A program made the position numbers and the translations under genes. From Oscillospiraceae bacterium (GTDB lineage Bacteria > Bacillota > Clostridia > Oscillospirales > CAG-272), in NCBI GenBank assembly GCA_015064155.1, contig SVST01000002.1, positions 1 to 64,000 of the forward strand: DNA of 64,000 nt. Reading direction: 5' to 3'. The notes beneath the pieces are model-generated. The model had not been told where the DNA came from. It did no database searches and worked only from the letters and a program-made list of their open reading frames with translations. Positions 1 through 64,000 of the stretch are shown here, piece by piece (position 1 is the first letter of the stretch; each line of letters begins with the position of its first letter).

Positions 1-333
1 TCTCCCACCGTTTCCGCGGCAATCACCAAGGATAGCCTTTCCGAAAAGAATCTGCAGGATTGGTTCTTCTCCGACGAGCGTCAGGCAAACGACGTAGCAG
101 TGGTTTCCTCCTCTAACGGCAGCTCCTCGGTTTATCTGGCTGTTTATATCGGCAAGGGTGAAACCTGGCAGAACAATGCAACGAGCGATCTGATCAACGA
201 AAAGGTCACCAACTGGATTGCCGACCTGATGAAGGACTACAAGGCAAGCGAAAAGGTTCTCAACAAGATCGGAAAGCCGACTCCTCAAACGACCGCAGCC
301 GAGGCTACTACCGCAGATCCCGCGGCAAGCTGA
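1..333 (+). CDS. C-terminal fragment of a secreted protein, possibly PPIC-type foldase
   Basis: The frame is open from base 1 and the gene starts before the window; 110 residues are visible. The segment around 'LQDWFFSDERQANDVAVV' followed by a beta-rich 'SSSVYLAVYIG' resembles the tail of clostridial parvulin-like (PPIC/SurA) extracytoplasmic foldases, which often read 'W.F...R..GDV..V' just before the end. The last 20 residues are a low-complexity Thr/Ala/Pro tail, as on exported proteins. A hairpin terminator follows directly. The family assignment is from a short fragment and is tentative; that it is the end of a real gene is well supported by frame and terminator. Confidence 0.55.
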   Translation, partial: SPTVSAAITKDSLSEKNLQDWFFSDERQANDVAVVSSSNGSSSVYLAVYIGKGETWQNNATSDLINEKVTNWIADLMKDYKASEKVLNKIGKPTPQTTAAEATTADPAAS

Positions 334-356
334 TCGGACGAACGGAATCTTCAAAA

Positions 357-385
357 AATGGCACGGAGCTCTTCCGTGCCATTTT
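357..385 (+). terminator. Rho-independent terminator
   Basis: An 11-bp perfect stem (AATGGCACGGA / TCCGTGCCATT) with a 5-nt loop is followed by TT, 21 bp after the preceding stop codon. It separates the upstream fragment from the Cys-rich gene. Confidence 0.8.
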
Positions 386-438
386 ACAACCGCGTGAATA
401 TACTGTACTGACTAACTTACAGAAAAGGAAGAAATGCA

Positions 439-1083
439 ATGGTACTTGACCCCAAACAGACCACCGTGGCTTACCGCTGCCCACACTGCGGTGCGGGAAT
501 TATGAGCGCTGTCGGACTTTTTGCACTTTCAGCCGACATGGTAAAGCTGAAATGCACCTGCGGAAACAGCGAAACGTCAATCGTTTATTCCAAGGATGGC
601 AAGGTTCGCTTAACCGTTCCCTGCTTGCTCTGCCCCAACCCGCACACCTTCACACTCAACTCCTCGCTCTTCTTCGGCAAGGATCTGTTCACGATGCAAT
701 GTCCCTATTCCGATATGACGGTTGCTTGCATCGGTGACCCCAACCAAGTCAAAGCAGAGCTGGCACGGAGCGAGCTGGAGCTGCTGGATTTGATGGAGCA
801 AAGCGGTATCAACAGCTTTGACAGCTTGAAAAACGATGAGGAGCATCTGACCGATCCGCAGATCCTGGATATCATCATGTTCGTCATCCACGACCTGGAT
901 GCCGAGGGAAAGATCCGTTGCAAATGCGACGCCCATGACAACGGAAGACTGTACGATGCCGAGGTGCTGAACGAGGGGGTTCGCGTCAGCTGCAGAAAGT
1001 GCGGTGCTACCCGATTGATTCCCACCGATTCGGGACTCGGAGCACACGCATTCCTCAACGCGGACGAATTGCATCTGGAATAA
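439..1083 (+). CDS. Cys-rich zinc-ribbon protein, CpXC-like, unknown function
   Basis: 214 residues, soluble, no signal peptide. Zinc-ribbon style cysteine pairs recur along the chain: CPHC near residue 15, CTC near 42, CLLC near 68, a single C in CPYS near 93, CKC near 173 and CRKC near 192. The N-terminal pair followed by a paired CTC knuckle is reminiscent of CpXC domains. The start ATG is preceded by AAAGGAAG. It is monocistronic: terminators lie on both sides. I do not recognise a specific function; a structural zinc protein or nucleic-acid-associated protein are possibilities only. Confidence 0.75.
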   Translation: MVLDPKQTTVAYRCPHCGAGIMSAVGLFALSADMVKLKCTCGNSETSIVYSKDGKVRLTVPCLLCPNPHTFTLNSSLFFGKDLFTMQCPYSDMTVACIGDPNQVKAELARSELELLDLMEQSGINSFDSLKNDEEHLTDPQILDIIMFVIHDLDAEGKIRCKCDAHDNGRLYDAEVLNEGVRVSCRKCGATRLIPTDSGLGAHAFLNADELHLE

Positions 1084-1093
1084 CTACCGAAAC

Positions 1094-1130
1094 GGAACGA
1101 AGCCTGCGCAGGGTTTCGTTCCTTTTATTT
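1094..1130 (+). terminator. Rho-independent terminator
   Basis: The stem GGAACGAAGCC / GGTTTCGTTCC (one G-U pair) has a 7-nt loop and is followed by TTTTATTTTT. It ends the Cys-rich gene. Confidence 0.85.
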
Positions 1131-1165
1131 TTACGCAGAAACCCGAGTCTTTTTGAAAAAAAGCA

Positions 1166-1194
1166 TTGATTTTTAGCACAATATATGATAAAAT
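1166..1194 (+). promoter_or_regulatory. Sigma-A promoter of galK
   Basis: TTGATT and TAAAAT are separated by 17 bp, about 40 bp before the galactokinase start. Confidence 0.6.
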
Positions 1195-1233
1195 GTAGAG
1201 TGGAATTATTTATCATGCGAAGGAGTCACCGCT

Positions 1234-2514
1234 ATGAACACGAAAGAATTAAAACGCGCTCTTCTTGACGGCGCATACGACAACCGCTTTGCTTTCATTT
1301 ACGGAGAAGATGCCGTTTCGGCACAAAAGGCACGCTATGCCGCCGCCATCGACAGCTTTGCCGAGCTTTACGGAGAAACGCGCGAGGCGGCACTTTACTC
1401 GGTAGCCGGACGCAGCGAGATTTCGGGCAACCATACCGACCATAACCACGGTTGTGTCATCGCGGCTTCCATCGATCTCGACATCATTGCCGTCGCCGCC
1501 CCCAACAACGACGGTATCATCCGCGTCAAGAGCGAGGGCTTTGACGAGGACGTGGTGGATCTTTCGGTTTACACCGCACCCAAGGAAAATATCGAGGGAC
1601 ACTCCGAGGAATTGATCGCCGGTGTTGCCGCAGGCTTCCGTCAGAACGGCTACAAGGTCGGCGGCTTTGACGCATATACGACCTCCAACGTTCTCAAGGG
1701 CTCGGGAATCTCCTCGTCTGCCGCCTTCGAGGACATGATCGGAAATATTCTCAGCCATCTGTATAACGACGGACAGATTGATAACGTCGAAATCGCAAAA
1801 ATTTCTCAGTATGCCGAGAACGTATTTTTCGGCAAGCCCTGCGGCTTGATGGATCAGGTTGCTTGCGCTGTCGGCGGCATCGTGGGAATCGATTTTGCCG
1901 ATCCCAAGGCTCCCGTAATCGAAAAGCTGGATTTCGATATGTCTGCGGCAGGCTATAAGCTTTGCATCGTCAACACGGGCGGAAACCACGCCGACCTGAC
2001 CGACGACTACGCCTCGGTCCCCGCCGAAATGAAGGCGGTTGCAAAGGCTCTCGGGAAAAGCGTTTTGCGCGAGGCAGACGAAAAAGACGTCATTGCCGCA
2101 ATTCCCACGCTCAGAAAAACCGTGGGTGACCGCGCCATTTTGCGCGCCCTCCATTTCTATGCGGAGAATCGCCGCGTCAAGGAATTGACCGCCGCATTGA
2201 AGCGGAACGATCTCGATGCCTTCCTGTCGGGCATTTTGGCATCGGGACGCTCGTCCTTCTGCTACCTGCAAAACGTATACACCACCAAAAATCTGACCGA
2301 GCAGGGACTTTCCTTGGCACTTTGTCTTTCGGACACGACGCTTAGCGGAAAGCGTGCTGCTTGGCGCGTTCACGGCGGCGGCTTTGCGGGAACCATCCAA
2401 GCCTTTGTTCCCGACAGTGAAACCGAAAACTTCCGCAAGGTTATGGACGCGGCTCTCGGCGAGGGCTGCTGCATGGTTCGCAGAATCCGTCCCGTCGGAG
2501 CTGTAAAAATTTAA
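1234..2514 (+). CDS. galK: Galactokinase, GHMP family
   Basis: 426 residues. It phosphorylates galactose at C1 with ATP, the entry step of the Leloir pathway, in the cytoplasm. The galactokinase signature appears in the clostridial variant GRSEISGNHTDHNHG (residues 59-73). The GHMP ATP-binding loop LKGSGISSSAAFE lies at about 154-166, and the C-terminal motif 3 'VHGGGFAGTIQAF' is present. Length is at the upper end for bacterial GalK (about 385-430). The start ATG has AAGGAG 8 bp upstream. No galT or galE is adjacent, so the rest of the pathway must be encoded elsewhere; the next gene is a small membrane protein 27 bp downstream, likely cotranscribed. The specificity (galactose against a related GHMP sugar kinase) rests on the signature. 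Confidence 0.93.
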   Translation: MNTKELKRALLDGAYDNRFAFIYGEDAVSAQKARYAAAIDSFAELYGETREAALYSVAGRSEISGNHTDHNHGCVIAASIDLDIIAVAAPNNDGIIRVKSEGFDEDVVDLSVYTAPKENIEGHSEELIAGVAAGFRQNGYKVGGFDAYTTSNVLKGSGISSSAAFEDMIGNILSHLYNDGQIDNVEIAKISQYAENVFFGKPCGLMDQVACAVGGIVGIDFADPKAPVIEKLDFDMSAAGYKLCIVNTGGNHADLTDDYASVPAEMKAVAKALGKSVLREADEKDVIAAIPTLRKTVGDRAILRALHFYAENRRVKELTAALKRNDLDAFLSGILASGRSSFCYLQNVYTTKNLTEQGLSLALCLSDTTLSGKRAAWRVHGGGFAGTIQAFVPDSETENFRKVMDAALGEGCCMVRRIRPVGAVKI

Positions 2515-2541
2515 CCGCTTTTCCGAAAGGAGATTTCTTGT

Positions 2542-2910
2542 TTGAAGCTCGATAACAAAAAGGTCCTATTGCTTCTTTTGGCAAACACCGTCATCTTGAT
2601 GGTTCTCTATTTTTGGTTTCCCTCGCAGTTTCATTTTTCCTATATGCCGATGATCTATCTTGCCGTGGGAGCCGTGCTTGCACTTTACTACGTCATCTAT
2701 AACCGCGGCTTCGTGGGGAAAAATCTTTCCCCCGATATGCTCGCCGGCAGCATGACGCTTGAGGAAAAGCAGGAATTTATCCGGGAATGTAAGGAACGGC
2801 AGAGCAAATCCAAATGGGTGCTGACGATTTTGGTTCCGTTGATGCTGGTTTTTGCGGTGGATATGATCTATCTGTTCGTCCTCCCGCTGTTTTCGGGGTG
2901 GTTCCAATGA
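2542..2910 (+). CDS. Small integral membrane protein, unknown
   Basis: 122 residues starting at TTG, with AAAGGAG 10 bp upstream. There are three predicted membrane helices: residues about 9-25, 31-53 and 95-118. A short charged cytoplasmic loop (about 68-92, rich in Glu/Lys) lies between helices 2 and 3. It overlaps the start of the next gene by 4 bp (ATGA), so it is translationally coupled to walJ. No domain recognised. The position between galK and walJ does not define a role. Confidence 0.8.
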   Translation: MKLDNKKVLLLLLANTVILMVLYFWFPSQFHFSYMPMIYLAVGAVLALYYVIYNRGFVGKNLSPDMLAGSMTLEEKQEFIRECKERQSKSKWVLTILVPLMLVFAVDMIYLFVLPLFSGWFQ

Positions 2911-3698
2911 GCCGTACACGTGTCGTATCTCTCTACTCGGGGTCGGTTGGAAACGCATTTCTGATCCAAACCCAAAGCGGAACGATTCTGATCGATGCGG
3001 GGAAAAATGCCAAAAAGCTTTGTGCGGCACTGGAAGCGGCAGGCGTTTGTCCCGACGAATTGGACGCGGTCTTTATCACACACGAGCACAGTGACCACGT
3101 CAGCGCGTTACCCGTATTTCTCAAGAAGCATCCCCTGCCCGTCCACGTACAGAATGCCTCGGCATACCGATTGGCATGCGAGCCCTCGGTAGAGCCCTGG
3201 CTTTGTCTGCACCCGCCACTCTATACCGAACAGGTGGGAAATATGCGGGTGACCTCCTTCCAAACACCGCACGACAGCCGCGGCTCACTCGGTTACCGCA
3301 TTGATATTCAAGAAGAAAACGGGGAGATCCGTTCGATTGGATATGCCACCGACATCGGATACGTTTCCCGTGAGGTGGAAGAGGCACTAACGGGCTGTCA
3401 AACCGTCATTTTGGAAAGCAACCACGACCTTGATATGCTCATGGACGGTCCCTATCCGTACGATCTCAAGAAACGGATCGCCTCCAAGCGCGGACACCTT
3501 TCCAATGCCGACAGCGCGGAATTTGCCGCACGTCTGTGCGAAAACGGAACCTGCAGATTGATGCTGGCACACCTGAGTCAGGAGAACAACACCCCCGACA
3601 CCGCGTATGACGCTTGCGTCAGCGCGCTCGGTAGTGATGACGTGCTCATAGCGGTCGCCGATCCCGACGGATTGACCGAGCTTGCATGGGAGGATTGA
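2907..3698 (+). CDS. walJ: MBL-fold metallohydrolase, WalJ/YycJ family
   Basis: 263 residues. It has the metallo-beta-lactamase fold with the dinuclear metal motif 'THEHSDH' near residue 55. Further ligand His/Asp residues lie in 'FQTPHDS', 'YATDIGY' and 'LAHLS'. The frame is open upstream, but the ATG at 2907 overlaps the previous stop by 4 bp and gives the usual WalJ N-terminus. In Firmicutes walJ sits just upstream of rlmH, as here, although the walRK kinase genes are not in the window. Family members act as 5'-3' exonuclease-like phosphodiesterases linked to cell-wall and division homeostasis; the substrate is inferred. Confidence 0.88.
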   Translation: MSRTRVVSLYSGSVGNAFLIQTQSGTILIDAGKNAKKLCAALEAAGVCPDELDAVFITHEHSDHVSALPVFLKKHPLPVHVQNASAYRLACEPSVEPWLCLHPPLYTEQVGNMRVTSFQTPHDSRGSLGYRIDIQEENGEIRSIGYATDIGYVSREVEEALTGCQTVILESNHDLDMLMDGPYPYDLKKRIASKRGHLSNADSAEFAARLCENGTCRLMLAHLSQENNTPDTAYDACVSALGSDDVLIAVADPDGLTELAWED

Positions 3699-3699
3699 T

Positions 3700-4179
3700 A
3701 TGCTGCAGCTTACTGTTATCACGGTCGGCAACCTCAAGGAGTCCTACTGGAGAGAGGCACTGGCGGAATATGAAAAACGGCTTTGTGCTTTTTGCAAGCC
3801 CAATATAATTCAGCTCAAGGAAGCAAAGCTTTCCGAAAACCCCTCCGCTTCGGAAATTGCGGCAGCACTCTCGGACGAGGGAAAACGCATCCTCGCGGCA
3901 ATTCCGCCGCGCGCATACCGCATTGCGCTGTGCGTTGAGGGAAAGCAGTTCTCCTCGGAGGAGCTGGCAGACAAGCTGGATGCCGCCGTCACAAGCAACG
4001 GCTCCATTTGCCTGATCATCGGGTCGTCGTTCGGTCTTTCCGCCGAGGTAAAGTCGGCGTGTGACCTTCGTTTGTCGGTTTCCAAGCTGACCTTTCCGCA
4101 TCAGATGATGCGCGTGTTGCTTTTGGAGGTATTGTACCGATCCTTTTCGATCCTGAAAGGCACGAAATACCATAAGTAA
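3700..4179 (+). CDS. rlmH: 23S rRNA (pseudouridine1915-N3)-methyltransferase RlmH
   Basis: 159 residues, the normal RlmH length. It is a SPOUT-class methyltransferase modifying pseudouridine 1915 in helix 69 of 23S rRNA. The C-terminal trefoil-knot features are visible: 'LIIGSSFGLS' (SAM-binding Gly loop near 110), 'LSVSKLTFPHQMMRVLLLEVLYRSFSIL' in part, and the ending 'KYHK'. The start is ATG 3700 with GGGAGG upstream, one base after the walJ stop, so it is coupled to walJ. Confidence 0.95.
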   Translation: MLQLTVITVGNLKESYWREALAEYEKRLCAFCKPNIIQLKEAKLSENPSASEIAAALSDEGKRILAAIPPRAYRIALCVEGKQFSSEELADKLDAAVTSNGSICLIIGSSFGLSAEVKSACDLRLSVSKLTFPHQMMRVLLLEVLYRSFSILKGTKYHK

Positions 4180-4209
4180 GAAAAATTCAGAAAAAAATTG
4201 CAAAGACTA

Positions 4210-4239
4210 TTGCCAGAAACACGGGTTCCGTGTTATAAT
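4210..4239 (+). promoter_or_regulatory. Promoter of prfB with palindrome in the spacer
   Basis: TTGCCA (4210-4215) and TATAAT (4234-4239) are 18 bp apart. The spacer holds a perfect 7-3-7 palindrome, AACACGG-GTT-CCGTGTT (4218-4234), which reaches the first base of the -10 box. This is the geometry of a repressor operator; whether a repressor binds is inferred. Confidence 0.6.
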
Positions 4240-4298
4240 AATATCGAACACAGCAAAATTTTGAAGAATACACCGCAGCGCGGTGTTGGAGGTACCCT

Positions 4299-5408
4299 TT
4301 GATTGTTGCATTGGAAGACGCAAAATACAAACTGATCGCGTTGCGCGAGGATCTGGTTGAGCTTGGATCGGCACTCCGTATCGAAGAAACCAAAGAAAAT
4401 CTCAAGGATCTGGAGGCGCAAACACAATCCCCCGATTTTTGGAACAATGCCGAAAAATCCAGCAAGGTGCTGCAGGTCATCAAGCAGGCGCAGGATAAGG
4501 TCGCAGGCTATGAAAAGCTGTGTGCGCGCCTGGAGGATGCCATCGCGTTGGCGGAAATGGCGATTGAAGAAAACGATGAATCCTTCGTCGAAGAGGTGCA
4601 AGCCGAGCTTGCGGCAATCGAAGAAGAGGAGGAGCATCGACGCATCGAGGTTCTGCTTTCGGGTGAATACGACAAAAACAACGCCATCGTTTCCTTCCAC
4701 CCCGGTGCCGGCGGTACCGAGGCGCAGGACTGGGCGCAGATGCTTTACCGCATGATCACCCGTTGGGCAGAAAAAAGCGGCTTTACGGTCAAATTGACCG
4801 ACTGGCTTGACGGCGACGGTGCCGGCATCAAGAGTGCCACGGTCATGGTAAACGGAATCAACGCCTACGGCTATCTCAAGAGCGAAAACGGCGTTCACCG
4901 CTTGGTGCGCGTATCACCCTTTGACGCAAACGGACGCAGACAGACCTCCTTTGCATCGATCGAGGTCATGCCCGAGTTTGAAAACGTCGATGCGGTCGTC
5001 ATCCGCGACGAGGATATCGAGGTTACGGCTCACCGTTCCAGCGGTGCGGGCGGTCAGCACATCAACAAAACCGACTCGGCAATCCGTATCGTCCATAAGC
5101 CTACGGGCATTGTGGTGGGCTGTCAAACCGAACGCTCGCAGCTTCAAAACAAGGAAACCGCAATGCGGATGCTGAAATCCAAGCTGATGGAAATCAAGCT
5201 GCAGGAGCGTTTGGAAACCATTGAGGATATTCAAGGCAACAAAAACAACATTGAGTGGGGCTCTCAGATCCGTTCTTACGTCTTTATGCCCTACACCCTG
5301 GTCAAGGATAACCGTACGGGATACGAAACGGGCAACATTCAAGCGGTGATGGACGGTGAAATCGACGGATTCATCAACGCATACCTCAAGAAAACCTCAA
5401 ACCAGTAA
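4299..5408 (+). CDS. prfB: Peptide chain release factor 2, no frameshift
   Basis: 369 residues. RF2 recognises UGA/UAA stop codons and triggers peptide release. The RF2-specific SPF tripeptide is in 'VRVSPFDANGR' (about residue 207) and the catalytic GGQ in 'SSGAGGQHINKTDSAIR' (about 250). The start is TTG, with GGAGG 6 bp upstream. The reading frame runs uninterrupted through the region (residues about 20-35, 'VELGSALRIEETKE') where most bacteria carry an in-frame UGA and a programmed +1 frameshift. This copy therefore lacks the classic autoregulation. It has its own promoter with a possible operator. Confidence 0.95.
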   Translation: MIVALEDAKYKLIALREDLVELGSALRIEETKENLKDLEAQTQSPDFWNNAEKSSKVLQVIKQAQDKVAGYEKLCARLEDAIALAEMAIEENDESFVEEVQAELAAIEEEEEHRRIEVLLSGEYDKNNAIVSFHPGAGGTEAQDWAQMLYRMITRWAEKSGFTVKLTDWLDGDGAGIKSATVMVNGINAYGYLKSENGVHRLVRVSPFDANGRRQTSFASIEVMPEFENVDAVVIRDEDIEVTAHRSSGAGGQHINKTDSAIRIVHKPTGIVVGCQTERSQLQNKETAMRMLKSKLMEIKLQERLETIEDIQGNKNNIEWGSQIRSYVFMPYTLVKDNRTGYETGNIQAVMDGEIDGFINAYLKKTSNQ

Positions 5409-5438
5409 CCGACTAACCGAAGAAAGGGAGAACTTGCA

Positions 5439-5723
5439 ATGAGTGACAAAAAGTATTTTCTGGCAAGCGCAGCAATCACCTTGGCATCTGCTGCTGTTTT
5501 GATTACAACGGCAAAGAAAAAGCCTAAAAAATCGGTCTATACGGCTCTTGTTTTGGCAGGCGTTGCAGGATTTGCCGGTGCCGCAGCTCTGGCATATCAG
5601 CCCAGCCGTCAAGCAAAAAAGCGGTTGATCGTTGAAAAGCTGGTGGATGAGATCGACATCCCGGATCTGGAACAGAATATTTCCGAGATTTTGGGCGGTC
5701 TTTCCGAAACCGTATTGGAATGA
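5439..5723 (+). CDS. Small two-helix membrane protein, unknown
   Basis: 94 residues with AAAGGGAG before the ATG. Two hydrophobic segments (about 5-26 and 34-52) are separated by a basic KKKPKK turn, then an acidic amphipathic tail of about 35 residues. It lies 30 bp after prfB and is probably read from the same promoter. Function not recognised. Confidence 0.75.
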   Translation: MSDKKYFLASAAITLASAAVLITTAKKKPKKSVYTALVLAGVAGFAGAAALAYQPSRQAKKRLIVEKLVDEIDIPDLEQNISEILGGLSETVLE

Positions 5724-5740
5724 AATCAAATAAAGCAAAA

Positions 5741-5778
5741 AAATCGCCGTGCTTCACTTTCCTGAAGCACGGCGATTT
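5741..5778. terminator. Bidirectional terminator between convergent genes
   Basis: A 16-bp perfect stem (AAATCGCCGTGCTTCA and its complement) with a 6-nt loop lies between the convergent small membrane protein and ppa. The run of A before it on the plus strand gives a strong U tract for minus-strand transcripts. Confidence 0.85.
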
Positions 5779-5814
5779 CGCATCCTTGCAAAAAGCTATT
5801 CGGTTATCTGTCCG

Positions 5815-6360
5815 TCAGTTGGATGAAACATGATCGGCAAAATCGCGGTTATACGTGTCAATTGCTTCTTGGATGATCTCTTTTGCCTCGTCCACACCAA
5901 ACAGCGTCTTCACTGCGGTCTGCTTGTTTTCAAGCTGCTTGTAAACGCTGAAGAAATGCATAATTTCATCGAAGATATGAGAAGGCAGCTCGTCGATTGA
6001 GGAAATCCCCAGATAGGACGGATCGGAAAACGGAATGGCAATCACCTTGTCGTCCATCTTGCCGCCGTCAATCATGCGCATCACACCGATGGGATATACG
6101 CGAATCAGCGTTAAAGGATAGATCGGCTCGGAGCAGAGCACCAAAACGTCCAACGGGTCCCCGTCGTCGGCATAGGTGCGCGGAATAAAGCCGTAGTTGG
6201 CGGGATAGTGCGTGGAGGTATACAAAACGCGGTCAAGCTTCAACAGTCCCGTGAACTTATCAAGCTCGTATTTACATTTACTTCCTTTCGGAATTTCGAT
6301 CACCGCGGTAAAGTCCTCGGGGGTGATCGCCGCAGGATCTATATCGTGCCAAATATTCAC
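5815..6360 (-). CDS. ppa: Inorganic pyrophosphatase, family I
   Basis: 181 residues. It hydrolyses pyrophosphate to two phosphates, driving biosynthetic reactions. Family I signature and active-site residues are visible: 'EIPKGSKCKYELDK' (Lys/Glu near 25-35), 'YPANYGFIPRT' and the Asp cluster 'DDGDPLDVLVL' (about 66-76). The start is GTG with GGAGG upstream. It is the last gene of the minus-strand der-obgE block, 18 bp after obgE. Confidence 0.95.
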   Translation of the reverse strand: MNIWHDIDPAAITPEDFTAVIEIPKGSKCKYELDKFTGLLKLDRVLYTSTHYPANYGFIPRTYADDGDPLDVLVLCSEPIYPLTLIRVYPIGVMRMIDGGKMDDKVIAIPFSDPSYLGISSIDELPSHIFDEIMHFFSVYKQLENKQTAVKTLFGVDEAKEIIQEAIDTYNRDFADHVSSN

Positions 6361-6378
6361 CGTTTGCCTCCTTGGGCG

Positions 6379-7659
6379 TTATTTTACGTAATCAAATTCG
6401 AAATCATAGATCGAAACCGTATTTCCGTCACGGCAGCCCTTTTCCTCCAGTGCCTCAAAAACACCGCTTTTTTGCAAAACTCTTTGGAAGAAATTAAGCG
6501 ACTCATAATCGCTGAAATTGATTTGTCCCATCAAATTCAAGAGCCATGCACCCTCCACGTAGAAGGTATTGTTCTCGCGGCGAATGGTCGTTTCCTTGCC
6601 ACCGCCTACGTAGGCATCCTCGGGCGCGTATTCGCTTTCGTAAATCCGGATCGGAGGCAGCTCCTCCAAACGCTCGGCAACCAGGCGGATCATTTCCTGC
6701 ATTCCCTCTCCCGTAGCGGCAGATACGTACAGCAATTCCCAGCCGTTTTCGCGAACGTAACGTTCAAATGCATCTACGTCAACCAATTCGCGATCAAGTG
6801 CATCAACCTTATTGGCAATCACGATCTGCGGACGCTCGGAAAGCGATTGGCTGTAGCGAGCCAGCTCGTAATTGATCTTTTGGATATCCTCCACGGGATC
6901 GCGTCCCTCAAAGCAAGAGATATCCACCACGTGCAAAAGCAAGCGGCAACGGTCGATATGGCGCAAGAACGCATGCCCCAGCCCTGCACCGTCCGCCGCC
7001 CCCTCGATCAGTCCGGGGATATCGGCAGCAACGAAGCCGCGCTCACCGCCCGTGCGTACCACACCAAGGTTGGGAGAGAGCGTGGTGAAATGGTAGTCGG
7101 CAATTTTGGGCTTTGCCGCGCTGATGCGCGCAAGAATGGAGGACTTTCCAACGCTGGGATAGCCGATCAATCCTACGTCAGCCAGCATTTTCAGTTCCAA
7201 CACAACCTCTTTTTCTTCACCTGCGGTTCCGTTTTTTGCAAACATCGGAACCTGACGGGTAGGCGTTGCGAAATGACGGTTTCCCCAGCCGCCGCGTCCG
7301 CCCTTGCAGGCAATATAGTCGGCACCGTCGTTTTCCGACATATCATGGATCACCTTTTCGGTTTCGGCATCGCGAATCAGAGTTCCGGGCGGCACCATGA
7401 TAACCAGATCCTCGGCAGTTGCGCCATGACATTTCGCACCCTTTCCGTTTTCTCCGTTTCCGGCAATAAACTTGTGCTTGTAACGAAAAGCCAAGAGCGT
7501 ATTGGTTCCCTCGTCTACACGAAAGACGACGTTTCCGCCGTGTCCTCCGTCACCGCCGTCGGGACCGCCCGCCGAAACGTATTTTTCACGACGGAAGGAA
7601 ACCGCACCGTTCCCTCCGTTTCCCGCCTTGATATATATTTTTACGTTATCTACAAACAT
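6379..7659 (-). CDS. obgE: GTPase Obg/CgtA
   Basis: 426 residues. It is an essential GTPase of large-subunit ribosome assembly and stress control. Domains: a Gly-rich Obg fold (about 1-158, 'GNGGNGAVSFRREKYV'), a G domain with P-loop GYPSVGKSS and DIPGLIEG and NKVD motifs (about 160-330), and a C-terminal OCT domain (about 350-426). The frame extends 23 codons upstream into der, but ATG 7659 has a ribosome site (AAAGGA) and the canonical MFVDNVKIYIKAG start. The OCT domain is characteristic of Gram-positive Obg. Confidence 0.97.
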   Translation of the reverse strand: MFVDNVKIYIKAGNGGNGAVSFRREKYVSAGGPDGGDGGHGGNVVFRVDEGTNTLLAFRYKHKFIAGNGENGKGAKCHGATAEDLVIMVPPGTLIRDAETEKVIHDMSENDGADYIACKGGRGGWGNRHFATPTRQVPMFAKNGTAGEEKEVVLELKMLADVGLIGYPSVGKSSILARISAAKPKIADYHFTTLSPNLGVVRTGGERGFVAADIPGLIEGAADGAGLGHAFLRHIDRCRLLLHVVDISCFEGRDPVEDIQKINYELARYSQSLSERPQIVIANKVDALDRELVDVDAFERYVRENGWELLYVSAATGEGMQEMIRLVAERLEELPPIRIYESEYAPEDAYVGGGKETTIRRENNTFYVEGAWLLNLMGQINFSDYESLNFFQRVLQKSGVFEALEEKGCRDGNTVSIYDFEFDYVK

Positions 7660-7711
7660 TTCTTTCACGTCCTTTCCGTGCCAATTCGCGTTGGACAAGA
7701 TTTTCAAAGGG

Positions 7712-9043
7712 TCAGGCTTCCTCGTCACCCTTCATCCGAATGATGATCTTGATCGGTGTTCCGTGGAATCCAAAGGTTTCGCGCAAGCAGTTTTCAATAA
7801 ACCGCTGGTACGAGAAATGGAACAAGCGCACGTCGTTGCAAAAGATCACGAAGGTCGGAGGAGCAACCGAAATCTGCGTCATGTAATAGATCTTCAAGCG
7901 GCGTCCCTTGTCCGAGGGCGGCTGCACGCGGATCATCGCATCTCCCAGTACGTCGTTGAGCATACCCGTGGTGATACGGGTAACCGATTGATTGTACACG
8001 TAATTGATCCGTTCAAAAAGCGATTCCACGCGCTGTCCCGTCATTGCCGAAATATAAACGATGGGAGCATAGGGCATATAGGCGAGTGCCGTGCGGATCT
8101 TGGTGTTAAACTCGTTGACCGTGGAGTTATCCTTTTCGATCAGATCCCACTTGTTAACCACAATGATAACGGCCTTCCCTGCCTCGTGCGCAATTCCCGC
8201 TATTTTTTCGTCCTGCTCGGTGATTCCCGTCGATGCATCGATCATCAACAAGCACACCTGCGCGCGTTCCACCGCCATGTGAGCACGCAAAACGCTGTAA
8301 TGCTCGATCTTATCGTTGATCTTGGCTTGACGTCGAATGCCCGCGGTGTCGATAAAGGTGAATTTTCCGTATTCGTTTTCCACCTGCGTGTCAACCGCGT
8401 CACGAGTTGTCCCCGCAATATTGGAAACGATCAGACGGTTCTGCCCGATCAGCTTATTGATCACCGAGGATTTCCCCGCGTTGGGCTTTCCGATCACGGC
8501 AATATGGATTCCCTCGTCCTCGTCCTCGGTATCCTCCCACTCGCCCAAAGCGTCGATGCAGGCATCCAAAAGATCTCCCGAGCCGCTTCCGTGCAGGCTC
8601 GAAACACCGATGGGATCCTGCTCAAAGCCAAGCTCGTAGAACTCATAAAATTCCATAGGCGGCTGTCCGATGCGGTCGCACTTATTGATGCAGGGAACGA
8701 TCGGCTTTCCGCTTTTTTTCAGCATCACGGCAATATCACGGTCATCGGCGGTAAGTCCGGTTCTGACGTCGCACATAAAAACGATCACGTCGGCGGTTTC
8801 TACCGCGATTTCCGCTTGCACGCGCATCTGCTTGAGAATGATATCGTCGGTTTTGGGCTCGATTCCGCCCGTGTCGATCACAACGAATTTTCTGCCGCGC
8901 CATTCGGTTTCGCCGTAGATGCGGTCGCGCGTGACACCGGGAGTATCCTCCACGATCGATCTGCGCTCGCCGATCAGCTTGTTAAACAGCGTGCTTTTTC
9001 CAACGTTGGGTCGTCCAACGATCGCTATAATAGGTTTTGACAT
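7712..9043 (-). CDS. der: Ribosome-assembly GTPase Der (EngA)
   Basis: 443 residues. Two tandem GTPase domains are followed by a KH-like domain, the defining Der architecture. The G1 motifs are GRPNVGKST (about residue 8) and GKPNAGKSS (about 185), with DTPG and DTAG G3 motifs. It acts in 50S subunit maturation. The stop lies 52 bp before obgE, and the gene begins 12 bp after the radical-SAM/PDZ gene, so all four genes of this strand form one transcription unit. Confidence 0.97.
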   Translation of the reverse strand: MSKPIIAIVGRPNVGKSTLFNKLIGERRSIVEDTPGVTRDRIYGETEWRGRKFVVIDTGGIEPKTDDIILKQMRVQAEIAVETADVIVFMCDVRTGLTADDRDIAVMLKKSGKPIVPCINKCDRIGQPPMEFYEFYELGFEQDPIGVSSLHGSGSGDLLDACIDALGEWEDTEDEDEGIHIAVIGKPNAGKSSVINKLIGQNRLIVSNIAGTTRDAVDTQVENEYGKFTFIDTAGIRRQAKINDKIEHYSVLRAHMAVERAQVCLLMIDASTGITEQDEKIAGIAHEAGKAVIIVVNKWDLIEKDNSTVNEFNTKIRTALAYMPYAPIVYISAMTGQRVESLFERINYVYNQSVTRITTGMLNDVLGDAMIRVQPPSDKGRRLKIYYMTQISVAPPTFVIFCNDVRLFHFSYQRFIENCLRETFGFHGTPIKIIIRMKGDEEA

Positions 9044-9055
9044 AACGGCTCCTTT

Positions 9056-10372
9056 CTATTCGATCCCCAAAAGGGCTTTGAGCAATTCTGTTCCGTCGTT
9101 TGAAACCGCGCGAAGAGGAATTCCGCCCAGTGCCTTTGAAAGCGCATCGGGGGTCATATCGTCCAAAAAGACCTCTCCGTCGGCACGCAGCATCACCGCG
9201 GGGAAAAGAAGCTCCTCGCCGAGCGTTTTTCCTTTGAGCTGATCGATCACGTCCCCTGCGGTCAAAAGTCCCGCCACGGTAACAGATTCCCCGAAGAAAT
9301 GATTGACAATGCGATAGACGGTAATCTCCAAGCCCTCAACTGCAGCCTCCAATTTTTGACACAGCTGTGCGATCCTTGGGTATGCGGCAGCTCCGGTTAC
9401 TACCGAGATACGGCGCGGCGGACGGTAAAGTGTCGGCCACTCCGAAAGGTTTTCCAGTTCATATTCAAATTCCGCGCCGAGGGACGTCAGCATCCCGACA
9501 CCGTTTTCGATCTGCGGATAGCCCTCGTAATAGTCCTCATCGGGAAGCGGCAATTCGGCACGCAGATACAGCTCGTCCGCACAATAAAACAGCCGTGTGC
9601 CGTATTTTTTCAGGCATTCCTCCCCAAAGGCATTGACCTGCTCGATCACGGCTTTTGCTTCTTCCCGTGAAAAAAGCTCCAAGGGGTAAAGACCTTGTCG
9701 GTGCTTGGTAAGACCCACGGGAACGATGGCACAGGAACTGAGCGACGGATAAAGCTTGACAAGATCGCGCATGGAACGCTGCAGCTCTTCGCCGTCGTTC
9801 AGCCCCTTGCAAAGGACGATCTGCGTACAAAGCGTGATCCCCGCGTCGGCTAAACGATCCAGGTAAGCCAGCACCTCTCCCGCGCGTTTGTTTTTCATCA
9901 TTTTGACCCGAAGCTCGGGATTGGTGGTGTGCACCGACACGTTGATGGGCGAGAGCCGCATGGTGATCAAACGGTCGATGTCGGAATCGTGCAAATTGGT
10001 CAGCGTCACGTAATTTCCGTGCAGGAACGAGAGGCGGTCGTCGTCGTCCTTGAAATAAAGTGCCCGACGCATCCCGCAAGGAAGCTGATCCACGAAGCAG
10101 AACACGCATTTATTCGCGCAGGAGTGCTTTTGATCCATCAATGGGGTTTCGAATTCCAAGCCGATGTCTTGGTATTCGTCCTTTTCAAGCGTCACCGAAA
10201 AGGAGGAATCGGCTCTTTGCAGCTTCAAATCGACCTTGGTATCGGTCAGATAAAAGCGATAATCCAACACGTCGCGAATCGGGTGCCCGTTGATGCTTTG
10301 CAAAATGTCACAGGCTTGAATTCCGTGCCGATCGGCAAGCGAACCGTTTGCCACTGCTTTGATAGAAACCAT
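9056..10372 (-). CDS. PDZ plus radical-SAM protein, DUF512 family
   Basis: 438 residues. An N-terminal PDZ-like segment (about 1-60, 'GSLADRHGIQACDILQSING') is followed by a radical-SAM cluster motif CANKCVFCFVD (about residue 86). The C-terminal half is the DUF512 region, ending near 'ELLKALLGIE'. This PDZ/DUF512 family is conserved next to der in many Firmicutes, as here. The reaction is unknown. The CxxxCxxC spacing shows a SAM-cleaving 4Fe-4S cluster; a ribosome or RNA modification role is only suggested by the neighbour. Confidence 0.85.
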   Translation of the reverse strand: MVSIKAVANGSLADRHGIQACDILQSINGHPIRDVLDYRFYLTDTKVDLKLQRADSSFSVTLEKDEYQDIGLEFETPLMDQKHSCANKCVFCFVDQLPCGMRRALYFKDDDDRLSFLHGNYVTLTNLHDSDIDRLITMRLSPINVSVHTTNPELRVKMMKNKRAGEVLAYLDRLADAGITLCTQIVLCKGLNDGEELQRSMRDLVKLYPSLSSCAIVPVGLTKHRQGLYPLELFSREEAKAVIEQVNAFGEECLKKYGTRLFYCADELYLRAELPLPDEDYYEGYPQIENGVGMLTSLGAEFEYELENLSEWPTLYRPPRRISVVTGAAAYPRIAQLCQKLEAAVEGLEITVYRIVNHFFGESVTVAGLLTAGDVIDQLKGKTLGEELLFPAVMLRADGEVFLDDMTPDALSKALGGIPLRAVSNDGTELLKALLGIE

Positions 10373-10498
10373 TTTTTACGTTCCTCCTTTCCGATATTCC
10401 CGAAAAATGCATACTTTAACATCTTATTATATCACAAATCAATCCGAAAGTCAACCGATTTAACAATATTTGATACGGCTTGGGGGGCTCCCAAGCAA

Positions 10499-10543
10499 AA
10501 GAATCCGTCCCTGCGATCAAATCGAAGGCAGGCACGGATTCTT
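10499..10543 (-). terminator. Terminator of the siroheme-reductase-like gene
   Basis: The stem AAGAATCCGT / ACGGATTCTT extends inward with a second paired block (CCTGC / GCAGG). On the minus strand it is followed by TTTTGCTTGG. It lies about 57 bp after the minus-strand stop. Confidence 0.7.
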
Positions 10544-10599
10544 CAAGCGTCCAATTCCGTCGTAAAACGGGTGGCGGCTATGACTTTTTCAAGCAAGCA

Positions 10600-11529
10600 T
10601 TAACGCGTTTTGATGGCAGACTCCAGAATTTTGGTCTTACGAGCCAACAGATCGTCGGTAGCAAGTGCGCGCTCCAAGGCATCGATGCCAAGTCGGTCGA
10701 TCGCCGCGCCAAGACGCTCTTTTTCGTAGCCGTTTTCCTTGTACCACAGCATCACCTTTTCAATGACGTCGGCAACCTCGGCTTCTGCGTAAAGACCGTT
10801 CAATCGCGTTCCCATACGCTGCGTTTTGCCCCACGTACCGCCCACGAAAACACGGCATGCCGATTCGGCCTGCTTCGGAACGGCACCGAACGGACATTTT
10901 CCCACGCAAACGCCGCAATGCGTACAAAGCGAGGCGTCAACCACGGCTTTGCCGTCTTTTACCGACACCGCACGCGAGGGGCATCCCACAGCAACCGCAC
11001 AGGTCTTACATCCGCGGCAAAGCGATTGGTCAAACGAAAAGGTCTTACAGCCCTCGACACCAACGTCGTTCAAGCTGGGCTTCATGCAGCTGTTCGGGCA
11101 GCCTCCCACACCGATTTTGAACTTATGCGGAAGCTTCACGTCGCGCATCCCGACGTAAAAGCGATCGTGAATGACCTTCGCCAGTGCGTGGGTATCAATA
11201 TTGCCGTAGACGCAGGTAGTCCCCTTGCAAGCCGTAATGGGACGCACCTTGGCTCCCGTTCCGCCGAAGGAAAGCCCGTTTTCCGCCAAAAACGACTCCG
11301 CCTCGGGGATCTTCTCAAACGGGATTCCGCTGATCTCGGCAGAAAGGCGCGACGTAAAAATCACCTTTCCCTCACCGTACTGCTCGGCACACGCTGCAAG
11401 CACACGCAATGCGTCGGCACTGAAAACCCCGCCGATCGAAATCACACGTCCCGAAAAGCAATCGGTACCTCGGTTCAAAAGAAAGCCTCTTCCCTTTACA
11501 CTCGTAATCTGTTCCTTTGTAAGACTCAT
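10600..11529 (-). CDS. Small nitrite/sulfite-reductase-like 4Fe-4S protein
   Basis: 309 residues. It has one ferredoxin-like half domain (about 1-85) and then the siroheme/4Fe-4S half with TACKGTTCVYG (about 99-109) and GVGGCPNSCMKP (about 140-151). Two ferredoxin motifs are inserted, CRGCKTCAVAVGCP and CTHCGVCVGKCP. The size is that of the single-repeat 'alSir/Dsr-like' proteins of anaerobes rather than full sulfite reductases. The substrate is unknown; sulfite or nitrite reduction is a family-level guess. ATG 11529 has GGAGAA upstream. It is divergent from an ABC importer, and the two promoters share an inverted repeat. Confidence 0.82.
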   Translation of the reverse strand: MSLTKEQITSVKGRGFLLNRGTDCFSGRVISIGGVFSADALRVLAACAEQYGEGKVIFTSRLSAEISGIPFEKIPEAESFLAENGLSFGGTGAKVRPITACKGTTCVYGNIDTHALAKVIHDRFYVGMRDVKLPHKFKIGVGGCPNSCMKPSLNDVGVEGCKTFSFDQSLCRGCKTCAVAVGCPSRAVSVKDGKAVVDASLCTHCGVCVGKCPFGAVPKQAESACRVFVGGTWGKTQRMGTRLNGLYAEAEVADVIEKVMLWYKENGYEKERLGAAIDRLGIDALERALATDDLLARKTKILESAIKTR

Positions 11530-11575
11530 GTTCGTTTCTCCTTACTTGATATGGCGGCAAGCATTTCAAAAAGAA

Positions 11576-11604
11576 TTGACACCGCAACTCGTTTGTGATA
11601 TAAT
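11576..11604 (+). promoter_or_regulatory. Plus-strand promoter of the ABC importer
   Basis: TTGACA, 17 bp, TATAAT. The -35 box sits inside the left arm (11569-11581) of the same 13-bp inverted repeat. The two -10 boxes of the divergent promoters overlap by 2 bp, so the promoters must compete or be controlled together. Confidence 0.7.
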
Positions 11605-11631
11605 TTTATCATATTCTACTACTCATGTCAA
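11603..11631 (-). promoter_or_regulatory. Minus-strand promoter of the reductase-like gene
   Basis: Read on the minus strand: TTGACA, 17 bp, TAAAAT. The -35 box sits inside the right arm (11626-11638) of a 13-bp inverted repeat, AAAAGAATTGACA. Confidence 0.65.
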
Positions 11632-11649
11632 TTCTTTTGGAGGAAAAAC

Positions 11650-12594
11650 TTGAAACCGAACTATCGTTTGATTTTATTAGCCCTTTGCATTTTGTGTGCG
11701 GTAGGAGGCACGTCCTCGTGTACAGCCGCACAAAAGGATGGGAATACGGTATCTGTCACCGACGATCTCGGTAGAACGGTTGCGGTACCGCAAAAGCCAA
11801 CTCGCGTAGCGGCACTGTTGGGAAGCTTTGCCGATATTTGGGTGCTGTCGGGAGGCAGCTTTTGCGCAGCCCCCGTCGATGCCGAAGAGGATTTCGGGCG
11901 ATCCCTTGAAAATGCCGTCAACCTCGGCGGCGCACACTCCCCCAATGCCGAGCTGTTGCTCTCTGCCAACCCCGACCTCGTGCTGGCAAGTGCCTCCACC
12001 GCATCCAATCTTGCGCAAAGGGAGATGCTGGAATCGGCAGGCATTGCGGTGCTGTACTTTGACGTGGACTGCTTTGACGATTACCTGCGGATGCTGGACG
12101 TTTGCACCGATCTGACGGGCAGAAAGGATCTGTACGAGCAAAACGGCTTGAAGCTCCAAGCCGAGATTTCCGCCGTCCGGGAACGCTTTGACAGCCTGCA
12201 GCTTCCCGCCGAGGAGCGAACGGTTCTTTTGTTGCGCGTGTCCTCCACCACCGTCAAGGCCAAGGGGAGCACGGGAACCATTCTCGGTGAAATGCTCTCC
12301 GACATGGGGTGCATCAATATCGCCGACAGCAATCAATCCCTGCTTGAAACGCTCAGCATCGAGAGTATTCTTGCAAAGCAACCTACCCATATCTTTGCCG
12401 TGACGATGGGAAGCGACACCGCCGCCGCACAGGCATCGCTTGATCGGCTCTTGCGGGAAAATCCCGCGTGGGCAACGCTTTCTGCGGTTCGCGAAAACCG
12501 CGTCCACGTCATGGATAAGCAGCTTTTCAACCTGAAGCCCAACGCGCGTTGGGCACAAGCATACGGAGTACTTTATGACACCCTTACGAACTGA
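11650..12594 (+). CDS. Metal-chelate ABC transporter, substrate-binding lipoprotein
   Basis: 314 residues starting at TTG, with TTGGAGGA upstream. A lipoprotein signal ends in a lipobox-like GTSSC (Cys at about 24), so it is membrane anchored outside. The mature part begins 'VTDDLGRTVAVPQKPTRVAAL', the usual opening of class III (BtuF/FecB/FhuD) binding proteins for siderophores, cobalamin or haem. The permease and ATPase follow with overlapping frames. The cargo is not determinable; the shared promoter region with a siroheme-type reductase suggests an iron or tetrapyrrole-related ligand. Confidence 0.88.
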   Translation: MKPNYRLILLALCILCAVGGTSSCTAAQKDGNTVSVTDDLGRTVAVPQKPTRVAALLGSFADIWVLSGGSFCAAPVDAEEDFGRSLENAVNLGGAHSPNAELLLSANPDLVLASASTASNLAQREMLESAGIAVLYFDVDCFDDYLRMLDVCTDLTGRKDLYEQNGLKLQAEISAVRERFDSLQLPAEERTVLLLRVSSTTVKAKGSTGTILGEMLSDMGCINIADSNQSLLETLSIESILAKQPTHIFAVTMGSDTAAAQASLDRLLRENPAWATLSAVRENRVHVMDKQLFNLKPNARWAQAYGVLYDTLTN

Positions 12595-13555
12595 CAAAAA
12601 AAGAATTCTCTGCTTGTACCTTGCCGCCGCACTGCTCTGCCTTTCGGCAATTATCTTGGGGCTGTTGCTCGGCAGCACGCGACTGTCGCTCTTTCCCTTG
12701 ACCGACGGAACGAAAAACATTCTCCGCCTCATCCGCATTCCGCGTGTCACAGCCGCGCTCTTCTGCGGCGCGGCACTCTCGGTTTCGGGAGCCGTTCTTC
12801 AAAGCGTACTGGCAAACCGTTTGGCGTCCCCGAGCATCATCGGGGTCAATTCGGGGGCAGGGCTTGCCGTCACGCTCTGCGCGGCACAAGGAATTCTTGG
12901 CGGTTGGCGCGTGTCGGGCTTTGCGTTTCTCGGTGCTTTCTTGGCGGCACTGCTCGTCAGTCTGACCTCCAAACGCTTCGGTGCATCCAAAGGAACGGTG
13001 ATCCTTTTGGGTGTTGCCATGAACAGCCTCTTGGGTGCCTTTTCGGACACCGTGATTGCCTTTCAACCCACCGTTGCAATGCTCGGCAGTGATTTCAAGA
13101 TCGGAGATTTTTCCGCAGTGACGCTGCAAAAATTGACCCCCTCGGTGATTTTAATCACCGTTGTCATTCTCGTGCTGTTGACCCTCTCAAACGATTTGGA
13201 TCTGCTGACGCTCGGAGAGGACAGTGCCAAGGGACTTGGCATGAACACGGGCATGATGCAGACCCTTTTTCTGCTCCTTGCCGCCGCACTGGCAGGGGCG
13301 GCTGTGTGCGTGGCGGGACTGTTGTCCTTTGTGGGGCTTTTGGTCCCGCACACCGTCCGTCGGCTCGGTGTACGCGAGTCGCGCCATTTGATCCCTCTGT
13401 GCGCACTGTTCGGTGCAGGCTTCGTCACACTCTCCGATACGCTTGCCCGTACCGTCTTTGCGCCCTACGAGATTCCCGTTGGCATCCTGCTGGCATTCCT
13501 CGGAGCCCCCTTCTTCGTCTATATCCTGATTCGCAAAAAGGGAGGACACACATGA
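12575..13555 (+). CDS. FecCD-type ABC transporter permease
   Basis: 326 residues, mostly hydrophobic with 8-10 membrane helices, as in the BtuC/FecCD family. The 'RIPRVTAALFCGAALSVSGAVLQ' region (in part) and 'GLLSFVGLLVPHTVRRL' near residue 250 are family signatures. The start overlaps the binding-protein gene by 20 bp and the stop overlaps the ATPase start (ATGA), so the three proteins are translationally coupled. Confidence 0.93.
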   Translation: MTPLRTDKKRILCLYLAAALLCLSAIILGLLLGSTRLSLFPLTDGTKNILRLIRIPRVTAALFCGAALSVSGAVLQSVLANRLASPSIIGVNSGAGLAVTLCAAQGILGGWRVSGFAFLGAFLAALLVSLTSKRFGASKGTVILLGVAMNSLLGAFSDTVIAFQPTVAMLGSDFKIGDFSAVTLQKLTPSVILITVVILVLLTLSNDLDLLTLGEDSAKGLGMNTGMMQTLFLLLAAALAGAAVCVAGLLSFVGLLVPHTVRRLGVRESRHLIPLCALFGAGFVTLSDTLARTVFAPYEIPVGILLAFLGAPFFVYILIRKKGGHT

Positions 13556-14316
13556 TCGAACTGCAAAATCTATGCGTGGGCTACGCAAAAACGTCGGTAT
13601 TGGAGGGTCTTGACCTGACAATCCAAAAAGGTGAGCTTACCGCAATCATCGGCACGAACGGTTGCGGCAAAACCACGCTGCTCAAAACCATCCTCGGGCT
13701 TTTGCCGCCAACCGAGGGGACGGTAAAACTCGACGGCGATCCGATTTCCGCGCTTTCGCGCATCAAAATCGCACAGCGCGTTGCCTACGTGGCACAAAGT
13801 AAGGATACCCCCGATATGACGGTTCTGCAGCTTGTTCTGCACGGCAGATTTCCCTATCTGCACTATCCGCGCCGATATAGCAAGCGGGATATGACGATTG
13901 CCAAAAGCGCATTGGAAGCACTTGGCATTGCCCATCTTGCCGACCGTCGGCTGGAAACTCTGTCGGGAGGGATGCGCCAAAGTGCCTACCTTGCCATGGC
14001 ACTGACGCAAAAAACCGAATATATCCTCTTGGACGAGCCCACCACACACCTCGATATCTCCAACACGCTGGAGCTGATGCACCTCTTGCGAGCATTCGCC
14101 GATCAAGGAAAAGGCATCGTTGCGGTGCTGCACGATCTGCCGCTGGCAATGCGCTTTGCCGACCGCATCGTACTGCTCCACGACGGCAGATTGGCGGCAT
14201 GCGACACGCCAACCAAGCTTTTGGAGGACGGAACGCTTGCTCAAATTTTCGGGGTTTCCCTGCAAAAAGCCCCCAACGGAACCGATTTTTACGTGGAATC
14301 GTCAACTTTGCGCTAA
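13552..14316 (+). CDS. FecE/BtuD-type ABC transporter ATPase
   Basis: 254 residues from ATG 13552; the frame is open further upstream but lies inside the permease. Walker A is GTNGCGKTT (about 35-43), the signature LSGGMRQ (about 136), Walker B ILLDEPTTHLD, and the H-loop His is in VLHDLP. GGGAGGA precedes the start. It energises the importer formed with the two preceding genes. Confidence 0.95.
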   Translation: MIELQNLCVGYAKTSVLEGLDLTIQKGELTAIIGTNGCGKTTLLKTILGLLPPTEGTVKLDGDPISALSRIKIAQRVAYVAQSKDTPDMTVLQLVLHGRFPYLHYPRRYSKRDMTIAKSALEALGIAHLADRRLETLSGGMRQSAYLAMALTQKTEYILLDEPTTHLDISNTLELMHLLRAFADQGKGIVAVLHDLPLAMRFADRIVLLHDGRLAACDTPTKLLEDGTLAQIFGVSLQKAPNGTDFYVESSTLR

Positions 14317-14354
14317 CTTTTATTGATTAAAAATGGAAATATTTGAAATACCTA

Positions 14355-14383
14355 TTGACAAAATTTCGAAAATATGATATGAT
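14355..14383 (+). promoter_or_regulatory. Promoter of the amino-acid ABC operon
   Basis: TTGACA, 17 bp, TATGAT, about 73 bp upstream of the binding-protein start. Confidence 0.75.
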
Positions 14384-14455
14384 ATTAGTGCTTTACCAAA
14401 GTAAAGTGATAAAACATTTTGAAATCCGTTCCAAAGAACGGTAGGAGGACTTTTT

Positions 14456-15307
14456 ATGAAGAGATTTATTTGCTTGGCATTGGCACTGTTGATGCTGGTA
14501 GGTTCGGCATTTGCCTTTACGTCCTGTAAGGATGAAAAGCTGTTGATCGGTAAATCGTACACCAAGCTCGACAAGCAATCCGACATTCTGCTCAAGCTCA
14601 AGGCAAACAACATCGACGTTGGCGTTATGGACAGCATCATGGCAGGCTGGTACATGAGCCAGGATAGCAACTACGCTGATTCCCTTATGATCGTACCCGG
14701 CTTGGATCTTACCACCGAGCAGTACGGTATCGCGGGAAGAAAGGGCAGTGTCCTGATTAAAGCGATCAACTCAGCTTTGATTCAGCTTGCAAAAGACGGT
14801 ACCGTTCTCGAACTTGCAACCAAGTACGGTATCGCAAGTGAGCTTTGCATCGACACCACCAAAGAAATCGCCACCGATCTTACCGAAGCAGAAATGACGG
14901 AGTGGGAAGCAATCAAAGCCAAGGGTTCCTTCGTTGTTGGTTATACCCTCTTCGCTCCCATTGCATACAAGGATGACTCCGGCAATCTGATCGGCTTTGA
15001 CGTCGAATTGGCAGAAGCCGTTGCAGCTTGGCTCGACTTAAAGGTCATTTTCCAAGAGATCGATTGGGAAGCAAAAGAAAATCTGCTCAACGCAGGTAAC
15101 ATCGACTGCATCTGGAACGGTATGACCATCACCCCGGAGCGTGAGGAAGCTATGGAAATCTCGATCCCCTACCTCAACAACAAGCAGGTAGCCGTTATCC
15201 GCAAGGCTGACAAGGATAAGTACACCACCGTGGAAAGCATGTCCGATGCAATCATGGGTGCAGAGAAAGGCTCCGCAGGCGAAGCTTGCATCAAAGCCTC
15301 CAAGTAA
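14456..15307 (+). CDS. Amino-acid ABC substrate-binding lipoprotein with permuted lobes
   Basis: 283 residues, normal length for a family 3 solute-binding protein. A lipoprotein signal ends in a lipobox FTSC (Cys24). The order of the two lobes is reversed. Residues about 27-130 match what is usually the second, C-terminal half, including 'EQYGIAGRKGS' (89-98) and the helix that normally ends the protein, 'LELATKYGIASEL'. Residues about 140-160 form a linker resembling a normal mature N-terminus. Residues about 157-250 hold the usual first half, 'YTLFAPIAYKDDSGNLIGFD', and 'WNGMTITPERE'. The chain stops at 'KGSAGEACIKASK', exactly where lobe 2 would begin. The ribosome site is AGGAGG, and intact permease and ATPase genes follow. 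Confidence 0.87.
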   Translation: MKRFICLALALLMLVGSAFAFTSCKDEKLLIGKSYTKLDKQSDILLKLKANNIDVGVMDSIMAGWYMSQDSNYADSLMIVPGLDLTTEQYGIAGRKGSVLIKAINSALIQLAKDGTVLELATKYGIASELCIDTTKEIATDLTEAEMTEWEAIKAKGSFVVGYTLFAPIAYKDDSGNLIGFDVELAEAVAAWLDLKVIFQEIDWEAKENLLNAGNIDCIWNGMTITPEREEAMEISIPYLNNKQVAVIRKADKDKYTTVESMSDAIMGAEKGSAGEACIKASK

Positions 15308-15339
15308 TTCCTAAAAAAAGCAAAGAAAGTTAATCTGTT

Positions 15340-16026
15340 ATGCAATTTATCAATATTGTAGTCCTTCCTTTATTGGAAGGACTACTCTATACTTTTCTGT
15401 TTTTTATCATCACCTTAATCGCATCGCTTCCGTTGGGACTTCTGATCTCGTTCGGGTCAAAGTCTAAAATTTTGCCGATCAGATGGGCGGTTCGCTGTCT
15501 GGTATGGGTCATTCGCGGAACGCCCTTGATGCTCCAGATTCTGTTCCTCATCACCGCGCCCGGCTTGCTCTCCCAAGTATTGGGACTCGGCTTCCGCTTT
15601 GCGATCCGTGAGCAATGGCAATATTTTATGATGGTTTGCGTGGCATTTACTATCAACTACTCCTGCTATTTCTCGGAGATCTACCGCGGCGGCATCCAAA
15701 GCGTTCCCGCCGGTCAGTACGAAGCAGCACAGGTGCTGGGTATGACCAAATCCCAAACCTTTAGCAAGGTCATTTTCTTGCAGGTAGTAAAGCGCATCGT
15801 AGCGCCCATGTCCAACGAGATCATCACCCTTGTAAAGGATACCGCACTTTCCAGCGTGGCAATCCATTTGGATATGTTTACCGTGGCAAAGGAAATTGTA
15901 AACCTACAGCCCAAATACTTTTTGTGGCCGCTGGTGCTGTCCGCCGCGTTCTATTTGATCTTCAACGGCATCGTGACGGTCTTGCTTGGAAAGCTGGAGA
16001 AAAAATTGGATTATTTTAAGGTGTAA
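15340..16026 (+). CDS. Polar amino-acid ABC transporter permease
   Basis: 228 residues with five membrane helices, HisM/GlnP family. The cytoplasmic EAA loop reads 'EAAQVLGMTKSQTFSKVIF' (about 127-145), which contacts the ATPase. It follows the binding protein by 32 bp and the ATPase starts 2 bp after its stop. It probably forms a homodimer, since no second permease is present. Confidence 0.94.
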   Translation: MQFINIVVLPLLEGLLYTFLFFIITLIASLPLGLLISFGSKSKILPIRWAVRCLVWVIRGTPLMLQILFLITAPGLLSQVLGLGFRFAIREQWQYFMMVCVAFTINYSCYFSEIYRGGIQSVPAGQYEAAQVLGMTKSQTFSKVIFLQVVKRIVAPMSNEIITLVKDTALSSVAIHLDMFTVAKEIVNLQPKYFLWPLVLSAAFYLIFNGIVTVLLGKLEKKLDYFKV

Positions 16027-16028
16027 CT

Positions 16029-16817
16029 ATGGCATTTTTTGAAGTTTCGAACATAAGAAAGCATTTCGACAAAACCGAGGTTCTCAAGGGCATTGATTTC
16101 TCTTTGGAAAAAGGCAAGGTTCTTTCGATCATCGGTTCATCGGGAAGCGGTAAAACCACCCTGCTCCGCTGTTTGAATTTTTTGGAAACGGCAGACGAGG
16201 GAACGATCACCGTCAACGGTGAAAAGATCTTCGATGCCGCTACCTTTAAGAACATGAAGGAATATGAAATCCGCCAACGTCGCTTGCATTTCGGCTTGGT
16301 ATTTCAGTCCTTTAACCTCTTTCCGCAATATACGGTTCTCGGCAACGTCACGCTGGCACCCACGCTTCGATTGAAGGAGGAAAAGCTCTCCCGTATCGAA
16401 AAAAAGCAACGGATCGAGGAAATTCACGAGCATGCCAGAGAGTTGATCGAGAAAGTCGGCTTAACCGACAAGATCGACTTCTATCCCTGTCAGCTCTCGG
16501 GCGGTCAGCAGCAACGAGTGGCAATCGCAAGAGCCTTGGCACTCTCACCGGATATTCTCTGCTTCGACGAACCGACAAGTGCCCTTGACCCCGAGCTGAC
16601 GCAAGAGGTTTTGATGGTCATCAAGGATCTGAAAAACGCCGACAGCACCATGATCGTGGTCACACACGAAATGGAATTTGCAAAAAGCGTTTCGGATCAG
16701 GTCATTTTCATGGCAGACGGTGTGATTGAGGAAATGGGAGCCCCCGAGGAGCTGTTCGACAATCCGCAATCCCCAAAAACCAGAGCATTTTTGAATAAAT
16801 CATTGGAAAGCATTTAG
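16029..16817 (+). CDS. Polar amino-acid ABC transporter ATPase
   Basis: 262 residues, GlnQ/HisP type. Walker A GSSGSGKTT (about 37-45), signature LSGGQQQR (about 157), Walker B ILCFDEPTSALD, and H-loop 'VTHEME'. An insertion rich in Lys/Glu (about 114-140) between Walker A and the signature is common in clostridial members. It completes a three-gene importer. Confidence 0.95.
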   Translation: MAFFEVSNIRKHFDKTEVLKGIDFSLEKGKVLSIIGSSGSGKTTLLRCLNFLETADEGTITVNGEKIFDAATFKNMKEYEIRQRRLHFGLVFQSFNLFPQYTVLGNVTLAPTLRLKEEKLSRIEKKQRIEEIHEHARELIEKVGLTDKIDFYPCQLSGGQQQRVAIARALALSPDILCFDEPTSALDPELTQEVLMVIKDLKNADSTMIVVTHEMEFAKSVSDQVIFMADGVIEEMGAPEELFDNPQSPKTRAFLNKSLESI

Positions 16818-16896
16818 TCTATTTGGCGAAGAAGTTTCTCAAAAAAACACCTCGTAGTAACTGCAAATCAAAACATACATATAAAGGAAAATCATT

Positions 16897-17229
16897 ATGT
16901 TTACAAATATTGGCGCTAAAATCAAGAACTTGGCTACCGTAACTTGTTGGATTGGCATCATCGCTTCATTCATTTTTGGTCTTTTGCTCATTGCCGACGC
17001 AGAAGACTCCGGAATTGCTATAGCAGTCGGTCTTTTAGTCATGGGCCTCGGCACGTTATTTTCTTGGATCGGATCCTTTATGACCTACGGCTTCGGTGAA
17101 CTCATTGAAAAAACCACCGAAATTGCAGAAAATACCGGAAATGCAAATCAACCGAAAAGCACCGGCTTTTGCACCGTCTGCGGTGGTCCCTTGAATGCAC
17201 TCGGTCGTTGTGACAAGTGTAACAAATAA
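16897..17229 (+). CDS. Membrane protein with C-terminal zinc ribbon, unknown
   Basis: 110 residues. Two membrane helices (about 11-30 and 36-60) are followed by an amphipathic stretch and a C-terminal ribbon 'FCTVCGGPLNALGRCDKCNK' with two CxxC pairs. This layout is common in small clostridial proteins of unknown function. AAAGGAAA lies upstream of the ATG. Confidence 0.8.
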   Translation: MFTNIGAKIKNLATVTCWIGIIASFIFGLLLIADAEDSGIAIAVGLLVMGLGTLFSWIGSFMTYGFGELIEKTTEIAENTGNANQPKSTGFCTVCGGPLNALGRCDKCNK

Positions 17230-17261
17230 TCGGAACGCAAAAGTCGGTTCGATTGATAAAA

Positions 17262-17293
17262 AAGCGGGAGAATTCTATTCTCTCACTTTTTTT
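17262..17293 (+). terminator. Rho-independent terminator
   Basis: The stem GGGAGAAT / ATTCTCTC (one G-U pair) is followed by ACTTTTTTT. It ends the zinc-ribbon membrane gene. Confidence 0.8.
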
Positions 17294-17314
17294 CATTTTC
17301 CTTGGCATAAAGGA

Positions 17315-17343
17315 TTGACAAACCATCAAAAATAAATTATAAT
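17315..17343 (+). promoter_or_regulatory. Promoter of the DUF2156-GNAT pair
   Basis: TTGACA, 17 bp, TATAAT, 32 bp before the TTG start. Confidence 0.8.
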
Positions 17344-17375
17344 GCTCTTAGTGAATACAAAATGAGGTACATTCT

Positions 17376-18308
17376 TTGACAACGCTAACACAACCCATTA
17401 CCATTCCGTTTCGCCTGCTGTCACTTGAGGATAAACCGCTTTACGATGGCTATCTTGCAAGTGAATCCGGGCTTGGCTGCGAATATTCCTTTGCCAACCG
17501 CTATCTGTGGGGAAAGCAGCAGATTGCGGTGATACACGGTCAGCTTTTGATCTTCTCTGAATTCGGCAGCCACATGATGTACGCCTATCCCTTGGGAACG
17601 GGCGACAAAGCCCCTGCCCTGGAGGCAATCGTTGCCGATGCCAAAGCGCGCGGAATCGTCTGCCGCATCACGGGAATCCCACCAAAAGAAAAGTGCGTGC
17701 TGGAAAGGCTCTATCCCGAGGAGGTTCGGTTTCGCTACGACGAAGGCACCTTTGATTACGTTTACGACGTCAACGATCTCGCCGATCTCAAGGGAAAAAA
17801 GTTCCACGGAAAGCGTAATCATCTCAACCGTTTTTCGGAGGAACACCCCAACCACAAAATTGAACCCCTCTGCCGGGAAAATCTTGCCTTGGCGCGTAGC
17901 TTGGTAAAGGATTGGTACTCGGCACGCGCAAGCGAGAACTCCAATAGCTACCGTTTGGAAATCGATGCCATCGAAAAAGCCTTTTTGTACCAAGATCAGC
18001 TTGCATTGGAGGGTCTTTTGCTGACCGAAAACGGCACCGCCTTGGCACTGACCATAGGAAGCAGACTCTCTCACGACACCTTTGACGTCCAATTCGAAAA
18101 AGCACGTGCCGAGGTGAACGGCGCATACACCGCGATCAACTGCGCCTTTGCACGGTATATCCGCGAAAAATATCCCGAGGTACGCTTTCTCGACCGCGAA
18201 GAGGATATGGGAATCGAAGGCTTACGGAAAGCCAAGCGGAGCTACCGTCCCCACCACATGGTTGAAAAATACCAAGCCTATCTTTTGGAGCATACCTATG
18301 ACCGTTGA
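17376..18308 (+). CDS. DUF2156 acyltransferase-like protein
   Basis: 310 residues starting at TTG with TGAGGT upstream. It resembles the DUF2156 (aminoacyl-phosphatidylglycerol-synthase-like, double-GNAT) family: 'KKFHGKRNHLNRFSEEHP' near residue 137 and 'LDREEDMGIEGLRKAKRSYRP' in part near 273 are typical. No membrane helices, so unlike MprF it is soluble. The next gene is a GNAT protein overlapping by 11 bp. The acyl donor and acceptor are unknown. Confidence 0.82.
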   Translation: MTTLTQPITIPFRLLSLEDKPLYDGYLASESGLGCEYSFANRYLWGKQQIAVIHGQLLIFSEFGSHMMYAYPLGTGDKAPALEAIVADAKARGIVCRITGIPPKEKCVLERLYPEEVRFRYDEGTFDYVYDVNDLADLKGKKFHGKRNHLNRFSEEHPNHKIEPLCRENLALARSLVKDWYSARASENSNSYRLEIDAIEKAFLYQDQLALEGLLLTENGTALALTIGSRLSHDTFDVQFEKARAEVNGAYTAINCAFARYIREKYPEVRFLDREEDMGIEGLRKAKRSYRPHHMVEKYQAYLLEHTYDR

Positions 18309-19053
18309 ACATCCGCACTCACGGCATCTCCCCGCGCTGCGCGCGCTGTGGCAAGAAGCCTTCGGTGATACCGACGCATTCTTGGACGGCTTTTTTGGCA
18401 CCGCGTTTTCCGCGCAAAGATGCCGCGTCGTCCTGCAGGATGACGCACCCGTTGCCGCGCTGTATTGGTTCGACTGCTGTCACGACAACCTCCGTCTTGC
18501 CTATCTGTATGCCGTTGCAACCGCAAAGGAGCATCGGGGAAAGGGGCTTTGCCGCATGCTGATGCGGAACACGCACAAGCTCCTTGCCGCGCGCGGCTAC
18601 AGCGGTGCTCTGCTGGTTCCGAGTGAACCCTCGCTATTTGCTTTTTATGAAACGCTCGGCTACCGCACCGCTTGCCGCTTGGACGAGCTTTCCTGCGTTG
18701 CGGCAACCGAAAAAATCGACCTGCAAAAGATTCCAACGTCGGAATATGCCGCCTTGCGCCGCGTTTATCTGCCGACACGCGGTGTCATTCAGGAGAAAGA
18801 AAATCTCTCCTTTCTCTCCCAAACCGCCTCGTTTTATCGCGGAAAGGACTTTTTGCTGGCGGCACGCACCGAAAAGAACGAATTCTTCGGCATAGAGCTT
18901 TTGGGGAACCGCCTCGCGGCACCGAAGATTCTTTTCACGCTCGGATACGCGCACGGCAGCTTCCGTACCCCCGGAGAATCGCGCCCGTTTGCGATGTATC
19001 TGCCCCTTTCCGATGCCCCCGACCCCAAGCATTTCGGCTTGGCATTTGACTGA
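18298..19053 (+). CDS. GNAT family N-acetyltransferase
   Basis: 251 residues from ATG 18298, which overlaps the previous gene; the frame is open upstream. The acetyl-CoA loop motif 'VATAKEHRGKGLCRML' (about 73-88) and the later 'SLFAFYETLGYR' (about 107-118) are diagnostic of the GNAT fold. A second, poorly conserved half (about 130-251) completes the protein. Substrate unknown; coupling with the DUF2156 gene suggests a joint acylation role. Confidence 0.85.
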   Translation: MTVEHPHSRHLPALRALWQEAFGDTDAFLDGFFGTAFSAQRCRVVLQDDAPVAALYWFDCCHDNLRLAYLYAVATAKEHRGKGLCRMLMRNTHKLLAARGYSGALLVPSEPSLFAFYETLGYRTACRLDELSCVAATEKIDLQKIPTSEYAALRRVYLPTRGVIQEKENLSFLSQTASFYRGKDFLLAARTEKNEFFGIELLGNRLAAPKILFTLGYAHGSFRTPGESRPFAMYLPLSDAPDPKHFGLAFD

Positions 19054-19092
19054 GAAAGTAACTAAAAAATATCATCAAAAAGGAGAAAAACA

Positions 19093-19401
19093 ATGTCTGT
19101 AATCACGGTAACCAAAGCAAATTTTGATGCCATTAAGGCATCCGACAAGCCCGTTCTGCTTGATTTTTATGCCGATTGGTGCGGTCCCTGCCGTATGCTC
19201 GCGCCCACCGTTCACGAAATCGCAGAGGAGCGCACCGATATCGTGGTGGGAAAAATCAACGTGGACGAGGAGCAGGAGCTTGCCGAGCAGTTCGGTGTCT
19301 TCAGCATCCCCACGCTGGTGGTGCTTAAGAATGGACAAATCGCCAACCAAGCTACAGGCGTTCGCCCCAAGGCGCAGATTCTTACGCTGATCGAGGGATA
19401 A
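19093..19401 (+). CDS. trxA: Thioredoxin
   Basis: 102 residues, standard thioredoxin length. Active site WCGPC (about 30-34), and the cis-Pro loop 'FSIPTLVVLKNGQ' (about 74-86). It is a general cytoplasmic disulfide reductant. AAGGAGAAAAACA precedes the ATG. No thioredoxin reductase is adjacent. Confidence 0.96.
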   Translation: MSVITVTKANFDAIKASDKPVLLDFYADWCGPCRMLAPTVHEIAEERTDIVVGKINVDEEQELAEQFGVFSIPTLVVLKNGQIANQATGVRPKAQILTLIEG

Positions 19402-19430
19402 CGACGATTTCCCGAACGATCAAGTGACAA

Positions 19431-19483
19431 AAACGACCGTCGGTACACGTATCCGCAAAGATACGGTGCCGACGGTCGTTTTA
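19431..19483. terminator. Bidirectional terminator between trxA and the CDF gene
   Basis: AACGACCGTCGG and its complement form a long stem, with inner pairing GTATCC/GGATAC-like around a GCAAA loop. T runs occur on both sides, and it lies between convergent genes. Confidence 0.85.
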
Positions 19484-19484
19484 T

Positions 19485-20402
19485 TCAATGATGATGATGG
19501 TGATGGTGATGATGATGGTGATGATGCCCCGCATGCTCGCGCTCTACGTGACAATGCTCCTCGTGGCAGTGCTCCCCCTCGCGTTCCAGCTCCAACGTCA
19601 CGTGCCCGATTCCGTGCTCACGGAGCTCCTCTCGGATCTGCTCCTTAACCGTGTGGGGATCTCCGTTTGAAACCACGTGCATGGTCGCATAGTTGTGGAT
19701 ACCGTCCATGCTCCACACGTGTACGTGGTGAACGTCCAACACACCGTCAATCTCACAAACGTGCGCTTTCAGCTCGTCCGGCTCCACCCCGTGCGGTGTT
19801 TTTTCCAAAAACAGATCGAGTACTTCCTTCAAATTTCTCACAGCGTTCACAAGGATGAACAGCGCAACGCCAATCGACATCAAGGAATCCAAAAGATAAA
19901 AGTCGGTAAACCGCATTACAACCGCGCCGACCAATACCACAGCCCATCCCAGCACGTCCTCCAGCATATGCAGGTTGACAGCCTTTTGGTTGAGCGAATC
20001 GCCCTCACGCGTGACGAATGCCGCAAAGAAATTGACGCATACCCCAACAACCGCAAATACGATCATGCCGTTATAATCGATCTCGGTGGGATCGATCATA
20101 CGCACCACGGCGTTGTAGATCACCGCAACCGAGCCAAACAGCAAAATGAGCGTCGTGATGACACTGCCGACCACCGAATAGCGCAAATATCCGTAGGTAT
20201 GCGTTTCGTCGGGTTGCTTTTTACTCTTCTTTTCCAAAAAGAAAGAGATTCCGATGCTTGCCGCATCACCCACGTCGTGGATTGCATCGGAAAGAATCGC
20301 CACGCTGCCCGTAAGCAATCCTCCAACAAATTCGAAAATCGAAAAGGCAAGATTCAAAATAAACGCGATCAAAATATTTCTTTCGGTTTTCACGCGATCC
20401 AC
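19485..20402 (-). CDS. Cation diffusion facilitator metal exporter with His tail
   Basis: 305 residues with six membrane helices, CDF family. Metal-site residues are visible in helix 2 ('SDAIHDVGDA', about 38-47) and helix 5. The C-terminal cytoplasmic domain has the 'HVHVWSMDG' metal site (about 222-230). The protein ends in a Cys/His-rich tail with 13 consecutive His, so it probably buffers or senses Zn(II) or Ni(II)/Co(II). It exchanges metal for protons. It has its own minus-strand promoter. Confidence 0.93.
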   Translation of the reverse strand: MDRVKTERNILIAFILNLAFSIFEFVGGLLTGSVAILSDAIHDVGDAASIGISFFLEKKSKKQPDETHTYGYLRYSVVGSVITTLILLFGSVAVIYNAVVRMIDPTEIDYNGMIVFAVVGVCVNFFAAFVTREGDSLNQKAVNLHMLEDVLGWAVVLVGAVVMRFTDFYLLDSLMSIGVALFILVNAVRNLKEVLDLFLEKTPHGVEPDELKAHVCEIDGVLDVHHVHVWSMDGIHNYATMHVVSNGDPHTVKEQIREELREHGIGHVTLELEREGEHCHEEHCHVEREHAGHHHHHHHHHHHHH

Positions 20403-20430
20403 CCCCTATAAACCCATTTTTGTTGCTATC

Positions 20431-20459
20431 AGTATACCGCAAATCGGACGAAATGTCAA
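20431..20459 (-). promoter_or_regulatory. Promoter of the CDF exporter gene
   Basis: On the minus strand: TTGACA, 17 bp, TATACT, about 30 bp from the start codon. Confidence 0.75.
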
Positions 20460-20616
20460 CAGTTATTTGTATTCGACACGCGCGATTCCCTGATTGCGTA
20501 TTTCGACAGAACACCCTGCAAAAGCATTCGCGCCGCATCACAACGTTCATGGGAATACAGCTTCTCACAAGCGATCGGAAGCCCACGGTCGGAGCGTAAA
20601 GACGTCGGGACGCTTT

Positions 20617-20765
20617 TTATTTCGACGACCTATATTTTCTGACGAACTGCGTCGGTGTGATGCCCATATATTCCTTGAACTGTCTGCTGAAAAAATAAAT
20701 ATCGGAAAAATTGCACAGCTCCGCAACTTGAGCAACCGAATAGCGTTCAAGGCGCAACAACTCAC
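20617..20765 (-). pseudogene. AraC-family regulator remnant
   Basis: Only the last part of an AraC DNA-binding domain remains: about 50 residues from 'HYACELLRLERYSVAQVAEL' through 'FSDIYFFSRQFKEYMGITP' to 'RKYRSSK'. The open frame continues upstream to 20886, but those residues do not look like AraC and overlap the promoter of the next gene. The sensor domain and first helix-turn-helix are missing, so this is a truncated leftover. It is divergent from a glycyl-radical operon whose regulator it probably was. Confidence 0.75.
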
Positions 20766-20816
20766 ACGCGTAGTGCAAAAATACGGTTACTTTTACGATA
20801 AAATTTACCGTTTCGC

Positions 20817-20845
20817 TTGCAAAAAAAGATTGGATGTGATATAGT
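20817..20845 (+). promoter_or_regulatory. Promoter of the glycyl-radical operon remnant
   Basis: TTGCAA, 17 bp, TATAGT, intact, 29 bp before the ATG at 20875, which has GGAGG. Confidence 0.65.
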
Positions 20846-20874
20846 TTAGGAAGAGGATGCTTTGGAGGTTCGAA

Positions 20875-21019
20875 ATGTTTAAACAAATGAAACCAGAGCT
20901 GTACGACTTTTATCTGCAGGGCAATGCCGAGCGTTCGCGTGACCGGTTTTTCTGCGAATTTTACCAGCCTTTCGCCCGAGTGGCAAGAGGAAGTACTGAC
21001 GAGGAATTTTTATGAATGA
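20875..21019 (+). pseudogene. Glycyl radical enzyme reduced to its two ends
   Basis: An ATG with GGAGG at 20875 opens a 46-codon frame beginning MFKQMKPELYDFYLQ. In another frame, 20927-21019 encodes 'PSVRVTGFSANFTSLSP' and then 'EWQEEVLTRNFYE' before its stop. That is the C-terminus of a glycyl radical enzyme: the radical Gly lies in VRVTGFS and the ending resembles the usual 'Q.E.I.R'. That stop overlaps the activase start by 8 bp, the normal operon arrangement. About 2 kb of interior coding sequence is therefore gone and the two ends are out of frame. The N-terminal identity is inferred; the C-terminal match is clear. Confidence 0.75.
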
Positions 21020-21863
21020 ATTAACTGCAACGATATTTGATATTGAGCGTAACTCCTACGTAGACGGTCCGGGTATTCGGACAACCGTATTTTTCAAAGG
21101 CTGTAATCTGCGCTGTGCGTGGTGTCACAACCCCGAAAGCCAAAGCGGCGCGAAGCAGATGATGTTCTACCAAAATAAATGCACGGGATGCGGCACCTGC
21201 AAAAGAAAATGTCCGCACAGCCTTGAAACGTGTGAGCTTTGCGGCACGTGCACGCTCTACTGTCCGAACGGTGCAAGAGAGATCTGCGGAAAGGACTATA
21301 CTGTAGAGGAGGTGCTCCGTGAGGTTGTAAAGGATCAGATGTTCTATGAGGCATCGGGCGGCGGTGTCACGTTCTCGGGCGGAGAATGTATGCTCCAAAT
21401 CGATTTTTTGGAAAACATACTCAAGGTGTGCAAAGAAAACGGCATCCATACCGCCGTGGATACCGCGGGTCACGTGCCGTACCAAAGCTTTGAGCGAATC
21501 CTTCCGTACACCGATCTGTTCCTATATGACGTGAAATGCATGAACAGTGATCTGCACAAGCAATATACGGGTGTTGGAAACACGCTGATCCTGTCCAATC
21601 TTGCGCGCATTTTGGAAGCCGGAAAGCGCACGTGGATCCGCGTGCCGATCATTGTCGGTGTCAACGACAGTGAGGAACAGATGCGCTCTTTCAAAACCTT
21701 TTTGGATGCACACGGGGCACCCGAGCGCGTTGAGCTGCTTCCCTACCATGCCATGGGCGAGCATAAATATGCGGCAATTGGAAAGGACGTTCAAAAATTC
21801 TCCGTTCCAACGGCGGATGAGATCAAAAAGCTGCAACAGCACGTAAACGGAGGCATCTTATGA
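21012..21863 (+). CDS. Glycyl-radical enzyme activating protein (radical SAM)
   Basis: 283 residues, PflA-like. The radical-SAM motif is CNLRCAWC (about 31-38). A two-cluster ferredoxin insert follows, 'CTGCGTCKRKCP' and 'CELCGTCTLYCP' (about 57-85), and then 'GGGVTFSGGECMLQ' (about 116-129), all hallmarks of the large activase subgroup. It normally installs the glycyl radical on the enzyme encoded just upstream, but that gene is gutted here, leaving an intact but orphan activase. Its stop overlaps the next (broken) gene by 4 bp. Confidence 0.93.
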   Translation: MNELTATIFDIERNSYVDGPGIRTTVFFKGCNLRCAWCHNPESQSGAKQMMFYQNKCTGCGTCKRKCPHSLETCELCGTCTLYCPNGAREICGKDYTVEEVLREVVKDQMFYEASGGGVTFSGGECMLQIDFLENILKVCKENGIHTAVDTAGHVPYQSFERILPYTDLFLYDVKCMNSDLHKQYTGVGNTLILSNLARILEAGKRTWIRVPIIVGVNDSEEQMRSFKTFLDAHGAPERVELLPYHAMGEHKYAAIGKDVQKFSVPTADEIKKLQQHVNGGIL

Positions 21864-22267
21864 AATTTCTTTTTGAAGGACTTCGCAAGGAGCAACAATA
21901 GCCCGTGGAGGATATCTGCTTGGAAATCGGCATCGAACTCTCCGAGAGTGCCGATATTCGGGTGCTTGTAGAAAAAGGCAGCGAGTTGTCGTTGGAACGC
22001 AACGGCAACGTCATTCGACTGGTTTACAACAAGGAAAACGAGCTGTTTCGTGCGATCACGATGCTACCGCGCGTATCGGAGAATTGCTCGGTACGTCAAA
22101 AAGCAAAATACGAAATGCTTTGCTATATGGTCGACAATTCCCGAAATGCGGTTTTGAATATCCCCTCGGCAAAAGAGATGATCCGCTATCTTGCCATGCT
22201 GGGCTTTGACTCCATGATGCTCTATACCGAGGATAACCATTTACTTTCGACGGCACATCAACCATAA
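21860..22267 (+). pseudogene. Truncated GH20-like beta-N-acetylhexosaminidase gene
   Basis: ATG 21860 overlaps the activase stop. After 13 codons an in-frame TAG (21899-21901) interrupts the gene. The frame then continues without change through 'DICLEIGIELSESADIRV' to 'YMVDNSRNAVLNIPSAKEMI' and 'LGFDSMMLYTED', the N-terminal region of clostridial GH20-like hexosaminidases. It ends abruptly at 'NHLLSTAHQP', where the catalytic barrel (usually 400 or more residues) should follow. It carries both a nonsense mutation and a 3' deletion. The GTG at 21905 could restart a fragment, but no catalytic domain remains. Confidence 0.8.
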
Positions 22268-22268
22268 C

Positions 22269-22295
22269 AAAAGGACACCCGACGGTGTCCTTTTT
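22269..22295 (+). terminator. Rho-independent terminator
   Basis: The stem AAAGGACACC / GGTGTCCTTT with a CGAC loop is followed by a T run, just after the truncated GH20-like gene. Confidence 0.85.
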
Positions 22296-22354
22296 CGTTT
22301 GACAAGAGATTCTCACTCCGTGTAAAGAGTTACACGCTCCCGATAAATGCCGAT

Positions 22355-23356
22355 TTACACTCCAAAATATTGGTGTACGATCGGCCATGCATCATCGGCA
22401 TAAAATCTGTGTCCGCCCACTCCCCTGACAAGGGTGCAACGGTGTCCTTGTCCAAATGCCTCATAAACCTCTCTTCCCTTTTCGAAAACCTGCTCGGCAC
22501 CGAACAACGGGAAGATTTTATCCTCGATTCCCGACACCTGAACGTAATACTTCGGATATGCCATTGCGATCAGGTCGTTCATATCGAAATATTCCGATAT
22601 TGTAGGCACGTAATTGCAACAACAGTGGCTCATTGCGCCGATGGAATCCTTGAACGTGCACATCGCGCACGACGGCATTGCAAGCGTAATTCGATCCTCC
22701 AAGGCAGCAACGTACGCCGTGGAGGTGCCGCCGCCGGAATTTCCCATACAACCAATCTTCTTCCTATCTACTTGGTCTGCAAACTCGGCTTCGATCACGT
22801 CAATCAGTCTTGACACGTCCCACACACGCTCCCCCACCGTTGTTCTTCCCATCAGAAGTGCTGTCATACTCGACTCCAAGCATGCCGGTCCTTTTTCGCT
22901 TCCGCCGCATTCGCCGAAATTTCTCTGCTCCAACGCAATTGCCGCAAAGCCCTCTTTGACGGCTCTCACACAGAAATCTCGGTCACCGCCACGCATCGTG
23001 TGCTCATCCCCCTCATATTTGGGTCTGCCCAAGGAAATGTGCATTCCCTTGGAGTGCCCCTGAAGGCAGATCATCAGCGGCGGCTTTTCAACGCCATCCG
23101 GGAGAAGCAGATGGCAAGGAACACGGTACCCCGCCTCACTCTGAAAGGTAAACCGAATTTCGGTTGCTCCGTCAAGTTTCTTTTGATATTCAACGTCAAG
23201 CTCCGGGTTTACTTTTTCAAACCGATCCATGCCCAGAAGCTGTGCAAGTTTCCTTCGAGCCGCGGTCTTCCAGGCTTGAAAATCGCAACCGTTATAAGAC
23301 ATTGCGGGGGTCACCTTTTGTATCAATTCTTTGTTGTGTTCGTAAGCTGATTTCAT
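22355..23356 (-). CDS. Alpha/beta hydrolase, acetyl-xylan-esterase-like
   Basis: 333 residues from ATG 23356, which has GAAAGG 9 bp upstream; the longer frame to 23467 overlaps the previous gene and lacks a ribosome site. The nucleophile elbow is GNSGGG (Ser at about 206). The likely acid is the Asp in 'VSGIEDKIFPL' and the likely base the His in 'GVGGHRFY'. It resembles AXE1/dienelactone-hydrolase type esterases that deacylate plant or host polysaccharides. It follows the GH2 gene by 107 bp on the same strand, which supports a role in glycan breakdown. No signal peptide, so it probably acts on imported oligosaccharides. Confidence 0.85.
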   Translation of the reverse strand: MKSAYEHNKELIQKVTPAMSYNGCDFQAWKTAARRKLAQLLGMDRFEKVNPELDVEYQKKLDGATEIRFTFQSEAGYRVPCHLLLPDGVEKPPLMICLQGHSKGMHISLGRPKYEGDEHTMRGGDRDFCVRAVKEGFAAIALEQRNFGECGGSEKGPACLESSMTALLMGRTTVGERVWDVSRLIDVIEAEFADQVDRKKIGCMGNSGGGTSTAYVAALEDRITLAMPSCAMCTFKDSIGAMSHCCCNYVPTISEYFDMNDLIAMAYPKYYVQVSGIEDKIFPLFGAEQVFEKGREVYEAFGQGHRCTLVRGVGGHRFYADDAWPIVHQYFGV

Positions 23357-23463
23357 GTTTAACATCCTTTCCACGACAATTTTACCATTCGTCACTTTCG
23401 TGTGTTCGAATGTACTTTGTTTTACTGAAAATAAACTCCTTTTTCTTTGGCGAAAAGCACCGA

Positions 23464-26211
23464 TCACACGGTAATATCATTCTTATTCATGGCTTCGTTA
23501 GCGTTTTTGTCCGCACCGATGGAAGCAGCCTTGCACAGATCGGCAAGCTGCCCGTCCGACAGAGCCTCTGCAGGTTCAAAGCGGTCACTCACCGCATAGG
23601 AAACGATCTGATTTTTCAGCCATTGCGCCGCGGGATCGTCCTCTGTCAAACGGAACGTACAGACGAGAAGCCTTCCGCTGCCTACGCGATATTCAAACAG
23701 AAGTGCCTCGCGGTGAGCGTTTTTATAGCTCGTAGCGATATCGATGATTGGGCGGTGCGGTCGATCGGTGATATCGAGAACGGCAGCGTTACTGTTGTTC
23801 AGCATCTGCTCAAACTGACGTCCGCAATACCCCTCGTGGGGGAAGTCCTCCATTAGCGGATGATCGTCGATCACCGTAGCCAGATGTCCGCCGGTTCGAC
23901 CCGCAACGGAAATTTGCCACGAGGCTTTATTCGACGAAAAAGGACCCGTACCGAACAGGACCACCCGCGTCCCCGCATGGAGCAGATTCATCAGCTCAGC
24001 ACTTCCGCATTCGTTCAAAACAACGGTATTGGCATCCCGTATCTGTTGCGCCGTGGGAGCGTTATTCCTCGGGAATACGTATAGATCCCAACCGTTTTCA
24101 CAATCGGTATCCCCACCCGAGAGCGATACGTTCAGCTTCAAGCGCATAGGCCTTGCGCATTCGGGCATTTGAAAGGAGATTCGATACAGCTCGCTGATAG
24201 CTCCTCTCGGGATCTTCCCCGTGTAGATCTCCCTGCGGTACAGCACTTTCCCACCGCCGCTGATCCGTATCTGCAGCGTGGCTTCGGGAATCGCTTTCCC
24301 GTAATGGGAAACCAGCACGGGAATCTCCGCCGTTGCATGGGAGCTATAATTGATGCAGGGCGGCAGATCGGCAAGAAGGACGGTATCCTGATTATACCGC
24401 AACACGTTCGCAACGCTCTCCCCCGCCTTCAGCTCATAAAATTCATTCATCATTCCCACGCAATAGCCAAAGGTATGCCAATGGGTGTCGATATCTCCAA
24501 GGAAGTCGTAGCCCGCAAAGCTTTCACAACGGCGCACCGTTTCAAAGCAATGCTTTCGCAAAATCCTCTGCCATGCCGCAGAATTGCGATAATACGTATT
24601 GGCGCGATCAAGAAGTCCCTTTTCCGCGAGATGCCGTCTGACCGATGACATAAGTTCCGTATCCCCGATCCGTGTGCCCTTGTAGCGGTCTTCAAGGGAC
24701 AGATCGATATACGTGCCGTGAATGCAAATCTCATGCGACAAAAGCGGCTTTTTGTAAACCGCGTTCCACCGATCAAGGATCTCGTGACTTCCCGATGCCG
24801 ATGCATAACTGGTCAGTTTGTTTGAAAAGCTGTTGTATACGTCGCAATATTCGCCTACAGCGGCAAGGCGGCGGGGATTGTGGGGAAACGGCTCACTCAC
24901 CGTTTCGTCGTCCTCAAAATAGTATTCGATCCCGCGCATCGCCGACATCGGAGAAAACAGAGAATCGGTTTCCCCATGAACAAGCTCCGCACATTTCTTC
25001 AGATGCTTTTCATAGCTTGCGTCGATCTGCAATTCGTTGCCCGTGGAATACAGATTCACGGATGCATGGTGTCGGCAGAGCCTTACAATATCCTGCCATT
25101 CTTCAAACGACGTGTTATTGGGTGACTCTACCTCAAGGAGCATACCAAGCTCGTCGGCAGCCTCCATATATTCATAAGGAGGCACCCACGTGTGGAATCG
25201 GATGGAGTTGAAGCCCAGTTCCCGCAGCTTGCGAATGACCGCACGGTAATAGCGTTTCTCTCGGGTGGGATGGACGGTGATGGGCTGATAGCAATGCTCG
25301 CAAATACCGCGGAAGAAGTAAGGCTCCCCGTTGAGAAGCAGCCTCGTTCCGTCAACGGTCAGACGTCTGATTCCAAAGCGAACCGAAACGGCTCCGTGCG
25401 TTGTCGACGCTTCCGCCGTATAAAGCTTCGGTGCGTCCGGGGACCAAAGGGCATATCCTTTTGCTTCTATCACGCATTCCGACTTCCCTTTCGGGATCTC
25501 GGCTTCGCACACGCTTTTTTCTCCGTCAAAAATGCGTACCGTCTTTTTGCTGTCAGGTGCGCCGACCGTATGTACGGTAAAAGTCGAACAATCGGGCGAG
25601 GTGGATACCCATAAATCACGCAGCCCGTCCGAATAGATCCGAAGCTCCACGTCCCCATAGATTCCACCCGTACATTCGTTTGCCGCGCGGGACGTAAGCC
25701 CCGAAACGGGACGACCCATATACCCCGTCAAACGGTGGTTGGATACTACCAGAACGATCTGATTTTCACCGTTTGCGAGAACGCCCGTCGGAATCGAAAA
25801 GGTAAACGGTGTTGAATAGCCCTCATGACGACCGAGATATCGCCCGTTGATCCACGCGGATACGGTATTCTGCGCACCGCCGATATACAACACGGCTTCG
25901 GCATCCATCGGAGCGTCCAACACAACGGTTTTCCGATACACAAAGCAGCCCACGGGGTTCGGCAGAAACAGATCGGGAACGTATCCCGCCTGGGGGTAAC
26001 GCTGAAGCGTGTACAGCGGATTCCAATGCAGCTTTGTGTGAAGCGAAGTCGTACGGAATAGGTCGGTCAGGTCCTCCCAATATCCCGGTACGGGACAGCT
26101 CACCGCCGAAGCCGAAGCCTTGTCGATCGGCGGTTCGGTTTCGGAAAGATACGGATGCTCGGACAACCAATCAAACGTCCAATCTCCGTTCAAAGAAATG
26201 ACACGATTCAT
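23464..26211 (-). CDS. Glycoside hydrolase family 2 protein
   Basis: 915 residues. Order: an N-terminal sugar-binding jelly roll (about 1-190), an immunoglobulin-like domain, a TIM barrel ('FRGICEHCYQPITVHPTREK', about 299-318) and a long C-terminal region. The general acid/base Glu lies in 'LYSTGNELQ' (about 388-396) and the nucleophile Glu in 'KPLLSHEICIHG' (about 490). Family 2 enzymes cleave beta-galactosides, beta-glucuronides or beta-mannosides; the exact sugar cannot be told. No signal peptide, so it is cytoplasmic. AAGGGGG precedes the ATG. It lies between an AraC regulator and an esterase, a small catabolic cluster. Confidence 0.9.
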   Translation of the reverse strand: MNRVISLNGDWTFDWLSEHPYLSETEPPIDKASASAVSCPVPGYWEDLTDLFRTTSLHTKLHWNPLYTLQRYPQAGYVPDLFLPNPVGCFVYRKTVVLDAPMDAEAVLYIGGAQNTVSAWINGRYLGRHEGYSTPFTFSIPTGVLANGENQIVLVVSNHRLTGYMGRPVSGLTSRAANECTGGIYGDVELRIYSDGLRDLWVSTSPDCSTFTVHTVGAPDSKKTVRIFDGEKSVCEAEIPKGKSECVIEAKGYALWSPDAPKLYTAEASTTHGAVSVRFGIRRLTVDGTRLLLNGEPYFFRGICEHCYQPITVHPTREKRYYRAVIRKLRELGFNSIRFHTWVPPYEYMEAADELGMLLEVESPNNTSFEEWQDIVRLCRHHASVNLYSTGNELQIDASYEKHLKKCAELVHGETDSLFSPMSAMRGIEYYFEDDETVSEPFPHNPRRLAAVGEYCDVYNSFSNKLTSYASASGSHEILDRWNAVYKKPLLSHEICIHGTYIDLSLEDRYKGTRIGDTELMSSVRRHLAEKGLLDRANTYYRNSAAWQRILRKHCFETVRRCESFAGYDFLGDIDTHWHTFGYCVGMMNEFYELKAGESVANVLRYNQDTVLLADLPPCINYSSHATAEIPVLVSHYGKAIPEATLQIRISGGGKVLYRREIYTGKIPRGAISELYRISFQMPECARPMRLKLNVSLSGGDTDCENGWDLYVFPRNNAPTAQQIRDANTVVLNECGSAELMNLLHAGTRVVLFGTGPFSSNKASWQISVAGRTGGHLATVIDDHPLMEDFPHEGYCGRQFEQMLNNSNAAVLDITDRPHRPIIDIATSYKNAHREALLFEYRVGSGRLLVCTFRLTEDDPAAQWLKNQIVSYAVSDRFEPAEALSDGQLADLCKAASIGADKNANEAMNKNDITV

Positions 26212-26290
26212 ACTGCCCCCTTGTAATATTTTCCATCATGCGATTGTTTCGAAAAGCAAAAATCTCTCTTGACCTTGTAATAGCAGCTAT

Positions 26291-27094
26291 TTACTTTCTG
26301 CCCGTAGGTGTGGTGCCGTAAATTTTACGGTATGCCCGTATATATCCTCCGGCATCGCAAAAGCCGCAGGCTTCGGCAGCCTCTGCCACCGACACGCCGC
26401 GCTCGTGCATCCGTGATACGTTCCTTACACGCACACTTTGCAGATATTGATGAAAGGTGATTCCCGTTGCTCTGCGGAACCCCATCAGCAGGGTGGTTCT
26501 TCCTACATGAAGATGCTCTGCCAACGCCCCGGCGGTGATCTTTTCATGAAAATGCCCGTTGATGTACAACAATGCCTTCAAAACGTATTCGGGGGTATTT
26601 ATCCGTTCCGATTTTTGCATTCCGTTCATTTCACGCAGGAAAGACAGATAGTACATCAATAAAAAACGGCAACGGTTGGGATCGGTTTCCGCATCCAGAA
26701 TCATCAACAGCTGCTCCAAAAGACGGCACTGTGATTCGTCGGGCAAGAGAATCTCTCCGTTTTTGGAAAATATGCTTGAGAGAGCCGCCCACTCACCCGG
26801 CATAGCGGTAACAAATTTTTCGGTGAACGAAACGTTGATCCGCCGATATAACCGATCCGGCTCGGGAATCATATAGTGCTTGGTAAACGGACCGAGCAAC
26901 ACAACACGGGGCTGCGTTCCGCTATTGATCTGTTCCGACAAAAGGACCGTTACGTTGCCCGATATAATAAAGCTGATCTCATAGTGCGAATGCGCGTGGA
27001 AGCAGCTCATAGACGGTTTATGGGACTCCAGGATATTCACGTCGATCGGCTTTTCTTTCAAGCTTGAACAGTCCTCCAATAAGAAGCCATTCAT
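26291..27094 (-). CDS. AraC family transcriptional regulator
   Basis: 267 residues; ATG 27094 is chosen because GGAGG lies 6 bp upstream (a GTG two codons earlier is too close). A cupin-like sensor domain (about 1-150, 'HAHSHYEISFIISGNVTV') is followed by two helix-turn-helix motifs (about 165-265, ending 'YIRAYRKIYGTTPT'). It probably controls the GH2 and esterase genes just downstream on the same strand in response to a sugar. Confidence 0.92.
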   Translation of the reverse strand: MNGFLLEDCSSLKEKPIDVNILESHKPSMSCFHAHSHYEISFIISGNVTVLLSEQINSGTQPRVVLLGPFTKHYMIPEPDRLYRRINVSFTEKFVTAMPGEWAALSSIFSKNGEILLPDESQCRLLEQLLMILDAETDPNRCRFLLMYYLSFLREMNGMQKSERINTPEYVLKALLYINGHFHEKITAGALAEHLHVGRTTLLMGFRRATGITFHQYLQSVRVRNVSRMHERGVSVAEAAEACGFCDAGGYIRAYRKIYGTTPTGRK

Positions 27095-27172
27095 AGGCAC
27101 CCTCCAAAAACAAAAGCAATATCATTCTCTGCTTCTTTATGACAAGCAAAAAGTTACTTGTACTCTACCATT

Positions 27173-27201
27173 ATAATACAATAAAATTCGCAAGAATACA
27201 A
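27173..27201 (-). promoter_or_regulatory. Promoter of the AraC-GH2 cluster
   Basis: On the minus strand: TTGTAT, 17 bp, TATTAT, about 80 bp before the regulator start. Confidence 0.5.
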
Positions 27202-27314
27202 GAGTTATTTGTTCGTATTATTGGCAAATCGTTCAGAAAAGTCCCCAAAAAACTTTTTCATTCGGGACGATTTCTCATCATAATAGCGATCTGAACAGAA
27301 ATTGGCAGAAGAAG

Positions 27315-27670
27315 GGATCGCAATTGCAATATCGTACTGTATATGGTGACAAGGTATTCACCTGCGGCGAAGATACCCTCCGCTTGCCGCTTACGAGCGA
27401 GCTCGACGCGCTCTTCGCGGGGGTATGCGAACTTGCAGTTGTTGCGGAGCAACAACCAAGGGCGAAGTGGGTCACCTCGACCATAACAAAAAGGATCGCA
27501 ATAGCGATATCGTACTGTATCTGGTGACAAGGTATTCGCCTACGGCGAAGATACCCTCCGCTTGCCGCTTACGAGCGAGCTCGACGCGCTCTTCGCGGGG
27601 GTATGCGAACTTGCAGTTGTTGCGGAGCAACAACCAAGGGCGAAGTGGGTCACCTCGATCATAACAAAAA
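27315..27670. repeat. Two tandem 178-bp units derived from tRNA-Pro
   Basis: GGATCGCAA starts units at 27315 and 27493, and a third partial unit starts at 27671 (the real tRNA terminator), so the period is exactly 178 bp. Read on the minus strand each unit keeps pieces of tRNA-Pro in order: the 5' acceptor CGAGGTG, the D-arm CTTGG, the T-arm GCAAGTTCG and the 3' CTTGTCACC. A hairpin (TTGTTGCTCCGCAACAA) replaces the anticodon arm and about 70 bp of palindromic sequence interrupts the T loop. The units also carry half of the terminator hairpin. There are no coding genes here. Confidence 0.8.
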
Positions 27671-27695
27671 GGATCGCGTTTGCGATCCTTTTTGT
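27666..27695 (-). terminator. Terminator of tRNA-Pro
   Basis: The palindrome AAAAAGGATCGC and its complement has a T run on the minus strand, immediately after the encoded CCA end. Confidence 0.85.
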
Positions 27696-27697
27696 TA

Positions 27698-27774
<77 letters not shown>

Positions 27775-27790
27775 TTTTGAATTTTTGATC

Positions 27791-27875
27791 GGCAGAATTT
27801 CGAACTTGCGACTTCTACGTCCCGAACTGCCGAGCGTTGCGAGGCTTCGCTCATACCAAGCTGAGCCACACCTCG
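27791..27875 (-). pseudogene. Broken tRNA-Pro copy with hairpin insertion
   Basis: On the minus strand it begins with the first 22 nt of tRNA-Pro and keeps GAGCG of the D stem. An unrelated hairpin segment then replaces the 5' anticodon strand. It resumes with TTCGGGACGTAGAAGTCG and GCAAGTTCGAA before losing the 3' acceptor half. It lies directly between the promoter and the intact tRNA-Pro, so it is probably transcribed with it. Confidence 0.8.
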
Positions 27876-27903
27876 TTATACGTGTCCTTTTTCAGACCAA
27901 TAT

Positions 27904-27932
27904 ATTATATCATCTTTTTCCTGTTTTGTCAA
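27904..27932 (-). promoter_or_regulatory. Promoter of the tRNA-Pro locus
   Basis: On the minus strand: TTGACA, 17 bp, TATAAT, about 28 bp before the broken tRNA copy. Confidence 0.8.
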
Positions 27933-28083
27933 TCTGTTTTAAAAAACTTTTTCCTCTTTTCCAAAAAACTTTCAATCGAATAAAAAGAATCTTTTCATAA
28001 GATATTGGAATACCAAAATTTTATAGCCCACATAAACTGTTTATAGGACTGTTTTAGTCCACAAACAACAAAGGAGAATTTGA

Positions 28084-28935
28084 ATGGCAACTTTCACAAA
28101 TAGAGCAACACTTTCCTATAACGGGGGAACAATTGATTCCAACACCGTTACAGGCACCTTTTTAGAAACGCTGGCAATCACCAAAACCGCTACCGTGGAA
28201 AGCTATTCCACCGGCTCGTGCGTAACCTATGCAGTGAGTCTTGTAAACTCGGGAAGCACACCGTTCACCGGTCTTACTCTCACCGATGATCTTGGCGGAT
28301 ACGATTTGGGCGGAACCACCGTTTATCCCTTAAGTTATGTAGACGGGTCGATCCTGTACTATATCAACGGAGCTTTACAAGCGGATCCGGAGATTGGTAC
28401 AACACCTCCCTTGACGATCAGCGGTGTTTCTGTTCCTGCCGGTGGGAATTCCCTGCTGGTATATACGGTTGACGTAGGCGCAGCCGCACCTCCTATTGTG
28501 GGTGGCACAATCGTCAACACCGCGACCGTAAGCGGCGGAGGCTTGCCCGAAGACCTCAACGCAACCGAAACCATTACCGCCGAAAATCAACCTGCATTGA
28601 GCATTACCAAAACGCTCAATCCCACCGCTGTTCCCGAAAACGGAACCATCACCTACAGCTTCCTGATTGAGAACCGCGGAAATACCGATGCGGTTGCAAC
28701 CGATAATCTCACCGTCAGCGATGTATTCGATCCCATTCTCACCATTACGTCCGTAACGCTCAACGGAGTGGCATTGACTGCCGGAACCGACTACACCTAC
28801 GACGAAGCAACCGGCACGTTTGCAACGGTTCCCGGCTTGATTACCGTTCCCGCAGCAACCTTTACGCAAGATTCCGATGGTAATTACACCATTCTTCCCG
28901 GAAGCGCGGTTTTAGTCGTTACCGGCACGATCTGA
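28084..28935 (+). CDS. Two-domain DUF11 protein, possible spore-surface or appendage protein
   Basis: 283 residues (about 29 kDa) with no signal peptide, anchor or sortase motif. Two DUF11-type beta-sandwich repeats: about 30-165, 'LAITKTATVESYSTGSCVTY', and about 170-283, 'LSITKTLNPTAVPENGTITY'. The chain is very poor in Lys/Arg and rich in Thr/Gly. AAAGGAG lies before the ATG. The size and double-DUF11 layout match what I recall of the P29 ribbon-appendage proteins of Clostridium spores; an outer spore-layer role is therefore a hypothesis. No other spore-coat genes are adjacent. Confidence 0.8.
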   Translation: MATFTNRATLSYNGGTIDSNTVTGTFLETLAITKTATVESYSTGSCVTYAVSLVNSGSTPFTGLTLTDDLGGYDLGGTTVYPLSYVDGSILYYINGALQADPEIGTTPPLTISGVSVPAGGNSLLVYTVDVGAAAPPIVGGTIVNTATVSGGGLPEDLNATETITAENQPALSITKTLNPTAVPENGTITYSFLIENRGNTDAVATDNLTVSDVFDPILTITSVTLNGVALTAGTDYTYDEATGTFATVPGLITVPAATFTQDSDGNYTILPGSAVLVVTGTI

Positions 28936-28956
28936 GCATAAAATCAATCATAACAA

Positions 28957-28991
28957 AGAGGGCTGTTTTCATGTAAAACAGCCCTCTGTTT
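28957..28991. terminator. Bidirectional terminator
   Basis: The stem AGAGGGCTGTTTT and near-perfect complement with a CATG loop lies between the convergent DUF11 gene and the end of the fumarate-reductase operon. Confidence 0.85.
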
Positions 28992-28999
28992 CTGTTTGG

Positions 29000-30274
29000 T
29001 TAGAACAAAATGATTAGGAATTGAGAAACAAGAACAACCGAAATCAAAGCGATCGGATAGGTAGCTGCGTATGCTGCTGCCACATCCTCGGTTCCCGATA
29101 CGCCGATCAGCGTCCCCAATGCGGGAGTACTGGTCATACCGCCCGTCAAAGAGCCGAGATTGTTCAAAAGACTAAGCTTGAGTACGTATTTTGCAAACAG
29201 GAAGCCCAAGATCATCGGAATGATGGTCATAACAATTCCGTATACAAAGTACATGGGGTCAAAGTTCTGCACAAATTCTGCGCCGCCGGGAATACCTGCA
29301 CCAACCAGGAACAGCACCAGTCCCAACTCACGGAACAGCTTCAACGTGCTTTGCGTGGGCATCATATTCACCGGACCGAAATGTCCGAAATGTCCAACGA
29401 TCAAGCTGACCAACAAGCATCCGCCCGTGGTGGTCAGAGAAAAGCAAGTGCCACTCAATCCGTCACCCGAAAGCGGAATCTTAATCTGACCGATCAACGT
29501 ACCGAGAATTGCCGCAAAAGAAAATGCCGCGATACCCATATGGTCAATGTCAAACAACTTGTGAACAACCGTTTTTTTGGTTTCCTCTGCCTTGATTACC
29601 AGCTTTGCGCGTTCCTCTTCCATGTTCGCCTTCGACATTTTGGGAATCAGCTGGACAAACAACACCACACCGATAACACCGAAGATATACGCAATGCCGT
29701 GTCCTACCGATACCAGCGATTCATATTCCGGTGCAACCGTTGCTTTCGCTGCAGAAAATGCGGGGGTAGAAGTCAGTGAACCGGACAAAAGGCCTACGAT
29801 CATGGCAACAAAGCCGTCCTGATTCTCGATGTTTCCACCGTAGCCGACAACCTCGCCCATTGCAATACAGCCCGCAGCGGCAAGACCGCCTGCAAGAATC
29901 ACAACCAAGCCGAGCAGCACGTAAGACTTGAAGTTTCTCTTAAAGTTTCCAAAGAACTTCGGTCCTGCGATAAAGCCTACGGAAGCTACAAACAAAATCA
30001 AACCAAGATTTTCGATAAGCGACAAAGCAGCTGAAAAGTCATAAGGTTTTGCATTTTTCTCAACATATGAAAAATCAAAGCACAGATTGTCATTTTTCAC
30101 ATAAAAGAACAGTGCGCCAATCAACAATGCTACGATAAACACGCCTGCATCTCCCAGCGAAATTCCCTTCACCTTAATTCTGCCAAGAAGGTAGCCCAGC
30201 ATCAAAACCGCAAACACAACGAATAAAAGCGTTGGTATATCCTTAATCAAAATAACACCGCCAAACAATCGCAT
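29000..30274 (-). CDS. AspT/YidE-family membrane carrier, probable dicarboxylate exporter
   Basis: 424 residues with about ten membrane helices in two homologous halves. Each half has the family motif: 'GLLSGSLTSTPAFSAA' (about 164-179) and 'GSLTGGMTSTPALGTLIG' (about 380-397). The AspT/YidE/YbjL family usually carries TrkA_C (RCK) domains between the halves; here only a short charged loop (about 212-240) is left. AspT exchanges aspartate for alanine. As the last gene of a malate-fumarate-succinate operon, this one is a good candidate for C4-dicarboxylate export or exchange. Substrate inferred. AAGGGGG precedes the ATG. Confidence 0.85.
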   Translation of the reverse strand: MRLFGGVILIKDIPTLLFVVFAVLMLGYLLGRIKVKGISLGDAGVFIVALLIGALFFYVKNDNLCFDFSYVEKNAKPYDFSAALSLIENLGLILFVASVGFIAGPKFFGNFKRNFKSYVLLGLVVILAGGLAAAGCIAMGEVVGYGGNIENQDGFVAMIVGLLSGSLTSTPAFSAAKATVAPEYESLVSVGHGIAYIFGVIGVVLFVQLIPKMSKANMEEERAKLVIKAEETKKTVVHKLFDIDHMGIAAFSFAAILGTLIGQIKIPLSGDGLSGTCFSLTTTGGCLLVSLIVGHFGHFGPVNMMPTQSTLKLFRELGLVLFLVGAGIPGGAEFVQNFDPMYFVYGIVMTIIPMILGFLFAKYVLKLSLLNNLGSLTGGMTSTPALGTLIGVSGTEDVAAAYAATYPIALISVVLVSQFLIILF

Positions 30275-30286
30275 GATGATTCCCCC

Positions 30287-31891
30287 TTAAATACTCTTCT
30301 GCTTGGTGTAATTGGGGAGCAGCTTGGGGGATACGGTATCAGTTACGATACCCGCATCGGCAATCTGTTTCTCAAATGCATCAATGTGATCCAGCGTCAA
30401 GGCACCTACCTCGGTAGTCTTTGCCGCAGCAGCCGCGTGAATACCCGCGCTGCGACCGAATACGATGATATCAAGCAGCGAATTACCCATCAAGCGGTTC
30501 TTGCCGTGGATACCGCCAACCGCCTCGCCTGCAACGAATAGGTTCCGCACGTTGGTGGTCATACCGTCGGGGGTAATATCCAAGCCGCCGTTCTGATAGT
30601 GCAGCGTGGGGTATACGAGAATCGGCTCGTAGCGAATATCGATGCCGTACTTCTCAAACATTCTCCACATGGCGGGAATTCTCTTCATGATGGTTCCCTC
30701 CCCGCCGATCTTTTCGATCATGGGAGTATCCAGCCATACGCCCTTACCGTTGCCGCAATCGATACCGTTATCGCGCTCACTGCACTCACGGATGATCGAA
30801 GCCGCCGTTACGTCACGGGTTTCCAGCGGATGCATGAACACCTCACCGTTCTTGTTTACCAGCTTTGCACCGAGCGAACGAACCTTTTCGGTTACCAGCG
30901 CACCGAAGATCTGCTCGGGGAATGCAACGCCCGTGGGATGATATTGCAGCGTTTCCGCATACAAAAGCTTTGCGCCTGCTCTGTAGCCGAGAACCAGACC
31001 GTCCGCGGTTGCACCGTAGTGGTTGGAGGTCGGGAAGCCCTGATAGTGCATTCTTCCGGCACCGCCGGTTGCGATGACGACGGTCTTTGCCTTTGCGACG
31101 AGAAGCTCCTTGGTTTCCATGTTCATCAGAACCGCACCTGCCGCATTGCCGTTTTCATCCAGAATCAGCTCGATTGCCGCGGTAAAATCGACAACGGGAA
31201 TTCCGCGGTTCAGCACTTCATCACGAAGCGTTCTCATGATTTCAGCACCCGAGTAGTCCTTTGCCGCGTGCATACGCTTGCGGGAGGTACCGCCGCCGTG
31301 CGTGGTAACCATCGTTCCGTCGGCTTCCTTATCGAATTCCACGCCAAGGTTGCTCAGCCATTGAATTGCCTCGGGAGCGTCACACACGAGCTTGGAAAGC
31401 AGCTCTCTCTTTGCCGCAAAGTGACCGCCGCCAAATGCGTCTACGAAGTGGATTGCGGGGGAATCGTTGGGCTTATCGGCAGCCTGAATACCGCCCTCTG
31501 CCATCATGGTATTTGCATCACCGATGCGCAGCTTGGTAACGATCATAACCTTTGCGCCTGCCTCGTGCGCCTCGATTGCCGCGGAAGAGCCTGCTCCGCC
31601 GCCGCCGATGACCAAAACGTCGGTTTCGTAATCGGGCTTCTCCAGGCATACGCTATCCTTGGTGATGCGGCTGTGTGCCTGCAGGATCTCGGCAAGCTCC
31701 TTCGGAACCTTATCGCCCTTATTGGGACCGATTTGAAGGACCGCGAACTCATCTACCTTATAGTCGGGGTGGAAGGAAGCGAGAACGGTTTCCTTTTGCT
31801 CTGCGGTCATGCGGACCGGATCAAGCGCAATGTTTTTCTCTCTGGACGCTTCCACGCGCGCAAGAGATTCCTTAAACTGTTCAGAATACAT
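30287..31891 (-). CDS. frdA: Fumarate reductase flavoprotein subunit, soluble type
   Basis: 534 residues. An N-terminal extension of about 90 residues ('ASFHPDYKVDEFAVLQIGPN') precedes the FAD Rossmann motif DVLVIGGGGAGSS (about 91-103). The substrate-site 'YHPTG' and 'GIHGKNRLMGNSLL' motifs are present. The His that covalently binds FAD in membrane SDH/QFR (normally in 'SHT..AEGG') is Asn127 here ('ANTMMAEGG'), as in L-aspartate oxidase, so FAD should be non-covalent. The C-terminal helical domain is shortened. No membrane anchor (FrdC/D) exists in the operon. It reduces fumarate to succinate; L-aspartate oxidase is an alternative but does not fit the neighbours. Confidence 0.9.
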   Translation of the reverse strand: MYSEQFKESLARVEASREKNIALDPVRMTAEQKETVLASFHPDYKVDEFAVLQIGPNKGDKVPKELAEILQAHSRITKDSVCLEKPDYETDVLVIGGGGAGSSAAIEAHEAGAKVMIVTKLRIGDANTMMAEGGIQAADKPNDSPAIHFVDAFGGGHFAAKRELLSKLVCDAPEAIQWLSNLGVEFDKEADGTMVTTHGGGTSRKRMHAAKDYSGAEIMRTLRDEVLNRGIPVVDFTAAIELILDENGNAAGAVLMNMETKELLVAKAKTVVIATGGAGRMHYQGFPTSNHYGATADGLVLGYRAGAKLLYAETLQYHPTGVAFPEQIFGALVTEKVRSLGAKLVNKNGEVFMHPLETRDVTAASIIRECSERDNGIDCGNGKGVWLDTPMIEKIGGEGTIMKRIPAMWRMFEKYGIDIRYEPILVYPTLHYQNGGLDITPDGMTTNVRNLFVAGEAVGGIHGKNRLMGNSLLDIIVFGRSAGIHAAAAAKTTEVGALTLDHIDAFEKQIADAGIVTDTVSPKLLPNYTKQKSI

Positions 31892-31904
31892 GTTGCTTTC
31901 CTCC

Positions 31905-32579
31905 TTACTTTTCGATGTCGCGATTGTTGTAGAGCTCTTTCATCTCTGCAATCGGCTTTTGCATCAATGCTTCGATCAACTCGTTGAAGCTTCCGTTCTT
32001 GATCTCCTGAACGCGATCCTCCAGATGTCCGCAGCCGGGAGCCAAGTACTTACCGTTGATACGGCGAGCCAGCATGGCAACCTGCGGATGCGAAATTCCT
32101 GCGGGGCAACGGGAGGAGCATACACCGCACATCACGCAGTCGAAGGATTCCTCCGCACATTTTTCGAAGTCCCCTCTTTGTGCGTACGCAATGTATTGCA
32201 TCACGTTCAAGCCCTGCGTACAGCTCTTGGTACAAGCATTACAGCCGATACAAGAATAAATTTCGGGATAAAGCTGCATCATCACAGCCTCGGTGGTTGG
32301 GATTTTTTCAACGTCATAAACCTGCTTTACCAAGGGGAAGAAAGGCAGGGTTGCAATGTACATATTGTCCTCAACCTTGGTCTGACAAGCCAGGCAAGCC
32401 TTCAATTCACGGTCGCCCTTGATGCGGTAGATGGTCGCACACGCACCGCAAAAGCCGTTACGGCAGCCGCAACCGCGAACCAACTGGTATCCCGCATATT
32501 CCATTGCGGTCATAATGGTCAGATTTTCCGGCACCTCATATTTTTTGCCGAAAAGAAATATATTTACCGTCTTTTCCAT
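31905..32579 (-). CDS. frdB: Fumarate reductase-type iron-sulfur subunit
   Basis: 224 residues. An N-terminal plant-type 2Fe-2S domain has cysteines in 'RGCGCRNGFCGAC' (about 35-47) and a fourth in 'KACLAC'. A C-terminal dicluster domain follows with CIGCNACTKSC (about 110-120) and CVMCGVCSSRCPAG (about 148-161). It passes electrons to the flavoprotein encoded 13 bp downstream. Unlike archaeal TfrB it carries no CCG domains; those are on the separate HdrB protein of this operon. Confidence 0.88.
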   Translation of the reverse strand: MEKTVNIFLFGKKYEVPENLTIMTAMEYAGYQLVRGCGCRNGFCGACATIYRIKGDRELKACLACQTKVEDNMYIATLPFFPLVKQVYDVEKIPTTEAVMMQLYPEIYSCIGCNACTKSCTQGLNVMQYIAYAQRGDFEKCAEESFDCVMCGVCSSRCPAGISHPQVAMLARRINGKYLAPGCGHLEDRVQEIKNGSFNELIEALMQKPIAEMKELYNNRDIEK

Positions 32580-32591
32580 CTGTTTTCTCCT

Positions 32592-33425
32592 TTAATACTC
32601 GTTCGGGAGCTCTTCAAGCTCGTCGCATCTGAATACGGGTCCATCCTTACATACGTACTTCGCGCCTACGTTACATCTTCCGCATTTACCGACACCGCAC
32701 TTCATGCGAAGCTCCAGCGTGGTATAGACCTGCGTTTTGTCAAAGCCAAGCGCAATCAATCCCTCCAGCGTAAACTTGATCATGATGGGAGGACCGCAAA
32801 GCACCGCGGTCTTGTTCGTATCAAAGCCAAGCTCCTTGACGTAATTGGGAACGAAGCCTACGTGACCGTCCCAATCGGGCTGCGCGTTATCGATGGTCAG
32901 GTGAACCTTCACGCCCGCATCGTTCGACCACTCCTCAATGATCTCGCGATAATCCAACAGATCTGCCTTGCTGCGCGAGCCGTATACGATGTCGATATCA
33001 CCGTAGCGGTCGCGGTAGTGACGGCAATAGTTGATAACCGAACGCAAGGGGGCAAGACCTACACCGCCCGCAATGAACAACAAATTTTTGCCTGCAAAGA
33101 CGTCGTCCACGGGGAACGGATTTCCGTAAGGACCTCTGATCGTGATCTGTTGCCCTGCTTCAGCCGCGTGCAGCCATTCGGTTACACAACCGCACTTTTT
33201 GATGGAAAACTCCATATATTCGGTATTCGTGGGCGAAGAGGTGATGGAAAACATTGCCTCGCCGACACCGGGAATCGAAAGCATTGCACACTGTCCCGGG
33301 CGATGGTCAAACGCCTTCTTGCCGTCGGGAGTCACAACGCGAAAGGTCTTGATGTCGGGAGTATCGAGCCGCACGTCGGTGATCACACCGACTACGGGAA
33401 TCAGGGTATCGGGTGTATTAGTCAT
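32592..33425 (-). CDS. NAD(P)H-FAD reductase subunit, FlxA/AsrB-like
   Basis: 277 residues of the ferredoxin-NADP reductase family. The FAD domain is about 1-105 ('HRPGQCAMLSIPGVG'), the NAD domain opens with 'LLFIAGGVGLAPLRSV' (about 112-127), and the C-terminal 2Fe-2S site is 'KCGVGKCGRCNVG' (about 242-254) with a later Cys. It is the electron entry subunit in sulfhydrogenase gamma, AsrB and FlxA proteins. The context with HdrABC and MvhD points to FlxA, oxidising NADH. It overlaps the preceding gene by 8 bp. Confidence 0.88.
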   Translation of the reverse strand: MTNTPDTLIPVVGVITDVRLDTPDIKTFRVVTPDGKKAFDHRPGQCAMLSIPGVGEAMFSITSSPTNTEYMEFSIKKCGCVTEWLHAAEAGQQITIRGPYGNPFPVDDVFAGKNLLFIAGGVGLAPLRSVINYCRHYRDRYGDIDIVYGSRSKADLLDYREIIEEWSNDAGVKVHLTIDNAQPDWDGHVGFVPNYVKELGFDTNKTAVLCGPPIMIKFTLEGLIALGFDKTQVYTTLELRMKCGVGKCGRCNVGAKYVCKDGPVFRCDELEELPNEY

Positions 33426-34446
33426 TTTCGTTTCCTCCCATTGCTTTCATCACTTTCACGATATTCATCGAAATCGGACACTTGGAAAGGCATCTGCCGC
33501 ATCCTACGCATCCAAAGATTCCCTCGTTATTCTCGGGATAGTAGACCAGCTTATGCATGAATCTTTGGCGGAAACGCTCGGTTTGCGTCAGTCTGTTGTT
33601 TCCGTGCGCCATTTTCGTGAATTCGGAATACATACAAGAGTCCCAACAACGGAAGCGAATCACGCCGTTCCCCGTGTTGAAATCCTTGATATCGTAGCAC
33701 TGGCAGGTGGGGCAAACGAAGGTACAGGTTCCGCAGCCCAAGCAGGTGGAGGACAGACTCTCCCACAAAGGATTGTTGAAAAATTCCTTGGTTTTTCCGC
33801 CGCCGAAATTCTTGGTATCCAGATCCTTCAAGGGCAGCTTCTCCAGAATTTTCTGCGTCTTTGCCCTTTGTGCATCTACCGCTTCGGTTCCGCATTCCTC
33901 GCAAAGATCTCCGATCAAAGCAAGCAGCGCACTTCCCTTTTCGGTATTCGCGGTAAAGTATACTGCGTCATCGGTTCTCCAAGCGGTTACGTCACCTGCG
34001 GGAGAGGTCGCGTCGATGCCGAAAACCGAGCAGAAGCAGGTTTCGGCAGGCTTGCCGCACGCTACCGACACGATAATGCCGTGGTCACGGCGATTTTTGT
34101 AAAAGCTGTCAACGGGGTCGGAGAGGAACACGCGGTCCAGAATATCAAAGCTGCGAACGTCGCACGCGCGAACGCCGAAGATTACGAAAACCTCGTTTTC
34201 TTCGCGGATGTCGATCACCTCAATCTTCTTGCCCTCGGTTTTAAACTCCATCAGATTTTCGGTTTGCGGGAAGAAGAAGTCCTTGGCACTGCGCTCGGTA
34301 TTAAGCGCGGTGCTCCACTCCTTGCCCTCGCTCCATACGTCAAAGCGAGTTTTTCCGTCGCCTCTGTCAACGGGAAGATAGAGCTTCATCGATTCGGCAA
34401 TCCTTGCGAATGCCGCGTTGACGTTTTGAAGAGAACATTTCAACAT
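33418..34446 (-). CDS. 4Fe-4S dicluster protein, FlxB/AsrA-like
   Basis: 342 residues. The N-terminal two thirds resembles the AsrA/sulfhydrogenase-beta fold ('VIFGVRACDVRSFDILDRVF', about 130-149). Two cluster motifs follow: CLGCGTCTFVCPTC (about 233-246) and CVGCGRCLSKCP (about 312-323). It probably relays electrons from the FAD-NADH subunit towards MvhD/HdrA. Its start codon overlaps the previous stop (TAATG). Confidence 0.85.
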   Translation of the reverse strand: MLKCSLQNVNAAFARIAESMKLYLPVDRGDGKTRFDVWSEGKEWSTALNTERSAKDFFFPQTENLMEFKTEGKKIEVIDIREENEVFVIFGVRACDVRSFDILDRVFLSDPVDSFYKNRRDHGIIVSVACGKPAETCFCSVFGIDATSPAGDVTAWRTDDAVYFTANTEKGSALLALIGDLCEECGTEAVDAQRAKTQKILEKLPLKDLDTKNFGGGKTKEFFNNPLWESLSSTCLGCGTCTFVCPTCQCYDIKDFNTGNGVIRFRCWDSCMYSEFTKMAHGNNRLTQTERFRQRFMHKLVYYPENNEGIFGCVGCGRCLSKCPISMNIVKVMKAMGGNEND

Positions 34447-35438
34447 TACCGATCCCCCCTATCAAAAACCTCGCCGGGCTCCAGGTCGCCAAGCGTATAA
34501 TCGATCAACGGTGCGCGACTTCCAACCTCGGCACCCGCCTGATACTCCCCGTAAAACTCGTTGATGTCCTTGATAAATTTACGGTTGAGCAGATGAAGCG
34601 GAATATTTTGCGGGCAAACGCGCGAGCATTCACCGCAATCGGTGCAGCGTCCCGCCACGTGGAACGCGCGGATGATGTGGAACATCTTTTCCTCAAAGCT
34701 GTTGGCGGGAGCCTTGTTCTCCAAGGAGGATGCGGGGTTATCAAACACACACTTTTCGCAGGTGCAAGCGGGGCAAGCGTCGCGGCAAGCATTACAGCGG
34801 ATGCAGCGCGAAAGCTCCTTCTGCCAGAACGCAAAGCGCTCGTCGGGAGTCATTTTCTCCAATGCCTCGACCTCATCAAAGCGATTGGAATCGATCACGT
34901 CGCCCGCATCTCCCAAAAGCTCGTCGTAAGCCACGTGCTTTTTGCTCTTGCAGTTCTTGCAACGCTCGGAAAGAGCGTCGGCATAGGATACGCGAATCGG
35001 TGCATCCTCGTACAGCGTGCTGACTGCCATCGCGTCGGCTTCAAATTCGATCTTCGAAATACCGTCGCCTGCGATGCTCTTAACACGGTTGATATCTGCC
35101 ATGCCTTCGCAGGGGACACCGACGACGTAAACGCGCTCGCGGTCAAAGCGGTGCTCGGTAAGCAGCTGATTGAAGCTGTAGGTATCGCAAGGCTTGAGGA
35201 AGACCAGAATCTTCCCCTCATGCTTGCGGGTTTTGGCTACCAAATACTTGGAAAAGTTCGCGCCGCAGAAATCATTCCATACGAAATTCGCTTTCAGATC
35301 GGCGGCATCGGTGAAGACGAAGGGTGTGACGTCATAGTCAAATTCACCGGCTCTCCAACCGAGAACACAGGATACCGTGTTGCTCTCAAGCAAGGCAACC
35401 GCCTTCTCCAGCAACACCTCACGGTTTATTTTTTGCAT
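34446..35438 (-). CDS. 4Fe-4S dicluster protein, FlxC/FrhB-like
   Basis: 330 residues. An N-terminal region with 'ILVFLKPCDTYSFNQLL' resembles the second iron-sulfur protein of Flx and formate/F420-type modules. A 'CKNC' pair lies near residue 181, and two ferredoxin motifs follow, CIRCNACRDACPAC (about 217-230) and CTDCGECSRVCP (about 268-279). It overlaps the mvhD-like gene by 13 bp. Exact electron partners are inferred from gene order. Confidence 0.83.
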   Translation of the reverse strand: MQKINREVLLEKAVALLESNTVSCVLGWRAGEFDYDVTPFVFTDAADLKANFVWNDFCGANFSKYLVAKTRKHEGKILVFLKPCDTYSFNQLLTEHRFDRERVYVVGVPCEGMADINRVKSIAGDGISKIEFEADAMAVSTLYEDAPIRVSYADALSERCKNCKSKKHVAYDELLGDAGDVIDSNRFDEVEALEKMTPDERFAFWQKELSRCIRCNACRDACPACTCEKCVFDNPASSLENKAPANSFEEKMFHIIRAFHVAGRCTDCGECSRVCPQNIPLHLLNRKFIKDINEFYGEYQAGAEVGSRAPLIDYTLGDLEPGEVFDRGDR

Positions 35439-35860
35439 CTCAGATCCTCCAATCTCTTGTTTTCTCCAAGTGCTGTTACGGTTTCAACGAAATCGTTCAT
35501 GGTTGCGGCAAACTTTGCGCCCTCTGCCGCAGAAACCCACTCAACGCGGGTACGCTCACGCTCAATGCCCAGATAATCCAGCATGGAGAACAACAGAGCC
35601 ATACGACGGCGCGTATAGTAGTTCCCCGAGGTGTAATGGCAGTCACCGGGATGGCATCCGCACAAAATCACACCGTCCGCACCGCGCTGAAAGGCACGCA
35701 AAACGAACATGGGATTGACGCGGCAGGAGCAAGGCACGCGAATGATCTTGACATCCGCAGGATAGTTCAAACGGTTGTTTCCCGCCAGATCTGCGCCCGC
35801 ATAGGAACACCAGTTGCAGCAAAACGCTACGATCAGGGGCTTATGTTCTTTCATTTGCAT
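35426..35860 (-). CDS. mvhD: MvhD/FlxD-type iron-sulfur protein
   Basis: 144 residues from ATG 35860 (GGAGG 11 bp upstream; an ATG two codons later is possible). The MvhD 2Fe-2S cysteines are in 'VAFCCNWCSYAGADL', 'RVPCSCRVNP' and 'VILCGCHPGDCHY'. MvhD/FlxD connects a hydrogenase or flavin module to HdrA. The start overlaps the hdrA stop by about 10 bp, which matches that pairing. Confidence 0.92.
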   Translation of the reverse strand: MQMKEHKPLIVAFCCNWCSYAGADLAGNNRLNYPADVKIIRVPCSCRVNPMFVLRAFQRGADGVILCGCHPGDCHYTSGNYYTRRRMALLFSMLDYLGIERERTRVEWVSAAEGAKFAATMNDFVETVTALGENKRLEDLRCKK

Positions 35861-37845
35861 ATTGCATCCACCTCCGCAATGATTTGGCTGTTGGCAAAGC
35901 CGCGAAGATCCATCGCACCCGAAGGACAGGTCACCGTACACGCACCGCAGCCCTGGCAAACCGCGGGATTGACCTGCGCCACACGGCGAATCGCGGTGGT
36001 TCGGTTGGGCATACGGAATTCCTTTTCCGCATAGGTGATCGCACCGTAAGGACATACCTTTTCGCAGGACGAGCAGCCATTACACATCCACTCGTCGGGG
36101 TTTGCGATGCAGGGGTTGCCCGTCAGCTTATCCTTTGCAAGCAGACCGATGACCTTTGCGGCGGCGGCACTTGCCTGCGATACGGTTTCGGGAATATCCT
36201 TGGGACCTTGGCAGGCACCCGACAAGAACACGCCCGCCGTGGGGCTTTCCACGGGACGGAGCTTGGGATGCGCTTCGGTAAAGAAGTCGTTGGTATCCAT
36301 GCTTGCCGTCAGCATCGTTGCCAAGGGACGGGCAGACTTATCGGGCTCGATTGCGGCGGCAAGCACCACGAGATCGGCATCGATATGAAGCTGTCGATTG
36401 TTGAGCAGATCGGATGCCTGCACCTTGAGCTTATTGCCCTCGGGCGAAACCTTACCGACCATACCCTTGATGTATTTCACACCGTATTCCTCAACGGCAC
36501 GGCGATAAAACTCATCAAAGCTCTTACCGGGGGTACGGACGTCGATATAGAATACGTAAACCTCGGTATCCGGATATTTATCACGCGTCAGCATTGCGTG
36601 CTTTGCAGTGTACATACAGCAGATCTTGGAGCAATATTCCTTGCCCTTCTCCGCGCAAGACGCGCAACGCGAGCCAACGCACTGTACGAACACGATGGTG
36701 TGCGGATGTACACCGTCGGAGGGACGAAGCAGTTTTCCGGCGGTAGGTCCTGCCGCATTGGTCAAACGCTCGAACTCCAGAGAGGTAATCACGTCCTTGG
36801 ACTGATTGTACGCAAACTCATCGAACTTCTCCATGCTGATGGGATTGAAGCCGGTTGCCGCAACGATCGCGCCATACTTTTCTTCAATAATTTCGTCCTT
36901 TTGCTTGTAGTCGATCGCACCCGCGGTACAAACCTTGGCACACACGCCGCATTTGCCGTTTTTGAGCATATTACAAGCGTTGGGATCGATGGTAGCAACC
37001 TTCGGAACAGCCTGCGCAAACGGAATGTAAATGGCGCGACGGTTATCCATACCGAGGTTGAACTCGTTGGGAACCTTCTTCATCGGACATTTTTCCACGC
37101 ACGCACCGCAGCCCGTGCAAACGTCCTCCTTGACGAATCTTGCGCGCTTCTTGATCTTGACGTCAAAGTTTCCGACAAAGCCCGAAATCGACTCCACCTC
37201 ACTGTAAGAGAAGATACGGATCTTTTCATGCTGTGCAACGTCCACCATTTTCGGGGTCAGGATACAAGCGGCACAGTCAAGCGTCGGGAAGGTCTTATCA
37301 AGCTGCGCCATCTTTCCGCCGATGGTGGGCTTGGTTTCCACGATATCCACGGGGAATCCCGCGTCCGCAATATCCAGCGCGGTTTGAATACCGGCAATAC
37401 CGCCGCCGATCACCAAGGCGCGCTTGGTAACGGGAGATTCACCGGGAGTCAGGGGAGCATTCAGATTCACCTTTGCAATCGCCGCTTTTCCGAGGATGAT
37501 CGCCTTTTCGGTGCCGGTTGCCATGTCCTTGTGTACCCAGGAGCACTGCTCGCGGATGTTGGCGATTTCCACCATGTAAGGGTTCAGTCCCGCTGCTGCC
37601 GCGGTCTTGCGGAAGGTTGCCTCGTGCATACGGGGCGAGCAGGAGCAAACCACGATACCGGTCAGGCGATGCTCCTTTACCGCATCGATAATCATGTTCT
37701 GTCCCGCCTGGGAGCACATATATTGGTAGTTGTCGGAAAAGACAACGCCGGGCTCGTGCTTCAGTGCATCGGAAACCGCCTGCACGTCAACCGTGCCTGC
37801 AATGTTCGTGCCGCACCAGCACACAAAAACACCAATTCTTTGCAT
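35851..37845 (-). CDS. hdrA: Heterodisulfide reductase-like subunit A (FAD, bifurcating)
   Basis: 664 residues, full HdrA length. It has an N-terminal domain ('RIGVFVCWCGTNI'), the FAD motif 'ALVIGGGIAGIQTALDIADAG' in part (about 143-160), and internal ferredoxin sites 'CTGCGACVEKCP' (about 245) and 'CGVCAKVC' (about 300). A C-terminal ferredoxin domain follows with CNGCSSCEKVCP and CQGCGACTVTCP (about 595-645). HdrA carries the FAD that splits electron pairs between a low-potential ferredoxin and a high-potential acceptor. Here the acceptor branch (HdrBC) lies in an operon with fumarate reductase. Confidence 0.95.
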   Translation of the reverse strand: MQRIGVFVCWCGTNIAGTVDVQAVSDALKHEPGVVFSDNYQYMCSQAGQNMIIDAVKEHRLTGIVVCSCSPRMHEATFRKTAAAAGLNPYMVEIANIREQCSWVHKDMATGTEKAIILGKAAIAKVNLNAPLTPGESPVTKRALVIGGGIAGIQTALDIADAGFPVDIVETKPTIGGKMAQLDKTFPTLDCAACILTPKMVDVAQHEKIRIFSYSEVESISGFVGNFDVKIKKRARFVKEDVCTGCGACVEKCPMKKVPNEFNLGMDNRRAIYIPFAQAVPKVATIDPNACNMLKNGKCGVCAKVCTAGAIDYKQKDEIIEEKYGAIVAATGFNPISMEKFDEFAYNQSKDVITSLEFERLTNAAGPTAGKLLRPSDGVHPHTIVFVQCVGSRCASCAEKGKEYCSKICCMYTAKHAMLTRDKYPDTEVYVFYIDVRTPGKSFDEFYRRAVEEYGVKYIKGMVGKVSPEGNKLKVQASDLLNNRQLHIDADLVVLAAAIEPDKSARPLATMLTASMDTNDFFTEAHPKLRPVESPTAGVFLSGACQGPKDIPETVSQASAAAAKVIGLLAKDKLTGNPCIANPDEWMCNGCSSCEKVCPYGAITYAEKEFRMPNRTTAIRRVAQVNPAVCQGCGACTVTCPSGAMDLRGFANSQIIAEVDAICK

Positions 37846-37859
37846 TTGTCCTTTCCTCC

Positions 37860-38252
37860 TTATTTCGTATACTTACGGAATGCGCTGACGATTGCCTGCT
37901 GCGGCATATCCTCGTCGAGAAGCGCGGGGACCGCATCTGCCGTCAGGTGATTCATTCCCTGCTGTCTGACCGTAATCAAGCGCACTGCCTCAATCAGCTT
38001 TGCGGGCTCGACGCCGCGCGGACAACGCTCCACGCAAGCAAAGCAGGTCAGGCATTTGTAAAGCGAATCGGAAGCCATCAAGGGCTCGATATCACCGTTT
38101 TCGATCATATTGACAAACTGATGCGGATGATACTCCATCTCGTCGTATGCAGGACAGGTTGCCGAGCATTTCCCGCAACGCATACATTTCAAAGGATTTG
38201 CTCCGCTGATACGGATCACTTCCTCCTTCAAAGCGTTGGTATCCTTATTCAT
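37860..38252 (-). CDS. hdrC: Heterodisulfide reductase-like subunit C
   Basis: 130 residues with two 4Fe-4S motifs, CMRCGKCSATCP (about 23-34) and CLTCFACVERCP (about 67-78). ATG 38252 has AAGGAGG upstream and overlaps the hdrB stop by 8 bp. It relays electrons from HdrA to HdrB. Confidence 0.93.
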   Translation of the reverse strand: MNKDTNALKEEVIRISGANPLKCMRCGKCSATCPAYDEMEYHPHQFVNMIENGDIEPLMASDSLYKCLTCFACVERCPRGVEPAKLIEAVRLITVRQQGMNHLTADAVPALLDEDMPQQAIVSAFRKYTK

Positions 38253-39033
38253 GGGAATCCTCCTTTACACCAAGCGCCTCTGCCAACAGCTCGGTAAAAT
38301 AAATCACGGGAACCGAAGAGCCACTCTTTTCCAGGTTGTAGCGGCAAAGGGGGCACGCGGTAACGATTGCTTCCGCACCGCAGCCTACCGCGTTTTCGGT
38401 TACACGGTTACTCTTTTTCTTTGCAGACTCACGAGATTCCATTGCGATGTAGCCGCCGCAGCACTCGTTGCGGTACGCATAATAAACGGGCTCTGCACCG
38501 ATTGCGCGAATGAAATCCTCCATGATACGGGGATTTTCGGGGTCGTCCATCTGCATCACGTTGCCGGGACGCAAAAGGAGGCAGCCGTAGTATGCGGCAA
38601 TCTTCTTGCCCTTTTGGGGATTGACAACCTTTTCCTTGAGCGTGTCAAAGCCCACCAGATCGCGCAGCATCTCCAAATAGTGATACACTGCAGTTGATCC
38701 GTCGTAGGACTCTTCTTCATTCATATAACGGTTTACCTTATCGGCAAACTCTGCATCCCGCATGGCGTGATTGGTCTGCTTAATCACGTTATGGCAAGCC
38801 GAGCAAACCGTAACCAAGGGTTGCTCCTTCTCTTTTGCCGCCTTCAGGGCACGCACCGAAGAGAGCTTGGTGGCAATTTCATCGCGCGAGGTGGTAAACA
38901 CACCGCCACAGCACTGCCACTCTTCAATTTCCTCCAGCGTGATCCCCAAAGCCTCGGCGCATTTTCTTGCGTAAACGTCAAGATCCTTTGCCTTGTTTTT
39001 CAGGGTACAGCCCGGAAAATAACTAACTTTCAT
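38245..39033 (-). CDS. hdrB: Heterodisulfide reductase-like subunit B (two CCG domains)
   Basis: 262 residues. Three ATG codons are consecutive (39033-39039); the third has the best spacing from GGAGG and gives the family start MKVSYFPGC. Both CCG cluster-binding domains are complete: 'CCGGVFTTSRDE' plus 'CSACHN', and 'ECCGGYIAMESRE' plus 'ACPLCRYN'. These bind the noncubane 4Fe-4S clusters that reduce disulfides in methanogens. An HdrB-like protein is also part of the 8-methylmenaquinol:fumarate reductases, so a role in delivering electrons to FrdB is plausible. Confidence 0.93.
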   Translation of the reverse strand: MKVSYFPGCTLKNKAKDLDVYARKCAEALGITLEEIEEWQCCGGVFTTSRDEIATKLSSVRALKAAKEKEQPLVTVCSACHNVIKQTNHAMRDAEFADKVNRYMNEEESYDGSTAVYHYLEMLRDLVGFDTLKEKVVNPQKGKKIAAYYGCLLLRPGNVMQMDDPENPRIMEDFIRAIGAEPVYYAYRNECCGGYIAMESRESAKKKSNRVTENAVGCGAEAIVTACPLCRYNLEKSGSSVPVIYFTELLAEALGVKEDSHE

Positions 39034-39048
39034 CATCATGCCTCCAAA

Positions 39049-40425
39049 TTATACCATCTGTTCGGGATGGAAGACCTCGTCAAAGCGCTCTGCGGACAAG
39101 AATCCAAGCTCAACGCAGGCTTCCTTGAGCGAAATATTATCCTTGAATGCTTTTTTGGCGGTCTTTGCCGCATTTTCGTATCCGATATAGGGATTGAGCG
39201 CGGTTACCAGCATCAGCGAGTTGTGCAGATTGTGGTGCATCTTCTCGCGGTTTGCGGTGATACCGACAGCACAGTTTTTATTAAAGGAAGTAATTGCCTC
39301 GGCGAGCAATCTTGCCGACTGCAGGAAATTGTAAATGCAAACGGGCATAAACACGTTCAATTCAAAGTTGCCCTGCGATGCCGCCATGCCGACCGCTACG
39401 TCGTTGCCCATGACCTGTACGGCTACCATGGTAACAGCCTCACACTGCGTGGGGTTCACCTTACCGGGCATAATCGAGGAGCCGGGCTCGTTCTCGGGAA
39501 TAAAGATTTCGCCAAGACCGTCGCGGGGACCCGATGCCAACCAGCGAACGTCGTTTGCAATCTTCATCATGTCGCAGGCAAGTGCCTTGATCGCACCGTG
39601 CGCGAATACCAATTCGTCCTTAGAGGTGAGAGAATGGAACTTGTTGGATGCGGTTACAAAGGGCTTGCCCGTGATCTTACCGATCTCGGTTGCTACCATC
39701 GTATCAAATCCCTTGGGAGCGTTCAGACCCGTACCGACCGCGGTACCGCCGAGTGCCAGCTCATACAAGGGAGCGATCGAACGCTGAATCAGCTCAACGT
39801 CCTTTTCCAGGCTGGATCTCCAGCCGCTGATCTCCTGGCTGAACTTGATCGGGGTTGCGTCCTGCAAATGGGTTCTTCCACTCTTTACGATGCCTTCGTT
39901 CTCGGCTTCCAGACGCTTGAAGGTTTCGATCAACGTATTCACCGCAGGAATCAGCTTATCCTCCAGGGCAAGAACCGCCGCGATGTGCATTGCCGTGGGG
40001 AAGGTATCGTTGGAGGATTGGCTCATGTTGGAGTCGTCATTGGGATGAACCAGCTTTTTACCGAGGATCTCGTTTGCGCGGTTTGCAATGACCTCGTTGG
40101 CATTCATGTTAGATTGCGTACCGGAGCCAGTCTGCCAAACGACCAACGGAAAATGGCTGTTGAGCTTGCCCGCCATCACCTCATCGCAAGCGGTGCGGAT
40201 TGCACAAAGCTTTTCCTCGGTCATCTTTTCGGGGCGAAGAGCGTGATTGGTCACGGCTGCCGCCTGCTTCAATACACCAAACGCATGAATGATCTCCATC
40301 GGCATGGTTTCGATTCCCACACCGATCTCAAAGTTTTCGTGGCTTCTTTGGGTCTGTGCAGCCCACAAGCGGTCTGCGGGAACCTTAACCTCGCCCATCG
40401 AATCATGTTCAATACGGTACTCCAT
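39049..40425 (-). CDS. fumC: Class II fumarate hydratase
   Basis: 458 residues from ATG 40425 (GGAGGA 8 bp upstream; GTG 40431 is too close). It interconverts malate and fumarate. The superfamily signature GSSIMPGKVNP is at about 315-325, with 'SGRTHLQDATP' and 'GTQSNMNANEVI' active-site regions. It is oxygen-stable and iron-free, unlike FumA. It sits between the malate/lactate-type dehydrogenase and hdrB (15-31 bp gaps), supplying fumarate to the reductase of the same operon. Confidence 0.96.
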   Translation of the reverse strand: MEYRIEHDSMGEVKVPADRLWAAQTQRSHENFEIGVGIETMPMEIIHAFGVLKQAAAVTNHALRPEKMTEEKLCAIRTACDEVMAGKLNSHFPLVVWQTGSGTQSNMNANEVIANRANEILGKKLVHPNDDSNMSQSSNDTFPTAMHIAAVLALEDKLIPAVNTLIETFKRLEAENEGIVKSGRTHLQDATPIKFSQEISGWRSSLEKDVELIQRSIAPLYELALGGTAVGTGLNAPKGFDTMVATEIGKITGKPFVTASNKFHSLTSKDELVFAHGAIKALACDMMKIANDVRWLASGPRDGLGEIFIPENEPGSSIMPGKVNPTQCEAVTMVAVQVMGNDVAVGMAASQGNFELNVFMPVCIYNFLQSARLLAEAITSFNKNCAVGITANREKMHHNLHNSLMLVTALNPYIGYENAAKTAKKAFKDNISLKEACVELGFLSAERFDEVFHPEQMV

Positions 40426-40456
40426 CTTCACTATCCTCCAAAAAATTCTATATCAT

Positions 40457-41401
40457 TTAAATTTTAATGCTATTGATAACGGCTCTCAGACTATCTGCGC
40501 TTCTGTGCAGATTCACAAGCTCCTCGTCGTTCAAACGAAGCATAACCTTGCTGTGTGCGCCGGCTTCCCCAACGATGTTCAAAAGGCTAAGACAAATGTC
40601 GTCGATCCCGTACTCGCCGTGCAGCATGGTAGAAACGGTCAGCGTGGTATCAATACCGCTGAGCAGGCATTGACAGATATGCGCCACCGACATCGAAACG
40701 GCATAGAAGGTTGCACCCTTTCTTTGAATCACGCTGGCACCCGACTTGCGGACGTACTCCTCAACCTCGTTGCGATCAAGCTTCGGGTAGTTGCGGTCAA
40801 CGTGCAGCAAAGAGCCTGCATACTCGTCAACCGGAACGTTCGAAATGTTGGCAAGCGACCAGGTAACGAAAGAGGAATCGCCGTGCTCACCGAGAACGTA
40901 AGCGTGCACGTTCTGCTGGTTCACCGCATAATACTCCGAAATTCTGGAGCGCAAGCGCGCAGTATCCAAAATCGTTCCCGAACCGATGATGCGCGCCTCG
41001 GGAAGACCCGAATACTTGCAGAATACGTAAGTCAGAATATCCACGGGGTTGCTTACGATAATGTAGCTTGCATTGGGAGCATATTTCAAAATTTGCGGTG
41101 TGATGGACTTGAGAATATCGACGTTGGTCTGTGCCAAATCCAAGCGAGATTGTCCTGCCTTTCTGGCAACACCCGAGGTGATAATCACGATGTCGGAGCC
41201 GGCCGCATCGGGATAGCTTCCCGCATAGATCGAGCAAGGGTTGCAAAAGGGCGTTCCCTGACGGATATCCATTGCCTCGCCAAGTGCCTTTTCACCGTTG
41301 ATATCGATCATCACGATCTCGGATGCGATGCCCGAAATCGTCAAGGTATACGCAATGGTAGAGCCTACGCTACCCGTTCCGATAACCGTAATTTTTTTCA
41401 T
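40457..41401 (-). CDS. LDH-fold dehydrogenase, predicted malate-specific
   Basis: 314 residues with NAD motif 'VIGTGSVGSTIAY' (7-19), catalytic 'GEHGDSSF' and 'NPVDILTY'. Overall it is most like bacterial L-lactate dehydrogenase. In the mobile substrate loop, however, 'SGVARKAGQSRLDL' has Arg80 where LDH has the pyruvate-specifying Gln102; Arg at this place is the malate/oxaloacetate determinant. The next gene is fumarase. So it probably reduces oxaloacetate to malate with NADH at the head of the pathway, although sequence databases may call it lactate dehydrogenase. GAGGAA lies before the ATG. Confidence 0.9.
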   Translation of the reverse strand: MKKITVIGTGSVGSTIAYTLTISGIASEIVMIDINGEKALGEAMDIRQGTPFCNPCSIYAGSYPDAAGSDIVIITSGVARKAGQSRLDLAQTNVDILKSITPQILKYAPNASYIIVSNPVDILTYVFCKYSGLPEARIIGSGTILDTARLRSRISEYYAVNQQNVHAYVLGEHGDSSFVTWSLANISNVPVDEYAGSLLHVDRNYPKLDRNEVEEYVRKSGASVIQRKGATFYAVSMSVAHICQCLLSGIDTTLTVSTMLHGEYGIDDICLSLLNIVGEAGAHSKVMLRLNDEELVNLHRSADSLRAVINSIKI

Positions 41402-41410
41402 AACTGTTCC

Positions 41411-41482
41411 TCACTTTTTCAATCGAATTTTTCCGGAGTTCTCGCGTGCCCGTCTTTCAAAAGTTTCCTTATTTATGCGCAT
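41411..41482 (-). CDS. Possible 23-residue leader peptide gene
   Basis: ATG 41482 has GGAGG 8 bp upstream and encodes MRINKETFERRARENSGKIR then LKK, a very basic peptide. It stops 9 bp before the dehydrogenase ATG, its TGA lying within that gene's ribosome site region. It is the only reading frame between the operon promoter and the first gene. Translation is inferred only from the ribosome site. Confidence 0.4.
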   Translation of the reverse strand: MRINKETFERRARENSGKIRLKK

Positions 41483-41512
41483 CGCATAGACCTCCATTTT
41501 GAGCCTGTTATT

Positions 41513-41541
41513 ATTTTAACAAATCAAGTTCGTCTTGTCAA
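41513..41541 (-). promoter_or_regulatory. Promoter of the twelve-gene fumarate operon
   Basis: On the minus strand: TTGACA, 17 bp, TAAAAT, near consensus. The transcript would have a leader of about 105 nt. I see no other strong promoter between here and 29 kb. Confidence 0.75.
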
Positions 41542-41736
41542 TAGGAATTCGACACATTCCTCCTTTTTCTATCTATTTTATAAAGAACGACGGTATCTTC
41601 GTTGATTTTCTATGCAATTATTTGATTTTTGATAAAAAAAGTTGCGCTTTTTGCAAAGGAAACGTAAACAAACGTCAAAATAACGCAAGAATATAATGAA
41701 ATGTAACCCAAATTTGGATTTTTTCTCGCTTTGCTC
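41542..41736. other. AT-rich divergent intergenic region
   Basis: About 195 bp between the two divergent promoters, within a 400-bp intergenic stretch. It is AT-rich with T/A runs. I see no gene, clear palindrome or known RNA fold in it. Confidence 0.6.
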
Positions 41737-41765
41737 TTGCAATTATCACAAAAAAATGCTATAAT
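41737..41765 (+). promoter_or_regulatory. Promoter of ftsK
   Basis: TTGCAA, 17 bp, TATAAT, 36 bp before the ATG. Confidence 0.75.
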
Positions 41766-41801
41766 GTAACTTGGTAAATTGTCCGCAGAAAGGATTTTTA
41801 T

Positions 41802-44800
41802 ATGACAGATCACGAAAATCAAAACAGACAAAACGGCTCACCGCAGCAAAACGCTGCCTCGCAGCCCGAAAACGTGCTGGACGACTTCGCTCCCGTGAGG
41901 GCGCGAGCCGCAGACTCTTCGGTGCATCACGCAGAGCCCAAAAAAGCCGAACAGCCAAAAAAAGCCGAACGCCCCGCACCCACAGACAAAAAGACGGGTG
42001 CATCTCCGTCAACCGGGGGAAAAGCTCCCGCTTCCAAGAAAGCAACACCGCCGAAGTCCGCGCCGGAGAAAAGCGTGAAGTCAAGGTCGAGCGCAAAAGC
42101 CCCCAAAAGCGCGGCGCAGGCAAGCACCGCTTCCCCGATCTCGGCAAAGATGAAAAATCAATCGGTCAAAAAAGAGCAAGAGCAGAATCCCAATCTGCGC
42201 TCGTCAAGACCTGCGCATAAGGTCATTCCGTACGTATTCTTGTTTTTAGCAATTTTCATTGGAATTTCCTTGCTTTTGAACCTGCTTTGCAACCGAGATA
42301 ATCAGCTTGAGAACACTCCCTCCAAGCACTGGATGGGAATCGTAGGCTACTACGTATGCTACTTCTTCTTCGGCTTGTTCGGTCCCGCAGTCTTCGTTCT
42401 GCCGCTTCTTTTGGCAGCTCTCTCCATTTACTGGAAAAAATACGTGGACAACAGCATTGCCACTCCGAAAATCCTCGTATCTACTCTGTTTCTGTTGATG
42501 CTCGGTGCGATCATTCACGTCTTCTGCCTGCAAAGCCTCGGTACCCCCACCGACTTCAATTACACGGCAGGTGAACTGATGGTGCACGGTGCCGAAATGA
42601 CGGGCGGCGGCGTATTTGGCGGTAAGCTGGGATATGCAATGGTCAAATATCTGAACGTGGTCGGCTCCCTGATCGTTGGATTTTTCCTGTTGGGCTGTTC
42701 CCTCTTCTACGTTTTGGGAATGACCCCGGAAATTATTTGGAATTTCTTCCGTGCGCGCAGAAAGGCTCGCCGTCAGCAGCTTGCCGAAAAGCAACGGCAG
42801 CAACGCGCCGTGGCGCATGAGCAGGGCTTGAGTCAAAAGGAAGCAGAGGAAGCACATCTGCAAGCCAAGATGGACGAAAAAATCCGTAGAATGACGGCAA
42901 AGCAAGGCTCCGCCGACAAAAATGAGGCAATCGAGGTGGTTCGTCCGGCTCCGCAAAAGAAAACCGAAGCCGATAAGCTTGCCCCCATGCCCATGCCGCG
43001 CTTGGATCCCACCGACGGCACGCGTCCTTTTGTACCGGGTGACGTTGGAAAACGCATCAACGAGGCAAACCGCGCAGGCGCGGCAGCCGAGCAAAAGCCT
43101 CCCGTCCAACAGACCCCCGCACCCGCGGCACAACAGCCGACTGCGCAGATTCCCTTGAACTCCGCGCAAAACCGCGACACGGCGGTCGATCCCATTTTCC
43201 CCAAGAATAACGAAGCAAAGCTTGCTCGCCGCGTTCCCAGACAAGACCGTAACTTTGATTTGAACAAGGTCTTTTTGGATCTGGGCGATACCGAGCGTGA
43301 TTTGGGTCCGCAGCATGCCCCCATTCCTCCCGAGGTACCCCTAAACGCCACCGCACAAGCAAACGCAGCCCGTGCGACGGCAGCGAAGCGACCCGTCGTA
43401 TCCGGTGCGACCCCCAAGACGGCCGTCCCGAAAAAGCCATCCTCCGCATCCCAACAGCCCGTGTTCGGACAAGCAAAGCCGCAAGAAACCGATTTCGGCT
43501 TGAGCAACGAGCAATTTGAGGCATTGGAGGCACAGGGCGGCTCGGGCGTGAACGCCAAGAATGCGGCGGTTGCCGTAAAAGCCTCGCAGCCTAAGGAAAC
43601 CAAAGCCCAAGCCTCGGCAGCAAAAGAACCGAAGCCCAAAACCGAAGAAACCAAAAAGTACGTCTTCCCCCCGATCTCGTATCTCCAGCCCGGTCAACCG
43701 ATGACTGCCGAGAACCGCGCCGAAATCGATGCGAACATGACCCTGCTCTCCGAAACGCTGAAAAGCTTTAACGTCGGTGTGCGCGCCATCAACTTCTCCT
43801 GCGGTCCCACCGTTACGCGGTATGAGGTCATTTTGGCTCCCGGTGTTCGCGTGCGCAGCATTACCAATCTGGCGGACGACATCGCGCTTTCCTTGCGCTC
43901 TCCGGGCGGTGTCCGTATCGAAGCCCCCATCCCGGGAACCAATGCCGTGGGTATTGAGATCCCCAACAAAACGCGCAGCACCATCTATCTGCGTGATTTG
44001 ATCGAATCGCAAAAGTTTGCCGAATCGACCAGCAAGCTCTCGGCTTGCCTTGGCGCAGATATCGCAGGCGAGCCCTTGATCTTCGACATTGCCAAAATGC
44101 CCCACCTCTTGGTTGCGGGTACGACCGGTAGCGGTAAGTCGGTATGCATCAACTGTATCATTATGAGCCTTTTGTACAGAGTGCGCCCCGATGAAGTCAA
44201 GCTGATTTTGATCGACCCCAAAAAGGTAGAATTCAGCATCTATAAAAACATCCCGCACCTGATGGCTCCCGTCGTCACGCTTCCCAAGGATGCGGCAGGC
44301 GCGTTGCAGGCTGCCGTTGAGGAAATGGAGCGTCGTTTTGAGATCTTTGAATCGGTTGGTGTCCGCGATCTCAAGGGATACAACACCATCACCGCAAACG
44401 ACCCCGATATGCCCTATATTCCGCATATCGTAATCATCATCGACGAGCTTGCAGACCTGATGATGACCGCCAAAAACGAGGTGGAAACCGCAATCTGCCG
44501 TATCGCGCAAAAGGCACGTGCCGCGGGAATGCACCTGATCATCGGTACACAGCGTCCTTCCGCTGACGTTGTAACCGGTCTGATCAAGGCAAACGTCCCC
44601 TCCAGCATCGCATTTGCCGTAAAATCGCAGATCGACTCGCGCGTGATCCTCGACCACGGAGGTGCCGAAGCACTGACGGGTCGCGGAGATATGCTCTTCG
44701 TGCCGATCGGCTCCATGCGCGACACGCGCGTGCAGGGTGCGTTCGTAGACGACAAGGAAGTGGAAAAGATCTGCGAATTCATTCGTGCCAACAACGGAAC

Positions 44801-45152
44801 CGCACAGTACGACGAGCGCTTCACCTCCAAGCTCAAGGAGCTGGCGGCGCAGTGCGGCAATAAGGGCAAGCCCGCAGACGAGCCGGCTCCCGTGGATGGC
44901 GACGATCCCAAGTACAACGATGCCGTTCGCGTTGCCGTGGAGGAGGGCAGAATTTCTACGTCCCTTTTGCAAAGAAAGCTGGGCGTTGGGTACGGTCGCG
45001 CCGCCAAGCTAATCGACCGTATGCAGCTCGACGGAATCGTTTCGCCTCCCGACGGCTCCAAGCCGCGTTCCATCCTGATCACACCCGAGCAATATCTGGA
45101 GCGCTTTGTGGACAATGCCGAAAACACGGCAAATACAGACGGCGAATCTTGA
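41802..45152 (+). CDS. ftsK: DNA translocase FtsK/SpoIIIE
   Basis: 1116 residues. A basic, Ala/Pro/Lys-rich N-terminal cytoplasmic tail (about 1-140) is followed by four membrane helices (about 145-310), a long low-complexity linker (about 320-620), the motor, and a C-terminal winged-helix gamma domain (about 1040-1100) that reads DNA polarity. Walker A is GTTGSGKS (about 771-778) and Walker B is 'IIIDELADLM'. It pumps chromosomal DNA through the septum at division and into the forespore. The N-terminal tail before the first helix is unusually long. AAAGGA precedes the ATG. Confidence 0.95.
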   Translation: MTDHENQNRQNGSPQQNAASQPENVLDDFAPVRARAADSSVHHAEPKKAEQPKKAERPAPTDKKTGASPSTGGKAPASKKATPPKSAPEKSVKSRSSAKAPKSAAQASTASPISAKMKNQSVKKEQEQNPNLRSSRPAHKVIPYVFLFLAIFIGISLLLNLLCNRDNQLENTPSKHWMGIVGYYVCYFFFGLFGPAVFVLPLLLAALSIYWKKYVDNSIATPKILVSTLFLLMLGAIIHVFCLQSLGTPTDFNYTAGELMVHGAEMTGGGVFGGKLGYAMVKYLNVVGSLIVGFFLLGCSLFYVLGMTPEIIWNFFRARRKARRQQLAEKQRQQRAVAHEQGLSQKEAEEAHLQAKMDEKIRRMTAKQGSADKNEAIEVVRPAPQKKTEADKLAPMPMPRLDPTDGTRPFVPGDVGKRINEANRAGAAAEQKPPVQQTPAPAAQQPTAQIPLNSAQNRDTAVDPIFPKNNEAKLARRVPRQDRNFDLNKVFLDLGDTERDLGPQHAPIPPEVPLNATAQANAARATAAKRPVVSGATPKTAVPKKPSSASQQPVFGQAKPQETDFGLSNEQFEALEAQGGSGVNAKNAAVAVKASQPKETKAQASAAKEPKPKTEETKKYVFPPISYLQPGQPMTAENRAEIDANMTLLSETLKSFNVGVRAINFSCGPTVTRYEVILAPGVRVRSITNLADDIALSLRSPGGVRIEAPIPGTNAVGIEIPNKTRSTIYLRDLIESQKFAESTSKLSACLGADIAGEPLIFDIAKMPHLLVAGTTGSGKSVCINCIIMSLLYRVRPDEVKLILIDPKKVEFSIYKNIPHLMAPVVTLPKDAAGALQAAVEEMERRFEIFESVGVRDLKGYNTITANDPDMPYIPHIVIIIDELADLMMTAKNEVETAICRIAQKARAAGMHLIIGTQRPSADVVTGLIKANVPSSIAFAVKSQIDSRVILDHGGAEALTGRGDMLFVPIGSMRDTRVQGAFVDDKEVEKICEFIRANNGTAQYDERFTSKLKELAAQCGNKGKPADEPAPVDGDDPKYNDAVRVAVEEGRISTSLLQRKLGVGYGRAAKLIDRMQLDGIVSPPDGSKPRSILITPEQYLERFVDNAENTANTDGES

Positions 45153-45189
45153 TCATTTGAAAAAAGTTTTTAAAAATACGAAAAACCTA

Positions 45190-45218
45190 TTTACAAATGA
45201 AAAAAAGTGTGATATAAT
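45190..45218 (+). promoter_or_regulatory. Promoter of rpsO-pnp
   Basis: TTTACA, 17 bp, TATAAT, giving a leader of about 100 nt before rpsO. Confidence 0.75.
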
Positions 45219-45326
45219 ATGTCCCGTATGCGTGAACTCGGTTGTCGGATACACGGCCGTTGCAGACGGCTCTTCACCCACCGCTGCTGAGTGAAACGCA
45301 AATAAAATACAGAAAGGTGAAATACC

Positions 45327-45590
45327 ATGCAGAAAGACGAAAAGCTCACTCTCATCGAGCAGTACGCAACCCACGAGGGAGATACCGGTTCTCCCGAGGT
45401 TCAGATCGCAATTCTGACCGCCCGCATCAACAACCTGACCACCCACCTCAAGGCTAACAAGAAGGACTTCCACAGCCGCCGTGGTCTTCAGAAAATGATC
45501 GGTCACAGAAGAAATCTGCTCAACTACCTGCAGAAGGTTGATATCGAGCGTTACCGTGCGATCATCAGCAAGCTTGGTTTGAGAAAGTAA
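45327..45590 (+). CDS. rpsO: 30S ribosomal protein S15
   Basis: 87 residues, standard S15 length, with family landmarks '[20 protein letters not shown]' and '[17 protein letters not shown]'. It binds 16S rRNA in the platform. AGAAAGGTGAAATACC precedes the ATG. As in most bacteria it is followed by pnp. Confidence 0.98.
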
Positions 45591-45681
45591 GACGGGATAG
45601 GGAGCAAAGAGCAGCGGCAAAAGTCACTGCCCTTGCTCCCTTACTCTTTCTACGAAAACCGTATTCTCTCTTACGGGCGGA

Positions 45682-45734
45682 TTAGCAGTTAACCATGCCC
45701 TTGAAATGCCTTCAAGGTTGTGGTTAAGTGCTAA
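45682..45734 (+). promoter_or_regulatory. Long hairpin in the pnp leader
   Basis: Stacked inverted repeats: TTAGCA/TGCTAA, then TTAACCA/TGGTTAA, then CCTTGAA/TTCAAGG, around a 5-nt loop. It lies about 50 nt before the pnp start and has no T tract. The position and shape recall the double-stranded leader of E. coli pnp, cut by RNase III for PNPase autoregulation; equivalence is inferred. Confidence 0.6.
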
Positions 45735-45782
45735 ACCTCCGTAGGAAACAAAATAGAAAAAAAGAAAATGGAGGAAAAAATC

Positions 45783-47903
45783 ATGTCCAATTCCGTTAGC
45801 TCCGCTATGGAGTTCAAGAATTACAAGGTGTTCAAGTACACCTATGCAGGCCGCCCGCTGGTCATCGAAACCGGTAAGATGGCAGGTCTTGCAAACGGCT
45901 CGGTTCTCTGCCGCTACGGCGACACCGTTGTTCTGTGCTGCGCAACCGCTTCCGAAAAGCCCCGCGACGGCATCGACTTCCTGCCCCTGTCGGTAGACTT
46001 CGACGAGCGTATGTACGCGGCAGGCAAAATCCCCGGCGGCTACCTCAAGCGCGAGGGTAAGCCCTCCGAAAAGGCGATCCTCACCTCCCGTGTGATCGAC
46101 CGTCCCGTTCGTCCCCTCTTCCCCAAGGATCTGCGCAACGACGTTGCTTTGACCCTTACCGTAATGTCGGTTGACCCCGACTGCTCCCCCGAGATCACCG
46201 CAATGATCGGTGCATCCACCGCGTTGGCAATCTCCGATATCCCGTGGAACGGCCCCATCGGCGGCGCATTCATGGGCTTGGTAGACGGTGAGATCGTTCT
46301 CAACCCCACCGCCGAGCAGCAGAAGAAGAGCGATTTGCAGCTCACCGTTGCCGCATCCAAAAAGAAGGTCGTTATGATCGAAGCAGGCGCAAACGAGGTT
46401 GACGACGATACCATGTACGCCGCAATCATGAAGGCACACGAGGAAATCAAGGATCTGTTGGAGTTCATCGGCGGCATTATCGACGAGGTTGGTAAGCCCA
46501 AGTTCGACTATCCCTCCTGCGAGCTGGATCACGATATGTTCGACGAGATCTTCGCGTTCTGCGAAAAGGACGTGATGTTCGCACTCGATACCGACGATAA
46601 GACGGTACGTGACGCAAGAATGGTTCCCGTAAAGGATGCGATTCTGGAAAAATTCACCGAGAAATATCCCGAGCTTCCCGGCATGATGGAGGAGCTGATC
46701 TACAAGATTCAGAAGAAGATCGTTCGTCGTTGGTTGCTGGAAGATAAGAAGCGCGTTGACGGAAGACGCATGGATCAGATCCGTCCCTTGGCAAGCGAGG
46801 TTGGCGTTCTTCCCCGTACCCACGGCTCCGGACTCTTTACGCGCGGACAGACCCAGGTTCTGACCGTTGCAACGCTGGGTACGCTCAGCGAAGCACAGAT
46901 GCTCGACGGTATCGACAGCGAAACCTCCAAGAGATATATGCACCACTACAACATGCCCGGCTTCTCCACCGGTGAAGCAAAGCCCGTAAGAAGCCCCGGA
47001 CGCCGCGAGATCGGTCACGGTGCATTGGCAGAGCGTTCGCTCGTTCCCGTTCTTCCCTCCGAGGAGGAATTCCCCTACGCAATCCGTCTGGTTTCCGACG
47101 TCGTTTCGTCCAACGGCTCTACCTCTCAGGGCTCGGTTTGCGGCTCTACCTTGGCTCTTATGGATGCAGGTGTTCCGATCAAGGCTCCCGTTGCAGGTAT
47201 CTCCTGCGGTCTGATCACCGCTGAGGACGGCTCTTGGGACACCATGCTCGACATTCAGGGTCTTGAGGACTTCTACGGCGACATGGACTTCAAGGTAGCA
47301 GGTACGCACAAGGGTATCACCTCGATTCAGATGGACCTGAAGATCGACGGCCTGACCCCCGAGATCATCAAGAAGGCTTTCGAAATGACCCATATCGGTC
47401 GTGATTATATCATCGACGAGGTCATTCTCAAGGCAATTCCCGCACCTCGCGCAGAGGTTTCCAAGTACGCTCCCAAGATGACCAGCATGAAGATCGATCC
47501 CGATAAGATTCGTGAGGTTATCGGTAAGGGCGGCGCAGTGATCCAGAAGATCGTTGCCGACACCGGTGCAAAGATCGACATTGAGGACGACGGAACCATT
47601 CACATTGCCGCAGTCAACGGTGAGCAGGCTGCAGCAGCCAAGGCTTGCATCGATGCAATCGTATTCGAGCCCGAGGTTGGTGCAATCTACACGGGTACCG
47701 TAACCGGAATCAAGGAGTTCGGTTGCTTCGTGGAATATGCACCCGGCAAGGAAGGCATGGTTCACATTTCCAAGATCGCACCTCGCAGAATCGACAAGGT
47801 TGAGGACGTGCTGAAGCTTGGCGACGTTGTAAAAGTGAAGTATATCGGTCTGGACAAGAAGGGCCGCATGGACTTCTCCATTAAGGACGCCCTCGAGGGC
47901 TAA
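45783..47903 (+). CDS. pnp: Polyribonucleotide nucleotidyltransferase (PNPase)
   Basis: 706 residues from ATG 45783; an ATG five codons earlier overlaps the GGAGG that serves this start. Two RNase PH core domains flank a helical linker (about 5-540), followed by a KH domain ('IREVIGKGGAVIQKI', about 555-569) and an S1 domain (about 615-690, 'GTVTGIKEFGCFVEY'). It degrades mRNA 3' to 5' by phosphorolysis. The C-terminal acidic tail seen in some PNPases is absent. Confidence 0.97.
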   Translation: MSNSVSSAMEFKNYKVFKYTYAGRPLVIETGKMAGLANGSVLCRYGDTVVLCCATASEKPRDGIDFLPLSVDFDERMYAAGKIPGGYLKREGKPSEKAILTSRVIDRPVRPLFPKDLRNDVALTLTVMSVDPDCSPEITAMIGASTALAISDIPWNGPIGGAFMGLVDGEIVLNPTAEQQKKSDLQLTVAASKKKVVMIEAGANEVDDDTMYAAIMKAHEEIKDLLEFIGGIIDEVGKPKFDYPSCELDHDMFDEIFAFCEKDVMFALDTDDKTVRDARMVPVKDAILEKFTEKYPELPGMMEELIYKIQKKIVRRWLLEDKKRVDGRRMDQIRPLASEVGVLPRTHGSGLFTRGQTQVLTVATLGTLSEAQMLDGIDSETSKRYMHHYNMPGFSTGEAKPVRSPGRREIGHGALAERSLVPVLPSEEEFPYAIRLVSDVVSSNGSTSQGSVCGSTLALMDAGVPIKAPVAGISCGLITAEDGSWDTMLDIQGLEDFYGDMDFKVAGTHKGITSIQMDLKIDGLTPEIIKKAFEMTHIGRDYIIDEVILKAIPAPRAEVSKYAPKMTSMKIDPDKIREVIGKGGAVIQKIVADTGAKIDIEDDGTIHIAAVNGEQAAAAKACIDAIVFEPEVGAIYTGTVTGIKEFGCFVEYAPGKEGMVHISKIAPRRIDKVEDVLKLGDVVKVKYIGLDKKGRMDFSIKDALEG

Positions 47904-47910
47904 TACACCA

Positions 47911-47959
47911 AAGGGGGCTGAGATCCCAATGCGTCGGCATTGATCTCGCCCCCCTTTTG
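47911..47959 (+). terminator. Rho-independent terminator of rpsO-pnp
   Basis: AAGGGGGC plus GAGATC pair with GATCTC plus GCCCCCTT (one bulged base) around a GC-rich loop, followed by TT. Confidence 0.85.
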
Positions 47960-47983
47960 CAATCAAACAGAAAGGATTACCGT

Positions 47984-48952
47984 ATGGGACAAAACAAACC
48001 GACACCAAGCTTCAATACCGTGAAAAAGAGCAATCGGCAAGCCCGTAGCAAACGATTGCGCTACAGCCGCATTTTGCTGCTTGCCATCTTTGCGGTAGTC
48101 GCTTTGCTTCTCTTCACCTGCTTGATCTTCATCGTCTGCTCGATCACAGATCATTTCAAGGGCGATAAACCGAATTCCCCAAACCCTTTGAGCATTGAAT
48201 ACGAGAGCATCACAAAGGAACAGTCGGCGATACACGAGGGTGCTTTAATCAACGTGAATTTGGAAAACAAATACACCTTCCCCGTTTCCATGGAAAACGC
48301 GCTGAAAAATATTTTTCAAAACAGCGCAAAATACGACGATATCGCCTATGTCTACGAAGTTTCGTATCCTGATTGGCTCTTGAATCAGGAAACACTTGCA
48401 GCATTTAATACCATGCTACTCAAGCATTATGAGGAAACAAACGACAATAACGTCAGAATATCCTCGGCTTACCGCGACAAAAAAACGCAGGAGGACTACG
48501 AGGTTCCCGTTGAGCATTCCGATTTTCACACCGGATACTGCGTAGCGATTATGGAACACGGATGGGGCATCAAACTGCCGAACAACCACTGGATCTTCCA
48601 AAATTGCCACAAATTCGGATTTGTCATTCGGTATCCCGAGCATAAAAGTGAGATCACCGGTGTTTCCGACTATACCCACTGTCTGCGTTACGTCGGAGTT
48701 GCGCACGCAACCTACATGACGCAAAACGATCTTTGCTTAGAGGAATACACCAAGCTGTTGCAGAATTATACCAAGGATTCCGCGCTACAGATCACCGGCA
48801 TGGACGGTCACAAATACGCGGTCTATTACGCGCCCGCAACAACCGAGGTGACCACCATTCAAGTCCCCAAAAACTACAACTACACCGTTTCGGGCGATAA
48901 TATAGGAGGATTTATCATTACCGTACATTTGGACGAACCCAAAAACGCATAA
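47984..48952 (+). CDS. VanY-like D,D-carboxypeptidase fold lacking zinc ligands
   Basis: 322 residues from ATG 47984 (AAAGGA upstream). A basic N-terminus, one membrane anchor (about 29-54) and an extracytoplasmic VanY-type domain (about 135-260). Fold landmarks are well kept: 'SSAYRDKKTQ', 'HTGYCV', 'NCHKFGFVIRYPEHKSEITG' and 'LRYVG'. The zinc ligands of the family are replaced: His to Phe181, Asp to Ala188 and His to Cys233. The catalytic Glu is Tyr230. It should not hydrolyse peptidoglycan; a binding or regulatory wall role is inferred. It lies between pnp and another membrane protein. Confidence 0.85.
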   Translation: MGQNKPTPSFNTVKKSNRQARSKRLRYSRILLLAIFAVVALLLFTCLIFIVCSITDHFKGDKPNSPNPLSIEYESITKEQSAIHEGALINVNLENKYTFPVSMENALKNIFQNSAKYDDIAYVYEVSYPDWLLNQETLAAFNTMLLKHYEETNDNNVRISSAYRDKKTQEDYEVPVEHSDFHTGYCVAIMEHGWGIKLPNNHWIFQNCHKFGFVIRYPEHKSEITGVSDYTHCLRYVGVAHATYMTQNDLCLEEYTKLLQNYTKDSALQITGMDGHKYAVYYAPATTEVTTIQVPKNYNYTVSGDNIGGFIITVHLDEPKNA

Positions 48953-49017
48953 AAGTTGACCTTTCTGCATATACTGAATACTGAAAAGCTATGCACAGAA
49001 AGGAGCAGGTTCTCCGG

Positions 49018-49482
49018 ATGGAACAAGATAACGTGAAGAATCCACTGTTCTTAAGGAATCTCCCAAGCGGAGCCGTCACACACTGCGAGGATTGCGATGA
49101 GGAGTCCTTCTGCAACTGCGAAAACAACGAGCAAATCACCCCCTTTTATTCGGACGGTGACCCCCGACGCAAGGCACGCACCGAGGAAGGACACAAGCAC
49201 AAAAAAAGCACGGCTGCTTATCAAAAGGTTAAGAAATCGTGCAGTGCCACCCTTGACCGTTTGACGAAGGATTGGAAAGAAACCAAGGGAAATCCTTGCA
49301 TCAAGCAAACCGCCGTCTATCGAATGGACGTCTACAAAACGCCTTCGGATGAGCATCCGATCGACAGCTTTGGCATCGAACGCTGTAAAACCTATTCCCT
49401 GCGTGCTTTGGCACTGCTGGGGATTGCGGCAGCTGCCTTGATATGTACAGCGGACATTTTGCTGGGCAAAATATGGAAATAA
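49018..49482 (+). CDS. Tail-anchored membrane protein, unknown
   Basis: 154 residues from ATG 49018; AAAGGAG lies about 12 bp upstream, and an earlier in-frame ATG (48991) precedes that site. A small Cys cluster near the N-terminus ('CEDCDEESFCNC') may bind metal. A charged middle follows, then a single hydrophobic helix (about 130-149) close to the C-terminus, so the bulk faces the cytoplasm. Not recognised. Confidence 0.65.
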   Translation: MEQDNVKNPLFLRNLPSGAVTHCEDCDEESFCNCENNEQITPFYSDGDPRRKARTEEGHKHKKSTAAYQKVKKSCSATLDRLTKDWKETKGNPCIKQTAVYRMDVYKTPSDEHPIDSFGIERCKTYSLRALALLGIAAAALICTADILLGKIWK

Positions 49483-49486
49483 AGAA

Positions 49487-49520
49487 AAAGGACTATCTCG
49501 GTAGGAGGTAGTCCTTTTTA
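49487..49520. terminator. Terminator between convergent genes
   Basis: AAGGACTA / TAGTCCTT stem with an 11-14-nt loop and T/A runs on both sides, between the tail-anchored protein gene and tcdA. Confidence 0.8.
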
Positions 49521-49526
49521 TGCGGT

Positions 49527-50249
49527 TCAAACGGTTTTGTGAATCAAATCAAAAACAATTTCCCTTGCCATAATCAAGCCAACGGCGGACGGCACGAACG
49601 AAAGTGACCCCGGCACCGTCTTTTTTTCTGCCGATTGGGCGTCACCCCCGATTTGCCGAGGCTTTACGGAGGGCTCGTCGGAGAAAACTACCTTGAGGTG
49701 CTTGATTCCTCTTGCCTTCAGCTCCCGACGCATGACGCGCGCCAAGGGACAGCCCTCGGTCTTAAAAATATCGGTTACCGCAAACCTTGTCGGGTCGGTT
49801 CGGTTGCCGGCTCCCATTGCCGAGATGATCGGAATTCCCAAACGGTCGGCGCGCACGGCAAGCTCCAGCTTGGCAGACACCGTATCAATCGCGTCGGCAA
49901 TATAGTCGTATTCATCCAAGGGGTATTGATCGGCATTCTCGGGCAAATAAAAGGCTCTCACCGCCCGTACCTGACAGGTCGGGTCGATGTCCAAAAGACG
50001 CGCGCGCATCGCGTCTACCTTGGGTTCCCCCAGTGTGGAGTGCAAGGCAACAAGCTGACGGTTGAGATTGGAAACCGACACCGTATCGTTATCAAACAGA
50101 TCGATGGCTCCAACCCCTGCACGAACCAGGCTTTCGCATAGGTGACCGCCTACCCCACCGATGCCAAAAACGGCAACGCGCGATCCTCTTAACTTTTCAA
50201 CTGCGTCTTCCCCCAAAAGCATGGCGGTACGGCTATCCTGCTCCCGCAT
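49527..50249 (-). CDS. tcdA: tRNA threonylcarbamoyladenosine dehydratase (TcdA)
   Basis: 240 residues from ATG 50249 (GAGAGG upstream; the longer frame lacks a site). ThiF/E1-like fold: 'VAVFGIGGVGGHLCESLVRAG' in part with the ATP-binding GxGGxG (about 26-31), 'DNDTVSVSNLNRQ' (about 55-67), and 'DAIDTVSAKLEL'. It cyclises t6A37 of ANN-decoding tRNAs to ct6A using ATP. A general ThiF/MoeB adenylyltransferase is the alternative, but length and the 'SNLNRQ' region fit TcdA. Confidence 0.9.
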   Translation of the reverse strand: MREQDSRTAMLLGEDAVEKLRGSRVAVFGIGGVGGHLCESLVRAGVGAIDLFDNDTVSVSNLNRQLVALHSTLGEPKVDAMRARLLDIDPTCQVRAVRAFYLPENADQYPLDEYDYIADAIDTVSAKLELAVRADRLGIPIISAMGAGNRTDPTRFAVTDIFKTEGCPLARVMRRELKARGIKHLKVVFSDEPSVKPRQIGGDAQSAEKKTVPGSLSFVPSAVGLIMAREIVFDLIHKTV

Positions 50250-50321
50250 TTTGTTTTCCTCTCCGTTTCCATTTTTCTCAATCTCAGTATAACAGAAAAT
50301 CATCTTTTTTGCAAGTGCTTC

Positions 50322-50350
50322 TTTACAAATCGCAAAAAAAGTTGTATAAT
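50322..50350 (+). promoter_or_regulatory. Promoter of the Nudix-DUF1934 pair
   Basis: TTTACA, 17 bp, TATAAT, 39 bp before the Nudix start. Confidence 0.75.
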
Positions 50351-50388
50351 AAAAGTATCAATTTCACGGGATAAAAAAGGAACCTATT

Positions 50389-50967
50389 ATGAACCATCAA
50401 AATAACAATTCATTAGAAGAGCGCGAGATTTCCTCCAAGCTGATCTACGACGGCTCGGTTGTCCATCTGTATGTAGACCAGATTTCGCTTCCCAACGGAA
50501 AGCCTGCGGTACGAGAATACGTCAAGCACGTTGGTGCGGTTGCCGTGCTTCCGCTGACCGATCAAAAGGAGGTCCTTTGCGTGCGCCAATATCGCTATGC
50601 ACACCGCTGTATCTTAACCGAAATCCCCGCGGGAAAGCTGGACAGCAAGGACGAGGATCACGTAGAAGCCGCCTTGCGTGAGCTGCGCGAGGAAACGGGG
50701 GCTTTGCCGCAAACACTGACACATCTTGGTACCTACCGTTCCACCCCCGCTATCTTAGATGAAAAGGTCGATCTGTATCTTGCCGAAAATCTCACCTTTG
50801 GTGACACCGATCCCGACGAGGACGAATTTTTGGAGATCGTCAAAATTCCGTTGTCGGAGCTTTTGGAGCAGGTCATGAACGGTGAAATTACCGACGGCAA
50901 AACCCAGGTTGCGGTGCTGAAAACCGCTGAAATTCTTCGCCGCCGCGGCGAATCGATCGGAAAGTGA
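50389..50967 (+). CDS. Nudix hydrolase, ADP-ribose pyrophosphatase type
   Basis: 192 residues. The Nudix box is 'AGKLDSKDEDHVEAALRELR' continuing EETG (about 83-106), with one extra residue between the first Gly and Glu compared with the consensus GX5EX7REUXEEXGU. The preceding 'VLCVRQYRYAHRCILTEIP' is typical of ADP-ribose pyrophosphatases (NudF/YqkG). It hydrolyses ADP-ribose to AMP and ribose-5-phosphate. The downstream gene starts 9 bp after its stop. Confidence 0.9.
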   Translation: MNHQNNNSLEEREISSKLIYDGSVVHLYVDQISLPNGKPAVREYVKHVGAVAVLPLTDQKEVLCVRQYRYAHRCILTEIPAGKLDSKDEDHVEAALRELREETGALPQTLTHLGTYRSTPAILDEKVDLYLAENLTFGDTDPDEDEFLEIVKIPLSELLEQVMNGEITDGKTQVAVLKTAEILRRRGESIGK

Positions 50968-50975
50968 GAGGTCAG

Positions 50976-51506
50976 ATGACAAAACGAAGCGTTATGATCC
51001 ATATCTCCACGTCGCGTCTGCAAATCGGAGGCAGTCTGTTTGCGGAACCGTTCGATGAAGAAGAGGAAGAATTCGAACCCGAGCTCACTCCGCCAAACGG
51101 CGAATTGCCCGAGCCCACCGATATGTGGATGGAGGGCAGATTGGTCACCAATCCCACGCGCGTGGAGCTGATTTACGACGAGGGCGAGCTCAGCGGCATG
51201 GAGGGCTCGGTCACCTCAATCGGCTACGATCGCACGTCACCGACCCTAATCTCCATGATGCGCTCGGGTCCCGTTTCCACCGCAATGGTATTCGAAGAGG
51301 GAAAACGGCATTTCTGCGTTTACGACACTCCCTTTTCAAGCTTTCAGGTGTGCGTGCGCGCAACCAAGGTTGAGAACCGTCTGCTTTCCGACGGTGTTTT
51401 GGAGCTGGAGTATCTGATTGAAATCCACGGTGCGCAAGCCGAACGTTGCGAGATGATCATTACCGTGTCGGAAAACGGCACGCTGTTTGAAGAAAACGAA
51501 ATTTAA
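50976..51506 (+). CDS. DUF1934 calycin-like protein (YwiB family)
   Basis: 176 residues; ATG 50976 is chosen because AGAGGT lies 4-5 bp upstream (GTG 50964 overlaps the previous stop). A beta-barrel pattern with 'WMEGRLVTNPTRVELIYDEG' and 'TLISMMRSGPVSTAMVFEEG' matches DUF1934. An acidic insert 'FDEEEEEFEPE' near residue 23 is unusual. Function unknown. Confidence 0.8.
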   Translation: MTKRSVMIHISTSRLQIGGSLFAEPFDEEEEEFEPELTPPNGELPEPTDMWMEGRLVTNPTRVELIYDEGELSGMEGSVTSIGYDRTSPTLISMMRSGPVSTAMVFEEGKRHFCVYDTPFSSFQVCVRATKVENRLLSDGVLELEYLIEIHGAQAERCEMIITVSENGTLFEENEI

Positions 51507-51515
51507 AATAATGAA

Positions 51516-51545
51516 AGAAGACCGCGATTTTTCGCGGTCTTCTCT
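51516..51545. terminator. Bidirectional terminator
   Basis: AGAAGACCGCGA and its perfect complement with a TTTT loop, between convergent genes. Confidence 0.85.
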
Positions 51546-51549
51546 ACTA

Positions 51550-52080
51550 TTATTTTCTCTTATTCAAGCCAAACACGTAAACCGACGGTTTCGTTTTTGG
51601 AGCCTTTTGCGTCTTTTTGCAAAGAACCGTTGCCACGGTCGCACCAAGGATAAAGCCGCCAACCAGGGGAAGAATCAGCTTGGACGCAGAAGACGCCTCC
51701 TGCGCTCCACGGTCAATCTTCACCGATTTGGAGATCGGAGCATCCGAAACAGCCACCGGTTGCACAGCTCCCGGATCCTCTTCTTTGCAGATCGGCTCCG
51801 TGAGAGGTTTGTACTTGCTTTTTTTGCGTCGTCCGGGCTTTTGCGGTTTTTTTGCACCGATAAACAGCAAAACCGATACGGCAAATAACAGCAACACAGC
51901 CGCCAACGTCATCACAATATAGTCGTGCTTCATCGCAAACGGAGCTTCAAACGGCAAGGAAATTACCGCGTCCTCTCCCTCCGCCGCGAACAGCAAGCCC
52001 TCTGCCAATAAGCAGAACGTCCCCAACAAGGTGAAGAACAAAAGCAGCTTTGCCAGCGTACGTTTTCGATTTCGTTTCAT
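51550..52080 (-). CDS. Membrane protein with three helices, unknown
   Basis: 176 residues. A basic start and hydrophobic segment (about 10-31) act as signal or first helix. A second helix lies at about 52-73 and a third at about 134-152. Charged Lys-rich loops lie in between. GGGAGG precedes the ATG. It is 30 bp downstream of the coiled-coil membrane gene, so the two may be one unit. Not recognised. Confidence 0.7.
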   Translation of the reverse strand: MKRNRKRTLAKLLLFFTLLGTFCLLAEGLLFAAEGEDAVISLPFEAPFAMKHDYIVMTLAAVLLLFAVSVLLFIGAKKPQKPGRRKKSKYKPLTEPICKEEDPGAVQPVAVSDAPISKSVKIDRGAQEASSASKLILPLVGGFILGATVATVLCKKTQKAPKTKPSVYVFGLNKRK

Positions 52081-52110
52081 TTTGTCCTCCCTCCTTTCCC
52101 TTGCGGAAAA

Positions 52111-53130
52111 TCAACTCAAGCGTTCAAACAACGTGCGAAACGCTTCCAGCTCGTGTTCCTTTTCGGCAAACCGTTGCTCGGTCTTTTTGTGCTTGCGAAT
52201 TGCCAGCGCAACGACTACTCCGGTGCAAGCCGCGGTGATCGAAGCCGCCGTAAGCAAGCCCTTTTTCACTCTTTCGGCATCCGAAAGATCGGGAATCCAT
52301 TCGCGAATATTCTTTTGAATCTCGCGTTGCTGATCTCCCGCCTTTTCGATCTCATAAGCCTCCCGAATCCCATCGGCATCCCTTAATTGAGAAATCATCT
52401 TGGTTTTCTGCAAGAGATATCTGCGCTTGCGGCACTCTTCTTCATACTGCGCTCGCAGTTCGGTGATCTGATCCGAAAGCTCCTTGGCATACTTTTTCTG
52501 CCGATTGGAAGCCGCACCGAAGCAAAGTGCAATCACGATCATGGTCAGCATCAGCATTCCAAATACAGACAGTGCCGACCAAGTAAACACGATGTACCGA
52601 AATTCCACCAACAGCATGTAGACGAGCGCACCGATCAGTCCACTCAAAATGCCCACCCAAACAAATGCCGATGCAATAAAGCTCAACCGCTTGGATTTGG
52701 CGCGTCTTTCGTTCTCTTCCTCAATCAGAGGCGCGGTATCGGGGCTTCCCGTTAACGCGTCGGCTCCCAAAAGGTCCTCCTCGACCTCGCCCGTCAATTC
52801 GTCTACCTCTTTGGCAAAGCGTTCCATAAATGCAAGAGCCCGTGCCTTCCGGATGCGTTCCTCGGCTTCCTTTAACTGTGCCAGTCTGCGGTTTCTCTGC
52901 AAAACGACACGCTGCAGCAATACCCGACAGCGATCGGCTTGCTCGTGCATCCCCTTGTCCTTGGCAATACAAAGCTTTTGCGTGAGTACCTTTTCCTTAT
53001 TTTCCAAAAGACGAATATTCGTCCGTAAAACCTCGGTTAAAAGAAGATCGTCCTCCAGTGCGTGGGAAGGCTCCGTGATAGCGGCAGATTCCTCGGCTTG
53101 CTCAGACAAACTCTGTTTCTTATCGTCCAT
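52111..53130 (-). CDS. Coiled-coil membrane protein, unknown
   Basis: 339 residues. A long charged coiled coil (about 25-115) is followed by two adjacent helices (about 152-176 and 183-205), a second coiled coil (about 210-290) and a third helix near 291-311, then a coiled tail. GGAGG lies before the ATG. The symmetrical coil-membrane-coil-membrane plan suggests a scaffold; no family is recognised. It is transcribed with the next minus-strand gene. Confidence 0.72.
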   Translation of the reverse strand: MDDKKQSLSEQAEESAAITEPSHALEDDLLLTEVLRTNIRLLENKEKVLTQKLCIAKDKGMHEQADRCRVLLQRVVLQRNRRLAQLKEAEERIRKARALAFMERFAKEVDELTGEVEEDLLGADALTGSPDTAPLIEEENERRAKSKRLSFIASAFVWVGILSGLIGALVYMLLVEFRYIVFTWSALSVFGMLMLTMIVIALCFGAASNRQKKYAKELSDQITELRAQYEEECRKRRYLLQKTKMISQLRDADGIREAYEIEKAGDQQREIQKNIREWIPDLSDAERVKKGLLTAASITAACTGVVVALAIRKHKKTEQRFAEKEHELEAFRTLFERLS

Positions 53131-53190
53131 GATTTCCTCCGTTAATCTCGCTTCCCTGCAGGAAACGGCATGATAACAATCAGGGATTTT

Positions 53191-53916
53191 TTACGGCATA
53201 CGGATCGCGTACACTACGTGCTCCATTGCCTGCAGTTTCACCATCTTGGCTTCCTCGGTAGACTTGGGGGGGATCCGCACCAACGCCTCCACACCCACGT
53301 GAGGTGCCGTGCCGCTTCTGGGCGGTGTGATCTGCGTTTCAATGGCTTCGAAGCGGGTATTGAGCATTTCCACAATTTCCCTGACCGAATTGACGCTGTC
53401 GATCTCCAGGTAGACCAAAATACGGTGACGGGTACGGTTCATACGGAACTCCACGTGTGACATCAAGGTGAAAACCACGATCACAATCGCAACCGTGCAG
53501 AACGCGGGGATGTAAAGCCCGAAGCCCACTGCAAGACCGATTGCCGCGGTTGCCCAAAGTCCTGCCGCCGTGGTCAGACCCGTAACCTGCGAGTTGTTTC
53601 CTTTTTTCAAAAGAATGGTACCGGCACCCAAGAAGCCCACACCACTCATAACCTGGGCGGCGGTTCTTTGTGCATCCGAATTGATTTCGTTTTTCGCCAT
53701 CTCAACGCTGAGATAAGCACCGATCAGCGCGGTCAATGCCGCACCAAGACAAACCAGCATGTGCGTACGCAAGCCGGCAGCTCTTCCGTGGTATCCGCGT
53801 TCGATACCGATCAATCCGCCGCCGATTGCAGCGAACAACAGTCGAACGATCATGGAAACGGTATTCAGCTCTCCCAAATAGTCCCATGCCGAGTTCCAAA
53901 ATTCAACAAAGCCCAT
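53191..53916 (-). CDS. MgtC/SapB family membrane protein
   Basis: 241 residues from ATG 53916 with AAGGAGG upstream. The MgtC signature 'GGGLIGIERGYHGRAAGLRT' (about 32-51) and 'MSGVGFLGAGTILLKKG' (about 89-105) are clear, with four or five membrane helices. A C-terminal cytoplasmic ACT-like domain (about 150-241) follows. Related proteins affect magnesium homeostasis and ATP synthase; the role here is not set by context. Confidence 0.92.
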   Translation of the reverse strand: MGFVEFWNSAWDYLGELNTVSMIVRLLFAAIGGGLIGIERGYHGRAAGLRTHMLVCLGAALTALIGAYLSVEMAKNEINSDAQRTAAQVMSGVGFLGAGTILLKKGNNSQVTGLTTAAGLWATAAIGLAVGFGLYIPAFCTVAIVIVVFTLMSHVEFRMNRTRHRILVYLEIDSVNSVREIVEMLNTRFEAIETQITPPRSGTAPHVGVEALVRIPPKSTEEAKMVKLQAMEHVVYAIRMP

Positions 53917-54107
53917 AAAGCCCTCCTTTTCGGCAATTCCTTTTACCACAAATTAAAAAGGCGAAGACCCAAAACATCGATGTTTTACAGTTCCGTTTCT
54001 TCATACTATAGTTATTTATATTATAGCATTTCCCCAAAGGAATGTCAATACTTTTTTTGTTTTTTAGTCATTCGTCCGTCTTTTTCGGAAGATTCTTTGG
54101 TTTTTGA

Positions 54108-54136
54108 TTGACTTTTCCGATTTCGTATGATATACT
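54108..54136 (+). promoter_or_regulatory. Promoter of the tautomerase-like gene
   Basis: TTGACT, 17 bp, TATACT, 33 bp before the ATG. Confidence 0.7.
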
Positions 54137-54168
54137 ACCGATAGAAAGAAAAGAAAGGAGTTTTTATC

Positions 54169-54513
54169 ATGCCGTTTATTGATACAAAGCTGAATTTTCG
54201 TCTGAGCAAAGAGAAAGAAACCATCCTGAAGGAAAAGCTGGGAGAGGCAATTTCGGTATTCCCCGGCAAAACCGAATATTGGTTGATGCTGAATTTCAGC
54301 GACAACGAAAGATTATGGTTCCGCGGATACCAAAACTTTCCGATTGCCATGGTGGAGGTCAAGCTCTTTGGCGGTGCCGAAGAAGCCGTTTGCGCCGAAA
54401 TGACACGCGTCATTTGCGACCTGTTCCACGAGGTATTGGACGTTTCCCCCGATCACGTCTACGTCAAATACGAGTTTTGTGACCGTTGGGGCTGGAACCG
54501 CGAAAATTTCTGA
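54169..54513 (+). CDS. MIF-family tautomerase
   Basis: 114 residues, the size of macrophage migration inhibitory factor proteins. After Met the chain begins with Pro ('PFIDTKLNF'), the catalytic base of tautomerases. The ending 'YVKYEFCDRWGWNRENF' parallels the family 'WGWN...F' tail. It may tautomerise phenylpyruvate or a related keto acid; the natural substrate is unknown. AAAGGAG precedes the ATG. Monocistronic. Confidence 0.85.
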   Translation: MPFIDTKLNFRLSKEKETILKEKLGEAISVFPGKTEYWLMLNFSDNERLWFRGYQNFPIAMVEVKLFGGAEEAVCAEMTRVICDLFHEVLDVSPDHVYVKYEFCDRWGWNRENF

Positions 54514-54523
54514 ATACGGTGCA

Positions 54524-54570
54524 AAAGAGCGTTCTCTCTGCATGTCTGCAGTGAAAACGCTCTTTTTCTT
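54524..54570 (+). terminator. Rho-independent terminator
   Basis: AAAGAGCGTT / AACGCTCTTT stem with a partly paired inner segment and a T run; just after the tautomerase gene and close to the convergent LRR gene. Confidence 0.8.
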
Positions 54571-54571
54571 T

Positions 54572-56071
54572 TTACGATTGCTTTTCTTTTTTCTTTTTTC
54601 TTCGATGTGTTGTAAGATTCCGTAGCTCCTGCTCCAAAATCTCTCGCTTTTCGGGGGACAACGAGGGGTCGGCAAGTTCCGTCAGCAAAACACCCCGTCG
54701 CAGGGCGCTGTGCGTAACGATCTCTACCCGAGAGGGTAAAGCCCACAATTCAAACCGATGTCTGATCAATCGGTGCCCATCGGGTACCACCAGCGTTCTG
54801 AGTGATTCGCAACCGGAAAACAATCCGTGCGCTCCGTGAAAACGATGATTCGGCAAAATCACGTCGGTCAGCGAAACGCAATCGGTAAACACGTTATTTT
54901 CCAATCGTTCCATCGCTTGCGGCAAGCTGATCTCACGAAGTGCCGTACATTCGGCGAATGCATATTCCCCAATCACACGCAAGCTTACAGACAGACGAAT
55001 CGATTGCAACGACATACATTGATAAAACGCCTTTTCTCCAATACGCGTTACCGAATCGGACAGCCGAATTTCGGTCAGTGACAAGCAGGAAAGGAAGCAC
55101 TCGTCCTCAATCTCCTCTGTTTGGGCGCGGAAGTCAACCCGTTCCAGTGCGGTACAGTAGGCAAACGAGCGTCTGCCGAGCTCGCGCAAAGCACTTGGCA
55201 ACGTGATCTCCTTGAGGCTCTTGCAATAGAGAAATGCAGAGGGACCGATATGCTCAAGCGTTTCGGGGAGGCTTACGCGTTCAAGCGAGGTACATCCGCA
55301 AAAGGAATCGATGCCAATATAGGTCACACCGCTTGGAACGTCAAGCTCCGACAGCGACTCACACGCAGTAAAGGCATAATCTCCCACAAAGCGGATCCCC
55401 GAAGGCAACCGAATCCCGTTCAAGGCACGGCATTCGGAAAACGCACCGTTTCCGATATACGTAACTCCCGCGGGAATCTCAATCGATTCCAACGCAGTAC
55501 AGCCGCCAAACGCATGACGTCCGATCGCGTGCATATCGGGCGGTAAAAGAACCTTTTGCAAGGAAGTGCATTGATACAGCACACTGCGATTCAAACGATC
55601 GATCTTGTCGGGAATCCGAATGGAGCGCAATGCGCTGCACTGCGCAAAGGCATAGTCGCCAACGGTGGTAAGCTCCGACGGAAGCTCCAACGCCGCCAAC
55701 GCGCGACAGCCGCAAAAGGCACCCTTTCCGATCGAAACCACGCTGTCGGGCAACGTCAAGCCGTCCAGCACCTTGCAATCGCGAAAGGCACCGTCACCCA
55801 AGACGCGCAAGGAGGACGAAAGGACAACGCTGCGAAGATGCGTACAGTCGCGAAAGGCGTCAGACTGAATCACCGACACGTTTTTCCCGAGAACCACGCG
55901 TGTCAGACGTTGGTTTCCGCGAAACGCGCCCTCCGCCACCGTCGTGATGAAATCCGGGATCACCACCTCGGTTTCCTTGCCGTAATATCGAATAAAATCG
56001 CTGTTTCTGATCTCACAATGTCGAAACATCTTTTTATCCACGTTGTCCGACTGCAGTTGTTTGTTCGCCAT
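54572..56071 (-). CDS. Cytoplasmic BspA-type leucine-rich repeat protein
   Basis: 499 residues from ATG 56071 (AAAGGAA upstream). After about 35 residues the chain is 17 consecutive 23-residue LRR_5 repeats of the form 'IG..AF..C.SL..I.LP..'. A basic tail rich in Lys (KKKKEKQS) follows. BspA-type LRR proteins usually have a signal peptide and bind host matrix; this one has neither signal nor anchor, so it should be cytoplasmic. The ligand is unknown. It lies 43 bp downstream of hprK on the opposite side of the tautomerase terminator. Confidence 0.88.
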   Translation of the reverse strand: MANKQLQSDNVDKKMFRHCEIRNSDFIRYYGKETEVVIPDFITTVAEGAFRGNQRLTRVVLGKNVSVIQSDAFRDCTHLRSVVLSSSLRVLGDGAFRDCKVLDGLTLPDSVVSIGKGAFCGCRALAALELPSELTTVGDYAFAQCSALRSIRIPDKIDRLNRSVLYQCTSLQKVLLPPDMHAIGRHAFGGCTALESIEIPAGVTYIGNGAFSECRALNGIRLPSGIRFVGDYAFTACESLSELDVPSGVTYIGIDSFCGCTSLERVSLPETLEHIGPSAFLYCKSLKEITLPSALRELGRRSFAYCTALERVDFRAQTEEIEDECFLSCLSLTEIRLSDSVTRIGEKAFYQCMSLQSIRLSVSLRVIGEYAFAECTALREISLPQAMERLENNVFTDCVSLTDVILPNHRFHGAHGLFSGCESLRTLVVPDGHRLIRHRFELWALPSRVEIVTHSALRRGVLLTELADPSLSPEKREILEQELRNLTTHRRKKKKEKQS

Positions 56072-56113
56072 ATACGTTCCTTTCAAGCAAAATCAAGGGG
56101 GATTGCGACAAAA

Positions 56114-57049
56114 TCAAGACTCAATTCCCATCTGTTGCATCAGTTTTTTGTTAAATTCCTCTGCCGTGTTGTAGCCCATCTTCTTTTGACGGTTATTCAT
56201 CGCCGCAATTTCCAAAATGATTGCAAGGTTTCTGCCGGGACGGACGGGAATGGTAATGGACGGAATATTGATTCCGAGAATGTTCTTTTGTTCCTCCTCC
56301 AAGCCCATACGGTCATACATTTTTCCCTCCACCCAGTTTTCAAGCTGGATGACAAGGTCAATACGCTCGGTTGCCTTAACGGCTCCGATACCGAAAATAC
56401 GGCGCACGTCTACGATACCGATACCGCGCAGCTCAATATAGTGACGAATGATCTCGGGTGCCGATCCTACCAGCGTCTTATCCGATACGCGCTTAATCTC
56501 CACCGCATCGTCGGCAATCAGACGGTGTCCTCTTTTTACCAATTCAATTGCGGTTTCACTCTTACCGATGCCGCTGTCGCCAAGAAGCAGCAAGCCCTCA
56601 CCGTACACCTCTACCAACACGCCGTGCTGTGTAATACGGGGTGCCAAGGAGGTATTCAAGGATGCAATCAGGCTGGACATCATGTGGCTGGTTTTGTGAT
56701 CGGTACGCAAAACCGGAACCTCTCGCTTACGCGCACGCTCAACAAGCGCCGGATCGGGTGTAAGACCCGTAGTATACAAAATCGCAACCGGCTTTTCGTC
56801 TACCAGCTGTTGAAGACGCAACCGCTTTGTGCTGGGCTCCAAGGAATCCAGATAGCGCATCTCTGCCCTACCGATCAGTTGGATTCGCTCAGGCTCAAAA
56901 ACCTCCAAAAAGCCTGCAAGCGTCAGTCCCGGACGGTTGACCTCGGGGGTTGTAACCTGGATCTCCTCAAAATGATCGGGGCGGACAACCACCTCCAGGT
57001 GAAATTCCTCTACGATCTTGGAAAGCGCGATCTTATACTGAGTTTTCAT
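56114..57049 (-). CDS. hprK: HPr kinase/phosphorylase
   Basis: 311 residues from ATG 57049 (GGAGGA upstream). It phosphorylates and dephosphorylates Ser46 of HPr to control carbon catabolite repression in Firmicutes. P-loop 'GDSGIGKSETAIELVKRGH' (about 152-170), 'LIADDAVEI' and the signature 'ELRGIGIVDVRRIFG' (about 201-215) are present. Its presence supports a Firmicutes origin. Confidence 0.96.
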   Translation of the reverse strand: MKTQYKIALSKIVEEFHLEVVVRPDHFEEIQVTTPEVNRPGLTLAGFLEVFEPERIQLIGRAEMRYLDSLEPSTKRLRLQQLVDEKPVAILYTTGLTPDPALVERARKREVPVLRTDHKTSHMMSSLIASLNTSLAPRITQHGVLVEVYGEGLLLLGDSGIGKSETAIELVKRGHRLIADDAVEIKRVSDKTLVGSAPEIIRHYIELRGIGIVDVRRIFGIGAVKATERIDLVIQLENWVEGKMYDRMGLEEEQKNILGINIPSITIPVRPGRNLAIILEIAAMNNRQKKMGYNTAEEFNKKLMQQMGIES

Positions 57050-57239
57050 CAAACGGTTCCTCCATCAAATAGTATCCGTATGTACAAGGATACGGTACAG
57101 ACCTCTTTTATTTTACCATAAATCCCTTGATTTGAAAATACCTTTTTGAAAATTTCATGTCTTTTTTTGCACGTATTCATAAAAAAGACACATGTATCTT
57201 GTATAATAAAAGGGTAAAAAAATGCGGAGGATTGAATCA

Positions 57240-58253
57240 ATGAAAAAAAAGCTACGCATCCTTTCCTGTATCGTGGCACTCTGTTTGCTTCTGTCGGCTC
57301 TTTGTGCCTGCAACAGCGCAAAGAAAAAGGCGCAACGGGTGGTTGGCACGTGTGCGGGCTACGACGTGCGCTATGAGGAGCTTCGCTACGTCGTTCTCAC
57401 CTACAAAGCAAAGCTGGAAACCAAATACGGCGAGGGAATCTGGGACAATCCCGAAACCGCCGCACAGCATATCGAGGAGCTGAAATCCCGCGTGTTTGAC
57501 ATTTTAAGAATCAATTATGCCGTCTTGGCACTTTGCAGCGACTTTATGACCGAGGATCAAATGAAGGATCCGGTACTCTATGATGCGGTGGACGCAGACA
57601 TCTCCGAGGAAATAGACAAATACGGATCCAAAAAAGCCTTTCAGAATGCATTGAAAGAGCTATATATGACCGAAAGCTTCATGCGGTTCTGTCTTTGGGT
57701 CAATCAATGTGAAAGTGAATTGTACTACATCCTGACCTCCGATCTCGGACTCATCGAAAACGACCCCAACCAATTTGCCGATTGGCTGGAGGACGGAAAC
57801 GGCGTGTACGTGCGCCACATGTACGTCAGCAACGACGAAGGAGAGAGTGTTGATGCGAACCGTGCATTGGCAGAGAACCTGCGGCAGCAGCTGGTCGACC
57901 TGCGGCACGATCCCGAAGAATTTGAAAAGCTGATTACCAGCAGCAAAAACGAGGACACCCAATATCTGGCACCCTACTATATCGTGCGCGACGTTTACGT
58001 GCGTGAATTGGAATCCGCCGCCTTTTCTCTTGGCGCGGTTGGGGACGTCAGCGAGGTCGTAGAAACCGACGACGGATTTTATATTTTGGTACGCGTAGAG
58101 GACACCGAGGAGCATTTCCTCTCTCAGGTTCCCTCGCTCCTGCAATCCTATCAGTGGGCAAAGCTGGAGGATATGGTCACGCAAAAGAAAGAAACCATCT
58201 CCATTGAACTGAACGATTACGGAAAAGAGCTTGATCTCGTAAAAATGAAATAA
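57240..58253 (+). CDS. Lipoprotein with PPIC/SurA-like foldase domain
   Basis: 337 residues from ATG 57240 (GGAGG 9 bp upstream). A lipoprotein signal ends at Cys24 ('LSALCAC'). A helical SurA_N-like region follows, then a C-terminal parvulin-like part with 'VYVRHMYVSNDEG' (the usual 'V.A.HILV' position, about 183) and 'SLGAVGDVSEVVETDDGFYI', typical of PPIC proteins. It may be a PrsA-like chaperone for exported proteins. Several active-site residues are unclear, so the isomerase activity is uncertain. Likely cotranscribed with the next gene (33 bp gap). Confidence 0.82.
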   Translation: MKKKLRILSCIVALCLLLSALCACNSAKKKAQRVVGTCAGYDVRYEELRYVVLTYKAKLETKYGEGIWDNPETAAQHIEELKSRVFDILRINYAVLALCSDFMTEDQMKDPVLYDAVDADISEEIDKYGSKKAFQNALKELYMTESFMRFCLWVNQCESELYYILTSDLGLIENDPNQFADWLEDGNGVYVRHMYVSNDEGESVDANRALAENLRQQLVDLRHDPEEFEKLITSSKNEDTQYLAPYYIVRDVYVRELESAAFSLGAVGDVSEVVETDDGFYILVRVEDTEEHFLSQVPSLLQSYQWAKLEDMVTQKKETISIELNDYGKELDLVKMK

Positions 58254-58286
58254 CCCCGACAAAAAAACGTGAAAGGAGGCAACGTC

Positions 58287-59198
58287 ATGGCAGGAAAACG
58301 CACCCGTCGACATCACCGCGCGCAAAGGGCAAGACTTTCCCCGATTGCAATCGTAGCCATCGTGTTAGCCTGCACAATCCTTGTCACGGTTATCATCGGC
58401 AATCTGCTCAACAAATGGTTGGACGACGAAACCTATAAAAGGCTGACAGAGGGGACCGAGCCGCCGCCGCAAATCAACGGCATGCAGCCATCCTCCGTCC
58501 GCCGGGTCTATGCCACCTCCATGACCCCGGGGGATTCCATCGATGCCCTGCAACAATCGATCTCGCTTTCCTTGAACACACCGCAAGGGGAATTGCTGTA
58601 CAGCTCTCCCGTTGCCGAATATTACAACGTACCCATGAAAAAAGCCTCCCCCTTGCGTGATACGATGAGTGAGCTGACCTTTTTTGTCGAGTACGTGATC
58701 GGTGTGTTTTACCCACAAGCACTTACAAAGGAAGCCGAAGACCTCCGTTATGCGGCAACCACCGATGAGGCTGCCCTGCTCCGTGAGTTCGTCAAAGCCG
58801 GCGGAAGTGAAGTGTTACTTTGCGGCTTGACCATCTCGCAAAGTACGCTTTCCGACGTCATCGCATATCTGAAAGCCGTGAAAGCGGCAGTGGAAAACGT
58901 CCCCGTTGGAATTGCCATCCCGTACGCGGTTGCCATGGATTCCTCAAATTGGGAGCTGTTGGCAATGCTGTCCGAGGAGTGCGATCTCTGCGCGCTGGAT
59001 TTTACCGACGTAGAGTCGGAATACTCCGAGCCCAACGAGATGGGTGTGATCCCCGAGGCAAAAACCATCCTGGATGGATGCAGATATTTCATAACGCAAT
59101 ATTCTATGCGCCCGCTGTTCGGAAAATCACAACGCGAGCTGAGCGATACCGCGATAGCACTTGATTACCCGAGCTGGCAGATTCTCGGAGAAAAATAA
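58287..59198 (+). CDS. Single-pass membrane protein with large external domain, unknown
   Basis: 303 residues from ATG 58287 with AAAGGAGG upstream. A very basic start (RTRRHHRAQRAR) precedes one membrane helix (about 19-42). The rest is outside: 'ALLREFVKAGGSEVLLCGLT' and 'LCALDFTDVESEYSEP' suggest an alpha/beta barrel resembling polysaccharide deacetylase or glycosidase-like folds, but I cannot assign it. Its position after the foldase lipoprotein suggests envelope work. Confidence 0.72.
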   Translation: MAGKRTRRHHRAQRARLSPIAIVAIVLACTILVTVIIGNLLNKWLDDETYKRLTEGTEPPPQINGMQPSSVRRVYATSMTPGDSIDALQQSISLSLNTPQGELLYSSPVAEYYNVPMKKASPLRDTMSELTFFVEYVIGVFYPQALTKEAEDLRYAATTDEAALLREFVKAGGSEVLLCGLTISQSTLSDVIAYLKAVKAAVENVPVGIAIPYAVAMDSSNWELLAMLSEECDLCALDFTDVESEYSEPNEMGVIPEAKTILDGCRYFITQYSMRPLFGKSQRELSDTAIALDYPSWQILGEK

Positions 59199-59200
59199 AA

Positions 59201-59240
59201 GGCAAGGACGGAAGAGTTCACGTTTCCGTCCTTGCTTTTT
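59201..59240 (+). terminator. Terminator between convergent genes
   Basis: GGCAAGGACGGAA paired with TTCCGTCCTTGC and followed by TTTTTT. Confidence 0.88.
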
Positions 59241-59276
59241 TCGTCCCCGCCGATCTCAATCGGCAGGAAAAAGTGA

Positions 59277-60503
59277 TTAAAATGCCCAGTTTCCCTTTTC
59301 AAACACGGGGACGCGTCGACCGTCACGAGTGACGGCAACCACACAAAGATCTGCGGTACCGATCATGAAATCGACGTGGATCATCGAATCGTTGATGCCC
59401 TTTTCGTAGCATTCGGCAAGGGTGTATTTGTCGTAATCCTTGAGCGTGTTGGTAAAGCCGTGACCCAGTGCCAAATGGCAAGCGGCATTTTCGTCAAACA
59501 AGGTGTTGTAGAACAAAATTTCAGAGTTGCGGATCGGACTGTCATAAGGAACCAGCGCAACCTCGCCAAGGAACGCCGCCCCCTCGTCCATGGAAATCAT
59601 CTCGCGCAGCAGGGCTTCGTTCTTCTCGGCATGCACCTCCACAGCCTTACCGTTCTCAAACCGAACCGAGAAATTCTCGATCAGCTCGCCACGGTAGGAA
59701 AGCGGCTTGGATGCCACCGCAACGCCCTCGGCAACGCCCTTTTTGGGAGAGATATAGACCTCTTCCGAGGGAATGTTGGGATTGAATTCGATCCCGCTTC
59801 CCTGCGCCGCCTCCGAGCCGCCCATAAAGAGTGCCTCCTCAATCATGCCAACGGAAAGGTTGGTACCGTTTGACGATTTGATCTCCAAGGTTTCAATTCC
59901 AAGGCTGTTGAGATAGGCGCAACGCGCGGAAAGATCGGTATTATGCGCATCCCAAGCGGCAACCGGGTCGCCGTCGGCACGCGAGGTGTAAAGAATCGCC
60001 TCCCAAAGCTTTTCGATCGCGCGCGAGCGTGTTTCACCCGGGAAGACCTTTTTTGCCCACTCGGCACCGGGGACGGCGGCGATGCACCACTGGTATTTGT
60101 TTTCCATCGCATCACGGTAGGGCTTGATCACCGAAAAGCGAGCCTGCGTCGCCTTGGAAACCTTTTCTTGGTTGACCCCCTTGAGTCCATCGGGGTCGTC
60201 CGACTCCAAAAAGATGCGGACGGGCAAGGTTTTTACACGGTGCTTCAGCTTTTCAACCTCCCAGCTTTCCAGGGTGGAGAGCGTTTTCAGCGAGCGTTTT
60301 CTGTAATCGAGCTTGGTAAGCGGCAGATAGCTCCACTCTACGGACACCTTGCGCGCACCGCAAGCATAGCATTCTTCGGCAAGCAGCTTCACAAATTCGG
60401 GCTGATCCAAGGAGGCATAGATCTCCACATCCTGCCCCTTTTGTACGTTTCCGCCCTTGCGTGCAATCAGGCGGGCATATTGTCTGAGCGTTGTTTTTTT
60501 CAT
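59277..60503 (-). CDS. M29 family aminopeptidase (PepS/AmpS-like)
   Basis: 408 residues from ATG 60503 (AAAGGA upstream); the open frame runs 139 codons further, into the tRNA-Gln region, and is spurious there. The metal-site regions are recognisable: 'VALVPYDSPIRNS', 'ENAACHLALGHGF' and 'NDSMIHVDFMIG' (about 305-385). It is a cobalt- or zinc-dependent exopeptidase active in cytoplasmic peptide turnover. Confidence 0.93.
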   Translation of the reverse strand: MKKTTLRQYARLIARKGGNVQKGQDVEIYASLDQPEFVKLLAEECYACGARKVSVEWSYLPLTKLDYRKRSLKTLSTLESWEVEKLKHRVKTLPVRIFLESDDPDGLKGVNQEKVSKATQARFSVIKPYRDAMENKYQWCIAAVPGAEWAKKVFPGETRSRAIEKLWEAILYTSRADGDPVAAWDAHNTDLSARCAYLNSLGIETLEIKSSNGTNLSVGMIEEALFMGGSEAAQGSGIEFNPNIPSEEVYISPKKGVAEGVAVASKPLSYRGELIENFSVRFENGKAVEVHAEKNEALLREMISMDEGAAFLGEVALVPYDSPIRNSEILFYNTLFDENAACHLALGHGFTNTLKDYDKYTLAECYEKGINDSMIHVDFMIGTADLCVVAVTRDGRRVPVFEKGNWAF

Positions 60504-60688
60504 CTTTTGATCCTTTCCAACGAAAAATTCCATCAAGCTATGTGATAGTATTATACACAAAAAAGAGAGATTTGTCAATGCAAGACAAAAATTCTCCTTG
60601 CAACAAAAACTCGTCCCAAAAAACAAGAGGGAACGAAAAAACGAAAAAACTTTTTTGAGAACTTTTTTGAGAACCGACAAGAAAAGAC
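60504..60688. other. Intergenic region without genes
   Basis: AT-rich sequence between the aminopeptidase start and the tRNA-Gln promoter. It has runs of A/T and a repeated AGAACTTTTTTG-like segment. No gene or clear structure seen. Confidence 0.5.
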
Positions 60689-60717
60689 TTGACAGAACGA
60701 CGAACTTATGATATAAT
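60689..60717 (+). promoter_or_regulatory. Promoter of tRNA-Gln
   Basis: TTGACA, 17 bp, TATAAT, 30 bp before the tRNA. Confidence 0.85.
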
Positions 60718-60747
60718 TGGAATGTTCTGAAGCAGACAACCAAATAT

Positions 60748-60822
60748 TGGGGTATAGCCAAGCGGTAAGGCACCAGACTTTGACTCTGGCATTCGTAGGT
60801 CCGAATCCTGCTACCCCAGCCA
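60748..60822 (+). tRNA. tRNA-Gln (anticodon TTG)
   Basis: 75 nt with encoded CCA. Acceptor TGGGGTA/TACCCCA, anticodon stem CCAGA/TCTGG around CTTTGAC (anticodon TTG), T stem GTAGG/CCTGC with loop TCCGAAT. Discriminator G. Confidence 0.95.
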
Positions 60823-60857
60823 CAAGAAAAGCCACCCAATGGGTGGCTTTTCTTGTG
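60821..60857 (+). terminator. Hairpin directly after tRNA-Gln
   Basis: A 17-bp perfect stem (CACAAGAAAAGCCACCC and complement) with a 3-nt loop, sharing its first bases with the CCA end. The right arm contains TTTTC but no separate T tract follows. Confidence 0.7.
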
Positions 60858-61160
60858 GCTGGGGTAGCCTCGGATTCGCCCTATTCTGTGCCGCTTGCGG
60901 CACAGAATGTAGGTCCGCATTCACCGTCCGTAGATCTGCAAGCTCGCTTGCAAGGCGCAGGACGTGTGAATCTTCGCCGTAAGGCGAATACCCTGCTACC
61001 CCTTGCGTGCCTTTTGTGTTGGCTGGGGTAGCCTCGGATTCGTCCTATTCTGTGCCGCACGCGGCACAGAATGTAGGTCCGCATTTGAGCCGAAAGCCGT
61101 CGGGGTGCTCGCACACCGGCGGCTCGGCGAAAAATCTTCACGCAAAGCGTGAAATTACTG
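60857..61160. repeat. Mosaic repeats built from tRNA-Gln pieces and hairpins
   Basis: A 65-bp segment (60857-60921) recurs at 61021-61085 with few changes, 164 bp apart. Each copy has the reverse complement of the tRNA-Gln 3' end (GGCTGGGGTAGC, GGATTCG), a hairpin (TTCTGTGCCGC / GCGGCACAGAA) and the forward T-arm GTAGGTCCG. Between them the forward 3' half of tRNA-Gln continues in pieces (AATC, then CCTGCTACCCC), split by two hairpin insertions. No coding gene. Confidence 0.78.
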
Positions 61161-61180
61161 CGTTTGGGATATCAGGTCGC

Positions 61181-61209
61181 TTGAAATTCTTTCAAAATTG
61201 TGGTACAAT
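61181..61209 (+). promoter_or_regulatory. Promoter of the AT-rich orphan gene
   Basis: TTGAAA, 17 bp, TACAAT, 37 bp before the ATG. Confidence 0.65.
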
Positions 61210-61245
61210 AAAAATGAACAACAAATCCTTCAAAGGAGGACCTCA

Positions 61246-61755
61246 ATGAATACCGTTTTATATGAAGTAACTCCGAACTTTGATTTTTCGGCTTTTATTA
61301 TACCGATGATTATGATAATTGTTATGTTGGTTCTTCGATGGATTATAAAAAAATACTACAAAGACCATGAGAAAAAATCAAACCTTGAAATTGTTAAGAA
61401 CTTTTGCCGTGTCGGTGTTGTTTTTGTAATCGTTTGGGTTGTGATTGCTTTGATTGCTCAACTGTATATGCACAGCAAAATTGTTGGGGCATATAATCGA
61501 GGCAAATATCAAATCGTCGAGGGCTATGTTGAAAATTTTGATCCGATGCCCTATAGTGGACATGCAAACGAATCTTTTGAAATTAACGGTATTGCATTTT
61601 CCTACTCTGATTATAACAAGCACCCCGGATATCATAACGCCAAATCACACGGCGGTGTAATTAAGGGAAATGGTCAACATTTAAAAATCGGGTATGTTTA
61701 CTTGAACAAAACATACGGAAATATTATCGTTTACATAGAACAGATTTCAGATTGA
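61246..61755 (+). CDS. AT-rich orphan membrane protein
   Basis: 169 residues from ATG 61246 with AAAGGAGG upstream. Two helices (about 12-31 and 54-73) and an external beta-rich domain ('VEGYVENFDPMP' to 'IVYIEQISD'). The gene is visibly richer in A/T and in AT-ending codons than its neighbours and sits right after tRNA-derived repeats, which suggests recent acquisition. Function not recognised. Confidence 0.75.
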   Translation: MNTVLYEVTPNFDFSAFIIPMIMIIVMLVLRWIIKKYYKDHEKKSNLEIVKNFCRVGVVFVIVWVVIALIAQLYMHSKIVGAYNRGKYQIVEGYVENFDPMPYSGHANESFEINGIAFSYSDYNKHPGYHNAKSHGGVIKGNGQHLKIGYVYLNKTYGNIIVYIEQISD

Positions 61756-61857
61756 TTCCTATAGAATTCGTTTCCGGCATGAAATTAAACGTCTGTGAGG
61801 ATTGCAAATCTTTTCCCCTTTGCAACCTCGCTGTGCTTCCAAATCAGACTTACACCC

Positions 61858-61896
61858 CACGACCAAAGGCACACCGTTGGTGTGCCTTTGGTCGTG
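61858..61896. other. 18-bp perfect hairpin
   Basis: CACGACCAAAGGCACACC and its exact complement around a GTT loop, about 100 bp after the orphan gene. It lacks a T tract, so it may be a weak terminator. The rest of the 61.76-61.97 kb interval shows nothing clear. Confidence 0.6.
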
Positions 61897-61973
61897 CTTG
61901 GATATCTTCACCACTGCTTAGATCGCACCGCGCAAAGTATTTCCGTTTTTCCAAACAAAAACATACGTTTCTC

Positions 61974-62002
61974 TTGCAAATCGACCTTTTTTGATGTATA
62001 AT
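61974..62002 (+). promoter_or_regulatory. Promoter of the MATE transporter gene
   Basis: TTGCAA, 17 bp, TATAAT, 52 bp before the TTG start. Confidence 0.7.
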
Positions 62003-62054
62003 AGAATGTAAAATATCCCAACTTTCCGTTCACACGTTCAAAGGAGAATTCAAG

Positions 62055-63425
62055 TTGAAATCCAGTACCCTATCCAAAGATTTTACCAAGGGAAATATTC
62101 CGCGTCAGCTCTTGCTGTTTGCCCTGCCCTTTATGGCATCCAATGCCCTGCAGGTCCTCTACAGCACCATTGATATGATCATCGTGGGAAAATACGTCGG
62201 TACTGCAGGTCTTTCCGCTGTTTCCCAAAGCAGTCAGATCTTAAACTTTGCCACTATGGTCTGCCTCGGCTTTTCCAATGCGGGACAAGTCCTGATCTCG
62301 CAAGCACTCGGTGCAAAAAAGAAAAAAGAAATGAACAGCATCATCGGCACGCTGTTTGCATTCGTCATGGTCCTGGCACTTGCATTGACTGCTGTCATCG
62401 TAATCGCATCCAATTCCATCCTTGACGTGATGAAAATCCCCTCCGATGCCCGCGAAATGGCAATGCACTACCTCATCATTTGCGGTGGCGGCATGATCTT
62501 CACGGCAGGCTATAACATGGTTTCGGCTGTCCTGCGCGGCATGGGTGACGCGAAACGTCCCTTTCTGTTCATTCTGATCGCGTCTGTCGTCAATTTGGTG
62601 CTGGACATCGTCTTCACCGGCTTTTGGGGATGGGGCGTGGCGGGTGCCGCTTGGGCGACCATCATCGGACAAGCCGTATCTTTCCTCTTCTCCCTCTTCT
62701 ATCTGTTCCGCAAGCGCGCGGAATTTGAGCTGGAATTCAACAAGGAAAGCCTGACTCCGAATAAAAAATACATCGGTATGATTACCTCGCTCGGCACTCC
62801 CATGGCAATTCAGTCGGGCTGTATCAATCTTTCCATGCTGTTCGTCAACTCCATGATCAACGGTGTAGGTCTTGTCGAATCGGCAACCTTTGGCGTCGGC
62901 ATCCGCATCGACGACATCATCAACAAAATTTCGCAGGGCATCCAGCACGCCGCAATGCCCATGATCAGCCAAAATATCGGCGCGGGAAAGCCCGATCGTG
63001 CCAAAAAAGTGGTTTGGCATGCCATTTTGCTCTCGGGAATCTTTACGGTGGTTTGCATGATTCTCTATCTTGCGCTTGGGAAGCAGCTGTTCATGCTCTT
63101 TTCCAACGACCCCGCCGTTCATCAAATGTCCGGAACCTTTATCAAAGCCATCCTTTGGATGTTCCCGGCTCTCGCGGTCATGCGCGGAAGCGGTGCGTTC
63201 GTCCAAGGCATCGGCAACGCAAAGCTCTCCATGACACTGGCTTTGCTTGACGGCGTCGTTTTGCGAATCGGTTTGAGCTGGCTGTTCGGTATTTTCTTTG
63301 GCTGGGGCTTTTACGGATTCGTGCTTGGCTACGGACTTGCCCCCTACGGCTTTTCGATCCCCGGACTTCTCTATTTCATGGCAGGCACCTGGCAGAAAAA
63401 GAAAACCCTTGCCGACGACATTTGA
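62055..63425 (+). CDS. MATE family efflux transporter
   Basis: 456 residues starting at TTG with AAAGGAG upstream. Twelve membrane helices in two MatE halves. Landmarks: 'FTKGNIPRQLLLFALPF' at the start, 'GLSAVSQSSQILNFATM' and 'AAWATIIGQAVSFLFSLFYL' (about 195-214). It exports drugs or metabolites against Na+ or H+. The substrate is not determinable. The methyltransferase gene follows by 14 bp. Confidence 0.95.
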   Translation: MKSSTLSKDFTKGNIPRQLLLFALPFMASNALQVLYSTIDMIIVGKYVGTAGLSAVSQSSQILNFATMVCLGFSNAGQVLISQALGAKKKKEMNSIIGTLFAFVMVLALALTAVIVIASNSILDVMKIPSDAREMAMHYLIICGGGMIFTAGYNMVSAVLRGMGDAKRPFLFILIASVVNLVLDIVFTGFWGWGVAGAAWATIIGQAVSFLFSLFYLFRKRAEFELEFNKESLTPNKKYIGMITSLGTPMAIQSGCINLSMLFVNSMINGVGLVESATFGVGIRIDDIINKISQGIQHAAMPMISQNIGAGKPDRAKKVVWHAILLSGIFTVVCMILYLALGKQLFMLFSNDPAVHQMSGTFIKAILWMFPALAVMRGSGAFVQGIGNAKLSMTLALLDGVVLRIGLSWLFGIFFGWGFYGFVLGYGLAPYGFSIPGLLYFMAGTWQKKKTLADDI

Positions 63426-63439
63426 AAGGAGTTGCAAAC

Positions 63440-64000
63440 ATGAATCTTTCGGAACGCGTTTCCTCCATGCGTGATTTTTTCAATGAAAAAGCATCCGGAT
63501 ACGATGATGTTCATGCCGCTTTGATGAATACCAAGAATGCTCTGACCGCCGCTGTTCCTACAAACGCAAAAAGAATTTTGGATCTTGGAATCGGCACGGG
63601 CTTGGAGCTGTTCGATCTCTTTGCCCGTATTCCCGATGCGCAAATCACGGGAATCGACGTCAGCGAAAATATGCTTGCCGTTTTAAAAACGCGTCCGTTT
63701 GCACAAGCCGTAACGGTTCGACACGGTGATTTTTTTGATCTGGATTTCGGAACCGATTTCGATGCAGTGATTTCCTCGTCCGCGCTCCATCACTTCTCGG
63801 CTGCCGATAAAGCAATCCTCTACCAAAAGATTTTTGATGCACTCGGACCCTCCGGTTGGTTTCTCAACAGCGATTGTATTTCCAACAGCCAACAAGAAGA
63901 AGCCTCCGTCTTTGCCTATTATGAAGCCAACAAAGAAACAGAATCTCACATTGACACTCCTCTTGCCAAAGGGACAGAGGAAGCACTCTTGCGCCGCGTC
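63440..64000 (+). CDS. SAM-dependent methyltransferase, truncated by the window end
   Basis: 187 codons are visible from ATG 63440 (AAAGGAG upstream) and the frame is open at base 64000. Class I motifs: 'ILDLGIGTGLELFDL' (motif I, about 46-60), 'ITGIDVSENML', and 'FDAVISSSALHHFS' (about 107-120). It is a small-molecule type methyltransferase (Methyltransf_25-like); the substrate is unknown. Probably cotranscribed with the MATE exporter. Confidence 0.9.
   Translation, partial: MNLSERVSSMRDFFNEKASGYDDVHAALMNTKNALTAAVPTNAKRILDLGIGTGLELFDLFARIPDAQITGIDVSENMLAVLKTRPFAQAVTVRHGDFFDLDFGTDFDAVISSSALHHFSAADKAILYQKIFDALGPSGWFLNSDCISNSQQEEASVFAYYEANKETESHIDTPLAKGTEEALLRRV

Follow-up and report, generated by a model that had tools for sequence, protein, structure and literature searches.

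The 64,000-nucleotide stretch of gut-bacterial DNA analysed here (the window) carries a block of twelve genes which, judged from sequence, is likely to encode a quinone-free branch from oxaloacetate to succinate. Its final reduction would be powered by a bifurcating complex of the cytoplasm that oxidises NADH. The mechanism is not new, as an identical operon and coupling had been put forward earlier for Pseudoclostridium thermosuccinogenes. If the reading is correct, fumarate would join the acceptors of flavin-based electron bifurcation, and succinate formation in gut Clostridia that seemingly lack quinones would have an explanation.

Gene content of the block

The ORF list and profile searches place all twelve ORFs on the minus strand, from 41401 to 29000, where an earlier note on this DNA had put them (Table 1). 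The families match as well: Ldh_1 fold, FumC, HdrB, HdrC, HdrA, FlpD/MvhD, two Fe-S proteins, a FAD/NAD reductase, FrdB-like and FrdA-like proteins and an AspT-type permease. That note had described twelve same-strand genes under one promoter, and the frames, the families, a near-consensus promoter and a strong hairpin terminator were all found. Promoter- and terminator-type sites number 13 and 19 in the whole region, barely above the 11.2 and 16.9 of shuffled sequences, so that only the placement of these two sites is telling. The block is more than a chance arrangement, since all 100 related loci preserve its order over the length that their contigs cover. Read on the plus strand, the terminator hairpin is again a terminator.

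Table 1. Genes and signals of the block, in order of transcription
Feature	Coordinates	Strand	Evidence
Likely sigma-70 promoter of the operon	41513..41541	-	TTGACA-17-TAAAAT, TG ahead of second hexamer; consensus scan 11/12
mdh, probable malate dehydrogenase of LDH fold	40457..41401	-	PF00056/PF02866; Arg at residue 80
fumC, class II fumarase	39049..40431	-	TIGR00979, 718 bits vs cut-off 665
hdrB, two CCG domains (non-cubane 4Fe-4S)	38245..39039	-	PF02754; PDB 8rvv_B, 1.9e-34
hdrC, two 4Fe-4S clusters	37860..38252	-	Profile matches; eight Cys
hdrA, FAD- and Fe-S-bearing bifurcating subunit	35851..37845	-	PDB 5odc_A, 684 bits, query 3-661
flxD/mvhD, MvhD-type link	35426..36055	-	PF02662, 185 bits
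Flx Fe-S subunit, dicluster domain ("flxB" by position, letter tentative)	34446..35438	-	Profile; conserved Cys
Flx Fe-S subunit, AsrA/HydB type ("flxC" by position, letter tentative)	33418..34446	-	PF17179
flxA, FAD/NAD(H) reductase with Fe-S motif	32592..33425	-	PF00970, PF00175, PF10418
frdB, 2Fe-2S domain and HdrC-like dicluster domain	31905..32579	-	Cys151 (Val in E. coli FrdB)
frdA, fumarate-reductase flavoprotein	30287..31891	-	Own N-terminal extension of about 87 aa
AspT/YidE-family carrier	29000..30274	-	PF06826
Intrinsic terminator	28957..28987	-	13-pair stem, T-rich tail, directly after last gene

The first gene, previously called an LDH-fold dehydrogenase, does have that fold, and its product can be refined to a probable malate dehydrogenase. 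We take position 102 of LDH to be the specificity residue, where Gln is expected for L-lactate dehydrogenase and Arg for malate dehydrogenase; the equivalent residue 80 is Arg in all 60 of the 60 rows aligned. Four aligned PDB chains have Gln at this position in three annotated LDHs and Arg in 1y6j. The product scores above cut-off for two curated lactate dehydrogenase models, including TIGR01771 (332 over 304 bits), but the specificity Gln of an L-lactate dehydrogenase is absent. At the other end of the block, the carrier is likely a dicarboxylate (succinate) exporter; the succinate exporter SucE1 is placed in the AspT/YidE family (PMC9527358).

All seven subunits of the FlxABCD-HdrABC complex of sulfate reducers and other anaerobes are represented with their canonical motifs, namely the FAD/NAD domains of FlxA, the MvhD domain of FlxD, the flavin and Fe-S sites of HdrA, the two CCG domains of HdrB and the dicluster domain of HdrC. 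Cluster ligands are well conserved, with all ten cysteines invariant in HdrB (75/75 rows), seven of eight in HdrC present in 76/76 rows and the remaining one in 75, the HdrA motif cysteines at 243-306, 588-598 and 630-640 present in 80/80 rows, and Cys 243, 248, 251 and 259 of FlxA kept in 90/90. The true start of flxD/mvhD is probably internal, the domain occupying aa 75-197 of the listed frame, and "flxC" scores under the cut-offs of the ShyB/HydB/AsrA models. The difference from the known complex is the addition of FrdAB as acceptor; for D. vulgaris FlxABCD-HdrABC, DsrC is the presumed acceptor.

The catalytic residues of FrdA, seven in number (H, T, E, R, R, H, R), are all retained in 96/97 rows; the exception (L073) is a frame that stops early. 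FrdA lacks the C-terminal helical domain and the covalent-FAD His, which is replaced by Asn in 97/97 rows. In FrdB, a Val is replaced by a fourth Cys in 92/92 rows, which predicts a 4Fe-4S cluster in place of the 3Fe-4S cluster. These details fit a soluble, quinone-free fumarate-reducing enzyme. Complex II and E. coli FrdABCD share the FrdA fold and catalytic residues, whereas the block here has no anchor, no covalent-FAD His and no 3Fe-4S signature. The same residue marks are found in forms of FrdA and FrdB without Hdr (20/20 and 19/19 rows, respectively) and are thus no proof of a link to Hdr.

Gene order and genomic partners

The nine-gene core hdrBCA-flxDBCA-frdBA was never broken in 100 related loci, 76 of them whole and 24 cut by contig ends, and a cultured strain, Eubacterium coprostanoligenes ATCC 51222, has it whole (L070). 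The FrdA type occurs in 19 of the 113 sampled genera of the class. The earlier note had proposed co-occurrence of hdrA with frdA as a check, and at a threshold of at least 60% identity 21 of the 148 class genomes contained both, with each alone in only one (Fisher 2.9e-23, relatedness ignored). The FrdA-only genome is 75% complete and its contig is cut; the HdrA-only genome is 62% complete and its contig is cut on both sides. Another class genome (G037, L127) carries Flx genes with a more distant, fused HdrA (44%) and no FrdA in the 19 kb seen, so that Flx-Hdr is able to serve acceptors other than FrdA.

Outside the class the same genes were found in two further block orders, hdrC-hdrB-hdrA-flx-frdBA (L114) and frdBA-hdrBCA-flx, the latter seen whole (L116+L131, L118+L132) or in partial view (L145 as far as part of flxC, L136 as far as hdrA). 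Four loci have only HdrC-HdrB adjoining FrdBA (L107, L117, L135 and L144). Of the 32 rows inspected, 13 showed no Hdr gene in the vicinity of FrdBA, and in three rows the next gene after FrdBA encodes a cytochrome b561/Fe-S protein. FrdBA therefore does not need Hdr everywhere, and the Hdr link is recurrent but exchangeable. Fumarase, malic enzyme and sucCD are among the neighbours of FrdBA outside the class, which points to fumarate/succinate as the substrate.

Proposed electron route and alternatives

In the proposed branch, oxaloacetate would be converted to malate by Mdh, to fumarate by FumC and to succinate by FrdAB, and the succinate exported by the AspT-type carrier. Electrons from NADH would enter at FlxA and pass through the Flx Fe-S subunits and FlxD to the HdrA flavin, where their paths would part. 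One electron would reach ferredoxin by way of the ferredoxin domains of HdrA; its partner would travel via HdrC, HdrB and the HdrC-like portion of FrdB to FrdA, where fumarate would be reduced. The net reaction would be 2 NADH + fumarate + oxidised ferredoxin -> 2 NAD+ + succinate + reduced ferredoxin. Standard potentials are -320 mV for NADH, +30 mV for fumarate and -400 to -500 mV for ferredoxin, and from such textbook values the reaction would yield about -52 to -33 kJ/mol. The proteins would form one physical complex, strictly coupled, with electrons following this path in this direction and H2 as the sink. The idea that fumarate is the Flx-Hdr acceptor is supported by the co-occurrence, the gene order and the residue signatures, and by the fact that neither menD nor an anchor gene was found; bifurcation itself and physical contact between FrdAB and Hdr we infer.

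A further claim, that the pathway brings extra energy conservation, finds no support in this organism, because no RnfC over cut-off, no RnfD and no PF00346 hydrogenase, hence no known ion pump for ferredoxin, was found in its genome (86% complete). The same three were likewise not found in 11 further carriers of 22. Rnf is absent more often in carriers (12/22) than in class relatives (30/126), and the PF00346 hydrogenase is absent in 21 of the 22 carriers. The genome does encode the NADH-dependent [FeFe] hydrogenase HydABC, and reduced ferredoxin would most likely leave through HydABC (as H2) or through biosynthesis. It is tempting to speculate, with considerable reserve, that the role of the bifurcating fumarate reductase in many gut Clostridia is to dispose of NADH as H2 via HydABC and not to conserve energy through an ion pump. 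FrdBA would then be a plug-in acceptor module that became linked to Hdr/Flx on several occasions and in other lineages works with a cytochrome b or another donor. Reduced ferredoxin and NADH would then feed HydABC, with the sum 3 NADH + fumarate -> succinate + 2 H2.

An unlikely alternative is a thiol/disulfide shuttle, in which Flx-Hdr would bifurcate to a disulfide at HdrB, either a small molecule or a protein. The resulting thiols would be oxidised, at the expense of fumarate, by FrdAB together with an HdrB-type subunit, in the manner of a thiol:fumarate reductase (Tfr) in separate parts. The full set of cluster cysteines in HdrB would suit such a shuttle, as would the models matched: among NCBIfam models FrdA scores best with TfrA, and FrdB and HdrB have TfrB among their better matches, though all are far below cut-off. 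No CCG protein other than this HdrB was, however, found in the genome (86% complete), leaving no second thiol-handling subunit of the CCG kind, and the one-to-one operon suggests direct transfer. TfrAB of methanogens resembles the block in combining FrdB with HdrB-type chemistry, and its FrdA-like subunit is also without covalent FAD; here HdrB stands as a protein of its own, the C-terminal domain is missing from FrdA and Flx-Hdr would be the driver. Membership in TfrAB was rejected, as there is no FrdB-HdrB fusion and the TfrB model, with a cut-off of 385 bits, gives FrdB 38 and HdrB 48; FrdA was likewise rejected as a TfrA equivalog (338 against 718).

We give still less credence to the same proteins working without bifurcation or in reverse, in succinate oxidation or ferredoxin-driven NAD+ reduction. 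Relatives outside the class do have FrdBA in TCA-type neighbourhoods without Hdr, but the HdrA Fe-S set is complete here, the last gene is of exporter type, and the covalent-FAD His, whose loss in E. coli FrdA hurts succinate oxidation more than fumarate reduction, is missing from every FrdA row (97/97). Use of another substrate by FrdA, as an aspartate oxidase or on another unsaturated acid, is very improbable: NadB also lacks the FAD His and its model gives 264 bits on FrdA, but the cut-off is 453, Glu121 of E. coli NadB is His in 97/97 rows, and fumC in the operon and the fumarase, malic enzyme and sucCD genes near FrdBA elsewhere argue for fumarate.

As the earlier note had stated, a membrane anchor subunit is missing: there is none in the operon, no Sdh_cyt was found in the organism's own genome (86% complete), and PF01127 (Sdh_cyt) is over cut-off in 0/24 genomes. 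For quinone synthesis, menD is also over cut-off in 0/24, with weak matches below it in 17/24, and PF02621 (MqnA/D) passes its low cut-off in 2/24, the organism's own genome not among them; such counts speak of genes and not of chemistry. An HdrB acting like SdhE, the HdrB-like third subunit and anchor of 8-methylmenaquinol:fumarate reductase (SdhABE), with quinol as donor, can scarcely be credited. In its favour, the SdhE model slightly outscores the HdrB model on HdrB (158 vs 146 bits), and there are the two genomes with MqnA/D matches; but both scores are far under their cut-offs (500 and 345), menD is over cut-off in none of the 24 genomes and FrdB lacks the 3Fe-4S signature.

Comparison with Pseudoclostridium thermosuccinogenes

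The proposal for P. thermosuccinogenes reportedly goes back to a 2019 preprint by Koendjbiharie and van Kranenburg, and cultured carriers would make it testable. According to a later paper, coupling of fumarate reduction to ferredoxin had been proposed for this species in 2019-2020, and its "succinate operon" comprises CDQ83_RS03365-RS03315 (PMC7282089). As described there, its order of fumarase, Flx-Hdr (RS03360-30), two fumarate reductase genes (RS03325-20) and putative succinate transporter matches that of the block, whereas no mdh is named at its head in the passages on it. The species is also said there to have Rnf and Ech, neither of which was found in the genome studied here (86% complete). 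The authors call culture-redox effects on succinate "confusing", Na2S acting opposite to H2, and cite as fitting an older study in which added H2 nearly abolished succinate; the operon itself was about 4-fold up under CO2 limitation (PMC7282089).

The operon and the conservation of its core

In the window, twelve frames run in the same direction and encode, in order, an LDH-fold dehydrogenase (mdh), FumC, HdrB, HdrC, HdrA, an MvhD-type FlxD, two Flx Fe-S proteins (flxB and flxC, letters tentative), the FAD/NAD reductase FlxA, FrdB-like and FrdA-like proteins and an AspT/YidE carrier. These frames and families, together with a near-consensus promoter and a 13-pair terminator, confirmed the twelve-gene operon described in an earlier note. 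A 283-aa frame matching DUF11/DUF7507 ends 21 bases short of the operon's terminator, a hairpin that would act for both strands. A 178-nt repeat in two tandem copies, 96% alike, adjoins a tRNA-Pro gene.

Coordinates of features in the window and in the inspected loci (L-numbers)
Feature	Location	Coordinates	Strand or size
Twelve-gene operon	window	41401-29000	minus
Promoter, upstream of operon	window	41541-41513	
Terminator, downstream of operon	window	28987-28957	13 pairs
DUF11/DUF7507 frame	window	28084-28935	plus
Tandem repeat and adjoining tRNA-Pro gene	window	27312-27667 and 27698-27774	
HydA, NuoF-like and NuoE-like genes	L130, own genome, contig C21	8563-12726	
HdrA-like fusion	L112	8922-13391	1489 aa
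HdrA-like fusion	L106	8932-12144	1070 aa
HdrA-like fusion	L108	8955-12251	1098 aa
Cytochrome b561-type protein with 4Fe-4S domain	L122	3953-4942	
Same	L123	4027-5013	
Same	L124	4848-5855	
~550-aa and ~190-aa proteins	L109	6162-8857	
Same	L119	8787-10994	
Cluster of FlxD, Flx genes and HdrA-like fusions	L127, genome G037	3564-14358	

A fumarate reductase coupled to Flx-Hdr is already known as a printed proposal, for the succinate operon of Pseudoclostridium thermosuccinogenes; our literature search, with subscription papers mostly outside its coverage, found no later biochemical test of it. The window adds a further example, a gut Clostridia lineage (judged from the nearest named relatives among the best 80 of at least 580 FrdA matches) and mdh at the head of the operon.

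An FrdA scan of public genomes gave at least 580 encoding stretches, of which the best 80 loci (77-91% identity) were kept and joined by 20 from a 148-genome sample of Clostridia (22 FrdA carriers less G099 and the own genome, whose locus is the window); four of these 100 loci have an FrdA identical to another's. Within this set of the best 80 of at least 580 plus 20, the core hdrB-hdrC-hdrA-flxD-flxB-flxC-flxA-frdB-frdA was whole in 76 loci and cut by a contig edge in the remaining 24, and within contigs its order was broken in none of the 100. As far as the flanks extend, fumC was present in 65, mdh in 62 and the carrier in 71 of the 100. By similarity search, neither fumC nor mdh was found upstream of hdrB in L103 and L104, and mdh was found without fumC in L097, L100, L101 and L102.

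The earlier note had also called for a check of co-occurrence in Clostridia. FrdA (E <= 1e-60) was found in 22 of the 148 genomes (19 of 113 genera) and HdrA at >=60% identity likewise in 22; 21 genomes have both, on a single contig in 19, and in G007 and G126 on separate contig-end pieces that would join up. Three more genomes (G022, G037, G065) have HdrA relatives at 44-48% identity. Contexts were inspected in G022 and G037. The HdrA relative in G022 adjoins an [FeFe] hydrogenase; G037 has HdrA-like fusions clustered with FlxD and Flx genes and no FrdA within the 19 kb seen, a Flx-Hdr cluster that may have an acceptor other than FrdA.

Possible outlets for reduced ferredoxin

The own genome, 86% complete, yielded the operon HdrB as the only CCG protein found, and searches of it gave no menD match, no MqnA/D, no Sdh anchor, no RnfC over the cut-off, no RnfD and no PF00346 hydrogenase. 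RnfC over the cut-off was found in 10 of 22 FrdA carriers versus 96 of 126 other Clostridia genomes (Fisher 0.0086, relatedness ignored), and RnfD in the same 10 carriers; weaker RnfC-family matches occur in 144 of 148 genomes, reaching 213 bits in the FrdA carrier G007. PF00346 was found in 24 of 148 genomes, including one of the 22 carriers. Six Rnf-less carriers (G013, G014, G047, G050, G088, G128) are 96-100% complete. For the absence of a pump, one draft genome is weak evidence and the set of FrdA carriers stronger.

An [FeFe] hydrogenase was present in all 24 genomes searched. The HydA of the own genome belongs to group A6 (841 bits, over a cut-off of 765) and is preceded on the same strand by NuoF-like and NuoE-like genes, both below the Nuo-model cut-offs; probably, this enzyme is an NADH-dependent HydABC. 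Given such a hydrogenase and no RnfC over the cut-off, RnfD or PF00346, ferredoxin reduced by the operon can hardly feed a known pump, and H2 by confurcation, or biosynthesis, would be the likelier outlet. The mechanism put forward in the earlier note, a bifurcation of NADH electrons to fumarate and ferredoxin, appears from sequence largely right; the energy conservation that the note foresaw was overstated for this organism.

FrdBA beside other putative electron donors

Outside Clostridia, a scan of 398 genomes of the phylum gave 39 rows that match FrdA at 50-63% and start at residue 1-5, from 38 genomes not counting the own; the rest of the matches listed had <=42% identity and started at residue 64 or later. 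Contexts were inspected for 32 of the 39 rows, the seven omitted all belonging to family f111.

Hdr and Flx occurred in two other block orders in five of the 32 (L114, L116, L118, L136, seen only to inside hdrA, and L145, only to inside flxC). Four (L106, L108, L112, L141) had HdrB, HdrC and HdrA with further HdrA-like sequence and a FlxD-like stretch; in L112, L106 and L108 a large HdrA-like fusion lies between hdrA and that stretch, beside frdBA, and the L112 fusion additionally contains a glutamate-synthase/Nfn-like Fer4_20 and flavin part. These fusions are a further variant of the coupling. HdrC-HdrB only was found in four rows (L107, L117, L135, L144).

In three loci (L122-L124), the deepest FrdBA relatives, a cytochrome b561 and Fe-S protein directly follows frdA, assigned by its domains in L124 and by similarity in L122 and L123. 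It would be an unusual, membrane-bound electron donor to a fumarate reductase of this kind. An FMN-binding Fe-S protein is encoded nearby in two (L109, L119; domain tested in L109). Adjoining its gene, near frdBA, are those of two proteins of ~550 and ~190 aa, common to two families and, in L109, with no Pfam match at 1e-5. No such donor gene was seen near FrdBA in 13 of the 32 (L105, L110, L111, L113, L115, L120, L121, L134, L137-L140, L143), of which L138 and L139 have little upstream sequence; seven of the 13 lie alongside genes for fumarase and mostly malic enzyme too. The remaining locus, L142, is cut. Genome G236 has two window-type FrdA copies (L119, L120), one without a recognisable frdB beside it.

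Donor contexts are intermixed on the FrdA tree, so that FrdBA resembles a module whose electron donor can be exchanged. Possibly Hdr/Flx was present ancestrally and then lost; the joining of FrdBA to Hdr/Flx has probably recurred.
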